From assembly GCA_017510065.1 (NCBI GenBank), contig JAFWOB010000177.1:1-45296 (forward strand): DNA of 45,296 nt, read 5' to 3'. The stretch is from Parasporobacterium sp. Its GTDB lineage: Bacteria > Bacillota > Clostridia > Lachnospirales > Lachnospiraceae. A program made the position numbers and the translations under genes. Below, piece after piece: positions 1 through 45,296 of this stretch (position 1 is its first letter; the number at the start of each line of letters is the position of its first letter). Below the pieces are notes generated by a model. The model saw only the letters and a program-made list of their open reading frames with translations, was not told the DNA's origin and searched no databases.

Positions 1-1060
1 AACCGTTAGTCAGATCCCTTGCTATGGTTCTATAGGTCATGACCGAATTATCTTCATCTTCATCATCATCGTCATCTTTATCTTTCTTTCCGGCAGTCTG
101 ATCAGCACTTTTGTCAGCTGCTTCTTCACTTCCGATTACCGCAGCGGCATCTCTGGTGACAGGTTCCTTATTTTCCTCAGCCGGTTTCTTGTTAACAGCC
201 GTTTCATCCTGGTTTCTGCCGGCAATCCTTTCGACCTCGTCGATCACATCCTGGAACAATTCGTCATCCACTTCAAAAATGGTAAACAGATCGCTGTCGA
301 TTCCGATCTGCGCTGCAGCGTAAACCTGATACAGATATGCCTGGCCTTCTATAAAGATTTCAAACGAGGGGTGTTCCTTGTAGTATTTTTCTTTTTTATA
401 GGATGTAATGCTTCCGAACATGGACTTGTCATCCATATTATGACCGTAGATCGTCGAATAACGTCCTTTCAGTTCATCCGGAAACCGGCTGTCTACAAAC
501 AGCGTTCCTGCCACATTGTATTTTCCGTTGATCATGTTGCGCAGATACTGGTTGTTGTCTTCTCCCTGCACCACCGGATAAGACATGATATCTTCCTGAT
601 AGATCCATCCTTTAGAATCCTCACACAGACCAAGGAGTGCATCAAAATCAAGGGACAAAGACGCAAAGCGGAACAGGAACGATACGTGTTCCGGTTTTTC
701 TGCATCCTCTTTGGAAGGATAAACTGCCCACTCCGGATCAGACGGATGTGTTCCTCCGATGATCTGTACCGGTTCTCCCGGTGTAAAGATCACTTCTGCC
801 TTTTCAGCTGACGCTTCCTTCAATGCCCCATCCGGCACCTGCTCTGTCATCTCCTGCTCCGGAGCCAGTTTTACGGATGCCTTTCTGGGAGTAACGACCA
901 GTTCTTCGATTTCTGCATACAGGTCATTTGCCTCTTTATAGGAATTGTCGATCTTCACCAGCTTAGATACACTGAATCCAATCAAACCTACAGCCACTAT
1001 AAGGATAATAATGATTGCAGCCTTAAAGCCTTTAGACATTTTCTTTTTCTGTTTCTTCAT
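1..1060 (-). CDS. srtB: Class B sortase, 3' end outside window
   Basis: This frame is open from the ATG at 1060 to the left edge (353 residues, no stop). A Lys-rich N-terminus and one membrane segment (about 13-33) anchor it. The sortase core starts near residue 145: GWIYQEDI, YPVVQGEDNNQYL, and YSTIYGHNM carrying the catalytic His (207). This His context is typical of SrtB, which attaches proteins to peptidoglycan or assembles pilins. The catalytic Cys and Arg lie beyond the window. A low-complexity stretch (about 281-338), ending in an Asp/Glu run, interrupts the domain before the strand that should lead to the Cys. An AAGGA site sits 8 bases before the start; the LCP gene ends 25 bases upstream and is probably cotranscribed. 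The family is clear; the substrate is unknown. Confidence 0.88.
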   Translation of the reverse strand, partial: MKKQKKKMSKGFKAAIIIILIVAVGLIGFSVSKLVKIDNSYKEANDLYAEIEELVVTPRKASVKLAPEQEMTEQVPDGALKEASAEKAEVIFTPGEPVQIIGGTHPSDPEWAVYPSKEDAEKPEHVSFLFRFASLSLDFDALLGLCEDSKGWIYQEDIMSYPVVQGEDNNQYLRNMINGKYNVAGTLFVDSRFPDELKGRYSTIYGHNMDDKSMFGSITSYKKEKYYKEHPSFEIFIEGQAYLYQVYAAAQIGIDSDLFTIFEVDDELFQDVIDEVERIAGRNQDETAVNKKPAEENKEPVTRDAAAVIGSEEAADKSADQTAGKKDKDDDDDEDEDNSVMTYRTIARDLTNG

Positions 1061-1085
1061 TTCGATCATCCTTTACCGAAAACTG

Positions 1086-2129
1086 TTACTGGTTATTTAT
1101 GATATCTACGATACGATTACCGGCAGCCTCCAGGTCGTAAACCCAGATCCACTCGCCGTGTTCATCGATCATGGTGGTAAGATCCGTATCATAATCGATA
1201 TCCGGAATAACATTTTTAACGATCTGATAGGAGGATAATGGCAGGCTGATCACCTTAATGATATCCAGGACTGACATGGAGATCTCAGAGGATTCCAGTA
1301 CTTTAAACAGGATCTTAAGCCACTGCAGAAAATTGCTTCCTTTTAATTTGCCAAGGATTTCCTCGATGACTTTCTGCTGCCTGCCTGCTCTTATCTTGTC
1401 CGAATCGATCTTACGGATCCGGCTGTACAAAAGCGCCTGCTCCCCGTTCAGGGTATTAAGGCCTTCCTTTACAGGTTCTGCCGCATATGTATTGATGAAG
1501 TCCATCTCATCGTAGGTCAGTTCGATCTCGATGCCTCCCAGGATATCGATCACATCTTCCAGGGTTGTAAAATCCACCGTCACATACTCGTTCAGATCCA
1601 GGCTGAAATTCTGGTTGATCGTTTTAACAGCCAGTTTTGCGCCGCCGTATTTATAAGCCGCATTGATCTTCTGGGGTTCATGTCCCTCGATTGCTGCCTT
1701 GGTATCCCGGAGGATCGATGTCAGCTTGATCTCCTGACGGTCCGGATCGATTGTCACGATCATGATCGTATCGCTTCTGTTATCATCTCCGGAATTCTGT
1801 CCGCTGAGGCCAAAGAGAATAAAATTGTATCCGTTCAGTTTTGCCGGTTCCTTATTGGAGGTATTCAGGCCGCGTGTGGAGCTGTTGGAACTGACGGAAG
1901 TATCTCCCCCGGTCTGTTCCTTAGTTTTGTCAGCGCCCTCATTTTCATCATCAGGTTCCGTAACTTCCACATCATATGCATCCCCTGTTTCACGGGGCTG
2001 CAGCAGGCTGCTGACCTGTGTTTGTGTCTCTTCAGCATATGTGCTGAAACACGCAGGAAGGATCAGTGTCAGTGCAAACAGTAATGCGATCCCTGTCCGG
2101 ATACTTCTTTTCCACATGTTTTTTTCCAT
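1086..2129 (-). CDS. LytR-CpsA-Psr (LCP) family protein
   Basis: LCP proteins transfer undecaprenyl-linked glycopolymers to peptidoglycan outside the membrane. After a signal-like N-terminus (hydrophobic 12-28) and an acidic Ser/Thr-rich linker, the domain begins near residue 100 with NFILFGLSG, SDTIMIVTIDP, the Arg-Asp of SILRDT, KINAAYKYGG, and ends with GEQALLYSRIRK...RAGRQQKVIEEIL. These are the usual LCP blocks with their Arg/Asp residues. Most LCP proteins have an N-terminal anchor; here the segment ends LPACFSTYAEE, so cleavage is possible. The ATG at 2129 directly touches AGAAGG; the in-frame ATG at 2117 has better spacing and may be the true start. It lies between the beta-helix acyltransferase and sortase B, so polymer and protein attachment to the wall would be coexpressed. 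Confidence 0.9.
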   Translation of the reverse strand: MEKNMWKRSIRTGIALLFALTLILPACFSTYAEETQTQVSSLLQPRETGDAYDVEVTEPDDENEGADKTKEQTGGDTSVSSNSSTRGLNTSNKEPAKLNGYNFILFGLSGQNSGDDNRSDTIMIVTIDPDRQEIKLTSILRDTKAAIEGHEPQKINAAYKYGGAKLAVKTINQNFSLDLNEYVTVDFTTLEDVIDILGGIEIELTYDEMDFINTYAAEPVKEGLNTLNGEQALLYSRIRKIDSDKIRAGRQQKVIEEILGKLKGSNFLQWLKILFKVLESSEISMSVLDIIKVISLPLSSYQIVKNVIPDIDYDTDLTTMIDEHGEWIWVYDLEAAGNRIVDIINNQ

Positions 2130-2169
2130 CCTTCTGTATCGTTCTTTTCACCGAAAGGCAACGGGTCTG

Positions 2170-2838
2170 TTACTCTGTCTTCGCCACCACATGGTCTTTA
2201 TCTTTCCAGATGTGTTTTTCAGGAACAACGCCCCGGACGCAGGAGGTCGGATAAATATTGGAATCACGGCCGATCACCGATCCGGGATTCAGAACGGAGT
2301 TGCAACCGACTTCCACCCGGTCACCCAGCATGGCACCGAATTTCTTCCTGCCGGTCACATATTCTTCCCCGCTGTCTTTTACGATAACATTTTTCTTATC
2401 GCTTTTTACATTGGAAGTAATGGATCCGGCTCCCATATGAGCTTTATACCCCAGAATGGAATCACCCACATAATTGTAATGCGGCACCTGCACATTATCG
2501 AACAGGATTACGTTTTTCAGTTCCGTAGAGTTTCCTACAACACAGTCGTTCCCCACCAGGGCTGATCCTCTGATAAAAGCCGACGGCCGAACTTCCGTGC
2601 GGTGGCCTATGATACAAGGTCCTCCGATATAAGCGGTATGATTGTACAGATTGGCATCCTTGGCGATCCAGACATCTTCTGCCGGATGGTCGTACTCCTC
2701 TTCCGGAAGGTTCTTTCCGATTTCCAGGATCAGCTCCTTGATGCCGGCCAGGGCTTCCCAGGGGTATTCGAACTGACGCAGATAATCTGCTGCCAGAGTA
2801 TGTTCCAGATCATACAGTTCACTGATCTTCACTGCCAT
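2170..2838 (-). CDS. Left-handed beta-helix acyltransferase, GlmU C-terminal-like
   Basis: The 222-residue protein has a short helical N-terminus and then hexapeptide-repeat sequence (about 55-215: VWIAKDANLYNHTAYIGGPCII, VRPSAFIRGSALVGNDC, HMGAGSITSNVKSD, VGCNSVLNPGSVIG). This forms the left-handed beta-helix of acetyl-CoA-dependent acyltransferases and resembles the acetyltransferase half of GlmU, without its pyrophosphorylase half. Its ATG overlaps the glmM stop (TAATG) with AGGAGG just upstream, so the two are translationally coupled. A role in acetylating glucosamine-1-phosphate made by GlmM is a reasonable inference, but other sugar acyl- or nucleotidyl-related functions are not excluded. 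Confidence 0.82.
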   Translation of the reverse strand: MAVKISELYDLEHTLAADYLRQFEYPWEALAGIKELILEIGKNLPEEEYDHPAEDVWIAKDANLYNHTAYIGGPCIIGHRTEVRPSAFIRGSALVGNDCVVGNSTELKNVILFDNVQVPHYNYVGDSILGYKAHMGAGSITSNVKSDKKNVIVKDSGEEYVTGRKKFGAMLGDRVEVGCNSVLNPGSVIGRDSNIYPTSCVRGVVPEKHIWKDKDHVVAKTE

Positions 2839-4205
2839 TATTTTCTTACCTCCTTCAGATGTCCTGATGCTGCCATTGCGGCAATGATGCGGTCTACATT
2901 TTCCTCTGCCTCCGCATCGGATCCCGCCTCCGCCATGACACGCAGTACCGGTTCCGTACCGCTGGCGCGCAGCAGCACACGGCCGTTATTGCCCAGGCTT
3001 GCAGTACACTCGTCACATGCACTCAGCACCTTGGAATCCTTCAGGGTCTCTTCTTTATCATCTACAACAACATTTTTCAGGACCTGCGGATACATCTCGC
3101 AGCCTTTTGCCAGAATCGACAGCGGAAGCTGTGTTTTGATCATAACATTCATCAGCATGATAGCCGTCACCATACCGTCGCCGGTATGAGCGTAATCCCG
3201 GAAAATGATATGGCCTGACTGCTCTCCGCCCAGGGAATATCCCTTTTCCTTCATGCATTCGTAGACATAACGGTCGCCGACCTTGGTCTTTTCATATTTA
3301 ATGTCATTGTTGTCCAACGCTTTGTAAAGACCGAAATTTGACATGATGGTGGTCACGATGGTGTCATCTTTCAGTCTTCCTTTTTCCTTCATGTATTTTC
3401 CGCAGATGTACATGATCTTGTCGCCGTTGACCACATTTCCGTTTTCATCCACTGCCAGGCATCTGTCGCCGTCGCCGTCAAAAGCGAAACCGACATCCAG
3501 CATGTTTTCCCGTACGAACTGCTGAAGTCCTTCGATATGCGTCGAACCGGCGTTGAAATTGATATTCAGGCCGTTCGGGTTGTTATTGATGACCTTCGGC
3601 TTAGCGCCAAGTGCATCAAATACTGCACGGCCGATCATCCAGGTACTGCCGTTGGCGCAGTCGATTCCGACTTTGCAGTTTTCCAGGGACTTTTCCGCCA
3701 GATTGGTAAGATACCCGATGTAGCGGTTACGGCCGAAATAAAAATCTTCCACCTTGCCGACAGCATCTCCTGTGGCATAGGGGATCTCCGGGATCTTTCC
3801 GTCGATATAATCCTCGATCGTATCCTGCAGTGCATCGTCCATCTTTTCGCCTTCGCCGTTCAACAGCTTGATGCCATTGTCAAAATACGGGTTATGGCTT
3901 GCGGAGATCATGACGCCGCAGTCAAATTTCTCGTCGTTTGTAATATAACTGATGCAGGGTGTGGTGGTGACGTGGATCATATATGCATCCGCACCAGAAG
4001 CAGTAATGCCTGCTGCAAGAGCGTGCTCAAACATATAGGAGGACCTTCTGGTGTCCTTGCCGATCACGATCCTTGCTCTTCCTTCACCCGCATGATTCCT
4101 CCCAAAATGGTATCCGAGATACCGTCCCGTCTTAAATGCATGCTCGGCAGTCAATACTTCTCCTGCCTTTCCTCTGAAACCATCTGTTCCGAAATATCTG
4201 CCCAT
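2838..4205 (-). CDS. glmM: Phosphoglucosamine mutase GlmM
   Basis: GlmM converts glucosamine-6-phosphate to glucosamine-1-phosphate, feeding UDP-GlcNAc and all wall polymers. The 455-residue length is normal. Visible signatures are the N-terminal GRYFGTDGFRG, the phosphoserine loop SASHNP (Ser103), the metal loop DGDGDR (Asp243/245/247), the sugar-binding GGEQSGH and the phosphate-binding RASGTEPVLRVM near the C-terminus. All family residues appear intact. The start has TTAGGAG 8 bases upstream. The gene heads a tight run with the beta-helix acyltransferase, the LCP protein and sortase B, and a promoter-like pair lies at 4262-4290. Confidence 0.97.
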   Translation of the reverse strand: MGRYFGTDGFRGKAGEVLTAEHAFKTGRYLGYHFGRNHAGEGRARIVIGKDTRRSSYMFEHALAAGITASGADAYMIHVTTTPCISYITNDEKFDCGVMISASHNPYFDNGIKLLNGEGEKMDDALQDTIEDYIDGKIPEIPYATGDAVGKVEDFYFGRNRYIGYLTNLAEKSLENCKVGIDCANGSTWMIGRAVFDALGAKPKVINNNPNGLNINFNAGSTHIEGLQQFVRENMLDVGFAFDGDGDRCLAVDENGNVVNGDKIMYICGKYMKEKGRLKDDTIVTTIMSNFGLYKALDNNDIKYEKTKVGDRYVYECMKEKGYSLGGEQSGHIIFRDYAHTGDGMVTAIMLMNVMIKTQLPLSILAKGCEMYPQVLKNVVVDDKEETLKDSKVLSACDECTASLGNNGRVLLRASGTEPVLRVMAEAGSDAEAEENVDRIIAAMAASGHLKEVRK

Positions 4206-4261
4206 TTGTAAATCTCCTAACTACTGAATGTATTCCTTTAAAGTACTAAAAAATTCATTTT

Positions 4262-4290
4262 ATTTTAATCGATTCTCCCAGTGTTTTCAA
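4262..4290 (-). promoter_or_regulatory. Promoter candidate for glmM operon
   Basis: On the minus strand TTGAAA (4285-4290) and TAAAAT (4262-4267) are separated by 17 bases, each one mismatch from consensus. The -35 overlaps the last codons of yvcK. It would start glmM about 50 bases before its ATG. Confidence 0.5.
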
Positions 4291-5246
4291 TACTTCTGCC
4301 TCATCAGACATGAAAAAATCATAAATGCAGTCTTCAGCGCGTCATGACGGATCTTCCCGTCTTCTATACCGAAAATGTCATCTTCAATGATCTCTGCTCC
4401 CATAGCTTCGACCTTCTCCCGGTCCAGCCTGACCAGGGTCTTATTCTCCGTCCGCAGGTATTTGGCTGCGATCTTTTCATCAATCTCCGCATGATTGCTG
4501 ACCACCAGGTCGATTTTTCGTTTCCCCAGATACTTATTTAAGATCGCCAGATGATCGCTGACGTTGTAGCCGTCTGTTTCCCCAGGCTGCGTCACCAGGT
4601 TGGAAACATACATAATAGGAGCGGCAGCCTTTTCCAGGGCGTTTACAATATCTTTTGCGATCAGATGCGGCAGGATGCTGGTATATAAACTTCCGGGGCT
4701 GAAAATGATCAGGTCACTGTCCGCGATCTTTTTGAGGATCTCATCGCTGATGCGGATATCGTGGTCATAAGACAGCGTGGAAATATAACGGATATTTTTA
4801 CTTACATCCACCTGTCCATAGAATTCCTCGTCACTCAGGTATCCTTTGCCCACCAGTTCCACCTTTTCCTCTGTCAGGGGAAGGACTGCCCCTCGCACCT
4901 TCAGGAGCTTTCCCATATATCTGGCTGCCTCTGTCAGACTTCCTTTCTGGTCGATCAGAGCTGTCAGGAGAATATTCCTCACCGGATGGTTATCCAGGGA
5001 TGTTCCTCCTTTATGGAAACGATAGCTCAGGAGCCGGACAAAATCTTCATCCACATTGGTCATGGACAAAAGAACCTTGCCCACATCCCCTACTGCAGGG
5101 ATACCGTATTCTTCCTTTAGAACACCGGTGCTGCTTCCATTGTCACTGACTGCGATCACCGCCGTAACCTCCATTGGAAACAGTTTCAGTCCTGACAAAA
5201 GGCATGACAGGCCGGTACCTCCTCCTAGAACAATCACTTTTTTCAT
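4287..5246 (-). CDS. yvcK: YvcK/GlmR-type gluconeogenesis factor (CofD-like fold)
   Basis: The N-terminus VIVLGGGTGLSCLLSGLK and the following AVIAVSDNGSSTGVLKEEYG, PAVGDVGKVLLSM are the signature of the YvcK family, which has the fold of 2-phospho-L-lactate transferase. In Bacillus the protein binds UDP-GlcNAc and balances carbon flow into wall precursors, including stimulation of GlmS; its 319 residues are the usual length. IIFSPGSLYTSILPHL and ITQPGETDGYNVSDHL-type blocks continue the match. AAAGGA lies 9 bases before the ATG, and mutY stops 2 bases upstream, so mutY and yvcK form a transcription unit. The position next to glmM, the step leading to UDP-GlcNAc, fits the known role; yvcJ and whiA, its common partners elsewhere, are absent here. 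Confidence 0.9.
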   Translation of the reverse strand: MKKVIVLGGGTGLSCLLSGLKLFPMEVTAVIAVSDNGSSTGVLKEEYGIPAVGDVGKVLLSMTNVDEDFVRLLSYRFHKGGTSLDNHPVRNILLTALIDQKGSLTEAARYMGKLLKVRGAVLPLTEEKVELVGKGYLSDEEFYGQVDVSKNIRYISTLSYDHDIRISDEILKKIADSDLIIFSPGSLYTSILPHLIAKDIVNALEKAAAPIMYVSNLVTQPGETDGYNVSDHLAILNKYLGKRKIDLVVSNHAEIDEKIAAKYLRTENKTLVRLDREKVEAMGAEIIEDDIFGIEDGKIRHDALKTAFMIFSCLMRQKY

Positions 5247-5248
5247 GA

Positions 5249-6382
5249 TCAGATATCCTTTCTATAGGCGGCAAATGCAGACGGCAGAGCGTAATGTTCC
5301 TTCTGCTCCTTCGCATCCGCAAAGACCAGTTCCTCCATCGCAGCTCTTTGTTTCTGCTCTTTTGTGGCAAAGGCTTCCTCTTCTACCAGCACAGAATAAG
5401 CGATCATATGCCATTCTACATGAGAGAAGATGTGAACAGAATCTGTCAGTCTTTTAATCCGCAAGGGGGAGTACCCCATGCTCCGTACCAGGCTGATCAC
5501 CTGGGATTCACTCAAATGTCCTTCCTTATTCGGAAATTCATAGAGTCCGGCAAGCAGTCCCTTTGCAGGACGTTTATGCAGCGCAATCTTATCGCCGTCC
5601 CGGATCAACAGGATTGTTTTTTCCTCTTTGCGTCGTTCCTTCTTTTTCGTGCGTACCGGAATCCGGTCCGTGAGTTCCATTTTTCTTGCCCGGCAAAGAT
5701 CTTTCCAGGGACATATTTCACAATTCGGCGCCCCATTCGGGACACATACTAAAGCTCCCAGTTCCATAAGAGCCTGGTTAAAAACGCGTGGTGAGAATGA
5801 TCCGGCTTCCTGCCCATTGTTTTTTTCATTACTGCCTGTCCGTTCGCAGCAATATTGCAGGAGCGCTCTTAAGCGCTGCTCCGTCTCTTTCCGGAAGCTA
5901 GGATTCATAATATCCGTATCATCGGCACTGACCCTTGCAAGAACTCGCAGCACATTGCCATCCACTGCAGGTTCCGGCTTTTCATAGGCTAAAGAGGCGA
6001 TGGCACCGGCTGTATAGCTTCCGATCCCTTTCAGTTTCAGCAGTGTTCCGTAATCATCCGGGATCCTGCCGTCATATTCTTCCATGACCTGAACTGCAGC
6101 CGCATGCAGATTTCGGACCCGGCTGTAATAGCCGAGTCCTTCCCAAAGTTTCAGATAAACATCCTCTTCACATTGTGCCAGCGCCGAAATATCCGGAAGA
6201 GCTTTGATAAAACGAGTATAATAATTCTTTACCGCTTCCACCCTGGTCTGTTGCAGCATGATCTCCGAGACCCATACATGATAAGGGGTCGGATCATCAC
6301 GCCAGGGAAGTTTCCTGGCATTTTGCAGAAACCAGCCGCACAGCGGCTGGATCAGTTGTGTCAGATCATACTCTTGAAGCAA
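5249..6382 (-). CDS. mutY: A/G-specific adenine DNA glycosylase MutY
   Basis: MutY removes adenine mispaired with 8-oxoguanine. The HhH-GPD domain carries the catalytic Glu40 in SEIMLQQTRVEAV and Asp141 in PAVDGNVLRVLAR, following the helix-hairpin-helix LKGIGSYTAGAIAS. Four cysteines (213, 221, 224, 230) should bind the iron-sulfur cluster; the first gap is 7 residues rather than 6. A NUDIX-like domain for 8-oxoG recognition fills about 245-377. The start is TTG at 6382, with GGAG 8 bases upstream; no upstream ATG fits. It runs directly into yvcK with a 2-base gap. Confidence 0.95.
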   Translation of the reverse strand: MLQEYDLTQLIQPLCGWFLQNARKLPWRDDPTPYHVWVSEIMLQQTRVEAVKNYYTRFIKALPDISALAQCEEDVYLKLWEGLGYYSRVRNLHAAAVQVMEEYDGRIPDDYGTLLKLKGIGSYTAGAIASLAYEKPEPAVDGNVLRVLARVSADDTDIMNPSFRKETEQRLRALLQYCCERTGSNEKNNGQEAGSFSPRVFNQALMELGALVCVPNGAPNCEICPWKDLCRARKMELTDRIPVRTKKKERRKEEKTILLIRDGDKIALHKRPAKGLLAGLYEFPNKEGHLSESQVISLVRSMGYSPLRIKRLTDSVHIFSHVEWHMIAYSVLVEEEAFATKEQKQRAAMEELVFADAKEQKEHYALPSAFAAYRKDI

Positions 6383-6582
6383 AGGTTATTCTCCGTTATT
6401 GATAGGTGTTTCTGTGTTTGTCTATGCTTTTCTGTTTTGGTCTGTGTCTGTCCGTATTGGCCTGCGTCTGCGCATTTTCGCCGATTGTGTACCTCGAATG
6501 CACAATATTTGAGTTTGTGTACGGCATTTTAATCATTTTATAATGCCAGGCCACTAAAAAACCATCAATTTTCTTGTTTTTC

Positions 6583-6710
6583 AGTACATAACCGGACTTT
6601 TTCTGTCATTTCCCGCCGCAAAGCGGTACACAATCGAACTTTTTCTGCATTTCAGGTACACAATCGAACTTTTCCTGCATTTCAGGCACACAAACACACT
6701 TTTCGATCAT
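6583..6710. repeat. Tandem 30-base repeats, about four copies
   Basis: Two adjacent 30-base units at 6625-6654 and 6655-6684 differ by one base; they start GGTACACAATCGAACTTTT and end CTGCATTTCA. A degenerate copy lies at 6583-6612 and a partial one at 6685-6710. The core GGTACACAATCG also occurs inverted at 6482-6493. No spacer-repeat alternation is present, so this is not a CRISPR array. Confidence 0.8.
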
Positions 6711-6748
6711 GTAGTCCGGTGCACCGGAACGGCAGTACATGATCGAAA
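6701..6748. repeat. 13-base inverted repeat with internal palindrome
   Basis: TTTCGATCATGTA (6701-6713) and TACATGATCGAAA (6736-6748) are perfect complements, and the 22-base loop contains the palindrome CCGGTGCACCGG (6716-6727). It begins 22 bases after the purB stop in the direction of transcription. No T-run follows, so it is not a standard terminator; it could stabilise the purB transcript end or be the end of a repeat element. Confidence 0.75.
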
Positions 6749-6770
6749 TAATCTTGTCATCGCCGATATA

Positions 6771-8186
6771 TTACAGATTGATCTCCGCAGTATCTTTCTT
6801 GACGCCTTCGATCAGCGGACGGATCTCGGCCAGAAACTCCTCCACCTGAGCCGGGCAGCGGCCGATATAAGCACTGGGATCCAGCGCTTTGGTTAACTCT
6901 TCCTCCGTCATGTTAAAGGCAGGCTCCTCCGCCAGAAGAGAAAGCAGATTGCAGGCAAGACCGTTTTTCATGTTCGCCGTTGCTTTCATGGAACACTCCC
7001 TGATGATCTCATGGAGTTCCTGACGGTTGCCGCCGCGGCGGACACCTTCCATCATGATATTTTCCGTAGCAATAAATGGAAGATATTCATTAACCGTTCT
7101 CTCTACGATCTTCTCGTTCACTACCAGGCCATCTGATACATTCTGTGCCAGTCTCAGGATCGCATCTGCACACAGAAATCCTTCCGGAAGGGAGATCCTT
7201 CTGTTGGCGGAATCATCCAAGGTTCGCTCCAGCCACTGGGTGGATGCGGTCATGGGAGCATTGGCTGCGTCTGCCATGAGATATCTGGCAAGGGAACAGA
7301 TACGCTCTGAACGCATGGGATTTCTCTTGTAAGGCATGGCCGAGGATCCGATCTGATTCTTTTCAAAGGGTTCCTCCACCTGTCTGTCATGCTGCAGCAG
7401 ACGAATATCATTGGCCATGCGGTAGCAGCTCTGGGCAATGGAACTGAGCACGTTCAGGATACGGCTATCCAGTTTCCGCGGATAAGTCTGTCCACAGACA
7501 GCGAACAGGCGGGAGAAGCCGAACTCCTCACTGATCAGGCGGTTCATTTCCCTGATCTTATCTTCATCACCGTCAAACAGTTCCATAAAGCTGGCTTCCG
7601 TACCGGTGGTTCCCCGGCAGCCCAGGAACGGCATCTGTTCTGTTACAAAATCAAGTTCCTGCAGATCTGTCACAAAATCCTGCATCCACAGGGAAGCTCT
7701 TTTTCCCACGGTCACCAACTGCGCCGGCTGATAATGGGTATATCCCAAAGTTGGTAAAGCTTTATATCGTTCGGCAAAATCCGCCAGGTTGGCAATAACT
7801 TTCAGCAGTTCTCCCCGCAGATAGCGAAGGCCGTCCCGATACAGTATAAGATCTGCGTTATCCGTCACATAGCAGCTGGTCGCTCCCAGATGGATAATAC
7901 CGGCTGCAGATGGCGCCACCTTTCCATAGGTGTAAACATGTGCCATAACATCATGACGCACTTCCTTTTCCCTTTGTTCAGCACAGTCAAAATCGATCTC
8001 ATCAATGTGATCTTCCAGTTCCCTGATCTGCTCTTTTGTAATATTCAGCCCCAATTTATGTTCTGCCCGCGCCAGCGCGATCCACAGACGTCTCCAGGTT
8101 TTGATCCTGGTCCTGGCAGAAAACAGTTCCAGCATATAGCGGGAAGCATAACGGGTAGAAAGGGGGGATTCATATTTGTCGTACAT
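6771..8186 (-). CDS. purB: Adenylosuccinate lyase PurB
   Basis: PurB acts twice in purine synthesis, releasing fumarate from SAICAR and from adenylosuccinate. The 471-residue product carries the superfamily signature GSSAMPYKRNPMRSE, the His-containing GATSCYVTDNAD, and TLGYTHYQPAQLVTVGKRA. I place the start at the ATG at 8186 (MYDKYESPLS), preceded by TTAGGAG 6 bases away; the open frame extends 12 codons further into purA, without a ribosome site there. It follows purA by 13 bases and is surely cotranscribed with it. The pair gives the two enzymes of the IMP-to-AMP branch. Confidence 0.96.
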   Translation of the reverse strand: MYDKYESPLSTRYASRYMLELFSARTRIKTWRRLWIALARAEHKLGLNITKEQIRELEDHIDEIDFDCAEQREKEVRHDVMAHVYTYGKVAPSAAGIIHLGATSCYVTDNADLILYRDGLRYLRGELLKVIANLADFAERYKALPTLGYTHYQPAQLVTVGKRASLWMQDFVTDLQELDFVTEQMPFLGCRGTTGTEASFMELFDGDEDKIREMNRLISEEFGFSRLFAVCGQTYPRKLDSRILNVLSSIAQSCYRMANDIRLLQHDRQVEEPFEKNQIGSSAMPYKRNPMRSERICSLARYLMADAANAPMTASTQWLERTLDDSANRRISLPEGFLCADAILRLAQNVSDGLVVNEKIVERTVNEYLPFIATENIMMEGVRRGGNRQELHEIIRECSMKATANMKNGLACNLLSLLAEEPAFNMTEEELTKALDPSAYIGRCPAQVEEFLAEIRPLIEGVKKDTAEINL

Positions 8187-8199
8187 AGATTCTCCTAAC

Positions 8200-9474
8200 T
8201 TATCTCTTGATATAGGCGTCACGTTCCGGTCCTACGGATACGTATGTGATATGACATCCGATGGCGTCTTCTACCATCTCTACATATTTTCTCGCATTTT
8301 CAGGAAGATCTTCCCATTTGCGAACATCAGAAATATCTACGCCCCATCCGGGCACATACTCGATTACCGGTTTCGCACTGTTCTGGGCAGCCGGGAAAAC
8401 AAAATCGTCTGTGATCTCGCCATTCAGCTCATAATGAGTACATACCGGGATCTGCTCCAGATAGCTCAAAACATCCAGCTTGGTCAGGGCAATATCTGTT
8501 GCGCCCTGGATCTGAACGCCATATCTGGTAGCCACAATATCAAGAGGACCAACGCGGCGAGGACGTCCTGTCTTAGCACCGTATTCATGTCCTTCTTCCC
8601 TAAGTTTTTCTGCTTCCGGACCGAACATTTCGCAGACAAAGGGGCCTTCTCCCACGCAGGTGGAATAAGCCTTTACAACGCCCACAACTTTGTCAAGTTT
8701 CGCAGAAGTCAATCCGGAGCCAACCGGCGCATAAGCTGCGATAGCATTGGAAGAAGTAGTATAGGGGTAAATACCGAAATCCAAATCCCTCAGTGCCCCC
8801 AGCTGTGCCTCAAACAGGATCTTTTTCCCGTCTGCGTGTGCCTGGCGAAGGTATTTACCGGTATCGCAGATATACGGTTTCAGCTTCGTTCCAAATTCCT
8901 CGATCCATGCCATCAGCTTCTCCATGGTATAAGGTTCTGCCCCGTAGACACCGGTCAAAGTCAGGTTCTTCCATTCCAGCAGCCCTTCCAGGCGTTCTTT
9001 CATAACATCGGGATAGAACAGTTCTCCAGCCAGGATTGTCTTCTTCTGGTATTTATCGGAATAAAACGGCGCAATGCCCTGTTTGGTAGATCCGTACTTT
9101 TTGTCCTTCAGTCTGGCTTCTTCCAGACCGTCAAGTTCTCTATGCCAGGGAAGCAAAAGGGATGCTCTGTCACTGATACGGAAATTATCCGGAGTCAGGG
9201 AAATGCCCTGGTCCATGACTGTAGACATCTCATCCCAAAGGTTTTCCAGATCCACTGCAACCCCGTTTCCAAGGATATTCATCACACCGGGACGAAAAAT
9301 ACCGGAAGGCAGCAAATGAAGGGCGAATTTGCCATATTCATTTTCAACGGTATGTCCCGCATTACCGCCGCCCTGATAACGGACTACAATATCGTAATCC
9401 TGAGTCAGGAGATCGACCATACGTCCTTTTCCTTCATCTCCCCAGTTGATTCCTACAATTGCGCAATTTGACAT
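8200..9474 (-). CDS. purA: Adenylosuccinate synthetase PurA
   Basis: PurA joins IMP and aspartate using GTP in the first step to AMP. The product (424 residues) begins with SNCAIVGINWGDEGKGRMVD, containing the P-loop-like WGDEGKG with catalytic Asp, then QGGGNAGHTV with catalytic His, and later the loops GSTKQGIAP and TGRPRRVGPLD. INWGDEGKGRM differs slightly from the usual QWGDEGKGK but active residues are kept. The start at 9474 has GGAG 9 bases upstream; the frame is open further up but lacks a ribosome site. A consensus promoter at 9578-9607 leaves a leader of about 97 bases that includes a TTTCGC/GCGAAA hairpin (9503-9519). Confidence 0.96.
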   Translation of the reverse strand: MSNCAIVGINWGDEGKGRMVDLLTQDYDIVVRYQGGGNAGHTVENEYGKFALHLLPSGIFRPGVMNILGNGVAVDLENLWDEMSTVMDQGISLTPDNFRISDRASLLLPWHRELDGLEEARLKDKKYGSTKQGIAPFYSDKYQKKTILAGELFYPDVMKERLEGLLEWKNLTLTGVYGAEPYTMEKLMAWIEEFGTKLKPYICDTGKYLRQAHADGKKILFEAQLGALRDLDFGIYPYTTSSNAIAAYAPVGSGLTSAKLDKVVGVVKAYSTCVGEGPFVCEMFGPEAEKLREEGHEYGAKTGRPRRVGPLDIVATRYGVQIQGATDIALTKLDVLSYLEQIPVCTHYELNGEITDDFVFPAAQNSAKPVIEYVPGWGVDISDVRKWEDLPENARKYVEMVEDAIGCHITYVSVGPERDAYIKR

Positions 9475-9577
9475 GATATTCATCTCCATTCTATGATCTG
9501 CGTTTCGCTTTCCGCGAAATCCGGCAGTCTTTGATTTCGATGTCGGATACGCTATACAATATATATCCAACTTAAAA

Positions 9578-9607
9578 ATTATAGTGTAATCTGTCCTGCC
9601 CTGTCAA
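9578..9607 (-). promoter_or_regulatory. Consensus promoter of purA-purB
   Basis: TTGACA (9602-9607) and TATAAT (9578-9583) on the minus strand match consensus perfectly with an 18-base spacer. Transcription should begin near 9571. The terminator of the upstream NlpC/P60 gene lies just before it. Confidence 0.88.
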
Positions 9608-9634
9608 CGTACTTTTCTCCTTCAGGCAGGGCAC

Positions 9635-9667
9635 GAAAAAGGGGCTGAACCTTTCGATTCAGCCCCT
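9635..9667 (-). terminator. Rho-independent terminator after NlpC/P60 gene
   Basis: AGGGGCTGAA (9667-9658 on the minus strand) pairs with TTCAGCCCCT (9649-9640) around an 8-base loop, then TTTTTCG follows. It begins 19 bases after the stop at 9686. Confidence 0.92.
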
Positions 9668-9685
9668 CATGGGTTCTTTCAGGAA

Positions 9686-10948
9686 TTATTCGTAGTACTC
9701 GTAGTAATCTTCGTAAGACTCAGACTCGTAATATGACTCTTCGTAATCGTAGGATTCTTCCTCGGATGTGTAGTACTCCTCCTCGGAATATTCATCCTCA
9801 TCCCAGTAGATGTCTTCGTCATCCAGGATCCTGACATATGCTGTCGGATCGGTGTAGAACATATCGGAAATCTTGACGCCTTCAATCTCATTGGAGTCAT
9901 GGATTACGTACTCATTGCCGTCTTCGTCTTCACCACCATAGATTCCTACATGACCGCCGTTACGATATACGATAACATCACCAGGCATCAACTCATCATA
10001 GGAAATCTGTGTGCCCCAGCTGCCGGTGTCAAACTGATAATCATCAGAAGCTGCGGAAGCATAGTATCCGAAGTTGTCATAGACCAGGCTTACGAATCCT
10101 GAGCAGTCTGTACCGGTTTCAAGAGATCTTCCGGCCCATACATAAGGAGTCACACCTACACGGCTTGCTGCAAAGTCAACGATCTGCTGACCAATGGAGC
10201 TGGCCGGATTAACAGTTGTTCTGGTTGATTCCGGAACTTCTGTTTCTTCATCTACAGGCTCCTCGTACTCAGGCTCTTCATAGACAGGCTCTTCATACTC
10301 GGGTTCTTCATAGACAGGCTCTTCATACTCGGGCTCTTCATAAACAGGTTCCACATATGCAGGCTCTTCGTATACGGGTTCTTCATACTCAGGCTCCCAG
10401 TAAACCGGCTCTTCGTATGCAGGCTCCTCATAAACCGGTTCCTCGTATGCAGGTTCTTCGTATACAGGCTCTTCATACTCAGGCTCCCAGTAAACCGGTT
10501 CCTCGTATGCAGGCTCTTCATAGGTCTCAGCGAATACAGGCTCTGTATTAAGAACAGCAAGAGCAACAGGCTCTTCCACAGTCTGTGTGTCTTCAATCAC
10601 AGCTGCTACCGGTTCCGGTACAACTGTTGTTTCCACAACACTGCTAACGACAACGAGTTCTTCCTCGACCTCTACGATCTCAGCAGGAGCTTCATATTCA
10701 ATGACTTCCGGAACATAAACAACTTCCTCAACAGGAGCTGCTTCCTCTTCCAGAGCCAGTCTGCCTGCAACAACTGCAATATCATTAGCATCTGCTACAG
10801 TATCGACCTTGATTCCTGCATCCTTCTTCTGATTAGCTAAAGAATACAATGAAAAAACTGAAATTCCCACTAATGCAACAACGACGACTGTACAAACAGC
10901 CAATCTCTTTGTTGACTTGTTCTGTTTTCTTTTCATATCTTTTCTCAT
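9686..10948 (-). CDS. Secreted NlpC/P60 hydrolase with YEEP repeats
   Basis: The product is a predicted wall peptidase. From the ATG at 10948: a basic N-terminus, one hydrophobic segment (about 17-35), an acidic Val/Glu/Pro region, nine decapeptide repeats of the form EEPVYEEPAY (about 143-233), then the NlpC/P60 domain (about 252-375) with Cys282 in TDCSGF, His333 in GGHVGIY and His350 in VIHDSN. This triad is that of gamma-D-glutamyl endopeptidases. A 45-residue tail rich in Tyr, Glu, Ser and Asp closes the protein. The frame is open to 11074; GGAG lies only 2 bases before 10948, and ATG 10936 is an alternative. The gene stands alone, with its own terminator and a divergent upstream region. 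Confidence 0.9.
   Translation of the reverse strand: MRKDMKRKQNKSTKRLAVCTVVVVALVGISVFSLYSLANQKKDAGIKVDTVADANDIAVVAGRLALEEEAAPVEEVVYVPEVIEYEAPAEIVEVEEELVVVSSVVETTVVPEPVAAVIEDTQTVEEPVALAVLNTEPVFAETYEEPAYEEPVYWEPEYEEPVYEEPAYEEPVYEEPAYEEPVYWEPEYEEPVYEEPAYVEPVYEEPEYEEPVYEEPEYEEPVYEEPEYEEPVDEETEVPESTRTTVNPASSIGQQIVDFAASRVGVTPYVWAGRSLETGTDCSGFVSLVYDNFGYYASAASDDYQFDTGSWGTQISYDELMPGDVIVYRNGGHVGIYGGEDEDGNEYVIHDSNEIEGVKISDMFYTDPTAYVRILDDEDIYWDEDEYSEEEYYTSEEESYDYEESYYESESYEDYYEYYE
10249..10522 (-). repeat. 30-base coding minisatellite, about nine units
   Basis: The stretch encodes nine decapeptides of type EEP-V-Y-(E/W)-E-P-(A/E)-Y in the NlpC/P60 protein. Units alternate between EEPVYWEPEY and EEPVYEEPAY forms, so a two-unit block has itself been copied. 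The reading frame is kept in every unit. Confidence 0.9.
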
Positions 10949-11046
10949 TTCTCCGATTTTTCGTTGCGACAGTTGCGATAAAAGCGCCATATGATTTGAC
11001 GCACACATAATATAACACATTTCGTAATAATTTGTACACCCATTTT

Positions 11047-11063
11047 GTAATAAATGATTAACA
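11047..11063 (-). promoter_or_regulatory. WalR-box-like site upstream of NlpC/P60 gene
   Basis: The minus strand reads TGTTAATCATTTATTAC, one mismatch from the WalR (YycF) consensus TGTWAH-N5-TGTWAH. It lies just upstream of the possible -35 (11033-11038) of a gene class typically controlled by WalR. A single site in AT-rich DNA can arise by chance. Confidence 0.35.
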
Positions 11064-11227
11064 AAATAAATCACAAAATTTCGTCACTATGATGTGCACT
11101 TTATCCAAGTTCAGGCCTGTTTGCAAGAATTTTACACGATTTGTGTGCTTTTGCAAAATGATTTTTCCACATTTATTTCTTCCCTGTAACATTTTTTTAC
11201 AAAATTGCTTGATGCTCTTAACACCGT

Positions 11228-11344
11228 TTATCCACATCTCCCGCTGCCCTTTCACTGTTTTTTTGTCATTTTCATTATATTTTCAGTGTTCGAAATTAAA
11301 AAAAACGTAACAATTGTGCAAAACACGGTGGATAATGTGGATAA
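11228..11344. other. Cluster of DnaA-box-like sites
   Basis: Two perfect 9-mers match the DnaA box TTATCCACA: 11228-11236 on plus and 11336-11344 on minus. One-mismatch forms lie at 11163-11171 (TTTTCCACA), 11316-11324 (TGTGCAAAA, minus) and 11327-11335 (GGTGGATAA, minus, directly abutting the perfect box). A weaker TTATCCAAG is at 11101-11109. A-rich DNA lies between them. No dnaA, dnaN or rpmH is near, so this is not evidently the replication origin. Confidence 0.55.
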
Positions 11345-11529
11345 ACAAACAGCCTGTTCCACAATCATTTTTTTGCATTTCGTCTTCAATCTGTTCTTTA
11401 TTCCTTTCCAGGAGGCGAATCATCGGCGGCTGGACACCTGAGCGCCATTATAGTACACTTTAACCGGCGGAAGGTCTTATACTTTAAGCCGGCCTCACAG
11501 AAAACCAATAGTAATACGGAGGAACTGTC

Positions 11530-12702
11530 ATGTATGATTATCTGATCGTCGGCGCCGGGATCTATGGCGCTGTTTTTGCCCGTGAAGCCACGGAACGCGG
11601 TTACACCTGCCTTATCATCGACAAGCGTCCCCACATCGGCGGCAACATTTATACAGAGAAGATCGAAGGCATCAATGTACATAAATACGGTGCTCATATT
11701 TTTCATACAAATGATCGAAAAGTCTGGGCGTATGTCAACCGTTTCGCGGAATTCAACCGCTATACCAACAGTCCTGTCGCGAACTACCACGGAGAGCTTT
11801 ACAATCTTCCGTTTAACATGAATACCTTCTCAAAAATGTGGGGCGTGATCACCCCGCAGGAAGCTATGGACAAGATCGAGGAGCAGAAAAAAGCAGCTCT
11901 CTCTTCACTTGCCGGAGTAACACCTGAGGACACCGAGGAAACTGCAGCGGAAAAAATCCGTGCCTTCGAGCCCTCCAACCTGGAAGAACAGGCGATCTCC
12001 CTGATCGGAACAGACATCTACGAAAAGCTCATCAAAGGCTATACCGGGAAGCAGTGGGGCCGCGCCTGCACCGAGCTTCCGGCTTTTATCATTAAAAGGC
12101 TCCCTGTCCGATTCACATTTGATAATAATTATTTCAATGCCCTGTTCCAGGGAATTCCCGTAGGCGGCTATACAAAAATGGTGGAACGCATCATCGGTGA
12201 GATCCCAGTAAAACTCGGTGTGGATTATCTGAAAGAACGGGAAACATACAGGAAAGCCGCAAAGAAGGTCGTCTTTACCGGTCCCATAGATCAGTATTTC
12301 GATTACAGGCTCGGGGCTTTAAAATATCGCTCCGTACGATTTGAGACAGAAGTGCTGGATATTCCGAACTACCAGGGAAATGCCGTGATCAACTACACGG
12401 ACGCAGAGACTCCTTACACCAGGATCATCGAACACAAGCATTTCGAATTCGGCAAGGATGAAGATGGAAATGATCTTCCGAAGACCGTGATCTCCCGTGA
12501 ATACTCTGCAGAATGGCAGGTCGGTGACGAGCCGTATTATCCGGTCAATGACGCAGAAAACGGTGCTCTTTTCCTCCTATATAAAGAATTGGCAGAGAAA
12601 GAACCTGACGTGATCTTCGGAGGACGTCTGGGAGAGTACAAGTATTATGACATGGACCAGGTGATTGCCAAGGCTCTGCAGGATGCCGACCGCTTCCTGT
12701 AA
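11530..12702 (+). CDS. glf: UDP-galactopyranose mutase Glf
   Basis: Glf is an FAD enzyme that interconverts UDP-galactopyranose and UDP-galactofuranose, the donor for galactofuranose in surface glycans. The N-terminus has the dinucleotide motif VGAGIYGAVFAREATERG, then DKRPHIGGNIYTE, VHKYGAHIFHT and YTNSPVANYHGELYNLPFN. KGYTGKQWGRACTELP and the C-terminal GGRLGEYKYYDMDQVI with its conserved Arg complete the family pattern; 390 residues is normal. GGAGG lies 7 bases before the ATG. It is the only plus-strand gene and ends at a terminator shared with the glycosyltransferase opposite. It probably supplies the polysaccharide locus next door. Confidence 0.97.
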   Translation: MYDYLIVGAGIYGAVFAREATERGYTCLIIDKRPHIGGNIYTEKIEGINVHKYGAHIFHTNDRKVWAYVNRFAEFNRYTNSPVANYHGELYNLPFNMNTFSKMWGVITPQEAMDKIEEQKKAALSSLAGVTPEDTEETAAEKIRAFEPSNLEEQAISLIGTDIYEKLIKGYTGKQWGRACTELPAFIIKRLPVRFTFDNNYFNALFQGIPVGGYTKMVERIIGEIPVKLGVDYLKERETYRKAAKKVVFTGPIDQYFDYRLGALKYRSVRFETEVLDIPNYQGNAVINYTDAETPYTRIIEHKHFEFGKDEDGNDLPKTVISREYSAEWQVGDEPYYPVNDAENGALFLLYKELAEKEPDVIFGGRLGEYKYYDMDQVIAKALQDADRFL

Positions 12703-12741
12703 TAAAACGACTTTGTTAAGTCCTATGGTGAAAGCCATATT

Positions 12742-12774
12742 AAAAGAGGTGCCGCATCAAGCAGCACCTCTTTT
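12742..12774. terminator. Bidirectional terminator, glf and opposing operon
   Basis: AAAAGAGGTGC (12742-12752) pairs with GCACCTCTTTT (12764-12774) around an 11-base loop. T-runs follow on the plus strand and the A-run provides one on the minus strand. It lies 40 bases after the glf stop and touches the stop of the opposing glycosyltransferase. Confidence 0.93.
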
Positions 12775-14169
12775 TTATCTGTCTGCCTTCAGTCTGGCAA
12801 ACATCTTTGTATTCTTTTTCTTCACCCTGGAGATCATCTTCCCTTCCAGATATGCCAGTCCTGCGGAACGCATCCGGATCGGAACGAGCATCGCCTTCAT
12901 ATAGGAAGATTTCGGTTTTGCGACTTTCAGTGCATCCTTTACCGAATCCTTGCTGATCATCTGTTTGATGTCCTGGAGTTTTTCCTTATTGGACAGCGGG
13001 CACTCGGGATTGGTCACATTTTCAATACAGCCGACAATCCGCTCCAGATATCTCCGGGCGATAAACTCATTTGCCTGGGAAGGTGGGAAATTCACCTGCG
13101 GCATGATAGCCGCAAGAGCATTCTCTGCTGCAGTTTCTTCGACCGATTTTTCTTCAGCGGAATCTCCTTCAGCGGAATTTCCTTCAAAAAGATCCCTTTC
13201 AGCTGGTTTCTCTTCAGTTTTCTTCTCTTCGATTTCCTCGGGTTTTACGATCTCCGGCAGGTCCTCCTTATGCTTTTCGATCTCGTCGAGCAGCCTCTCC
13301 TGCAGCTGTTTCTTCCATCCTTCATACAGATCCAGGAGCCACTGGTTCTCCTCTTCCCGTTTCTCGTAAAGACCGATATTGTATTTTTCGGATTCTGAAT
13401 CGCTGCGCTTGCGCAGGAAATGATAATAAGCTTTATCCGATACCGTCACGCGCTCAATATTCCGGATCACCTCCAGATTAAATGGGAAATCATCCCAATG
13501 AGTCTTCGGGAACCGGATCTGGTTCTCCTGGATATAACTGGTCAGATACAGTTTATTCCACGGAGTGTACAGGAGATTCCGGTCAAACAATTCATGAGCG
13601 TATTCCCTGAACTCTGCTTTGTCCGCGAACACTCTGGAAGGGACCGATTGTTTCTGAATATAATACTCTGTTTCCGAATAATAGGTTTCGATATAAAACC
13701 CCGTGATGACCATCTGGGCGCACTGCTCTTCCGGCACATCCGCGATCATATCAGCAGGATTCCGGGAATATCTTCCAATGGCTTCCATCCGGCGTCCCGC
13801 ATTGTTGATCGGAACTCCTGCCCATGCATCCAGATAATAGTTTTCTGCCAGGCACACCATTTCGTACAGCATATCTGATACTGCCCAGTCATCAGCATCC
13901 AGGAAATACAGATATTTCCCAGTGGCTTTTTCGATGGCAGCATTACGTGCCCCGGCAGCCCCCTGATTTTCCTGGTGGATCACGTGGATCCTGCTGTCAT
14001 CGGATGCCAGGATATCACAGATCTCCGACGTTCCGTCCGTAGACCCGTCGTCCACCAGAAACATCTCCCAGTTCGTCAGAGTCTGGGAGCAGATGCTGTC
14101 ATAAGCTTTCTCAATATAATCCTTCAGATTAAATACAGGTATAATGATACTGACGATCGGTCTGTCCAT
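12775..14169 (-). CDS. Family 2 glycosyltransferase with acidic insert
   Basis: The N-terminal GT-A domain (about 1-240) has VSIIIPVFNLKDYIEKAYDSI, FLVDDGSTDGTSEIC, ENQGAAGARNAAIEKATGKYLYFLDADDW, where the DAD around residue 95 binds the metal and nucleotide sugar. The C-terminal half is unusual: a Glu/Lys/Pro-rich stretch (about 295-360) with loose copies of EGNSAEGDSAEEKS, then a basic helical end. It has no membrane segment, so it acts in the cytoplasm, probably in building the polysaccharide. AAGGATAAGG precedes the ATG. It is the last gene of the unit starting at 18379 and ends at a terminator. Sugar specificity cannot be told. Confidence 0.88.
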   Translation of the reverse strand: MDRPIVSIIIPVFNLKDYIEKAYDSICSQTLTNWEMFLVDDGSTDGTSEICDILASDDSRIHVIHQENQGAAGARNAAIEKATGKYLYFLDADDWAVSDMLYEMVCLAENYYLDAWAGVPINNAGRRMEAIGRYSRNPADMIADVPEEQCAQMVITGFYIETYYSETEYYIQKQSVPSRVFADKAEFREYAHELFDRNLLYTPWNKLYLTSYIQENQIRFPKTHWDDFPFNLEVIRNIERVTVSDKAYYHFLRKRSDSESEKYNIGLYEKREEENQWLLDLYEGWKKQLQERLLDEIEKHKEDLPEIVKPEEIEEKKTEEKPAERDLFEGNSAEGDSAEEKSVEETAAENALAAIMPQVNFPPSQANEFIARRYLERIVGCIENVTNPECPLSNKEKLQDIKQMISKDSVKDALKVAKPKSSYMKAMLVPIRMRSAGLAYLEGKMISRVKKKNTKMFARLKADR

Positions 14170-14194
14170 TTCCTTATCCTTTCAAAAGAATGAT

Positions 14195-15244
14195 TCAACG
14201 ATCCCGGAACAGCGCCGGATACATGCGCCGGTTGATCCAGGGTATAAAATACATGGCTGCTGTTACCAGTGCAGTGGCTGCGAACAGCATGATCACTTCT
14301 GCTTTAAAATAACTTGTATGGATCAGCCTGCTCAGAAAGCCTACCGTCTTGCTGATCGGCCAGCTGTCCAGCACGATCAGATTGGCACACATGATTCCCA
14401 GGGATGCTTTGCCAAGCCAGCCAAGGCAGCGCCTGAACAGGCGGATCTTTTCCAGTCCCTGAGAAAGATACACGATCACAAATGTACCGCAGATGGAACC
14501 GATGATGTCGACAAATCCATCTGTGTAAGTATTGCTGACAAACCACAGTTTTCCATGGAAAAGAAAACAGTATACCCATACCAGCAGCATGACGGCCTTT
14601 AAGATCCAATGTACCGCGTCCCATCGGAACAGATCGTTTTCTTTTATAAGAAATCCTATATACAGGAATAATGCCGCACAGCACCCGGCCTGGATACTGA
14701 AAGGAAACCATCCGATCTTCTGGCTTGTAACGTACCCGATAAAGAAACAGACCATTGCCCACAAGGCCGGCGTTCTGGTCTTAAGAAATGCCAGGAGCAG
14801 GATTCTGGCAAAAAACAGTGCCAGAAGGAACCATATTGCTCCGATAAAGGTAACCGGAAGTCCCATTTGCTCAAAAAAGGCAGGCACCCTGGCACCGGAT
14901 CCGTAAAGACCAGACAGCGACCATTTGACCAGTTCGTATCTCAGATCGCCATTCCAGATCAATGCTTTGGCAACCTGGAACACGATCACTGCCACAACGC
15001 TGATCACGTATGGAACCAGAAGCATTTTTGCGGATTTCCTGATAAAATCCCGAGGATGTTCCAGATGTTTCCGGCTGAATGTAAAACCTGACAGAATGAA
15101 AAACAGCGGCATGTGAACAGAAAACACGAAATGGGTGATCCAATCGGGTTTTGCATTACAGTGTCCCAGAACAACCAGCAGGATACCGATCCCCTTCGCG
15201 ATGTCCAGATATTCGATCCTCTGCTTTTTTGCTTTCTCCATCAT
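14195..15244 (-). CDS. Acyltransferase-3 family membrane protein
   Basis: The 349-residue protein has about ten hydrophobic segments and starts YLDIAKGIGILLVVLGH followed by VFSVHMPLFFILSGFTF. This is the hallmark of the acyltransferase 3 family, whose members O-acetylate or otherwise acylate exopolysaccharides, with the early His required. The paired ATGs at 15244 and 15241 give the same product; the ribosome site is weak and the gap to the upstream gene is 12 bases, so coupling is likely. It is placed between a wall-binding secreted protein and a glycosyltransferase, which fits modification of the locus polymer. The acyl group is unknown. Confidence 0.87.
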   Translation of the reverse strand: MMEKAKKQRIEYLDIAKGIGILLVVLGHCNAKPDWITHFVFSVHMPLFFILSGFTFSRKHLEHPRDFIRKSAKMLLVPYVISVVAVIVFQVAKALIWNGDLRYELVKWSLSGLYGSGARVPAFFEQMGLPVTFIGAIWFLLALFFARILLLAFLKTRTPALWAMVCFFIGYVTSQKIGWFPFSIQAGCCAALFLYIGFLIKENDLFRWDAVHWILKAVMLLVWVYCFLFHGKLWFVSNTYTDGFVDIIGSICGTFVIVYLSQGLEKIRLFRRCLGWLGKASLGIMCANLIVLDSWPISKTVGFLSRLIHTSYFKAEVIMLFAATALVTAAMYFIPWINRRMYPALFRDR

Positions 15245-15256
15245 ACTTTATCGTGA

Positions 15257-18200
15257 TCAATCATTTGCGACCGGATTGCCGTTCAGTTTTCCAATGGTCC
15301 AGTTGCCTACCATACCGTCACTGTATCCCAGGCCGTTTTTCAGCTGGAATGCATTCACCGCTTCCTTTGTATAATTCCCATAGATACCGTCAGGCGTCAC
15401 CTTCAGATAACCCAGTTCATATAAGCGCTGCTGAACCGTCTTTACTTCGCTGCCGGTAGACCCCACCTTCAGGGTTTCGGAGATCGTCAGCTTATCAGAA
15501 GAGCCGGAGTTGCTGCCCTTCGGGATCGGATTGCCGTTCAGCTTACCAATGGTCCAGTTTCCTACCATACCATCGCAGTATCCAAGGCCATTTGTCAACT
15601 GGAAATCATCCACAGCTGCTTTTGTCTTGTTTCCATAGATTCCATCCGGCACTGCATCCAGATAGCCCAGTTCATACAAACGCTGCTGGACTGCCTTCAC
15701 TTCATTCCCTGTGGAACCTACTTTCAGGGTTTCCGAGATTGTCAGCGTTCCGGAAGGTTCAGAACTGTCAGAGCCGCCGGGATTGCTGCCGTTCTTCGGC
15801 ACCGGATTGCCGTTCAGCTTTCCGATCGTCCAGTTGCCTACCATGCCGTCACTGTATCCAAGGCCGTTGTTGATCTGGAATTCTTCCACGGCCGCTTTTG
15901 TCTTGTTTCCATAGATCCCATCCGGAACCGCATCCAGATAACCCAGTTCATATAAACGCTGCTGGACCGCCTTTACTTCGCTGCCGGTGGATCCCACCTT
16001 CAGGGTTTCGGAGATCGTCAGCTTATCAGAAGAGCCGGGATCGCCGGAATTGGACCCGGCGCTGGCTTCCCGGAGTTTTCCCATGGTCCAGTTCCCGACC
16101 ATACCATCCGGTTCACTCAGGCCGCTTGCTTCCTGGAACGCGATAACAGCCGCTTCCGTGTTTCCTCCGAAGGCACCGTCTGCCACATCATCCAGATAAC
16201 CCAATTGAATCAGTTTTTCCTGTACCTGACGAACATCTTCACCGGATACGCCTCTTTTCAGCACCCTGGTAAGTTCCAGCATCGGCACAGTCCTGTAGAC
16301 GCTGAGGGTTGCGCCGCAGACGGTGCAGGTACTGCTTTCTGTCTGGCCTGCTGAGAAATAGGTCGCTGCAACAGCCGGCACCAGAACATTCTTTGTATGT
16401 CCTTTAGCCGGAATAGTCTTCTGCGCCGTGATCACCGTGCCGCATACTGAACAGTGCGTTCCTTTTGTCTTGCCAGGCGTCGTACAGTTGGCAGCCACCG
16501 CAGGATCCGTAACGACGGTATGGGCTTTCAGCGGACCGAATTCTTCTGTCTTTGTCTCACTGCAGAGCTTGCACTTATAAGTCTTAATACCCATCTTGGA
16601 GCAGGTGGGCTGTGATGTGATCGTTCCTTTGTCCCATTCATGGACCGGACTTAAAGTCAGTTCGGAATCACTGTAGATCAGACGGGTATCGGAAGAATAC
16701 TTATAGGTATAAGTCGTGCCTCCGATCACAAACTGATAGCCGTCATCCACAGTCCCACTCATAGGCTGCACCATATACAGGCGGTTGTTTCCGGAATAGC
16801 CATCGGAGTTTGTCAGATCGACCATATAATTCTTGCCGTCATTCAGTTTCACGATGTTCCACAGATGTCCCCCCACAGAGCCGGATCCTGCCTGAAATGT
16901 TCCGGACACGCTGTAAACTGCCTGCACTTTCCCTGAAAAACCGCTCTGGTCGCACAGATACTGAAATGCCTTGGCATATCCTTCACAGACGACATTGGTT
17001 GTGCTGTCTCCGTCAAAAACATAAATGATCTGCCAGGGATTACCGTAGCCGCCCGGATAATTAGCGCTTGTGATGGAATGATCATAAGTCACCAGACTGC
17101 AGATCTTCTGACGATAATAATCCAGCTTCGACAGATCATCCTTTCCGGCAGCAGCGGAAATGATGCCGTTCACGGTTGAAATGGTACTGTTGATCGCATT
17201 GATCTTGGCAGGTTTCGTTGTATAAGAGTCCGCTCCCTGATAATCCTGGGCCACGGAAAGGTTAATGGAGATCGTGACGGTTTTCATCGTCATGACATAA
17301 TCTTTGATCGTGGAATCATAAGCTACGACAGGCGTATATGTCTTATTCAGCGTATACTGATTACCGAACCAGAACATTTCACAGGGACAGTCACGAATCA
17401 GGGATTTTACGGCTGCTGCAGGGTCATAAATCTGGTTAATGGCTGTATTGGCCGCTGTTTTGTTAATCGTAGTCCGCGCTTCATCACCGAACAGGGTGCT
17501 GACCCCAAGATCAGATGCTGTCCATTTGTAGGAAGACAGATTCGAAGCCGTCAGGCTTTTGGTCATCTTTGTACTGGTTATGGAACCGTTCGCCACTTTG
17601 CTTACGGTAGTTTTCAGCTCATCATAGATGATCTTTGTAAGATCAGAAAGCTTATTGCCGTTATAGCTGCTGGCATAAAGAGGCTCAATGGAATACACCA
17701 TCATCCCGTCTTCAACGAAAGCGCCTTCTCCCATACCGATGTACTCACTCAGCAGTGAGTCAGAATCCATATTCAGGTATTCATACATGACCTGGGAATC
17801 AGAAAACTCTTCTGCGATCTCCACAAATTCCTCTTCGGTTGTTTCTTCTTCCGTATCTTCCGTTTCTTCTTCCCGGGGATCGGTCTCTTCTTCTGTTCCT
17901 TCTTCCGTTTCTTCTTCTGTTATTTCTTCGGCTGCTGTTTCCGATACGTCCGCATTGGCTTCATCTTCGGTTGGTGTTTCAGCCGTCTCTTCCTCGGCAG
18001 CTTGTTCCGGCTCTTCTTCGGTAACCTCTTCCGGACTCTCTCCGGACTCTTCCTCAAAGGTCTCTTCCGGCAGCGCTTCAGGCTCTTCCTCCGGCAGTAC
18101 TTCGGGCTCTTCTTCCGGAATCTCTTCTGCCGCTGGATCTGTTGTTTCAACAGTTTCCTCTTCTGCCGTTTCTTCCTCTGTAACTGATTCTTCTTCTGTT

Positions 18201-18379
18201 TCCAAAGTGAGTGTGTCGACAGTAATCACTTCCTGTGAAGCAGGCTCTTCCATCAAGAGATCAGATGCTGCCTGACTCTCCAAAATGCTTTCCTCTGCCG
18301 CTGCCGGCATGGAAATAACAGAAGCCGCCATCACTCCTGCCAATAAAAACACTGTTAATTTCCTTATAAATAAGCTCAT
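15257..18379 (-). CDS. Secreted transglutaminase-like wall protein, four PG-binding modules
   Basis: The 1040-residue product has a signal peptide (1-28), a Glu-rich linker (about 50-195), a transglutaminase-like core (about 420-525) with Cys465 in VVCEGYAKAF, His505 in GGHLWN and Asp521 in MVDLTNSD, then CxxC-containing segments (590-695, for example YKCKLC and THCSVCG), and four peptidoglycan-binding-1 modules (about 707-770, 794-857, 885-948, 970-1033). The triad resembles microbial transglutaminase/protease domains; whether it crosslinks or cleaves is unknown. The last three modules are nearly identical. AAGGAG lies 9 bases before the ATG, and a promoter candidate is at 18425-18453. It heads a unit with the acyltransferase and a glycosyltransferase. 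Confidence 0.9.
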   Translation of the reverse strand: MSLFIRKLTVFLLAGVMAASVISMPAAAEESILESQAASDLLMEEPASQEVITVDTLTLETEEESVTEEETAEEETVETTDPAAEEIPEEEPEVLPEEEPEALPEETFEEESGESPEEVTEEEPEQAAEEETAETPTEDEANADVSETAAEEITEEETEEGTEEETDPREEETEDTEEETTEEEFVEIAEEFSDSQVMYEYLNMDSDSLLSEYIGMGEGAFVEDGMMVYSIEPLYASSYNGNKLSDLTKIIYDELKTTVSKVANGSITSTKMTKSLTASNLSSYKWTASDLGVSTLFGDEARTTINKTAANTAINQIYDPAAAVKSLIRDCPCEMFWFGNQYTLNKTYTPVVAYDSTIKDYVMTMKTVTISINLSVAQDYQGADSYTTKPAKINAINSTISTVNGIISAAAGKDDLSKLDYYRQKICSLVTYDHSITSANYPGGYGNPWQIIYVFDGDSTTNVVCEGYAKAFQYLCDQSGFSGKVQAVYSVSGTFQAGSGSVGGHLWNIVKLNDGKNYMVDLTNSDGYSGNNRLYMVQPMSGTVDDGYQFVIGGTTYTYKYSSDTRLIYSDSELTLSPVHEWDKGTITSQPTCSKMGIKTYKCKLCSETKTEEFGPLKAHTVVTDPAVAANCTTPGKTKGTHCSVCGTVITAQKTIPAKGHTKNVLVPAVAATYFSAGQTESSTCTVCGATLSVYRTVPMLELTRVLKRGVSGEDVRQVQEKLIQLGYLDDVADGAFGGNTEAAVIAFQEASGLSEPDGMVGNWTMGKLREASAGSNSGDPGSSDKLTISETLKVGSTGSEVKAVQQRLYELGYLDAVPDGIYGNKTKAAVEEFQINNGLGYSDGMVGNWTIGKLNGNPVPKNGSNPGGSDSSEPSGTLTISETLKVGSTGNEVKAVQQRLYELGYLDAVPDGIYGNKTKAAVDDFQLTNGLGYCDGMVGNWTIGKLNGNPIPKGSNSGSSDKLTISETLKVGSTGSEVKTVQQRLYELGYLKVTPDGIYGNYTKEAVNAFQLKNGLGYSDGMVGNWTIGKLNGNPVAND
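15281..16021 (-). repeat. Three near-identical copies of a wall-binding module
   Basis: Copies at about 15809-16021, 15536-15745 and 15281-15493 each encode LTISETLKVGSTG, a YELGYL helix and DGMVGNWTIGKLNGNP. They differ at few residues, while the fourth module upstream (about 16070-16260) is clearly diverged, which indicates recent duplication or gene conversion. Confidence 0.88.
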
Positions 18380-18424
18380 TCCAGATTGCTCCTTAATTCC
18401 ATTGCGCTAAAAACATAATTATAT

Positions 18425-18453
18425 ATTATATCCCAGATCCGCAGATTTGAAAA
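18425..18453 (-). promoter_or_regulatory. Promoter candidate for transglutaminase-like gene
   Basis: TATAAT (18425-18430) lies 17 bases after TTTTCA (18448-18453, two mismatches) on the minus strand, giving a leader of about 40 bases before the ATG at 18379. Confidence 0.6.
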
Positions 18454-18484
18454 TACAGATCGGCGTACCTGTCTTTCTTCCTGC

Positions 18485-19438
18485 TTAGTCTTTCAGCTTC
18501 AACATCTTCCGGTAATGCCTGCCTGCTGCACCATGAAGTCCCGAAGAGAACCTCTTCAGATCGTTTTCTTCCAGGACGGCGTCCAACTGCCGTGCCAGTG
18601 AAGGCACATCCTTCAGTTCCAGTTTTTCCAGATCAGGGATCACAAAACCTACCGCCCAGCCCAGAAATTCCTTGCCGTACCGGTCCAGCAGTCCCCGTTC
18701 TTTCCAGAAGGATGCGATGACCCCTATGTTGCTGATATGCCGGGACGTGCGGGCATCCAGATCGGCGGTTGCTTCTTTCATCAGGGAACCTTCCCGGTAC
18801 CAGCGGTAATAGTACAGCCTGTCGTCAATAAAAGACACGCCATTGGCAAAGGGAAGATTTTCGAACTGGAAGATCAGGTCTTCTCCAAAGGTGATGCTGT
18901 CACAAAACCGCACTCCGGTTCGTTCCAGCAGTTCCCGTCGGTATGCCTGCAGCCAGAGAAAGGGAGTAGCTCCCCGCTCTTCCAGCACATTAAATGAGAA
19001 CTTCGGATACACTGTTTTTCGGGTGAGCACTGCCCAGTATTTCCAGGACTCCGGTTTCGGATAATCCGGAACAATGTATCCTCCGTGTACAATAATATCC
19101 GATGTATTGGTCATGGATTCCTTCCATACCTTTTCACAGGCGGAAGTATCCAGATAATCGTCGGAATCCACAAACATGATCCATTTTCCTGTGGAGTTCT
19201 CGATCCCGGTATTTCTGGCAGCCGACACGCCGGCATTCACCTTGTGGATCACTCTGACGCGGCAGTCTCTTTCCGCATACCAGTCAAGGATCTGCCCGGT
19301 TCTGTCCTTCGAGCCGTCATCTACGCAGACGATCTCGATATCGAACAGTGTCTGCCCCACGCAGGTATCCAGGCAGCGGGCAATATAGTTTTCAACATTA
19401 TAACAGGGTATAATGATGGAGATTTTCGGTTGCAGCAT
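18485..19438 (-). CDS. Family 2 glycosyltransferase
   Basis: ISIIIPCYNVENYIARCLDTC, VCVDDGSKDRTGQIL, NAGVSAARNTGIENSTGKW and FVDSDDYLDTSACEKVW mark a GT-A glycosyltransferase with DSD as metal site near residue 90. No membrane segment is visible. I prefer the ATG at 19438, which has GAGG 9 bases upstream, over the ATG at 19451-19453, where the ribosome site is 13 bases away. It follows the next glycosyltransferase by 25 bases and is the last gene of the exporter operon. Donor and acceptor are unknown; its relatives make capsule and teichoic-acid side chains. Confidence 0.88.
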   Translation of the reverse strand: MLQPKISIIIPCYNVENYIARCLDTCVGQTLFDIEIVCVDDGSKDRTGQILDWYAERDCRVRVIHKVNAGVSAARNTGIENSTGKWIMFVDSDDYLDTSACEKVWKESMTNTSDIIVHGGYIVPDYPKPESWKYWAVLTRKTVYPKFSFNVLEERGATPFLWLQAYRRELLERTGVRFCDSITFGEDLIFQFENLPFANGVSFIDDRLYYYRWYREGSLMKEATADLDARTSRHISNIGVIASFWKERGLLDRYGKEFLGWAVGFVIPDLEKLELKDVPSLARQLDAVLEENDLKRFSSGLHGAAGRHYRKMLKLKD

Positions 19439-19463
19439 AGTTTCTTTCCTCATGACAGTTTCT

Positions 19464-20615
19464 CTACTCCCGGTTCCGGCGGTCTTTCAGTTTATCGATC
19501 CCCAGTTTTACCGTATAGACGAAGCCATGGTCCCGGATGCAGTATATGCCGCCGTTGATCTTCTTCCACAGCTTCATGAATTTCGTATCATCGTCAAATT
19601 CGATGTCCACTGCCCAGATACCGTCAAGCCATTTTTCTTTGAATTTGGCAGGATCCTGTATGATCAGGAGAAACGCTTTCCATTTATAAGTCACGAAACA
19701 GGAACGGTCTGCATAACCCATTTCCAGCTCATGTTTGAATTCCTCAGATGCCCGCTCCAAAAATTTCAGCTTGATGGATTCGTCCAGACGGTTCACATTC
19801 CATATATAAGCATCGTATTTGAGCCGCACTTTGACGCCTTCCAGCTTTCCTTTCAGTTCCGGATGAGAATCCAGAAAATCATCGATTGCCTGGTATTCAT
19901 CGCACAGGCAGTATGCTTTTCCCGGATTGTTGATGGAGGACTGCTCATTATCCTGCCGATAATGAAGGACACAGTCAGTCAAAAGGCGAACCCTCTTTGC
20001 CAGCGCATACACTTTAAAATTAAATGCCGTGTCCTGGAAAGAAGCACCTGGGGTCTCATTCAGCCGGATCTTCTGCCCTTCGATAAAAGAACGCCGGTAA
20101 ATTGCCGACCAGATGGATGGTTTGATATTAAAGAAATCCACCTGTTCCAAAGGTGCCTTAAAATCCGTCAGCGGACAGAATACCCGCGACGCCATGACTT
20201 CCGAGGCAATGGGAGATGGTTCATCTTTTGCCGCCGGTTTAGACCAGTAAAAGTAAAACCCGGCTTTACACACATCCAGGTCATCTTTCTTTGCTGCCGT
20301 ATACAGCTTTTCAAACATATCCGGTTCGGCAAAATCATCTGTCTCCACGATGCCCAGATATTCTCCATGCGCATGGTCAAATCCCAGGTTAACCTGATAG
20401 CCGTAGCTCTTTCGATCAGAAATGACAAGATGCACCCTTGGGTCCTTCGCTTCATAAGCCTGCAGCTTTTCCAGAGTGCCGTCGGTGGATCCGGCGTCCA
20501 CACAGATCACTTCGATTTCCTTCAATGTCTGCTTAAGAACGCTGTCCACACATTCTTCAATATAAGGCCCTACGTTCAGTGAGGGCATGATGATCGATAC
20601 TTTTGGATTATCCAT
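19464..20615 (-). CDS. Family 2 glycosyltransferase
   Basis: The 383-residue protein opens with VSIIMPSLNVGPYIEECVDSVLKQTL and VICVDAGSTDGTLEKL, then GYQVNLGFDHAHGEYLGIVETDDFAEPDMF with the metal-binding TDD near 95. The C-terminal half (about 150-383) resembles other large glycosyltransferases of teichoic or capsule loci but has no named domain that I recognise. The ATG has AAGGAG just upstream and lies within the end of the ABC ATPase gene (8-base overlap), so these are coupled. It probably elongates or decorates the polymer exported by the neighbouring transporter. Confidence 0.88.
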   Translation of the reverse strand: MDNPKVSIIMPSLNVGPYIEECVDSVLKQTLKEIEVICVDAGSTDGTLEKLQAYEAKDPRVHLVISDRKSYGYQVNLGFDHAHGEYLGIVETDDFAEPDMFEKLYTAAKKDDLDVCKAGFYFYWSKPAAKDEPSPIASEVMASRVFCPLTDFKAPLEQVDFFNIKPSIWSAIYRRSFIEGQKIRLNETPGASFQDTAFNFKVYALAKRVRLLTDCVLHYRQDNEQSSINNPGKAYCLCDEYQAIDDFLDSHPELKGKLEGVKVRLKYDAYIWNVNRLDESIKLKFLERASEEFKHELEMGYADRSCFVTYKWKAFLLIIQDPAKFKEKWLDGIWAVDIEFDDDTKFMKLWKKINGGIYCIRDHGFVYTVKLGIDKLKDRRNRE

Positions 20616-21381
20616 AGATCTCCTTTATCTCTTCCAGAGAGTTCCATCCATTCAGGAATGCTTCATAGTTATCACAGATCTGCTGCACATCGGTGCCGAA
20701 AGTGATCTGTTCCCCTTTATGGAGCCACAGGATCTTATTGCACATATCCCTGACCTGCGTCAGGTCATGGGAAACCAGAATGGTGGTGGCTCCTCCGGCA
20801 ATGATCTCCCGGGTCTTTTCTTCACTCTTTTTGCGGAATCCTCCGTCACCGACTGCCATAACTTCATCCAGGATCAGGATCTCCGGCTGCACGAAACTGG
20901 CAATGGAAAAAGCCAGCCGGCTCTTCATACCGGAAGACAGGTGCTTAAACGGCCGGTCCTCAAACTCCTTCAATTCCGAAAAAGCGATGATCTCATCATA
21001 TTTCTCCGTCATGAATTTTCGCGTATAGCCAAGCAAAGCCCCACGCAGGAAGGTATTTTCCTTTACCGACAGTTCCCCATCAAAGCCGCTTCCCAGTTCC
21101 AGAAGCGCCACAACGTTGGAGTTGCAGATCACTTCTCCCTCCGTAGGCCGCATGATCCCGGATACCGCCTTCAAAAGCGTAGACTTACCGGCGCCGTTGG
21201 ATCCGATAATGCCAAGCATATCTCCTTTTTCCAGCGAGAATGTGATATGTTTGTCAGCATAGAAATTCTCGGCATAGTAAGTGCCCTTCAATTTCTTGAC
21301 TACCCAGTCTTTCAGTCCGATATCCTTAAAATCCCCCACCCGGTATACGATGGAGACATCTCTTACATCCAGCACACTCAT
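20608..21381 (-). CDS. ABC exporter ATPase for polysaccharide/teichoic acid (TagH/Wzt-like)
   Basis: The nucleotide-binding domain shows Walker A GSNGAGKSTLL, the signature LSSGMKSRLAFSIASF, Walker B EILILDEVMAVGDGGF and the switch His in LVSHDLTQV. VMAVGD after Walker B and the N-terminal extension with VYRVGDFKDIGLKDWVVKKLKG are typical of Wzt/TagH proteins that drive export of lipid-linked glycans. It lacks the long carbohydrate-binding C-terminus of some Wzt proteins. The frame opens at a TTG (21405); the ATG at 21381 is the likelier start. It follows the permease by 78 bases, with an imperfect hairpin in between, and works with it. Confidence 0.93.
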   Translation of the reverse strand: MSVLDVRDVSIVYRVGDFKDIGLKDWVVKKLKGTYYAENFYADKHITFSLEKGDMLGIIGSNGAGKSTLLKAVSGIMRPTEGEVICNSNVVALLELGSGFDGELSVKENTFLRGALLGYTRKFMTEKYDEIIAFSELKEFEDRPFKHLSSGMKSRLAFSIASFVQPEILILDEVMAVGDGGFRKKSEEKTREIIAGGATTILVSHDLTQVRDMCNKILWLHKGEQITFGTDVQQICDNYEAFLNGWNSLEEIKEIYG

Positions 21382-21459
21382 AGATTCGTTTCCATTCTCA
21401 GTCAATAACAGTCAATTATCAAACAGGCTTCCGAATAGTCCGGAAAGCAGTTATTCAGA

Positions 21460-22233
21460 TTATACATAATACAGGAACCGCCAGTTGAACCGGTGGTAGA
21501 TGAACCCGCCGATCGCAATCAGTAAAAGAGCCGTTCCCAGAATAAACATATGGTATCCGAAGCTTGGGATAAAACCATTCAGCACAATATCCCTGAAATA
21601 CACGATATTCTGATACACCGGATTCACATACAGGAGTTTCTGCAGTGTCGGCGGAAAACTCCTGACATCATAGAAGATCGCTGATGCATACATGAGAAGC
21701 ATCGTAAAGATCGGCCAGATGTGGGCAACATCCCGGAAGAAAATATGAAGTGCCGACAGAATCAGTCCTACTCCTACATTGACCAGCAGAATGCAGATGA
21801 TCGGATAGATCAGCATCAGAAATCTCCAGGTAAAAGGTACTCCGTCAATCGCGCAGAAAATGAAGAACACGATCAGAGTCAGGCCGAAATTGATGAGCGC
21901 CTGTACATTTTTAGCCAGCAGGAACAAATACTTCGGCACATTGATCTTCGTGAAGATATCCGCATTCCATAACAGGGCGGTCATGCCGTAGTTTGTTGCG
22001 TCATTAAAATAACTGAACAGGATATTTCCGCAGAACAGATAGATCACGTAGTGCTCGATCGTCGCTCCGAAGAAATTGGAGAAAATAAAGTTCATAACCA
22101 GCAGGATCAGTAAGGGAGAAATGATGCTCCACAGCATCCCCAGTACCGATCCTTTGTACTTGGTCTTAAAATCCCGTTTCACCAGCTCCTGAAATAAGAA
22201 GCCGTGTTTTTTCATCTTCTGAATAAAGTTCAC
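21460..22233 (-). CDS. ABC-2 polysaccharide export permease (TagG/Wzm-like)
   Basis: This has the ABC-2 exporter permease pattern: ELVKRDFKTKYKGSVLGMLWSIISPLLILLVMNFIFSNFFG as amphipathic start and first membrane helix, six predicted helices, and a C-terminal INPVYQNIVYFRDIVLNG-like segment (here YVNPVYQ). Wzm and TagG move undecaprenyl-linked polymers out of the cell. GTG at 22233 is the best start, since GAGGG lies 8 bases upstream and the previous gene stops one base before it; an in-frame TTG/GTG further upstream lacks a ribosome site. The ATPase partner is next. Confidence 0.93.
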   Translation of the reverse strand: MNFIQKMKKHGFLFQELVKRDFKTKYKGSVLGMLWSIISPLLILLVMNFIFSNFFGATIEHYVIYLFCGNILFSYFNDATNYGMTALLWNADIFTKINVPKYLFLLAKNVQALINFGLTLIVFFIFCAIDGVPFTWRFLMLIYPIICILLVNVGVGLILSALHIFFRDVAHIWPIFTMLLMYASAIFYDVRSFPPTLQKLLYVNPVYQNIVYFRDIVLNGFIPSFGYHMFILGTALLLIAIGGFIYHRFNWRFLYYV

Positions 22234-22234
22234 G

Positions 22235-24955
22235 TTAATATCCCTCACCAATCAGTGTCCAATTATTCTTATCATAAATATCGCCATGGACGGAATAGAA
22301 ATAACCGTCCGATGTATCAAACACCTGTCCCCGGTTTACATTGATATCCCAGATAAAGGCACTGGTCACGATCACCTCGCCCGTTTCTGTTTTAGCAGAG
22401 TCATCAATTCTCTGTCCTGTAAACGGGTTCACAGGATCTGCAACCATTCCCTCGAGCGCAATGGACGGAACATCCGCGTTCGTCATAAATGTTTCATCCG
22501 TGCAGAAATCCCCGGATGCATCAAAATCTTTTACCATCAATACCGGATTCAGGCCTTCTGCATCCAGTTCATCGTCAATCTTCAGCTCCTCCACTTCATG
22601 TTTCGGATAGCCATGGTCTGCTACAATGATGATCCGTGTATTGTCATAGACTCCCAGTTCTTTGAGATGATCAAACCAGGCTCCAAGTTTCAGATAGGCA
22701 GCCATCGCCGTATCGTAACCTGCCACATCATTCTGATACCGCATCTGCAACGCACGGTCTTCCATCTGGAACCGTTCCATATTGGCCATGATCTCCACAT
22801 TGGCGGAATCCGGCACCGTATAATCCGGAAGTTTCAGGATAACATCTTCATGTGCCGTATTATTATCCATGAGCAGGACATGACCTTTCTCTTCCTCATC
22901 AACGCGGGTGACCGATGGAAGCGAACACAGGGTATTGTAGTGATTCAGGAAGATCGAAGACGGGGAACACACAATATTTGTCGTCGTGGAATGATAGTTG
23001 CCCTCATCATAGATCGTCAGCTGCAGAAACTCCGGAACACACTTGAACACACTGTAATAAATAAAGTTTCTGATCTGTTTCCGGCTGAACTGGTTATAGC
23101 CGGCTTTTGTTTCCTCAGATCCGTAAGAGTCCTTGACGATAAACGCTTCCACGTTTTCCATACCGTCAAAAATACTCAGATCTCCGCTCCAGGTATAGCC
23201 GGAATAGGGAGGATTCACCACCGTCACCTGATACCCGTTTGTCCCGAAGAGCGCAGGCATAAGTTTCAGCGCTTCATTATGTTTATCCGCCAGATCCACG
23301 TTGCTTCGCTCGTTCATTCCAGTCACAGAGTATTCGTATCCTCCGAAAAGAGCCGGGGATCCGTAATTGGTCGACATTCCGAAACTGACCGTATTGGGAT
23401 AAAAGGTAAACCCGGAAAATGTGCTGTTAAGTTCCGGTTTCTCATTGAAAATATACGGAATATAGGCTCCTATGCTGCGATCCAGCATCAGTACGATCAC
23501 ATTCTTTCCCGAAGAACTGAACGTGATCTCCGGGATCTCGCTGGAGATCCTGGGATCTCCTTTCTGGACAGCTGCCATCGTGTTCCGGATCGTCATGGTA
23601 CTGGTGATCAAAAGACCGATGATCCCGACGATCATCACGATATACAGATAAGAGGCATACTTTCGAAGGAACCGGATGACCAGGATCATGGCAATCACCA
23701 CCAGGGCAATCACCAGAAGGTTCAGGAATTTTTCTCCCAGCGAAAACCAGGGCTTTTCATCAAACACCAGGTAAGAGGATACTCTGCCGAGATTCCGTCC
23801 GAACAGAAGGTACCCCATCGTTGCCGCACCGGAAAGCGCCATCATAAGATACACAAACAGGTGTTTTCCCTTTTGTGTCATCAGATAGAAAAACACATTG
23901 AACCAAACCAGAAAGACTCCGGCAAATGTTGTTACACAGTGAAATACCAGAAGCCCGGGGGTAACGTCTACGGTGTAGAATTCTGTTGCAGAAGAACTGA
24001 TGACAGACAGCGGGATCACCGCTCCTGTCAGGATCGTCAGGAAAATCTCACCCAGCAGTACCAGCCGGATCGTCAGTTTCCGTGAAGCCGGTTGTTCATC
24101 AGGCACCTGTTCTTTCACAGGATCCTTCTTCCGGAAAGCCAGTACCAGAGGCAGCTGACAGATCAGCAGAAGAACGACGCAGAATGCGATCCGTTTTGTG
24201 GAGATCAGTTTCCCGGTCAAAAGAAGCGCCAGAAACACCGCGATCCCCGCGGCGCTCACCAGAACTCCCAGGATCCTGCGGTCTTTTACCAGCTTAAGGA
24301 ATACATTTTTCAGCAGGGAAAAGATCTGATTGCAGGTCCAGTAAATGACAAGACCTGAAGGGCTGTTGTATAAAAGCACCAGGAAGAACGCAGCAAGCGC
24401 ATAGGTCTGGATCTTCTGGCTGATAGGAAATCCCCGTAAATAAATATACGATGCAATGACATTGATGAGCGTCATCAGGATCGGGAGAATATTAACGGTA
24501 AAGCTTCCGATCTGAAACAGCTGATCCGGTGCTCCCAGGTCCCTGACAAACCAGAACGAAACGCCTTTTAAAAGAGTCAGGTTGGAAAGATACCGATATG
24601 CTGCCATAAAAAACGGGATCTGAAGAAGCAGGGACAAAGAACCTTTCAGGGCGTGGATCGGCTTATAATCCTGCTGTCTGTAGTAGGTATTGAGCATCAT
24701 ATAACGCTCATCCCCACTGAAGGTTTTCTTGATATGATCCACCCACCCCTTCATAGAGGCCTGTTTATCCCGTTCCTTTTCCTGTATTGCATCTGCCCGC
24801 CGATATAAAGGAAGGCACAGCAGGTTCACTACGATACTCAGAATAAATAAAACATAAGCCGGACTGTCCACCAGCCGGTTTGCCACGGAAAAGATGAACT
24901 CAAATAAGAGACTCAGCGGCATAATGATCAAATTGTAGAAAAATGTTCCAATCAT
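22235..24955 (-). CDS. YidC/Oxa1-like membrane domain fused to sulfatase/phosphoglycerol-transferase-like domain
   Basis: The 906-residue protein has two parts. Residues 1-225 align by eye with YidC/Oxa1: SIVVNLLCLPLYRRADAIQEK, then LLLQIPFFMAAYRYLSNLTLLKG, and SPSGLVIYWTCNQIFSLLKN. The Arg expected in the first core helix (as in IVRGIMYPL of E. coli YidC) is Asn44. About eight further hydrophobic helices follow (230-455). Residues 484-840 form an alkaline-phosphatase/sulfatase-superfamily domain: NVIVLMLDRS (metal Asp492), a candidate nucleophile in STNYGSP (528-533), LLMDNNTAHED (His702) and IIIVADHGYPKHE (Asp780-His781). This superfamily includes LtaS and phosphoethanolamine transferases. 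It starts in a 4-base overlap with the CDP-glycerol-transferase gene and runs into the ABC permease, so a role in modifying or making the exported polymer is inferred. Function unproven. Confidence 0.82.
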   Translation of the reverse strand: MIGTFFYNLIIMPLSLLFEFIFSVANRLVDSPAYVLFILSIVVNLLCLPLYRRADAIQEKERDKQASMKGWVDHIKKTFSGDERYMMLNTYYRQQDYKPIHALKGSLSLLLQIPFFMAAYRYLSNLTLLKGVSFWFVRDLGAPDQLFQIGSFTVNILPILMTLINVIASYIYLRGFPISQKIQTYALAAFFLVLLYNSPSGLVIYWTCNQIFSLLKNVFLKLVKDRRILGVLVSAAGIAVFLALLLTGKLISTKRIAFCVVLLLICQLPLVLAFRKKDPVKEQVPDEQPASRKLTIRLVLLGEIFLTILTGAVIPLSVISSSATEFYTVDVTPGLLVFHCVTTFAGVFLVWFNVFFYLMTQKGKHLFVYLMMALSGAATMGYLLFGRNLGRVSSYLVFDEKPWFSLGEKFLNLLVIALVVIAMILVIRFLRKYASYLYIVMIVGIIGLLITSTMTIRNTMAAVQKGDPRISSEIPEITFSSSGKNVIVLMLDRSIGAYIPYIFNEKPELNSTFSGFTFYPNTVSFGMSTNYGSPALFGGYEYSVTGMNERSNVDLADKHNEALKLMPALFGTNGYQVTVVNPPYSGYTWSGDLSIFDGMENVEAFIVKDSYGSEETKAGYNQFSRKQIRNFIYYSVFKCVPEFLQLTIYDEGNYHSTTTNIVCSPSSIFLNHYNTLCSLPSVTRVDEEEKGHVLLMDNNTAHEDVILKLPDYTVPDSANVEIMANMERFQMEDRALQMRYQNDVAGYDTAMAAYLKLGAWFDHLKELGVYDNTRIIIVADHGYPKHEVEELKIDDELDAEGLNPVLMVKDFDASGDFCTDETFMTNADVPSIALEGMVADPVNPFTGQRIDDSAKTETGEVIVTSAFIWDINVNRGQVFDTSDGYFYSVHGDIYDKNNWTLIGEGY

Positions 24956-26205
24956 TCCGAATCTCCCTTGAGCTGTTTAAGCTTTGCAGCCAGATAGTCA
25001 CAGGTTCTTACAGCTGCTTCTCCCCGGTACGCCCAGGCTTCGGCGCGGGCGGCTACTCTTCCTTCCCGGTAAACGTCAGAACCCAGCACCTCATCGATCA
25101 CATCCTTCATGCGGTCAAAATCAGAAGGCTCCAGCTTCTTTCCAAGCCTTGACAAAACATCCAGCGTCCACGGCGTGTAATCCACCCATGCAGAATCATA
25201 AGGTGCCCGATCCATGGAAACATCCGCGTACATAATGGGTTTGTCGAAGATAAAGGTATAGTCGAAGATCACGCCCGAATAATCCGAGATCATCAGATCT
25301 GATTCAGACAGAACCCTATAGTTGTCGTTTTCATAGTTCCACTCAAGATTATCATTCTCCGGGAATTCCGTCATAAGCTTGTCCAACAGGTCTTTTTCCG
25401 CAGTCTTTGACTGGGGATGCGGTCTGATGATGATCTTGTATCCTGTCTCAATAAGTTTTCTGATAAACTCTGCGCCATAGCGGTTCAGGATGCTGCTTGC
25501 TCCCCAGGAAGGCGCCAGCAGCACGGTGGTACGCTCATGCGGAACAGGTGCCATGTGTTCCAGACGATCTTTCATGGTGTCCAGATAAGTACAGCCGGTG
25601 ATCGTAAGTTCCTTGGCCGGAAGGCCCCGCAGCTTTTCCAACAGGCGGATGCCTTTTGTCTGCACGTCGCCTGTTTCCAACACCGCATCATAATAATCCA
25701 GTCCAAACATCCGGTATCCCAGATTGTCCCCAGCCGAATGGTAAATATGCACATACCAGTCCACTTCCCGCGATCTCTTCCACTGCAGCACATCCAGTCC
25801 CGGTGTAGTGGCCATACAGATCGCTGCACGCATCGTATTCAGACGGGCAAATCCTTTGCTGCCTTCCCCGATGAATTCGCGGCTGACATATTCATAAGAT
25901 TCGGAAAGTGCCGGATCATCGGCAGACATCGTCCAGTAGCTGCAGGAGATATGACGGCGCTCCATTTCATCGCATACCGGCTTGAACACATTCCAGTAAC
26001 GCTTGTGGTCACTGAAAAAGACAAAGTCTACTTTGTCTTTATTGTAATCACCTGCGCCGGATCCTGATAATTTATATTTGAATTTGATCAGAAGGCCGCG
26101 CACCACAAAGATCATGGTCGTGACCAAACCAAGGATGACGGTCAGCAGCATGCTGCCGGTACCGGGATCTATATATGCTGTAAACGGATAATAATTCAAA
26201 TCCAA
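24952..26205 (-). CDS. CDP-glycerol:glycerophosphotransferase-like protein (TagB/TagF family)
   Basis: A short N-terminal AYIDPGTGSMLLTVILG segment and one membrane helix (about 15-38) precede a GT-B fold. The C-terminal half has the family blocks VLLAPSWG, YKIIIRPHPQS and SDLMISDYSGVIFDYTFIFDKPIMY, which contain the conserved His and Asp residues of poly(glycerophosphate) polymerases and primases. This suggests transfer of glycerol-phosphate or a similar polyol-phosphate to a polymer. The open frame starts at TTG (26205) two bases after GAGG; the TTG at 26199 is spaced better. It overlaps the next gene by 4 bases. No CDP-glycerol synthase (TagD) is seen in the window. Confidence 0.85.
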   Translation of the reverse strand: MDLNYYPFTAYIDPGTGSMLLTVILGLVTTMIFVVRGLLIKFKYKLSGSGAGDYNKDKVDFVFFSDHKRYWNVFKPVCDEMERRHISCSYWTMSADDPALSESYEYVSREFIGEGSKGFARLNTMRAAICMATTPGLDVLQWKRSREVDWYVHIYHSAGDNLGYRMFGLDYYDAVLETGDVQTKGIRLLEKLRGLPAKELTITGCTYLDTMKDRLEHMAPVPHERTTVLLAPSWGASSILNRYGAEFIRKLIETGYKIIIRPHPQSKTAEKDLLDKLMTEFPENDNLEWNYENDNYRVLSESDLMISDYSGVIFDYTFIFDKPIMYADVSMDRAPYDSAWVDYTPWTLDVLSRLGKKLEPSDFDRMKDVIDEVLGSDVYREGRVAARAEAWAYRGEAAVRTCDYLAAKLKQLKGDSE

Positions 26206-26213
26206 TTCCTCTT

Positions 26214-27296
26214 CTAACGATAGAACTTATAAATGTCCTTCAGATCATGGACCCCGGCGTCACTCAGGAGGAAAGTTCTTTCCCGCCCGGTGAGATCCAG
26301 ATACCAGTTCATCGTCTCCTCCATGCATGGTACCGCCCTTCCGACAGCATGCGCAATCTCAATCAGGATTGCCAGTCCGTAGGAAAAATCCGCCGTAAAG
26401 TAGCGGGAATCGAAATCCGGTACCCAGCCTCCTTCTGACTCTTTCATCGGAGAACGAAGACCATGGAATGCCTTGATGCTGCGGATCTTGGCTGTCATGG
26501 CCGGTGCATCCGGACTTTCGTAATAGATCCGGAGCGGCACGACATGCGTCAGATCCATCTCCTTCATGATTTCGATCATGTGTTCCAGCTCCTGATCGCA
26601 TTTCAACAGAAGCTGTGAGGACTCATCCGTCCACTCTTCATAGAACAGGAAGTTATGATCGTAAATGACGCCTTCCCTGTAGTCACCGAACATGGTACGC
26701 AGTCTTGTGGTATGAAGGATCGGATTCGAAGGTGTCAGGGTAACATTCAGATAATTCGGAAGAAGCGTGCATTTCGTCCGGAACACACTTTCCATCAGCA
26801 TTGCCGCTTCCTGTGCCCTGCCTGCGGGCACCGACGCCAGAAACAGTTCCTTCTTGCGTCCTTCAATGCACACCTGGCTTCCATACTCATTTAACCGTGC
26901 AATGGAGGGAACCCTCTGCAGGCCAAACAGAACAGCCCCGGCACGGACGCAGTCCGCAAAAGCAAATTCCGCTCCGCCCGTCCCCGGGATCACTCCGATC
27001 TGCATGCCTTCTTCTATGTAGGGCAGCATCTTCTGCGCGACAGAAGCGAACATAAAGGCCGGAACGATCACAAAGATAAAAAGACAACCAGCCATGGCCA
27101 GACTGATGTCATCAGTCGCCATGGCTATGGTACCTTCCCTTAATACGGTTCCTTCTGAATCCACGATGGACAGTTGTTTCCGGAAGCGTTCCGGTCTGGA
27201 GGTATATATATTGACTTCATAACCTGCGGCGGCAAATTCACAGGCAAATTCCGTGCCGATGTTGCCGCCGCCTATAATCAGTATTTTTTGGTTCAT
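26214..27296 (-). CDS. Octopine/nopaline (opine) dehydrogenase-family protein
   Basis: The N-terminus KILIIGGGNIGTEFACEFAAAGYEVNIYTSRP is a Rossmann dinucleotide-binding site (GGGNIG at 8-13). Later blocks, GVIPGTGGAEF, SIARLNEYG and SNPILHTTRLRTMFGDY, with a C-terminal helical domain, match NAD/octopine-nopaline dehydrogenases, which reductively join an amino acid and a keto acid. The His in NPILHTTR is the family's catalytic His. It sits 6 bases after the L,D-transpeptidase stop and 8 bases before the CDP-glycerol-transferase-like gene, with no good ribosome site, so coupling is likely. Its product in a surface-polymer operon is unknown; a polymer substituent or wall amino-acid derivative is possible. 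Confidence 0.85.
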   Translation of the reverse strand: MNQKILIIGGGNIGTEFACEFAAAGYEVNIYTSRPERFRKQLSIVDSEGTVLREGTIAMATDDISLAMAGCLFIFVIVPAFMFASVAQKMLPYIEEGMQIGVIPGTGGAEFAFADCVRAGAVLFGLQRVPSIARLNEYGSQVCIEGRKKELFLASVPAGRAQEAAMLMESVFRTKCTLLPNYLNVTLTPSNPILHTTRLRTMFGDYREGVIYDHNFLFYEEWTDESSQLLLKCDQELEHMIEIMKEMDLTHVVPLRIYYESPDAPAMTAKIRSIKAFHGLRSPMKESEGGWVPDFDSRYFTADFSYGLAILIEIAHAVGRAVPCMEETMNWYLDLTGRERTFLLSDAGVHDLKDIYKFYR

Positions 27297-27302
27297 GTAT
27301 TA

Positions 27303-29696
27303 CTATGGACGTACAACTACTACTTTCGTTCCCAGCGGGATGTTATAGTAGATCCATTTTGCTCTCTCAATATCCATACGTACGCATCCGGCGGAAAGAT
27401 TAAGTCCCAGACGGGAGTCCGTACGGTTGAAAGTATTCTGGGAATACAGCGTGGAATGCATCAGATACGGGCCATAGAAGCTGGTGTAGTAATAGCAGGA
27501 ATACCCTTCTCCGAATACATATCCTCTGGCGCTTGTCGTGTATTCTCCCAGAACAGTGGGATCTGTATCTCTTCCGGTATCGACTGCCCAGGTATCATAC
27601 AGTTTCCAGGCACCTCTGTACCCATTGTACAGATACAGTCTGTTCGAGGTTGCATTGATATAGATCAGCCAGCTGGTCCAGCTGGAATACCCCTGCACGC
27701 TGTATGGGTTGGCAGTAAAATCATTGATATTGTACAGATAGTACAATGTTTGGGCGTCTGCCTGACCGGTCTGGGGAAGTCCGAACCATTTCTGGATCTG
27801 TTTCACTGCCATCTCGGTATGGGATCCGAACCATCCGTCAACGCCATTGACATAACCGTAATTGTACATTTCCCTCTGCATTGCCTTGATCTCTGAGGTA
27901 CTGGAGTTCGGTGTGATCGGTTTGAAAGCTGCCGGAGATCCATTCAGAAGATTCTGTGTCCAGGATCCGACTCTTCCGTCCGGCACACTCAGTCCATTGG
28001 CTGCCTGGAAAGCGCAGACCGCTGCATAGGTGGCGCCGCCGAAATTACCGTCCGGTTCTACAATAAGATAACCAAGCTCATAGAGTTTCTGCTGCAGGGC
28101 ATAAACTTCACTGCCGGAATCACCTTTCTGGATCCCGCTGCCTACAGGAGCAGTACCATTCAGGATTGCCATGGCTGTATCAAGATTGACGACGCCGTTT
28201 TCTTCCAGATCAAACAGCTGCTGGCAGAGTTTGACAGCGCTTAAGGTTTTTCCTCCGAAGATTCCGTCCGGCGTTGCAGACAGATAGCCTCTGTTTACAA
28301 GATACTTCTGGATCAGTTTTACAGCCGGACCGGTGCTTCCTGCCTTAAGGCTGCTGAAATTCTTATGAGATCCCAGAAGTACTCCGTAAGTCCAGTTTCC
28401 AACCAGACCGTCCGGCGTTTCCATTCCGTTAAATGTCTGGAACAGCATGACAGCAGATTCTGTATCCGTATCAAAAATACCCGTTATAGCACCATCGTAG
28501 AAGCCTGCGTCTTTCAGGAGGTTCTGCAGGTTGGTGACATCTGCACCGCTCATTCCTTTTTCCAGTACCCTCATGGAGACACCGGCACCTCTTGCCAGGA
28601 GCATAAAGGTATCAATCTCTGCAATAACTTTTGTTCCCAAACCATTTACTGCTTTGAAACACTTCAGGGCCTGATAGGTCTTTCCTCCGAAGATTCCGTC
28701 TGGTTCAGCATCGAGATACCCCTGCTGCTTCAGGCAGGTCTGAAGGAACTTAACACCGGTATTGTTCATACCCGGGGTAATCTTGTAGTAATGGGGTTTT
28801 GTCCGCAGGATAGAAGTCGACCAATTGCCGACCATACCGTCCGGATTGGACAGACCCTGCTCTGCCTGGAAAATATTCACAGCGGCTTCTGTATATCCGC
28901 CAAAAACTCCATCAGGTTCGACAGTCAGATATCCCCTGTCATAAAGCACCTGCTGCAGCGCAAGAACATCATCGCCCGTCATGCCTCTGGCAAGCACCCT
29001 GGTCAGGGCGGTGTAATCCAGGACAGTGGGAGCCTTGATCTCTTCGCCGCATTCGGAGCAGTAAGTACCGCCCTTCTGCCCCTTGGTAAAGGGAGTGGCT
29101 GCTTTGTCTTCATAGGCAACCGGTGTATGGGTATGGTCTTTGTTCTGCGCATCCTCCTCAACGGTTGCTTCCTCAGAAACGACCTCTTCTTCGATCACCG
29201 GTGAATCCGGAACGATTGTTTCCTCAGAGGAATCGGAGATCTCTGTCTCTTCGATCACCACCGGTTCTTCCGGTACTTCCGGCACTTCCGGTGTTTCCTG
29301 TGTTTCTGTCGGTTCTTCCGGAACCACAGGTGTTTCCTCCGGCTCCTGAACAGGTGTTTCTTCCGGTGTTTCTGTCGGTTCTTCCGGATCTTCAGGATCT
29401 TCTGCCGGATCAGACTGTGGTTCAGGATCTTCTGTCACAGAACCTTCCGGTGCATCCGGATCTTCCTGCGTCACATCCGTCGGATCTTCTTCCACAGCTG
29501 CAGGGAGTACTTCTGTAAGATCTTCCTGTCCGGCTGCTTCCGGGTTTTCCTGCGTATCAACTGTTTCTTCAGAAGCGATGACTGCCGGATCTTCTGCCGG
29601 AGCTTCTGCTTCCTCTGCCATTGCCGTATAGGACAGCATGCCGGTCATTACAAGCACAAGTAAGATTGCTGTTATACGTCTGAACATCGTTTTCAT
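27303..29696 (-). CDS. Secreted L,D-transpeptidase (YkuD) with six PG-binding modules
   Basis: A signal peptide (1-28) is followed by a long Glu/Pro/Thr linker (about 30-190), a small CxxC segment (TYCSECGEE, about 211-220), six peptidoglycan-binding-1 modules (about 237-297, 309-367, 378-440, 452-513, 523-585, 600-655) and a C-terminal YkuD domain (675-795). The YkuD motif has His747 (LMHSTLY) and NLSAGCVRM with Cys771; the usual SHGCVR is SAGCVR here. Such enzymes form 3-3 peptide crosslinks or attach proteins. AAAGGG lies 9 bases before the ATG and a good promoter is at 29718-29746. It heads the operon that continues into the exporter genes. Its modules match those of the transglutaminase-like protein. 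Confidence 0.93.
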   Translation of the reverse strand: MKTMFRRITAILLVLVMTGMLSYTAMAEEAEAPAEDPAVIASEETVDTQENPEAAGQEDLTEVLPAAVEEDPTDVTQEDPDAPEGSVTEDPEPQSDPAEDPEDPEEPTETPEETPVQEPEETPVVPEEPTETQETPEVPEVPEEPVVIEETEISDSSEETIVPDSPVIEEEVVSEEATVEEDAQNKDHTHTPVAYEDKAATPFTKGQKGGTYCSECGEEIKAPTVLDYTALTRVLARGMTGDDVLALQQVLYDRGYLTVEPDGVFGGYTEAAVNIFQAEQGLSNPDGMVGNWSTSILRTKPHYYKITPGMNNTGVKFLQTCLKQQGYLDAEPDGIFGGKTYQALKCFKAVNGLGTKVIAEIDTFMLLARGAGVSMRVLEKGMSGADVTNLQNLLKDAGFYDGAITGIFDTDTESAVMLFQTFNGMETPDGLVGNWTYGVLLGSHKNFSSLKAGSTGPAVKLIQKYLVNRGYLSATPDGIFGGKTLSAVKLCQQLFDLEENGVVNLDTAMAILNGTAPVGSGIQKGDSGSEVYALQQKLYELGYLIVEPDGNFGGATYAAVCAFQAANGLSVPDGRVGSWTQNLLNGSPAAFKPITPNSSTSEIKAMQREMYNYGYVNGVDGWFGSHTEMAVKQIQKWFGLPQTGQADAQTLYYLYNINDFTANPYSVQGYSSWTSWLIYINATSNRLYLYNGYRGAWKLYDTWAVDTGRDTDPTVLGEYTTSARGYVFGEGYSCYYYTSFYGPYLMHSTLYSQNTFNRTDSRLGLNLSAGCVRMDIERAKWIYYNIPLGTKVVVVRP

Positions 29697-29717
29697 TTTC
29701 GGTTACCCTTTCTGCTT

Positions 29718-29746
29718 TTTATATCGTTACCAATTTCATATCTCAA
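29718..29746 (-). promoter_or_regulatory. Promoter of L,D-transpeptidase/exporter operon
   Basis: TTGAGA (29741-29746) and TATAAA (29718-29723) are 17 bases apart, each one mismatch from consensus. The -35 overlaps the stop of the upstream glycosyltransferase, leaving a leader of about 15 bases. Confidence 0.75.
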
Positions 29747-30723
29747 TCAGCAGCACGCTTTTGAAGGAACTTCCGCAGTCCTTTCACGCCCTGTCGCGCG
29801 ATGATCTTCACTCTTTTTTTCTCATGCGGCTTAAAATGCAGTGTATCTTCGGAGTAGTCCGTGACAAACAGCTTCTGTATGATCTCATTGTCCAGGATCG
29901 CCTGCAGGTGCTGATTCAGTTTTTCCGGATCTTCTTCATAATCATAGTAATAGTTGGCAGCACCCATCATCTTATCATAGACCCAGTGCAGGATCGCATA
30001 TTCTTCCCTCTGAGCCAGCGGATACTGATGGAACAGATCCCAGTCCTTCCGGATCACCTGGATCTCCCAGTTCCAATACTCCGGCTTGTAGCTGCGCATG
30101 GCGGACTCTGTATTCAGGCAATAATGATACCGGCAGTCTGATATACAGCGCATGTATTTGCAGTAACGGTAATACTCTGCCAGGAACAAAGCGTCCTCTC
30201 CCAGTTTCACATCCAAAGGGAACCGGATGTTGTGCTCCATCAGGATATCCCGGCGATACAGCTTGTTCACGCTGAAATTAATATACTGCAGCCCGCAGAA
30301 ATGCGAAGGAAGTGAAAAATACATCCTGGCATTATACAGACTGTCCTCCATGGAATAGTACATCTCCGTCACGCCGCACAGGGAAATATCACTGTCCTGG
30401 ATGGCGTTGTACAAGCCTTCGATAAAGTACTCATCTATATAATCGTCACTGTCAATGAAGGAGATATAATTACCCTGGCTGTGTTCTATGCCATGGTTAC
30501 GGGCTGATGCCACACCGCCGTTTTCCTTCGTCAGGAAATGGACCCGTGGATCCTTTGCTTCATACTCCTTCTTAAAATCATCGTAATCGCTTCCGCTTCC
30601 ATCATCCACCACCAGCAGTTCATAAGACTGAAATGACTGCTTCAGCACGCTGTTGATGCAGCGTCTCAGCAGAACAAAAGGAGTCTTATACATCGGTATG
30701 ATGATACTGATCTCAGGTGTCAT
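29743..30723 (-). CDS. Family 2 glycosyltransferase
   Basis: ISIIIPMYKTPFVLLRRCINSVLKQSF, LLVVDDGSGSDYDDFKKEYE, NGGVASARNHGIEHSQGNY and FIDSDDYIDEYFIEGLYNA give a GT-A fold with DSD near residue 90 and no membrane segment. The ATG at 30723 has GAGG 9 bases upstream and follows the previous stop by one base (TGA-T-ATG); the frame extends 5 codons to a TTG without benefit. The C-terminus is basic. It forms a two-gene unit with the next glycosyltransferase behind the promoter at 31805-31833. Sugar donor is unknown. Confidence 0.89.
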   Translation of the reverse strand: MTPEISIIIPMYKTPFVLLRRCINSVLKQSFQSYELLVVDDGSGSDYDDFKKEYEAKDPRVHFLTKENGGVASARNHGIEHSQGNYISFIDSDDYIDEYFIEGLYNAIQDSDISLCGVTEMYYSMEDSLYNARMYFSLPSHFCGLQYINFSVNKLYRRDILMEHNIRFPLDVKLGEDALFLAEYYRYCKYMRCISDCRYHYCLNTESAMRSYKPEYWNWEIQVIRKDWDLFHQYPLAQREEYAILHWVYDKMMGAANYYYDYEEDPEKLNQHLQAILDNEIIQKLFVTDYSEDTLHFKPHEKKRVKIIARQGVKGLRKFLQKRAAD

Positions 30724-30724
30724 A

Positions 30725-31753
30725 TCAGTTTCCCTCAAAGATATGTTTCTTATTGCGACGGTCTTGCTCGGTATTCTGCCTTCCGAAGATCTTGTAGAAC
30801 AGGAAATTCGTCTTTCTCAGGATCTTCAGTCTTGAACCGCCTGCTGTCTTTTCAAAAAAGTCGGGATATTTTTCCATCAGTGTCCTGTCATACTCTTTGA
30901 ATTCCCGTTTCTGCTGACTGTTGCACTCCAATGCATAATAGAACATGTACTGCATTGTACACGCGCCTTCCAACCGTCTGGTCAGCGCCGCCTTCTTATA
31001 TACATCCGTTACTTCAGTATTCAGATAGTCCAGACACGTAAACAGCACTTTCTGATGCTCGCGGTAATGCTTGCGGATCCCTTCCACCGACATGCTCTGT
31101 CCGGATCTTCCGATGCGGTACATGTAAATCGGCAGTTCCATATAAGCAAAGGTTCTGCAGTTGTTGTATGCCTTGACTACAAATTCCAGATCTGTATAGA
31201 AACAGTGTTCTGTAATACGGACCTTCGCGTCCTGCAGTACTTTCGTCTTTACCGTAAGGGCATGCATAGCCGGCATGAACGTTCCCAGTTCCTTCAGATT
31301 CAGGGTCTGATTGATCCCGACAAATTCCCGGATCCGGCTCTCCACGCTGAGAACCCCGCCTGATTCATCCTCAAAAATAGCAAATGCAGTGCAGATCATA
31401 TCCGCATCGCTTTCCGACAGGAACTTCAAAAAGATCGGAAGGTTTTCCACCGAATAATAATCATCCCCGTCCAGCTGTTTGAAGTATCGGCCGGAGGCTG
31501 CTTCAATAGCGGCATTCAAAGTGGATCCCCATCCGCCGTTTTCCTTGGAGATAAGTTTGAAGGTGCCCGGATACTGTTCCTGATACTCTCTTCCGATCGC
31601 AGCCGTGCTGTCTTTGGAACCATCGTCAACGATCAGGACTTCCACCTGTTCCAGGACTTCCGGCGCAAGAAAAGAATCCAAGGCTTCCCTCAGGGTACTC
31701 TCGACATTATAGGCTGCTACGGATACCGATAAGATTTTATTATTGTCTGACAT
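30725..31753 (-). CDS. Family 2 glycosyltransferase
   Basis: The protein begins LSVSVAAYNVESTLREALDSFL and VEVLIVDDGSKDSTAAIGREY, then ENGGWGSTLNAAIEAASGRYFKQLDGDDYYSVENL, with DGD as metal site near residue 95. This subtype, with GWGSTLN in place of the common GxSxARN, occurs in capsule and teichoic loci. The start at 31753 has no clear ribosome site; the leader predicted from the promoter at 31805-31833 is about 45 bases, AT-rich. It is followed one base later by another glycosyltransferase, and the pair probably adds successive sugars to the same chain. Confidence 0.88.
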   Translation of the reverse strand: MSDNNKILSVSVAAYNVESTLREALDSFLAPEVLEQVEVLIVDDGSKDSTAAIGREYQEQYPGTFKLISKENGGWGSTLNAAIEAASGRYFKQLDGDDYYSVENLPIFLKFLSESDADMICTAFAIFEDESGGVLSVESRIREFVGINQTLNLKELGTFMPAMHALTVKTKVLQDAKVRITEHCFYTDLEFVVKAYNNCRTFAYMELPIYMYRIGRSGQSMSVEGIRKHYREHQKVLFTCLDYLNTEVTDVYKKAALTRRLEGACTMQYMFYYALECNSQQKREFKEYDRTLMEKYPDFFEKTAGGSRLKILRKTNFLFYKIFGRQNTEQDRRNKKHIFEGN

Positions 31754-31804
31754 ATTACGTTTATTCTAATAATATTAACGTGTATTGACCATTTCAGTCC
31801 GACT

Positions 31805-31833
31805 ATTATAGCAAAAAAAGCCTGTTAAGACAA
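31805..31833 (-). promoter_or_regulatory. Promoter of glycosyltransferase pair
   Basis: TATAAT (31805-31810) lies 17 bases from TTGTCT (31828-31833, two mismatches) on the minus strand. A short AATTCC/GGAATT stem (31835-31852) just upstream could weakly end the preceding SGNH transcript, but no T-run follows directly. Confidence 0.68.
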
Positions 31834-31905
31834 TTCCCTGTAAGGAATTTATGCATTTTGCCGGTCATAAAGGAAAAAGCAGATCTCTTTCCCGGCATCC
31901 TCCGG

Positions 31906-33231
31906 CTAGTATGTGCAGCTGAACAGGTGAATGTCTTCACTTTCCGCATTTTTCCACTCTACTTCCAGAGTACCGTTTTCCCCACCGGGAAGAATGAAAT
32001 CCGGACCGTCCCCGAAGTCCAGGATCTGTTTTTCCTCAGTTGTGCCATCAGGCGTTACGGTGACCCGGTATTCCAGTCCGCTGCTCCGATTGGCGATCAG
32101 GCTGCACAGACGTTCTCCTTCATCGGATTCAACAGGACCGGCGATCCCGTACACCTCAGGCTCCTTATCCAGGAGTTTTTCCTCAAAACTGTCGTAGAAC
32201 AGATCTTCTTCCCGGATCTGTCCGGTAAAGAACATACCGAAGACACGGCTGAAAGAAGCGGCACCCACATCATTCAGATGATCCGCGTCATAGAACAGGC
32301 TCTTATCTGCCGTATCAAAATACGAGGGTCTGCACAGGTTGAAATCATAATAGGGAACCTGCAGGTCATTCGCCAGAGTCCGGATCCAATCCGAGTATTC
32401 CTGATAGTCTCCTTTGCCTGCCAGTGTCCATTCCGGTTCCGGTACCATTACAAACGTCAGTTCCACGCTGTGCCGTCTGCAGTAAGAGACAATATCCCGG
32501 AGCGTCTGCATCCAGTCACCGTCTTCTTTTATTTTCCTCTGAACCTCCACCTCACCATAGGCGAGCTTGTTCCATCGCTCGTCCTGGGATACTGCCACGG
32601 TATTGCCGAAATACCCTTTGCCTCCGTAATAATCATGGGTGTCGATCACAAACCAGTCATAGTTCAGATAAGTTTCCGTATGCTTCTTCTCGTAAAGATC
32701 CGTCAGGTATTCCAGATCAAAGATGTCTTCCCAGTTCCTGCGAAACGGCAGAAAGCCGTTGGTATAATATTTCATGGAGCTGGCGTGCAGCAGAAACTGC
32801 AGTTTATTAAGGGACGGGCGCATATAGTCTGACACCAGATAAGTTTCTGTCATGGATGTGCGTGTATCATAATCCCTGGTATCGACCACTCCGTAATACA
32901 GATCCAGATAGACCTGCTTTACATCATACAAAGAGCATGCCTCCCTGATCAGCGCAAGGGAACCATCCAGCCTCTGGCTGGCCGTACTGAGATTAAACGT
33001 ATTCTGCCCGAACACCTCATCCGTTACTTCTGTATCAAAGGCTCTTCGCACATGGGAGGAACCTGCAAAAAGAACATCCAGGTTTTCGGATGCCTCATAC
33101 ATGTCATGCATCATAAGCCGGGAATAGGACTGCACATCATCGAATAGAAGATACTGCAGCAAAACACCGATTCCCAGAACCAGTGCTGCTGCAAGTATGA
33201 CCCCTATGATCCGTTTGATGATCTGTTTCAT
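31906..33231 (-). CDS. SGNH/DltD-like membrane-anchored protein, MBOAT partner
   Basis: One N-terminal membrane helix (about 8-28) anchors an extracytoplasmic domain beginning LDVLFAGSSHVRRAFD, with Ser58/59 as the likely nucleophile in the position of the SGNH first block, and ending with SLFYDADHLND (Asp315, His318), the DxxH catalytic block. Proteins of this type (DltD, AlgX and AlgJ relatives) work with an MBOAT acyltransferase to O-acylate surface polymers. The gene begins 11 bases after the MBOAT gene, with GGAG 6 bases before the ATG. The C-terminal region (about 345-441) is beta-rich and of unknown role. The acyl acceptor is presumably the locus polysaccharide. Confidence 0.8.
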   Translation of the reverse strand: MKQIIKRIIGVILAAALVLGIGVLLQYLLFDDVQSYSRLMMHDMYEASENLDVLFAGSSHVRRAFDTEVTDEVFGQNTFNLSTASQRLDGSLALIREACSLYDVKQVYLDLYYGVVDTRDYDTRTSMTETYLVSDYMRPSLNKLQFLLHASSMKYYTNGFLPFRRNWEDIFDLEYLTDLYEKKHTETYLNYDWFVIDTHDYYGGKGYFGNTVAVSQDERWNKLAYGEVEVQRKIKEDGDWMQTLRDIVSYCRRHSVELTFVMVPEPEWTLAGKGDYQEYSDWIRTLANDLQVPYYDFNLCRPSYFDTADKSLFYDADHLNDVGAASFSRVFGMFFTGQIREEDLFYDSFEEKLLDKEPEVYGIAGPVESDEGERLCSLIANRSSGLEYRVTVTPDGTTEEKQILDFGDGPDFILPGGENGTLEVEWKNAESEDIHLFSCTY

Positions 33232-33242
33232 TCCCTCTCCGT

Positions 33243-34715
33243 TTAAAACTGAAAATAGATAAATGTACTGGTATCATAAGCCTGTCCGTAGATTCCCAAC
33301 AGAAGGATCGACCAGACCAGGCCCAGGTACAGGATCCAGCGAAACCAGATTTCCTGTCTGTTCACCAGCGCAGAAACCGACAATCCTTTTTCATGCATAA
33401 TATCCACCGCAAGCAGAACCAGGATCGCGACTCCCGCGATCCAGAGATTCACTTCATTCAACCCCAGATCCAGGATATTTGTGGTGCTGAAAACACAAAA
33501 CATCTGCCGGATCAGCTGCAGGGCATGGCTCAGTCCGCTGCACACAAAGAAGATCCAGGCAAAGTCGACCAGGACAAAAGTGATGATCACATTGCGAAGT
33601 CTGGCGCTGAACGAATCCTTGCCGAAAACATTCCAGCCTGTCTTCTTCCTGATCCTGCCCCTGACATCTCCTATGATCTGCAGCAGTGCATGCAGCAGTC
33701 CCCATGCCGCAAAATTCCAGCTTGCTCCGTGCCACAGGCCGCTGACCGCAAAAACGATCAGAATATTCAGGTACCGGCGGGCTTGCCCTTTACGGTTGCC
33801 GCCCAGCGGGATATACAGATAGTCTGTAAACCAGGAGGTCAGGGAAATATGCCATCTGCGCCAGAAATCCTTGATACTGCGTGCCAGATAGGGCTGACGG
33901 AAATTGTTCATCAGATCAAATCCCATCACTTTTGCCGCTCCCCGGGCAATATTGGTGTAGCCGCCGAAATCGCAGTAGATCTGGACAGCAAACAGAAAAA
34001 CCGCCAGGTTGATCTCTGCGAATCCGTAGCTGGTATAGTCATTGATCACCTGATCCACCAGTATGGAAACCCGGTCAGCGATCACGATCTTCTGGAACAG
34101 ACCCCACATCATCAAGAGGAATCCATCCCTCACCCGTTCGAAATCCCAGACCCTGATCTCCGCGATCTTCCGGATCTGCGGCAGAAGGCTGGAGGAACGT
34201 TCGATCGGTCCTGCCACCAGTTGCGGAAAGAAAGAGACAAACAAAGCATATTTCAGGATATTGCGCTCCGGGGTGATCTTTTCCCGGTAAACATCAAGGG
34301 TATAACTGAGAGCCTGGAACGTATAGAAGGAAATGCCTACCGGCAGAAGAAGGTCCAGTCGATAAGAAATGACCCCGATCCCGATCCGTGACAAAACAGA
34401 ACTGAGATTGGCGATCATAAAATTGCCGTATTTAAACACAGCCAGAATACCCAGGTTTATGATCAGGCTCAGAGCCACACACCATTTACGTGTCCTTACC
34501 CTCTCCTCTCCCCGGAAATGTCCGATCAGAAGACCGCTTGCATAAGTGACTGCTGTGGAAAACGCGATCAGAAGAGCGTATTTCGGATTCCAGCTCATAT
34601 AAAAATAATAGCTGGCGATCAGCAGCCAGATGTAGCGGATCTTCTTCGGTATCACGAAATACACCAATGTGACGACCGGAAAGAATATTAAAAACTCCAG
34701 TGAATTAAAGACCAT
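33243..34715 (-). CDS. MBOAT O-acyltransferase (AlgI/DltB type)
   Basis: The 490-residue protein has about eleven membrane helices. SWNPKYALLIAFSTAVTYASG, LLLPVGISFYTFQALSYTLDVYR and DFWRRWHISLTSWFTDYLYIPLGGN (His289) match the AlgI/DltB subgroup; SGLWHGASWNF carries the invariant MBOAT His329. These proteins pass acyl groups from the cytoplasm to an extracellular acceptor. It lies 4 bases after the Wzy-like gene without a clear ribosome site, hence coupled, and 11 bases before its SGNH partner. D-alanylation is unlikely because no dltA or dltC is present; O-acetylation is the better guess. Confidence 0.93.
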   Translation of the reverse strand: MVFNSLEFLIFFPVVTLVYFVIPKKIRYIWLLIASYYFYMSWNPKYALLIAFSTAVTYASGLLIGHFRGEERVRTRKWCVALSLIINLGILAVFKYGNFMIANLSSVLSRIGIGVISYRLDLLLPVGISFYTFQALSYTLDVYREKITPERNILKYALFVSFFPQLVAGPIERSSSLLPQIRKIAEIRVWDFERVRDGFLLMMWGLFQKIVIADRVSILVDQVINDYTSYGFAEINLAVFLFAVQIYCDFGGYTNIARGAAKVMGFDLMNNFRQPYLARSIKDFWRRWHISLTSWFTDYLYIPLGGNRKGQARRYLNILIVFAVSGLWHGASWNFAAWGLLHALLQIIGDVRGRIRKKTGWNVFGKDSFSARLRNVIITFVLVDFAWIFFVCSGLSHALQLIRQMFCVFSTTNILDLGLNEVNLWIAGVAILVLLAVDIMHEKGLSVSALVNRQEIWFRWILYLGLVWSILLLGIYGQAYDTSTFIYFQF

Positions 34716-34719
34716 ATAG

Positions 34720-35967
34720 TTATTTATCCGTTTCAGGTATGCGGTTCAGATACCGCGGCAGATAATAGCACAGAGACAGCAGCAGGAAGATCTCCGGGCG
34801 GGTGGTAATCTCAATGGTCATCCCCAGGAAAAAAACGCCGACCATTACACTGATCAGGAAACGAAGATCGAATTGCCGGATCTTTCCCACCTGAATGATG
34901 CAGACAATGAAAAGGAACAGAAAAACAGCAGCCCCCACAAGTCCTGTTTCATACAGGATCTGCAGATAAATGCTGTGCTGATGCCAGAACGTCTGTGTCT
35001 TCCCCGATATCAGGACAGCGTTGATCCAGGAAGTGTATCCCCGGCCGATAACAGGATGATCCATGATCGTTGCCAGAACCGTATCCCACAATTCCCGTCT
35101 GCCGTGCACCCTGGAATTGATCCCGATCATTTCCATCCAGCCGGTTTTTCCCAATACGATCACAGCAAAAAATACCAGGCAGTTCAGGATCATCATGATT
35201 TTCAGATCGATCCACCTTAAAAACCTTCCGATCCCGGGAAACCGGTCATACAGATGGCAGATGATCATGACTGCAGCCAATATACAGTACACGACAATCT
35301 GTGTCACGCTTCTGACAGCAACAGCTGTACAGAGGGAATAAAGCAGGTTTACGATGTTGACGATCTCCCAGGAACGATCGTACTTTCTGCTGTAAATACA
35401 TCCGGCCAGTATGGAATTCAGCCCGCAGACAAGACCGTTGTTTACATGGGAGAAAAAAACATATTCCACGTCCATGTCTTTGTATCCCGCCATCCAGATC
35501 CCTGTGTTGCGGAAAAACATGACCGACGCATTGTTCAATGTATTAATGACCAGAAAATAAAGAAACAGGACAAACAGATACTTCCGCAGATTCACCTTAC
35601 TGAAAACAGCGATCAGCAGTACGATGATCAGGGACGCTGCGAATACATTCCACATGGCATATCTGACAGAACTTCCATTGATCTTCATGGAAATAAAGAG
35701 CACGAGCCCCCATCCGATACAGCCCAGCATCAGAAGGTTGTCCCGCAGCAGGGACCGGAGATCCCCGGCAAGTACGATCATGCAGAAAACCAGGATAACC
35801 AGGACAGCGGTCCTGACATAGTCTGTCATAGCAGTAATCACAGGAAAGGCGGTAAAAAAATAAGGCGTCTGAATGAAGAACAGGGTGATAAGGAACAATA
35901 TCACCCCGATCCAGCTGTTCAGTATGCAATTTACTCTGTTTCTTAATACCGTCAATTCTTCAGTCAA
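34720..35967 (-). CDS. O-antigen ligase/polymerase-like membrane protein (Wzy/WaaL)
   Basis: About eleven hydrophobic helices fill the 415 residues. The large loop between about 275 and 335 has RVHGRRELWDTVLATIMDHPVIGRGYTSW and FWHQHSIYLQILYETGLVGAAVFLFLF, the conserved pattern of the Wzy_C/O-antigen ligase family with its Arg, Gly and His-Asn/Ser residues. It would polymerise repeat units or attach a finished glycan outside the membrane. The start is a TTG in a 4-base TTGA overlap with the end of the dehydratase gene; no ATG fits before residue 45 and the first helix would be lost. The presence of this type together with an ABC exporter is noted separately. Confidence 0.86.
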   Translation of the reverse strand: MTEELTVLRNRVNCILNSWIGVILFLITLFFIQTPYFFTAFPVITAMTDYVRTAVLVILVFCMIVLAGDLRSLLRDNLLMLGCIGWGLVLFISMKINGSSVRYAMWNVFAASLIIVLLIAVFSKVNLRKYLFVLFLYFLVINTLNNASVMFFRNTGIWMAGYKDMDVEYVFFSHVNNGLVCGLNSILAGCIYSRKYDRSWEIVNIVNLLYSLCTAVAVRSVTQIVVYCILAAVMIICHLYDRFPGIGRFLRWIDLKIMMILNCLVFFAVIVLGKTGWMEMIGINSRVHGRRELWDTVLATIMDHPVIGRGYTSWINAVLISGKTQTFWHQHSIYLQILYETGLVGAAVFLFLFIVCIIQVGKIRQFDLRFLISVMVGVFFLGMTIEITTRPEIFLLLSLCYYLPRYLNRIPETDK

Positions 35968-37925
35968 TTATTGGCAGGATGATAGGTATCCACGATCTTC
36001 ATCACCCATTCCCTGGTTCCTGCCTCATCATCGTTGTAAGCAACCATCATGGCCGTACGCAGCTCTTCATAGAATTTCTCCACGTCAAACTCGATGGGAA
36101 GCCCGATATGGATCAGCTTATTCGGCGTAGTCTGCATGCCTTCCTCTTCCATAAGCTTTTCTTCATACAGCTTTTCTCCCGGACGGAGGCCTGTATATTC
36201 GATCATGATGTCTTCATCCGGTTTGTGTCCTGACAGTTTGATCAGATTGCGCGCCAGTGTATCGATCTTGACCGGCTCTCCCATATCCAGGATAAAGATC
36301 TCTCCGCCGTGAGCATAATAACTGGCCTGCAGCACCAGACTCACAGCTTCCGGTATTGTCATAAAGTAACGGATAATGTCCGGATGGGTCACCGTCACCG
36401 GGCCGCCCTTTTCGATCTGTTTTTTGAAAATGGGGATAACCGAGCCATTGCTGCCCAGCACATTGCCGAACCGTACGGCGACAAATTCTGTACAGGTATC
36501 TTTGGGGATCTTTTTGATGGCTTCCTTGGCATAATCATCGTTATGGGTATGGAATTCCGGGATCTCATCTGCCCTGCCTTCTTTGATCAGACGGTCAAAA
36601 GACTGAATGATCATCTCGCACATGCGTTTTGAAGCGCCCATAACATTGGTAGGATTGACCGCTTTATCAGTAGAGATCAGAACGAACTTCTTCACGCCGT
36701 AAAGCATGGCTCCGTAGGCTGTCTTATAAGTGCCGATCGCATTGTTCTTAACGGCTTCACAGGGGCTGTCCTCCATGAGAGGCACATGCTTATGGGCTGC
36801 AGCATGGAAGATCACTTCCGGACGATACTGGGAGTAGACCTGATCCAGCCGGCGGCTGTCCCGGACAGAACCGATCAGCGTCACAAGATTAAGATCGGGA
36901 TACCGATCCTTTAACTCCAGTTCGATCTCATAGGCATTATTTTCATAGATATCAAAAATGATCAGTTGTTTTGGCTCATGGTTCGCGATCTGACGGCACA
37001 GCTCGCTTCCGATGGAGCCGCCGCCTCCCGTTACCATGACAACCTTCCCTTTCAGGCTTTCCAGGATCTCATCCGTATTGACTCTGATCGGATCCCTGCC
37101 CAGGAGATCCTCCACAGAGACTTCCTTCAGCGCGCTGACACCGATCTCCCCATTTACAAACTGATAGATACCCGGCAGGTTTTTGATCTCGCAGCCGGTT
37201 TCCTTACAGATCTCGATCAGCGCCTTTTTATCAGCAGGCTTCATACTGGGAATGGCGATGTAGATCTTTTTTACATCGAATTTTTCCACATTCTCCATAA
37301 TGCTGTCGGTACCGCCTGCCACAGGCACTCCGTCGATATACCTTCCCCATTTGTTCCGGTTATCGTCGATAATACAGACAACTTTATCATTAAGCTCCTT
37401 GGAATTGCGGATATCCCGGAGAATAATATTGCCGGCAGAACCTGCCCCGATCAGCATGACATTCTTGTAAGGATCATTCACCCGCTCTACCGTCAAACGC
37501 TTTTTCTCCATCAGATACAGCCGATAAGAGAACCGTATGGCGATCAGCAGAAGCAGCTGGATCACTACGCCGAAGACATAATATATGATATGCATACGAC
37601 GGAAAAGGAACGTGATCCCGATCACATGAAGGACCGAACAGCTCAAGGAGGCCGCAATGATATTCAGCAATTCCCGGAATCCCGCAAACCGCCAGATACT
37701 GTTGTACAACTTAAACAGTGCGAATACGATCAGACAGATAGCAGTATAGATCGGGATGAATTTGAGATACGTATTCAGAAAACGTCCCGGGATCGTACTG
37801 TACTTACAGTCAAACCGGATCCACAGTGCCAGAAAATAGGATAAATTGACAGCAATAATATCATATATGACCAGCAGGATATTAATGATATGCCAGTGCT
37901 TTAGTTTTCTTTCGTTCTTTCTCAA
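35964..37925 (-). CDS. CapD/FlaA1/PglF-type UDP-GlcNAc 4,6-dehydratase, membrane-bound
   Basis: Four N-terminal membrane helices (about 12-140) are followed by a CoA-binding-like Rossmann domain (NVMLIGAGSAGNIILRD, 155-171) and the SDR dehydratase domain with MVTGGGGSIGSELCRQI (297-313) and STDKAVNPTNVMGASKRMCEM, where Met-x-x-x-Lys replaces Tyr-x-x-x-Lys as usual in PglF. It makes UDP-4-keto-6-deoxy-GlcNAc, the precursor of QuiNAc, bacillosamine or FucNAc-type sugars. The start is TTG at 37925 with AGGAG 8 bases upstream. It is first in the operon capD-wzy-MBOAT-SGNH. The follow-on aminotransferase or reductase is not in the window. Confidence 0.93.
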   Translation of the reverse strand: MRKNERKLKHWHIINILLVIYDIIAVNLSYFLALWIRFDCKYSTIPGRFLNTYLKFIPIYTAICLIVFALFKLYNSIWRFAGFRELLNIIAASLSCSVLHVIGITFLFRRMHIIYYVFGVVIQLLLLIAIRFSYRLYLMEKKRLTVERVNDPYKNVMLIGAGSAGNIILRDIRNSKELNDKVVCIIDDNRNKWGRYIDGVPVAGGTDSIMENVEKFDVKKIYIAIPSMKPADKKALIEICKETGCEIKNLPGIYQFVNGEIGVSALKEVSVEDLLGRDPIRVNTDEILESLKGKVVMVTGGGGSIGSELCRQIANHEPKQLIIFDIYENNAYEIELELKDRYPDLNLVTLIGSVRDSRRLDQVYSQYRPEVIFHAAAHKHVPLMEDSPCEAVKNNAIGTYKTAYGAMLYGVKKFVLISTDKAVNPTNVMGASKRMCEMIIQSFDRLIKEGRADEIPEFHTHNDDYAKEAIKKIPKDTCTEFVAVRFGNVLGSNGSVIPIFKKQIEKGGPVTVTHPDIIRYFMTIPEAVSLVLQASYYAHGGEIFILDMGEPVKIDTLARNLIKLSGHKPDEDIMIEYTGLRPGEKLYEEKLMEEEGMQTTPNKLIHIGLPIEFDVEKFYEELRTAMMVAYNDDEAGTREWVMKIVDTYHPANN

Positions 37926-37964
37926 TGATGGAGCTCCTGAAATATAAGTATAGATTATCTGTCT

Positions 37965-37994
37965 ATTATAGTTTTACGGGTTTTTAAATGTCAA
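37965..37994 (-). promoter_or_regulatory. Consensus promoter of dehydratase operon
   Basis: TTGACA (37989-37994) and TATAAT (37965-37970) match consensus on the minus strand with an 18-base spacer, giving a leader of about 30 bases before the TTG start. No clear terminator for the preceding choline operon was seen in 37995-38031. Confidence 0.88.
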
Positions 37995-38031
37995 GTATGT
38001 TTCCGCTCATGGAGCCCCCATATAAACTTTG

Positions 38032-39564
38032 TCATTTCTTCTCTTTCAGATATTTCCCTGCATCTTTGATAAAGCTCCAGATCATAATGATCATGATGAT
38101 ACCGATGGGGAACGCACTGATGATACTGACGCTCTGGATATTGTTCATACTGCTTTCCGAGAATACCAGCGCGATGGGCAGAACGATCAGCAGGATACAC
38201 CACAGCAATATGATTGCCGTATGCGGTTTTTCATTTTCCTCAAGCCTCTTATAGCTGTAGCAGGCAGCCGTATAGGCAATGGAATCAAAACTAGTGGCAT
38301 AAAACGCGATCATACACAGAAGAACCAGAACAAGGATCACCGGCGCGATCGGCATGGTATCTATGATCTTAAGGATCAGTCCGTACAGATCTCCGTCTGC
38401 CTGATATGCAGCGATAAAATCCGCTGCTCCCGTCGTCTGCAGACCAAGGCTGTAGTTTCCGAGGATCACAAAGGATACGATGGTAGATCCGACACCGAAT
38501 ACATATCCGCCGAGGATCGTCTGTTTGATCGTTCTTCCCCTGGAAATGTTTCCGATGAAGAACGGCGCCGCAATACACCAGACCATCCAGTAAGCCCAGT
38601 AATAGATCGTCCAGTCCTGTGGGAAGTTGTTGGCCCGCACAGGATCCGAATACGTGCTTAGTTCAATGAAATTCTGGAACATTTTTCCCAGGCTCTGGAA
38701 GCCGTTTTCAATAATAAACCGTGCCTGCCCGCCGATCAGAAGGACGATGATCAGAAGACCGAAGAACAGATAGATGCACAGTTTTGCCAGAAAACTGATC
38801 CCTTTGAAACCATGGATTACGGCGTAAGTATAAACAGCGCAGGTGATCAGCAGAATGATGATCGTCACTGCAGTCCGGCTGATACTGATGCCGAACAGTT
38901 TCACGATGATGCTGGCCATAAGCGGCGTTGCGACAGAAAATGTTGTGGCGGTTCCTGCCAGCAGGGCAAATAAAGCAAACAGGTCAATGATCCTTCCCAG
39001 GATCCCTTTCGCATGCTTCTCTCCGATCACCGGACAGCAGGCTTCCGAATACCTCTGGCGATTTCTTTTCCGCACGTGCAGCATAAAGCCGAAAGCAACT
39101 GCCAGCACCAGATAGAAAGCCCAGGGAATAAAGCTCCAGTGAAACAGCGGGAATACGCCTGCCCATTCTGCGATACTCCCCATCTCCTCAATATGGGGAT
39201 TTGTTGCGTACATAACCCATTCCGCAAACGAATAAAACAGGATATCTGCTGCAAGACCGCAGGTGAACATCATAGCGCCCCAGGTAAAGAAGGAATATTT
39301 CGGTTTTTCATCCGGCTTTCCAAGGACAATATTTCCATACTTGGAGAAGGATAAAAAGATAGAAACCAGAAGCACACCGAGACCGATGATCAGATAGTAC
39401 AATCCTACGGTATCTCCAAAGAAAAAACGAACTTTTGAGATCACGTCATTAGCCTGCTCCGGGAAAATAAACAGATACACTGCCAGCGCTGTGATCAAAA
39501 AGAACGGAACAAGTGTTATCATCCAGTCGATACGTTTTTTGTCTGCTGTTTTGCTGTTCGTCAT
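38032..39564 (-). CDS. BCCT-family transporter, probably choline
   Basis: Twelve predicted membrane helices in 510 residues and the blocks VGLYYLIIGLGVLLVSIFLSFSKYGNIVLGKPDEKPKYSFFTWGAMMF, FPLFHWSFIPWAFYLVLAVAF and YYWAYWMVWCIAAPFFIGNISRGRT mark the betaine-carnitine-choline transporter family, with Trp-rich substrate helices. TM3 lacks the GMGIG of sodium-driven BetP and instead reads CGLAADILFYSFAEW, which looks closer to CaiT. GGAGG stands 7 bases before the ATG, and the gene overlaps licC by 4 bases. This replaces the LicB permease found with licA/licC elsewhere, supplying choline to the kinase. Betaine or carnitine transport cannot be excluded. Confidence 0.9.
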   Translation of the reverse strand: MTNSKTADKKRIDWMITLVPFFLITALAVYLFIFPEQANDVISKVRFFFGDTVGLYYLIIGLGVLLVSIFLSFSKYGNIVLGKPDEKPKYSFFTWGAMMFTCGLAADILFYSFAEWVMYATNPHIEEMGSIAEWAGVFPLFHWSFIPWAFYLVLAVAFGFMLHVRKRNRQRYSEACCPVIGEKHAKGILGRIIDLFALFALLAGTATTFSVATPLMASIIVKLFGISISRTAVTIIILLITCAVYTYAVIHGFKGISFLAKLCIYLFFGLLIIVLLIGGQARFIIENGFQSLGKMFQNFIELSTYSDPVRANNFPQDWTIYYWAYWMVWCIAAPFFIGNISRGRTIKQTILGGYVFGVGSTIVSFVILGNYSLGLQTTGAADFIAAYQADGDLYGLILKIIDTMPIAPVILVLVLLCMIAFYATSFDSIAYTAACYSYKRLEENEKPHTAIILLWCILLIVLPIALVFSESSMNNIQSVSIISAFPIGIIMIIMIWSFIKDAGKYLKEKK

Positions 39565-40301
39565 TTTTGTACCTCCGCATTTTTCGCTGTTTCTTCGTAG
39601 CTTTTATCTATCATCGCCAGTTCTTTCAGATTATCGATCTCGATAATATCCGATGCTTTCATCTCCCGAATTCCAAGGGTGTATTGTTCCGGATAACAGA
39701 ACATGACGACATCATCCCAGTAAAGGTCTGTATTGCCGCTTTCAAACTGCTCTTCCACATGCCGTTTCAGCCGGATCCCGTCTTCTTTGCTCCAGCGTGA
39801 TATGGAATACAGCTGCCATCCATGCGATCCGCCGGTCCTGGAGCAGGATGTTACCACACCGTTTTTCACTTCCATGACCCATTCATCAGTAGGTTCATCT
39901 GTCCATACCGCATTGTATCCGGAGAGACCGAAATGTGGATCCAAAATAGTGGGATTGTAAATGATCTGATCCCCGTCCAGGATGATGGCATCCTGCAGAT
40001 GATCCCTGGCGGCATAAAGCGAGCTGATATTATTGCACTGATCATACAGTGGGTTTTCGATAATGGTGACACCCGGCTGGTTTTCAGCCCACTTGTAAAA
40101 CTGTTCCTTCAGATATCCGACCACAACATAGATTTCTGTAATATGGTTTTCATGCAGTGCCTGAATTACAGTGTCGATCATTCTCACCCCATTTACCGAA
40201 ACCAGAGGTTTCGGTGTCCTGAAGGTAACCGGCTGCATCCGTTTTCCGATCCCGGCCGCCATAATGACCGCACGCTTTACCATATGGCTTTCTTCAATCA
40301 T
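39561..40301 (-). CDS. licC: LicC-like CTP:phosphocholine cytidylyltransferase
   Basis: The nucleotidyltransferase fold has RAVIMAAGIGKRMQPVTFRTPKPLVSVNG, VVVGYLKEQFYKWAE, CNNISSLYAA, ILDGDQIIYNP and TDLYWDDVV...SDIIEIDNLKEL. These follow pneumococcal LicC in order (YNNFYSLYLV, DLYWDNMV, SIYEIDS). LicC makes CDP-choline from CTP and phosphocholine. The ATG at 40301 lies in a 4-base ATGA overlap with the kinase fusion, with AAGGA 8 bases upstream; ATG 40283 is possible. All residues expected for metal and CTP binding appear present. A second, diverged cytidylyltransferase domain lies in the upstream gene. Confidence 0.9.
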   Translation of the reverse strand: MIEESHMVKRAVIMAAGIGKRMQPVTFRTPKPLVSVNGVRMIDTVIQALHENHITEIYVVVGYLKEQFYKWAENQPGVTIIENPLYDQCNNISSLYAARDHLQDAIILDGDQIIYNPTILDPHFGLSGYNAVWTDEPTDEWVMEVKNGVVTSCSRTGGSHGWQLYSISRWSKEDGIRLKRHVEEQFESGNTDLYWDDVVMFCYPEQYTLGIREMKASDIIEIDNLKELAMIDKSYEETAKNAEVQK

Positions 40302-42067
40302 TCCTTTATTCCTTCCTGTTCCATGAGATTTCTGGCATATCGGTAATACTCTTTCGCATACCTGTACTGCCTGAGGGAATAGGTTCCGAACTCTACTCCC
40401 AGCTGCCTTTTATACTCGCACCAGTTCGACCACAGCATGCCGCAGGCGGCAATATAGCAGTAGATCTTGATCCGCATATCTATGCTGCATTTCTGATCAA
40501 AATACAGATCGATCAGATGGTCTGCCTGTTCTTTGTTATACAGACTGTAAATAATGAACATGGCGATATCGACATGCGGATCCTGCATACCGGAGTATTC
40601 CCAGTCTGTAAGCTGAACATCCTCTTTCCCTTCATCGTTCAGATAAAACAGGAAATTGTCAGGCACTGCATCGATATGGGTCAGACAGATGTTTTTCTCC
40701 TGCTTCTCGATATAGTCTTTCAGCTCCAGTACATGCTCTTTTGTCTGCCGGTAATCCCGATAGATAGATGGAGCGTTTCCCCACAGGGATTCATAGACCT
40801 CGATCTGGCCGAACACATCAAAACTGTGCTCCACTTTCAGATTCATATCGTGAAACTGTTTCAGTTTCTTCATGCAGACCCTGAGATCCTGATCATTTTC
40901 CGGATCACAGACCCGGACGCCTTCCAGAAAGGCCGTGATCTTATATCCGTTCACCGGATTGATATACACCGGATCATCACACAGTCCGCATCCTTTGATG
41001 GTCTGGTAAACATTTGCCTCATGCTCCCGGTTGATCAGTTTATCCGTACCCTCTCCCGGAATACGCATGATGTATTTTTTCCCTTTTACAGAAAACAGGA
41101 AAGACCTGTTGGTCATACCTTTTTTCAGCACGCTAATATCCGTGATCTCCTCTTCCTGGCAGTTCATCGCTGCAGCGATGGTCCGGATGGCGTCTGACTG
41201 AAGCTGGCTTGAACCGGCGTCCAGTTCCCGCAGCTGTTCATAGGTATTGATCTCAACCACGTCTGCCGTATGGACCAGTCTGGACTGAAGGATCATGCGG
41301 TCCTTCTGAAATAATGTCTCTTCCCAGAAGTCCTCCGCATGCTTTGCGTTATCCATCTGTTTTAATCTGTCTCTGACGACCGAGGCTTCCGATCCCATCA
41401 GATAGGAAATGCCGATCATTCTGTTGCCGGGTGCTTCTTCCGATACCCTGACCAGTTCCGATTTCCGATTGACACGGACCACCGATTCCGGATCGCTCTG
41501 ATCGGAAACCATATACCAGGAATAAAACTCATATTCCGAAAACGGGTTTTTCTCACACCACAGATCACAGGGAATAACATAGGTCTGCCGGATCCGCTCT
41601 GAAACCAGTGCCAGGGAATGCAGATTGTTTCTTCCGGAATACGCTTCATTCACCACCAGATCCACTCCATATTCATCCATCAGGTATTCAAAGCTTTCCT
41701 TCATGAATCCTACAACGATCGTGATATCTGTGATACCGGCTTCATGAAGCTGACGGATGATCCTCTCCACCAGTCTTTCGCCTTTTACTTCCAACAGGGC
41801 TTTCGGCGTACTCAGGTTGATCGGCACCATTCGCATCCCGAAACCTGCAGCCAGGATGATGGCATTGGCTGTTTTTCTATCTTCCAGTTCTGAATGGGCT
41901 TTTTCTGTCAGCTTCAGGTCCTGATCCAGATACCCGTCGTCTTTAAGCGCATGGAGATTCTTATTGACCGCTCCCAGGGAACATCCGATCCGCTCCGCCA
42001 GGCTGCGCTGGTTGAGGAACGGCTCCTGCAGCAGTTGTTTTAAAATATCATACTTTTGATTATTCAT
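40298..42067 (-). CDS. licA: HTH-nucleotidyltransferase-choline kinase fusion (LicA-like)
   Basis: Three domains are visible: an N-terminal winged helix (about 6-50; QRSLAERIGCSLGAVNKNLHAL), a nucleotidyltransferase (about 68-288; NAIILAAGFGMRMVPINLSTPKALLEVKG and SGRNNLHSLALV), and a choline/aminoglycoside-type kinase (about 295-585) with ICLTHIDAVPDNFLF (His, Asp, Asn) and VQLTDWEYSG (metal Asp). It should phosphorylate choline and possibly activate it too, while the HTH could sense product and bind DNA. I place the start at the ATG at 42067, with AGGAG 8 bases upstream; ATG 42073 has only 2 bases. The promoter at 42108-42136 drives it, followed by licC and the BCCT gene. Confidence 0.88.
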   Translation of the reverse strand: MNNQKYDILKQLLQEPFLNQRSLAERIGCSLGAVNKNLHALKDDGYLDQDLKLTEKAHSELEDRKTANAIILAAGFGMRMVPINLSTPKALLEVKGERLVERIIRQLHEAGITDITIVVGFMKESFEYLMDEYGVDLVVNEAYSGRNNLHSLALVSERIRQTYVIPCDLWCEKNPFSEYEFYSWYMVSDQSDPESVVRVNRKSELVRVSEEAPGNRMIGISYLMGSEASVVRDRLKQMDNAKHAEDFWEETLFQKDRMILQSRLVHTADVVEINTYEQLRELDAGSSQLQSDAIRTIAAAMNCQEEEITDISVLKKGMTNRSFLFSVKGKKYIMRIPGEGTDKLINREHEANVYQTIKGCGLCDDPVYINPVNGYKITAFLEGVRVCDPENDQDLRVCMKKLKQFHDMNLKVEHSFDVFGQIEVYESLWGNAPSIYRDYRQTKEHVLELKDYIEKQEKNICLTHIDAVPDNFLFYLNDEGKEDVQLTDWEYSGMQDPHVDIAMFIIYSLYNKEQADHLIDLYFDQKCSIDMRIKIYCYIAACGMLWSNWCEYKRQLGVEFGTYSLRQYRYAKEYYRYARNLMEQEGIKE

Positions 42068-42107
42068 GAACATGTCTCCTGACTATTTTCGTGAACACGC
42101 TTTCAGG

Positions 42108-42136
42108 ATTATACTGTCATTCACTGGATCTGTAAA
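42108..42136 (-). promoter_or_regulatory. Promoter of the licA-licC-BCCT operon
   Basis: TTTACA (42131-42136) and TATAAT (42108-42113) have a 17-base spacer on the minus strand, giving a leader of about 34 bases. A regulator site for the HTH domain of the first gene would be expected here; no clear operator stands out. Confidence 0.85.
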
Positions 42137-42159
42137 CACTTTTTTACAAGAAGATACAG

Positions 42160-42196
42160 ATAAAACAGCTGCCATCCCCGAAGGAATAGCAGCTGT
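42160..42196 (-). terminator. UUCG-loop terminator after choline-binding protein gene
   Basis: On the minus strand ACAGCTGC (42196-42189) pairs with GCAGCTGT (42172-42165); inside, ATTCC and GGGAT close a TTCG tetraloop. TTTTATC follows. It lies about 58 bases after the stop at 42254 and separates this gene from the lic operon. Confidence 0.9.
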
Positions 42197-42253
42197 AAAG
42201 TTTTTTTGCACCGCTGTCCCGGCGCTGCCGGTCAACTCCTCTCAGGCTTATGA

Positions 42254-45200
42254 TCAGTCTACACCATAATAGTAATTTGGATGGCGAAGATGATAAGTCT
42301 TGCCATCAATGATCCAGGTGCCTCTCAGCATATAGCCGGTTCCGTCAAAATAGCACCAGACATCATCGATCTTCTTCCAGCCATTCTTGACAAAGGATCC
42401 GTCGGCATTCAGATACATATCACCATAGCCGGTAGAAACCAGTCTTCCTCCTGTAGCCATCTCACCATCCTGGAAGTAATAATAACTGCTTCCGATCTTT
42501 CTCAAGCCATTGACCAACCGACCGTTCTCCACATAGTACTTTTTCCCATTGTACGTATTCCATCCGTCGGTCCAGTTCAGCTTCGTTCTTCCGCCTGCTG
42601 AGCCAGCATAATCATACACCGCTCCATCCGCATATTTAACGCCTTTAGATGCATTTATAGAGAAATAATACCATTTCCCGTCAATAAAGTGGCTGCCATA
42701 CATACTACCATAAGATTCTCCGGTAAAATAATACCATTCGTTTCCATCTTTGATCCAGTTCTTCTCTTTCTGGAGTTTTCCGTCAGATCCAAAAAATCCA
42801 TAGCCCGGATCATAGTAATTTGCCATCATCGACCCATTGTAGGAGAAATAATAGAAATCGCTTCCAATCTTCTGATAACCCCTTACAAATGCTCCTTTTT
42901 CACTGTACAGCCAGGTATCTTCTTCGGTCTTTTTCCAACCGGTTCCGTTGGCGGTATAAATTTTCACTACAACACCTTCATCGTTTATTGCATAGAAAGT
43001 TTTTCTGTCAGATGACAGCGTATTATGAGTCGCTAAATAAAAACTTTCATATCCATTGTTTCCAAAATAGTACTGTTTTCCACCAATGGTCTGCAGTCCG
43101 GTAACAGCTTTTCCATCGGCATCTGCATAAATCCATGTGTTTCCTCCCTGATTATACCAGGCTTTCTTCAGCATGGTACCGTTTGAATTAAACACATAAT
43201 AGTTTCCATATACATATTGCAGACCGTTTACAGCCATAGCTCCGTTTGGTTCAAAGAAATATGTGCGGCCGTTGATCGTCTTCAATCCTTTTGCAAGGCC
43301 GTTGGTACTATCATAGTAATAATACCTTCCCTTGATCAGATTCCATCCATTCTTATAGTAAGTAGTCTTACCGTCCCAAACGCCGCTGTCGCTGAAATGA
43401 TACAGCTTTCCGTTGATCAGAAGATCACCTGTGGCCATTCTGGATCCATTAAAATAGTACCATTTGCCGCCGATCTTTTTCCATTTATTGTGTACAACAT
43501 TACCGTTCTCATCATAGTACCAGTAGATACCGGGCTGATATTCATACCACGCGGATTTCATCTTGATGCCGCCGGATGTATATCCCTGCCGATCCGTATA
43601 GAGAGCGCCGTTACTAAAGTTAAAACCATAAACTTTCCCATCAATCTCCCGGTCACCGGTTGCATAATTGCCGTTACTGTCGATATAAAACCAGTCTTTA
43701 TCATTTTTGATCCATTTTTCAGTTTCCGTAATCTGTTTTTTCAGGCTTCCGTCGCTATTGAACAGATACAGATTATAGTTATTGCCGGATTCATCATAAA
43801 GCCACTCCATCCCGGTAGAAGCATAAGCACTGCTGTTGAAATAATATTTTTTCGTTCCGATCTTTTTCCATGAATCTGTGACCAGTGCGCCGCTCGCATC
43901 GGCATAGCTCCAGTTTGTGCTGTAGTTTATGTCACGGATCCACCCTGTATCCATAGCCTTGGAAGTATTAAAATGATACATCTTTCCGTTAACGGTGGCA
44001 GTTGTATCACACTTCGCTTCCCCGTTTTCAAAATAATACCAGGAGCCGTCGATCTTCTTCCAGCCTTCCTTGACCAGCTTGCCGTTCTCAACATAGTAAC
44101 GGTCATTCACCCAGCCGTCAGCGCCGCTGTATACCGTTACATATCCTTCCTTGTCCGCAACATAAAGATTCCCGTTCTCCGTCCATTTCATAGAAACTCT
44201 CATGGCCGGACTGAAATAATACTTTTTCGATCCAATGGTCTTGAGCCCCTGATAAGCTTTTCCTTCCGAATCAAAATAATAATAATTTCCATTATGATCC
44301 TTATTCCAGCCGGTTATCATATAACCGTTTTTGTCAAATCCATGAAAACAGTCATTTATATAATAGATTGTATCGCGAATCATGATGCCGTTTCCATCAA
44401 ATCCGTACCATTTGGTCCCGATCTTCTTCAGATGGCCTGCGACAAACGTGCCGTCGGCAGAATAATAATAATTTTCCCCATCTTTATACCAGCCATTGAT
44501 ATCTGCTGCTTTTTTGCTGGATGTTACTTTGCCGTTTTCATCAATCTTGTACAAAACATTATTCTTAATAACAGTTGTGTTGTACTGAAGACTGCCATCC
44601 GATAAAAAATAATAGGTTGAAGATCCAATTCTGGTAATACCATCTGCCGCTTTACCGCTGCTCAGATAATAAAACCAGTTCATCCCCGAATCATACCAGC
44701 CTGTTAACATATGTCCGTCTGCGTCTACACGGTAATAGCCATCCTCAGTGTATACTCCCTGATCGCAGAACATTCTGCCGACAGATGCTTCAAAATAATA
44801 CCAGTAGCCGCTGATCTTCTCCCAGCCGGAAGACAGTACGCCGTTTGTTTTCGCATGATACCAGCTGGAATCACCATCCTTACGGAACCAACCGGTCTGC
44901 ATATGACCTGATTTGTTAAAATAATAATGGTTGGAATTTTCCGGAGCACTTCCAGAGGCAGAATAAGTCCTGTCTGCGATCATCCTGCCGCCCCACTCAA
45001 AGAAATAAGTATAGCTGCCGATCTTCTCGAATCCTTCGGAAAGTATTCCATCTGCACCGGCATGATACCAGGTTGTGGTATCATCTGCATGTCTGAACCA
45101 GCCTGTCTGATATTGACCGTCATTATCAAAATAGTAGCATTCATAAGTATCCGGGGAACTGTCACTTGTATAAATCACTGCTGTTTCATTACGGTACATT

Positions 45201-45296
45201 CTGCCATTATCATCAAAACAATACTGTTTACCGTCAATGGTCTTCCAACCAAGCGCAGGAATACCATCTTCAAAGTAATACCAGTCATCGCCGATT
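42254..45296 (-). CDS. Giant choline-binding-type repeat protein, 5' end outside window
   Basis: The frame stays open to the right edge (at least 1013 residues here; the ATG at 45199 is internal, since repeat sequence continues upstream of it as DDWYYFEDGIPALGWKTIDGK). The whole visible protein consists of about 45 roughly 20-residue cell-wall-binding repeats of the form GW-K-xxG-x-WYYF-xxxG-x-MATG, rich in Trp, Tyr and Gly. Such repeats bind choline on teichoic acids, or glucans in other proteins. The neighbouring choline pathway favours choline. No catalytic domain is seen; it may be at the missing N-terminus. The C-terminus ends in HLRHPNYYYGVD without LPXTG. Confidence 0.92.
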   Translation of the reverse strand, partial: IGDDWYYFEDGIPALGWKTIDGKQYCFDDNGRMYRNETAVIYTSDSSPDTYECYYFDNDGQYQTGWFRHADDTTTWYHAGADGILSEGFEKIGSYTYFFEWGGRMIADRTYSASGSAPENSNHYYFNKSGHMQTGWFRKDGDSSWYHAKTNGVLSSGWEKISGYWYYFEASVGRMFCDQGVYTEDGYYRVDADGHMLTGWYDSGMNWFYYLSSGKAADGITRIGSSTYYFLSDGSLQYNTTVIKNNVLYKIDENGKVTSSKKAADINGWYKDGENYYYSADGTFVAGHLKKIGTKWYGFDGNGIMIRDTIYYINDCFHGFDKNGYMITGWNKDHNGNYYYFDSEGKAYQGLKTIGSKKYYFSPAMRVSMKWTENGNLYVADKEGYVTVYSGADGWVNDRYYVENGKLVKEGWKKIDGSWYYFENGEAKCDTTATVNGKMYHFNTSKAMDTGWIRDINYSTNWSYADASGALVTDSWKKIGTKKYYFNSSAYASTGMEWLYDESGNNYNLYLFNSDGSLKKQITETEKWIKNDKDWFYIDSNGNYATGDREIDGKVYGFNFSNGALYTDRQGYTSGGIKMKSAWYEYQPGIYWYYDENGNVVHNKWKKIGGKWYYFNGSRMATGDLLINGKLYHFSDSGVWDGKTTYYKNGWNLIKGRYYYYDSTNGLAKGLKTINGRTYFFEPNGAMAVNGLQYVYGNYYVFNSNGTMLKKAWYNQGGNTWIYADADGKAVTGLQTIGGKQYYFGNNGYESFYLATHNTLSSDRKTFYAINDEGVVVKIYTANGTGWKKTEEDTWLYSEKGAFVRGYQKIGSDFYYFSYNGSMMANYYDPGYGFFGSDGKLQKEKNWIKDGNEWYYFTGESYGSMYGSHFIDGKWYYFSINASKGVKYADGAVYDYAGSAGGRTKLNWTDGWNTYNGKKYYVENGRLVNGLRKIGSSYYYFQDGEMATGGRLVSTGYGDMYLNADGSFVKNGWKKIDDVWCYFDGTGYMLRGTWIIDGKTYHLRHPNYYYGVD

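Follow-up and report, generated by a model that had tools for sequence, protein, structure and literature searches.

Phosphocholine on bacterial surfaces is recognised by host immunity. LtaS and LtaP combine membrane helices with an extracytoplasmic alkaline-phosphatase-superfamily domain that carries a Thr, His and Asp-His set. Passages of PMC10491306 describe YidC and its relatives as protein insertases that can also scramble lipids in vitro, and there is little idea of when such lipid movement matters. The later steps of phosphonate tailoring are termed enigmatic in the abstract of PMC6697681, and one passage places LicD-like genes near phosphonate tailoring genes. In the window, the whole 45,296-nucleotide stretch of Parasporobacterium DNA analysed here, one gene encodes YS, a protein in which a YidC/Oxa1 domain is joined to an LtaS-like membrane phosphotransferase. 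Among the papers listed by a literature search that covered few subscription papers, none deals with a YidC-LtaS fusion. Passages of the YidC review PMC7618853 are silent on it (the words "fused", "fusion" and "teichoic" are absent), as are those of PMC8675477 ("sulfatase" is absent). The individual parts belong to known families; what would be new is the machine that we propose they form and its use of YidC.

The YS gene (22235..24955), for which the first-pass annotation gave no strand, is a single, stop-free frame of 906 aa on the minus strand. That annotation read residues 1-225 (24281..24955, minus strand) as YidC-type, and they are: over residues 36-220 the Pfam model 60KD_IMP (PF02096; cut-off 35) scores 73.7 bits with an E-value of 2.2e-20, and YS scores 76.5 bits with NCBIfam yidC_oxa1_cterm, under its cut-off of 84.3. 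In the predicted structure (pLDDT 90.7, pTM 0.86) the cytoplasmic-hairpin helices of YidC are present and its C-terminal tail is substituted by further helices. Conservation is strong across the entire YidC fold, including the in-membrane polar residues T162 and N165. The assignment of residues 484-840 to the alkaline-phosphatase superfamily also holds for the extracytoplasmic domain, which spans residues 476-906 (22238..23530, minus strand). When the predicted structure was used as the query, the top PDB matches to the enzyme fold were PbgA/YejM (8.5e-8) and LtaS (4.7e-7), and further matches include LtaP, a phosphonate monoester hydrolase and MCR-1. Confident Pfam matches to both domains on one polypeptide had been anticipated; PF02096 provides one, whereas PF00884 stays under its cut-off (17.8 bits against 25) even though the predicted fold is clear.

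The five residues D492, T529 (within STNYGSP), H702, D780 and H781 are kept in 113/113 full-length YS relatives. We matched them to the LtaS set by motif and order, taking the underlying chemistry from a portion of PMC4192460; T529 is the presumed nucleophile, and D492, D780 and H781 are presumed metal ligands. By the same matching, Asp492 sits at the presumed place of the metal-binding Glu263 of Listeria LtaS. The full-length set comprises 113 of 120 YS-like frames; the seven excluded fall outside 780-1100 aa and include one copy at locus L079 that is broken into two frames. Structure alignment A2 comprises the window together with 99 relatives drawn from those 113 frames. Between the two domains lies a linker and membrane region (residues 226-475; 23531..24280, minus strand) in which the model, hydropathy and loop charges place two additional helices followed by five LtaS-like helices. 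Because the LtaS-type part retains its own helices, the YidC domain is an addition to a complete LtaS-like enzyme and no replacement, which refines the fusion as it was first described.

Relatives of YS are encoded in 574 stretches of GTDB genomes, frequently in tandem, and their carriers are gut and rumen bacteria. At tandem loci the YidC parts are 89% identical and the enzyme parts 54-72%. Among 150 genomes of the same family, 7 carry YS. At two loci (L040 and L052) automatic gene calling preferred a longer frame on the opposite strand and therefore missed YS. The first-pass annotation had named a frame or assembly error as an outcome that would undo its reading; since the joined frame recurs in many separate genomes, such an origin is excluded. 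An artefact or dead fusion, which would also have to keep all five catalytic residues in 113 full-length relatives from many separate assemblies, is already refuted; we found nothing in its favour and give it practically no weight. Searches for carriage by mobile elements returned a single phage record (32% of the query covered, 23% identity) and six plasmid records whose match is confined to the YidC part, of which three carry a yidC annotation; we set both candidates aside.

The YidC domains of YS form a single clade apart from 43 stand-alone YidC proteins (support 100/100, stem of 3.16 changes per site), and none groups among the stand-alone sequences in this tree, which omits rows L163, L168 and L170. 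Position 44, in the membrane groove, is Asn (Asn44 in the window) or Ser in all 40 YS sampled, so the basic groove residue is absent there, whereas the 43 stand-alone proteins have Lys (24), Arg (11), Tyr (5), Gln (2) or Asn (1). As only 35/43 stand-alone proteins have Lys or Arg, the basic residue is not universal among them, and the other eight weaken its loss as a clean sign of lost insertase activity. A stand-alone YidC is separately encoded in 14 of the 15 YS genomes checked. One genome, G235, has 12 YidC-domain places beyond the stand-alone one, 9 of them in frames of more than 800 aa.

Overlapping the start of YS, and upstream of it on the minus strand, is GP (24952..26205), a TagF-like transferase whose single membrane helix (YIDPGTGS) is at the N-terminus. 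GP matches PF04464 at 51 bits (cut-off 22.1), contains an RPHP motif, and in its predicted structure is closest to TagF with CDP-glycerol (3l7k, 6.8e-13). Full-length GP, set at 598 bits or more, occurs in exactly the 7 YS genomes and in 0/143 of the others in the same-family set (p 3e-12). It lies immediately upstream of 62 of the 117 YS genes longer than 500 aa, and over 57 loci, taken as one pair each, the gap has a median of 1 bp and is at most 30 bp in 55. The GP alignment (A3) comprises 63 of 69 sequences. The divergence of GP is tracked by the YidC domain of YS with r 0.83, compared with r 0.57 for its own enzyme core. The membrane region of YS tracks GP about equally (r 0.82), which rules out YidC as the sole part of YS to do so; the tracking can also be operon phylogeny or uneven saturation. 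Locus L116, from the same genome as L084, was dropped from the mirror test and kept in the headgroup-gene tally below.

The operon had been read as pairing the fusion with a CDP-glycerol-transferase-like gene and an ABC polymer exporter. The transferase half of that reading stands, as GP. The exporter, a TagGH/Wzm-Wzt-like pair at 20608..22251 (minus strand), is local context and no conserved partner: exporter genes were expected always beside the fusion, and of the 85 loci in which a fusion gene was called, 2 (one being the window itself) have a relative of the window's permease within 3 kb of YS, and 3 have one at any distance in the retrieved DNA.

The proposed tie to surface-polymer chemistry gains from genes for choline and phosphonate activation nearby. 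In the window, about 13-17 kb upstream of YS on the minus strand, are a probable CDP-choline supply gene that fuses an HTH, a MobA-like NTP transferase (LicC-like) and a choline kinase (LicA-like) (40298..42073), a second LicC-like nucleotidyltransferase (39561..40301; no NCBIfam model above cut-off) and a BCCT choline/betaine transporter (38032..39564; PF02028, 415 bits). A choline-binding-repeat protein (42254..45199, minus strand; PF19127, 213.7 bits) may read surface phosphocholine. Within 8 kb of YS, 18 of 87 loci have a choline kinase with an NTP transferase, 6 have a PEP mutase (one genome accounts for two of these), 3 have an NTP transferase-CobD-like enzyme, and 9 have an NTP transferase but no choline kinase, PEP mutase or CobD-like gene. 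The other 51, many on short contigs and including the window and the two loci without a called YS, have no headgroup gene within this distance. Rates near YS are only slightly higher than farther off in the same loci (NTP transferase, 0.051 vs 0.037; choline kinase, 0.026 vs 0.018). PEP mutase is present in 4/7 YS genomes vs 10/143 others of the family (p 0.0015): it adjoins YS in G036 and a second GP in G004, and lies on other contigs than YS in G022 and G052, near a LicD in the latter. LicD was found in 10/18 choline-type YS genomes vs 31/37 (p 0.045), a weak contrast between differing lineages and incomplete genomes, which moves to p 0.059 without one weak LicD match or with two further choline-kinase YS genomes. 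LicD is thus not missing from all choline-type YS genomes; it was not found in 8 of the 18, including strain 1XD8-76. The genome of the window has LicD on another contig, and in Schwartzia a LicD gene occupies the slot before YS.

The same modules are joined in two other ways, which the first-pass interpretation, sound on the fusion type, did not include, nor did it include the choline and phosphonate activation genes. YidC-GP (YidC-TagF) fusions occur at 30 loci, some with a separate LtaS-like enzyme adjoining, and PF02096 and PF04464 are both above cut-off in 4/4 of those run against Pfam. Headgroup-activation genes are present at 18/31 YidC-GP loci, 8 of them with PEP mutase. A triple YidC-GP-LtaS fusion of 1,391 aa, one case in Coriobacteriales OH1046, keeps all five catalytic residues. 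The two kinds of YidC fusion may or may not share an origin (AU p 0.51 for one clade, on a tree that additionally omits stand-alone YidC L165 and L167).

Whatever the exact part played by YidC, YS and GP are probably halves of one transmembrane machine that puts a small phospho- or phosphono-group, P-X, on a surface polymer. Support in silico is strong for the TagF-like, YidC and LtaS-like modules acting together, which we consider very likely, and moderate for a CDP- or CMP-activated headgroup as cargo, which is somewhat probable; for YidC as a lipid conduit it is weak, and we put that part forward tentatively. From fold and neighbours, membrane-anchored GP would take P-X from cytoplasmic CDP-X or CMP-X and load it on a membrane lipid. 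The YidC domain, whose relatives scramble lipids in vitro, may then pass or present the charged lipid across the membrane. The LtaS-like domain, judging by its fold and residues, would, with a metal bound, accept P-X on Thr529 and transfer it to an acceptor on an extracytoplasmic polymer. Tandem copies, with near-identical YidC and diverged enzyme domains, could serve different acceptors. The named PF04464 relatives and the CDP-glycerol ligand of 3l7k point to polyol donors for GP, and the neighbouring genes suggest donors of CDP or CMP type other than CDP-glycerol. Choline or phosphonate use is a candidate on gene neighbours and fold: X may give phosphocholine, a phosphoethanolamine-like group, or 2-hydroxyethyl- or aminoethylphosphonate, perhaps glycerol phosphate.

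A bolder reading, which we consider somewhat less likely than not, is of a YidC/Oxa1 branch repurposed from protein insertion to transport of lipid-linked headgroups, as the transbilayer step of the three-module machine for surface phosphocholine and phosphonates in gut bacteria. The YidC domain could instead be a docking platform that holds GP near the LtaS-like enzyme, YS taking ordinary phosphatidylglycerol or phosphatidylethanolamine and GP acting separately on a lipid-linked glycan. The nearest folds to the YS enzyme are enzymes that use such donors, as LtaS, GacH and MCR do, the co-divergence of GP and YidC is compatible with simple binding, and YS has lost the basic residue found in most stand-alone YidC proteins; yet docking leaves unexplained both the headgroup-activation genes and the conservation of the whole YidC fold with T162 and N165, and we regard it as unlikely. 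A dedicated insertase or chaperone for partner proteins (the GP helix, polymerases or the enzyme part of YS itself) would fit the YidC family match, the retained hairpin helices and the groove Lys in 6/6 aligned YidC-GP fusions. That role is distinctly improbable given the separate YidC in nearly all YS genomes checked, the substituted tail, the very long branch to stand-alone YidC and the dozen extra YidC-domain places in G235, which would be odd for an insertase.

The TagF-like and LtaS-like folds, with a TagD-like cytidylyltransferase directly before YS at locus L119, would also suit synthesis of a lipoteichoic-acid-like poly(glycerol phosphate), GP priming with CDP-glycerol and YS polymerising. 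The adjoining kinases and mutases indicate choline and phosphonates more often, however, and neither choline nor aminoethylphosphonate offers a hydroxyl on which a chain could grow, so we hold this to be very improbable. If real, the repurposed YidC branch would provide the transfer step that is missing for CMP-phosphonates and, where bacteria lack LicD, for CDP-choline. YS and GP are candidates for phosphonate delivery to cell surfaces and for phosphocholine display in gut bacteria that have no LicD. As this branch is set between a cytoplasmic transferase and an extracytoplasmic phosphotransferase in three gene arrangements, a role for it in lipid transport is directly testable.

Compared with LtaS and LtaP, whose architecture and residue set it shares, YS differs in its fused YidC, Asp492 at the presumed place of Glu263 (Listeria), the sub-cut-off PF00884 score, the GP partner and the headgroup genes nearby. 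With YidC, SpoIIIJ and Oxa1 it has in common the PF02096 fold with membrane helices and a cytoplasmic hairpin, but it is a larger protein of a long-stem clade, with Asn or Ser at position 44 and an enzyme in place of the tail. GP resembles the CDP-polyol phosphotransferases TagF, TarL and Cps3D in fold, sequence match and RPHP motif; unlike them, it has a single N-terminal helix with YIDPGTGS and occurs either as a partner of YS or in one chain with a YidC domain. Phosphocholine transfer by LicD and phosphonyl tailoring of the Pnt type draw on the same kinds of CDP-choline and CMP-phosphonate supply genes as YS loci, whereas LicD belongs to PF04991, distinct from the Pfam families of YS and GP, and to our knowledge needs neither a YidC nor an LtaS part. 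The DltABCD system has the working scheme that we propose, with cytoplasmic activation, a membrane conduit and extracytoplasmic transfer; we know of no protein family that it has in common with YS and GP, and its cargo is D-alanine, where that of YS and GP would be a phospho-group.

The gene YS, which the first-pass annotation had read as a YidC/Oxa1 domain fused to a sulfatase-type enzyme, is indeed one continuous frame of 906 aa, running from 24955 to 22235 on the minus strand. Its YidC-type N-terminal domain was borne out as well: Pfam 60KD_IMP (YidC/Oxa1) matches residues 36-220 well above the cut-off, and a profile search with 100 sequences recovered solved YidC (8.8e-11) and YidC2 (2.6e-7) in the PDB. 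By sequence the sulfatase-type half scores under the Pfam Sulfatase cut-off; the AlphaFold2 model built from 100 sequences (pLDDT 90.7, pTM 0.86) matches PbgA/YejM, LtaS, LtaP, phosphonate monoester hydrolase, sulfatases, and MCR-1 in Foldseek. The model helices, hydropathy, and loop charges are consistent with a YidC core followed by a pair of linking helices and then five helices of LtaS type, the enzyme lying outside. Taken with the Pfam and PDB profile results, this predicted layout indicates that YS is a YidC domain plus an entire LtaS-like enzyme. D492, T529, H702, D780, and H781 are invariant in 113 full-length YS-like frames.

YS matches occur in 13 of 150 same-family genomes, with full fusions in seven (10 proteins altogether), one of which, in G052, has a strongly diverged enzyme part. 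A GTDB contig scan gave at least 589 pattern matches, at least 574 of them coding for relatives; the best 80 (78 loci) fall in Lachnospiraceae, Oscillospiraceae, other Clostridia, Eggerthellaceae/Coriobacteriales, Solobacterium, Schwartzia, and a short Treponema-binned contig. This last (L055, 4.3 kb, from a Treponema MAG) may be misbinned, or else represents a further diderm carrier. Together with eight loci from further genomes and the window, the 78 loci make up the 87 type-A loci, and 85 of these hold 120 YS-like frames. Tandem copies are found in many loci, with seven in L079, a split copy included. In the large tandem arrays of L079 and genome G235, the YidC domains are nearly identical and the enzyme parts have diverged. 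One genome carries short YS-like (G081:C3:39509-39703) and GP-like (39730-39840) remnants, likely a decayed pair.

The partner gene GP (24952-26205, minus strand), which codes for a TagF-like transferase, lies directly upstream of YS in the window, and its cluster comprises 77 genes in 74 of the 87 loci. It immediately precedes 62 of the 117 YS genes over 500 aa on the same strand, others following another YS copy, and the median GP-YS gap is 1 bp (57 loci, one adjacent pair per locus). Among the same-family genomes, those with a full GP match (at least 598 bits) are precisely the seven that bear YS; the next match scores 196 bits. Where the fetched locus had no GP (11 genomes) or a non-adjacent one (2), a full GP was present in 12 of the 13 genomes; the remaining one has GP pieces only, some at contig ends. 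The modeled fold, with one long N-terminal helix (residues 14-46), is nearest to TagF with CDP-glycerol, and the nearest solved proteins by sequence are Cps3D, Bcs3, and TarL. The window's exporter, which the first-pass annotation had placed in the same operon, does not recur across YS loci.

Other minus-strand genes of the window include an octopine/opine-dehydrogenase-like gene just upstream of GP (26214-27296), whose cluster occurs in three loci only, and an MBOAT (DltB-like) gene (33243-34715), which with the gene at 31906-33231 (a weak GDSL match, under the cut-off) perhaps forms a surface-polymer acylating pair. Two encode large secreted proteins with peptidoglycan-binding repeats, one with a terminal L,D-transpeptidase (YkuD) domain (27303-29696) and one judged by eye (15257-18379).

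From the weaker GP matches, frames of 645-714 aa were identified that start with a YidC domain and continue with a GP domain, both above the Pfam cut-off in all four submitted. This fusion occurs in 25 of 392 genomes of the order (four with internal stops, one cut at its start). For the other ARRANGEMENTS, 31 loci were read, 30 with YidC-GP and one (L185, Coriobacteriales bacterium OH1046, 3352-7527, minus strand) with YidC-GP-LtaS as a single polypeptide of 1,391 aa. In this chain PF02096 and PF00884 score above the cut-off and PF04464 under it (18.6 vs 22.1); the GP part scores 166 bits with the GP profile built here. The same contig also carries a separate GP and YS pair (L192). An LtaS-like enzyme is present in 11 of the 31 loci, counting the triple fusion, and several contigs end nearby. 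The five catalytic residues are kept in 12 of 12 aligned LtaS-like enzymes from these loci and in 6 of 6 further stand-alone ones, and 26 of the 31 GP parts contain RPHPQ. Thus the same three modules exist in three forms: GP with YidC-LtaS, YidC-GP with or without a separate nearby LtaS, and one chain. The three-module system is real and widespread, and we found no description of it in the literature searched. From co-occurrence, adjacency, and fusions, the YidC, GP, and LtaS-like parts are predicted to act together. The YS and YidC-GP fusions may have had a single origin or separate ones.

The recurring neighbor families make small groups activated by CDP or CMP. In 18 of the 87 type-A loci, choline kinase and NTP transferase both lie within 8 kb; PEP mutase does so in six (two being one genome), an NTP transferase-CobD-like enzyme in three, and NTP transferase lacking a choline kinase, PEP mutase, or CobD-like partner in nine; no headgroup gene was found within that distance in 51. 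Across the same loci, all EamA (12), PEP mutase (6), and CobD-like (4) genes are at most 3 kb from YS, with none farther away, and NTP transferase and choline kinase are about as frequent close to YS as at a distance. Headgroup genes are found in 18 of the 31 YidC-GP loci (PEP mutase 8, CobD-like 4, choline kinase 3). PEP mutase is present in 4 of 7 YS genomes vs 10 of 143 others. Of these four genomes, just one has the gene next to YS, and G004 has it next to a second GP. In G022 and G052 its contig is not that of YS, and in G052 a LicD is close to it.

LicD is the usual phosphocholine transferase. No LicD turned up in 8 of 18 choline-type YS genomes (strain 1XD8-76 among them) vs 6 of 37 same-family comparison genomes with choline kinase above the cut-off and no YS (p 0.045; 0.059 under two alternative counts). 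Schwartzia succinivorans has a LicD (L092:9173-9964, plus strand) immediately before YS, in the usual slot of GP, which is elsewhere in the locus. The window's genome has one LicD elsewhere, and the choline transporter, LicC-like, LicC-LicA-like, and choline-binding-repeat genes of the window are on the strand of YS, upstream of it by 13-17 kb or more. The LicC-LicA-like fusion (40298-42073, minus strand) has an N-terminal winged-helix DNA-binding domain and probably serves choline activation, and possibly self-regulation as well. The neighbor genes point to a CDP/CMP-activated headgroup as the putative cargo. For phosphonates, the available text of PMC6697681 describes activation with CMP and calls the later steps enigmatic.

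The YidC domain is among the best-conserved parts of YS. In 43 tandem pairs, identity in YidC is 89%, in the membrane region 53%, and in the enzyme parts 54-72%; between loci the values are 60, 31, and 37-61%. Four-fold sites within loci are 58% identical in YidC vs 40% in the enzyme, and about 30% between loci, from which both gene conversion and selection seem to act on the sequences. YidC distances follow those of GP (r 0.83) more closely than those of YS's own enzyme core (r 0.57; 57 pairs; bootstrap difference 0.26, 0.17-0.35). GP and enzyme core give r 0.67, and the YS membrane region tracks GP (r 0.82) equally to YidC. This pattern fits a membrane part facing a single common partner or cargo and enzyme domains that face different acceptors; operon phylogeny may account for part of it. 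A candidate role as a lipid conduit is plausible for the YidC domain, because YidC, Oxa1, and Get1 scramble lipids in liposomes, according to the available text of PMC10491306. In a tree, the YidC domains of YS make up a single clade with a long stem, and a stand-alone YidC is also present in 14 of 15 YS genomes checked, the remaining one having fusions and fragments only.

For Listeria LtaS, the available part of PMC4192460 gives Thr307 as the nucleophile, Glu263, Asp481, and His482 as metal residues, and His422; the YS residues were matched to these roles by motif and order, not by superposition. We class YS neither as a YidC insertase, because two tested features were not found in it, nor simply as an LtaS. 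The system as a whole rates as new, and every part of it comes from a known family.
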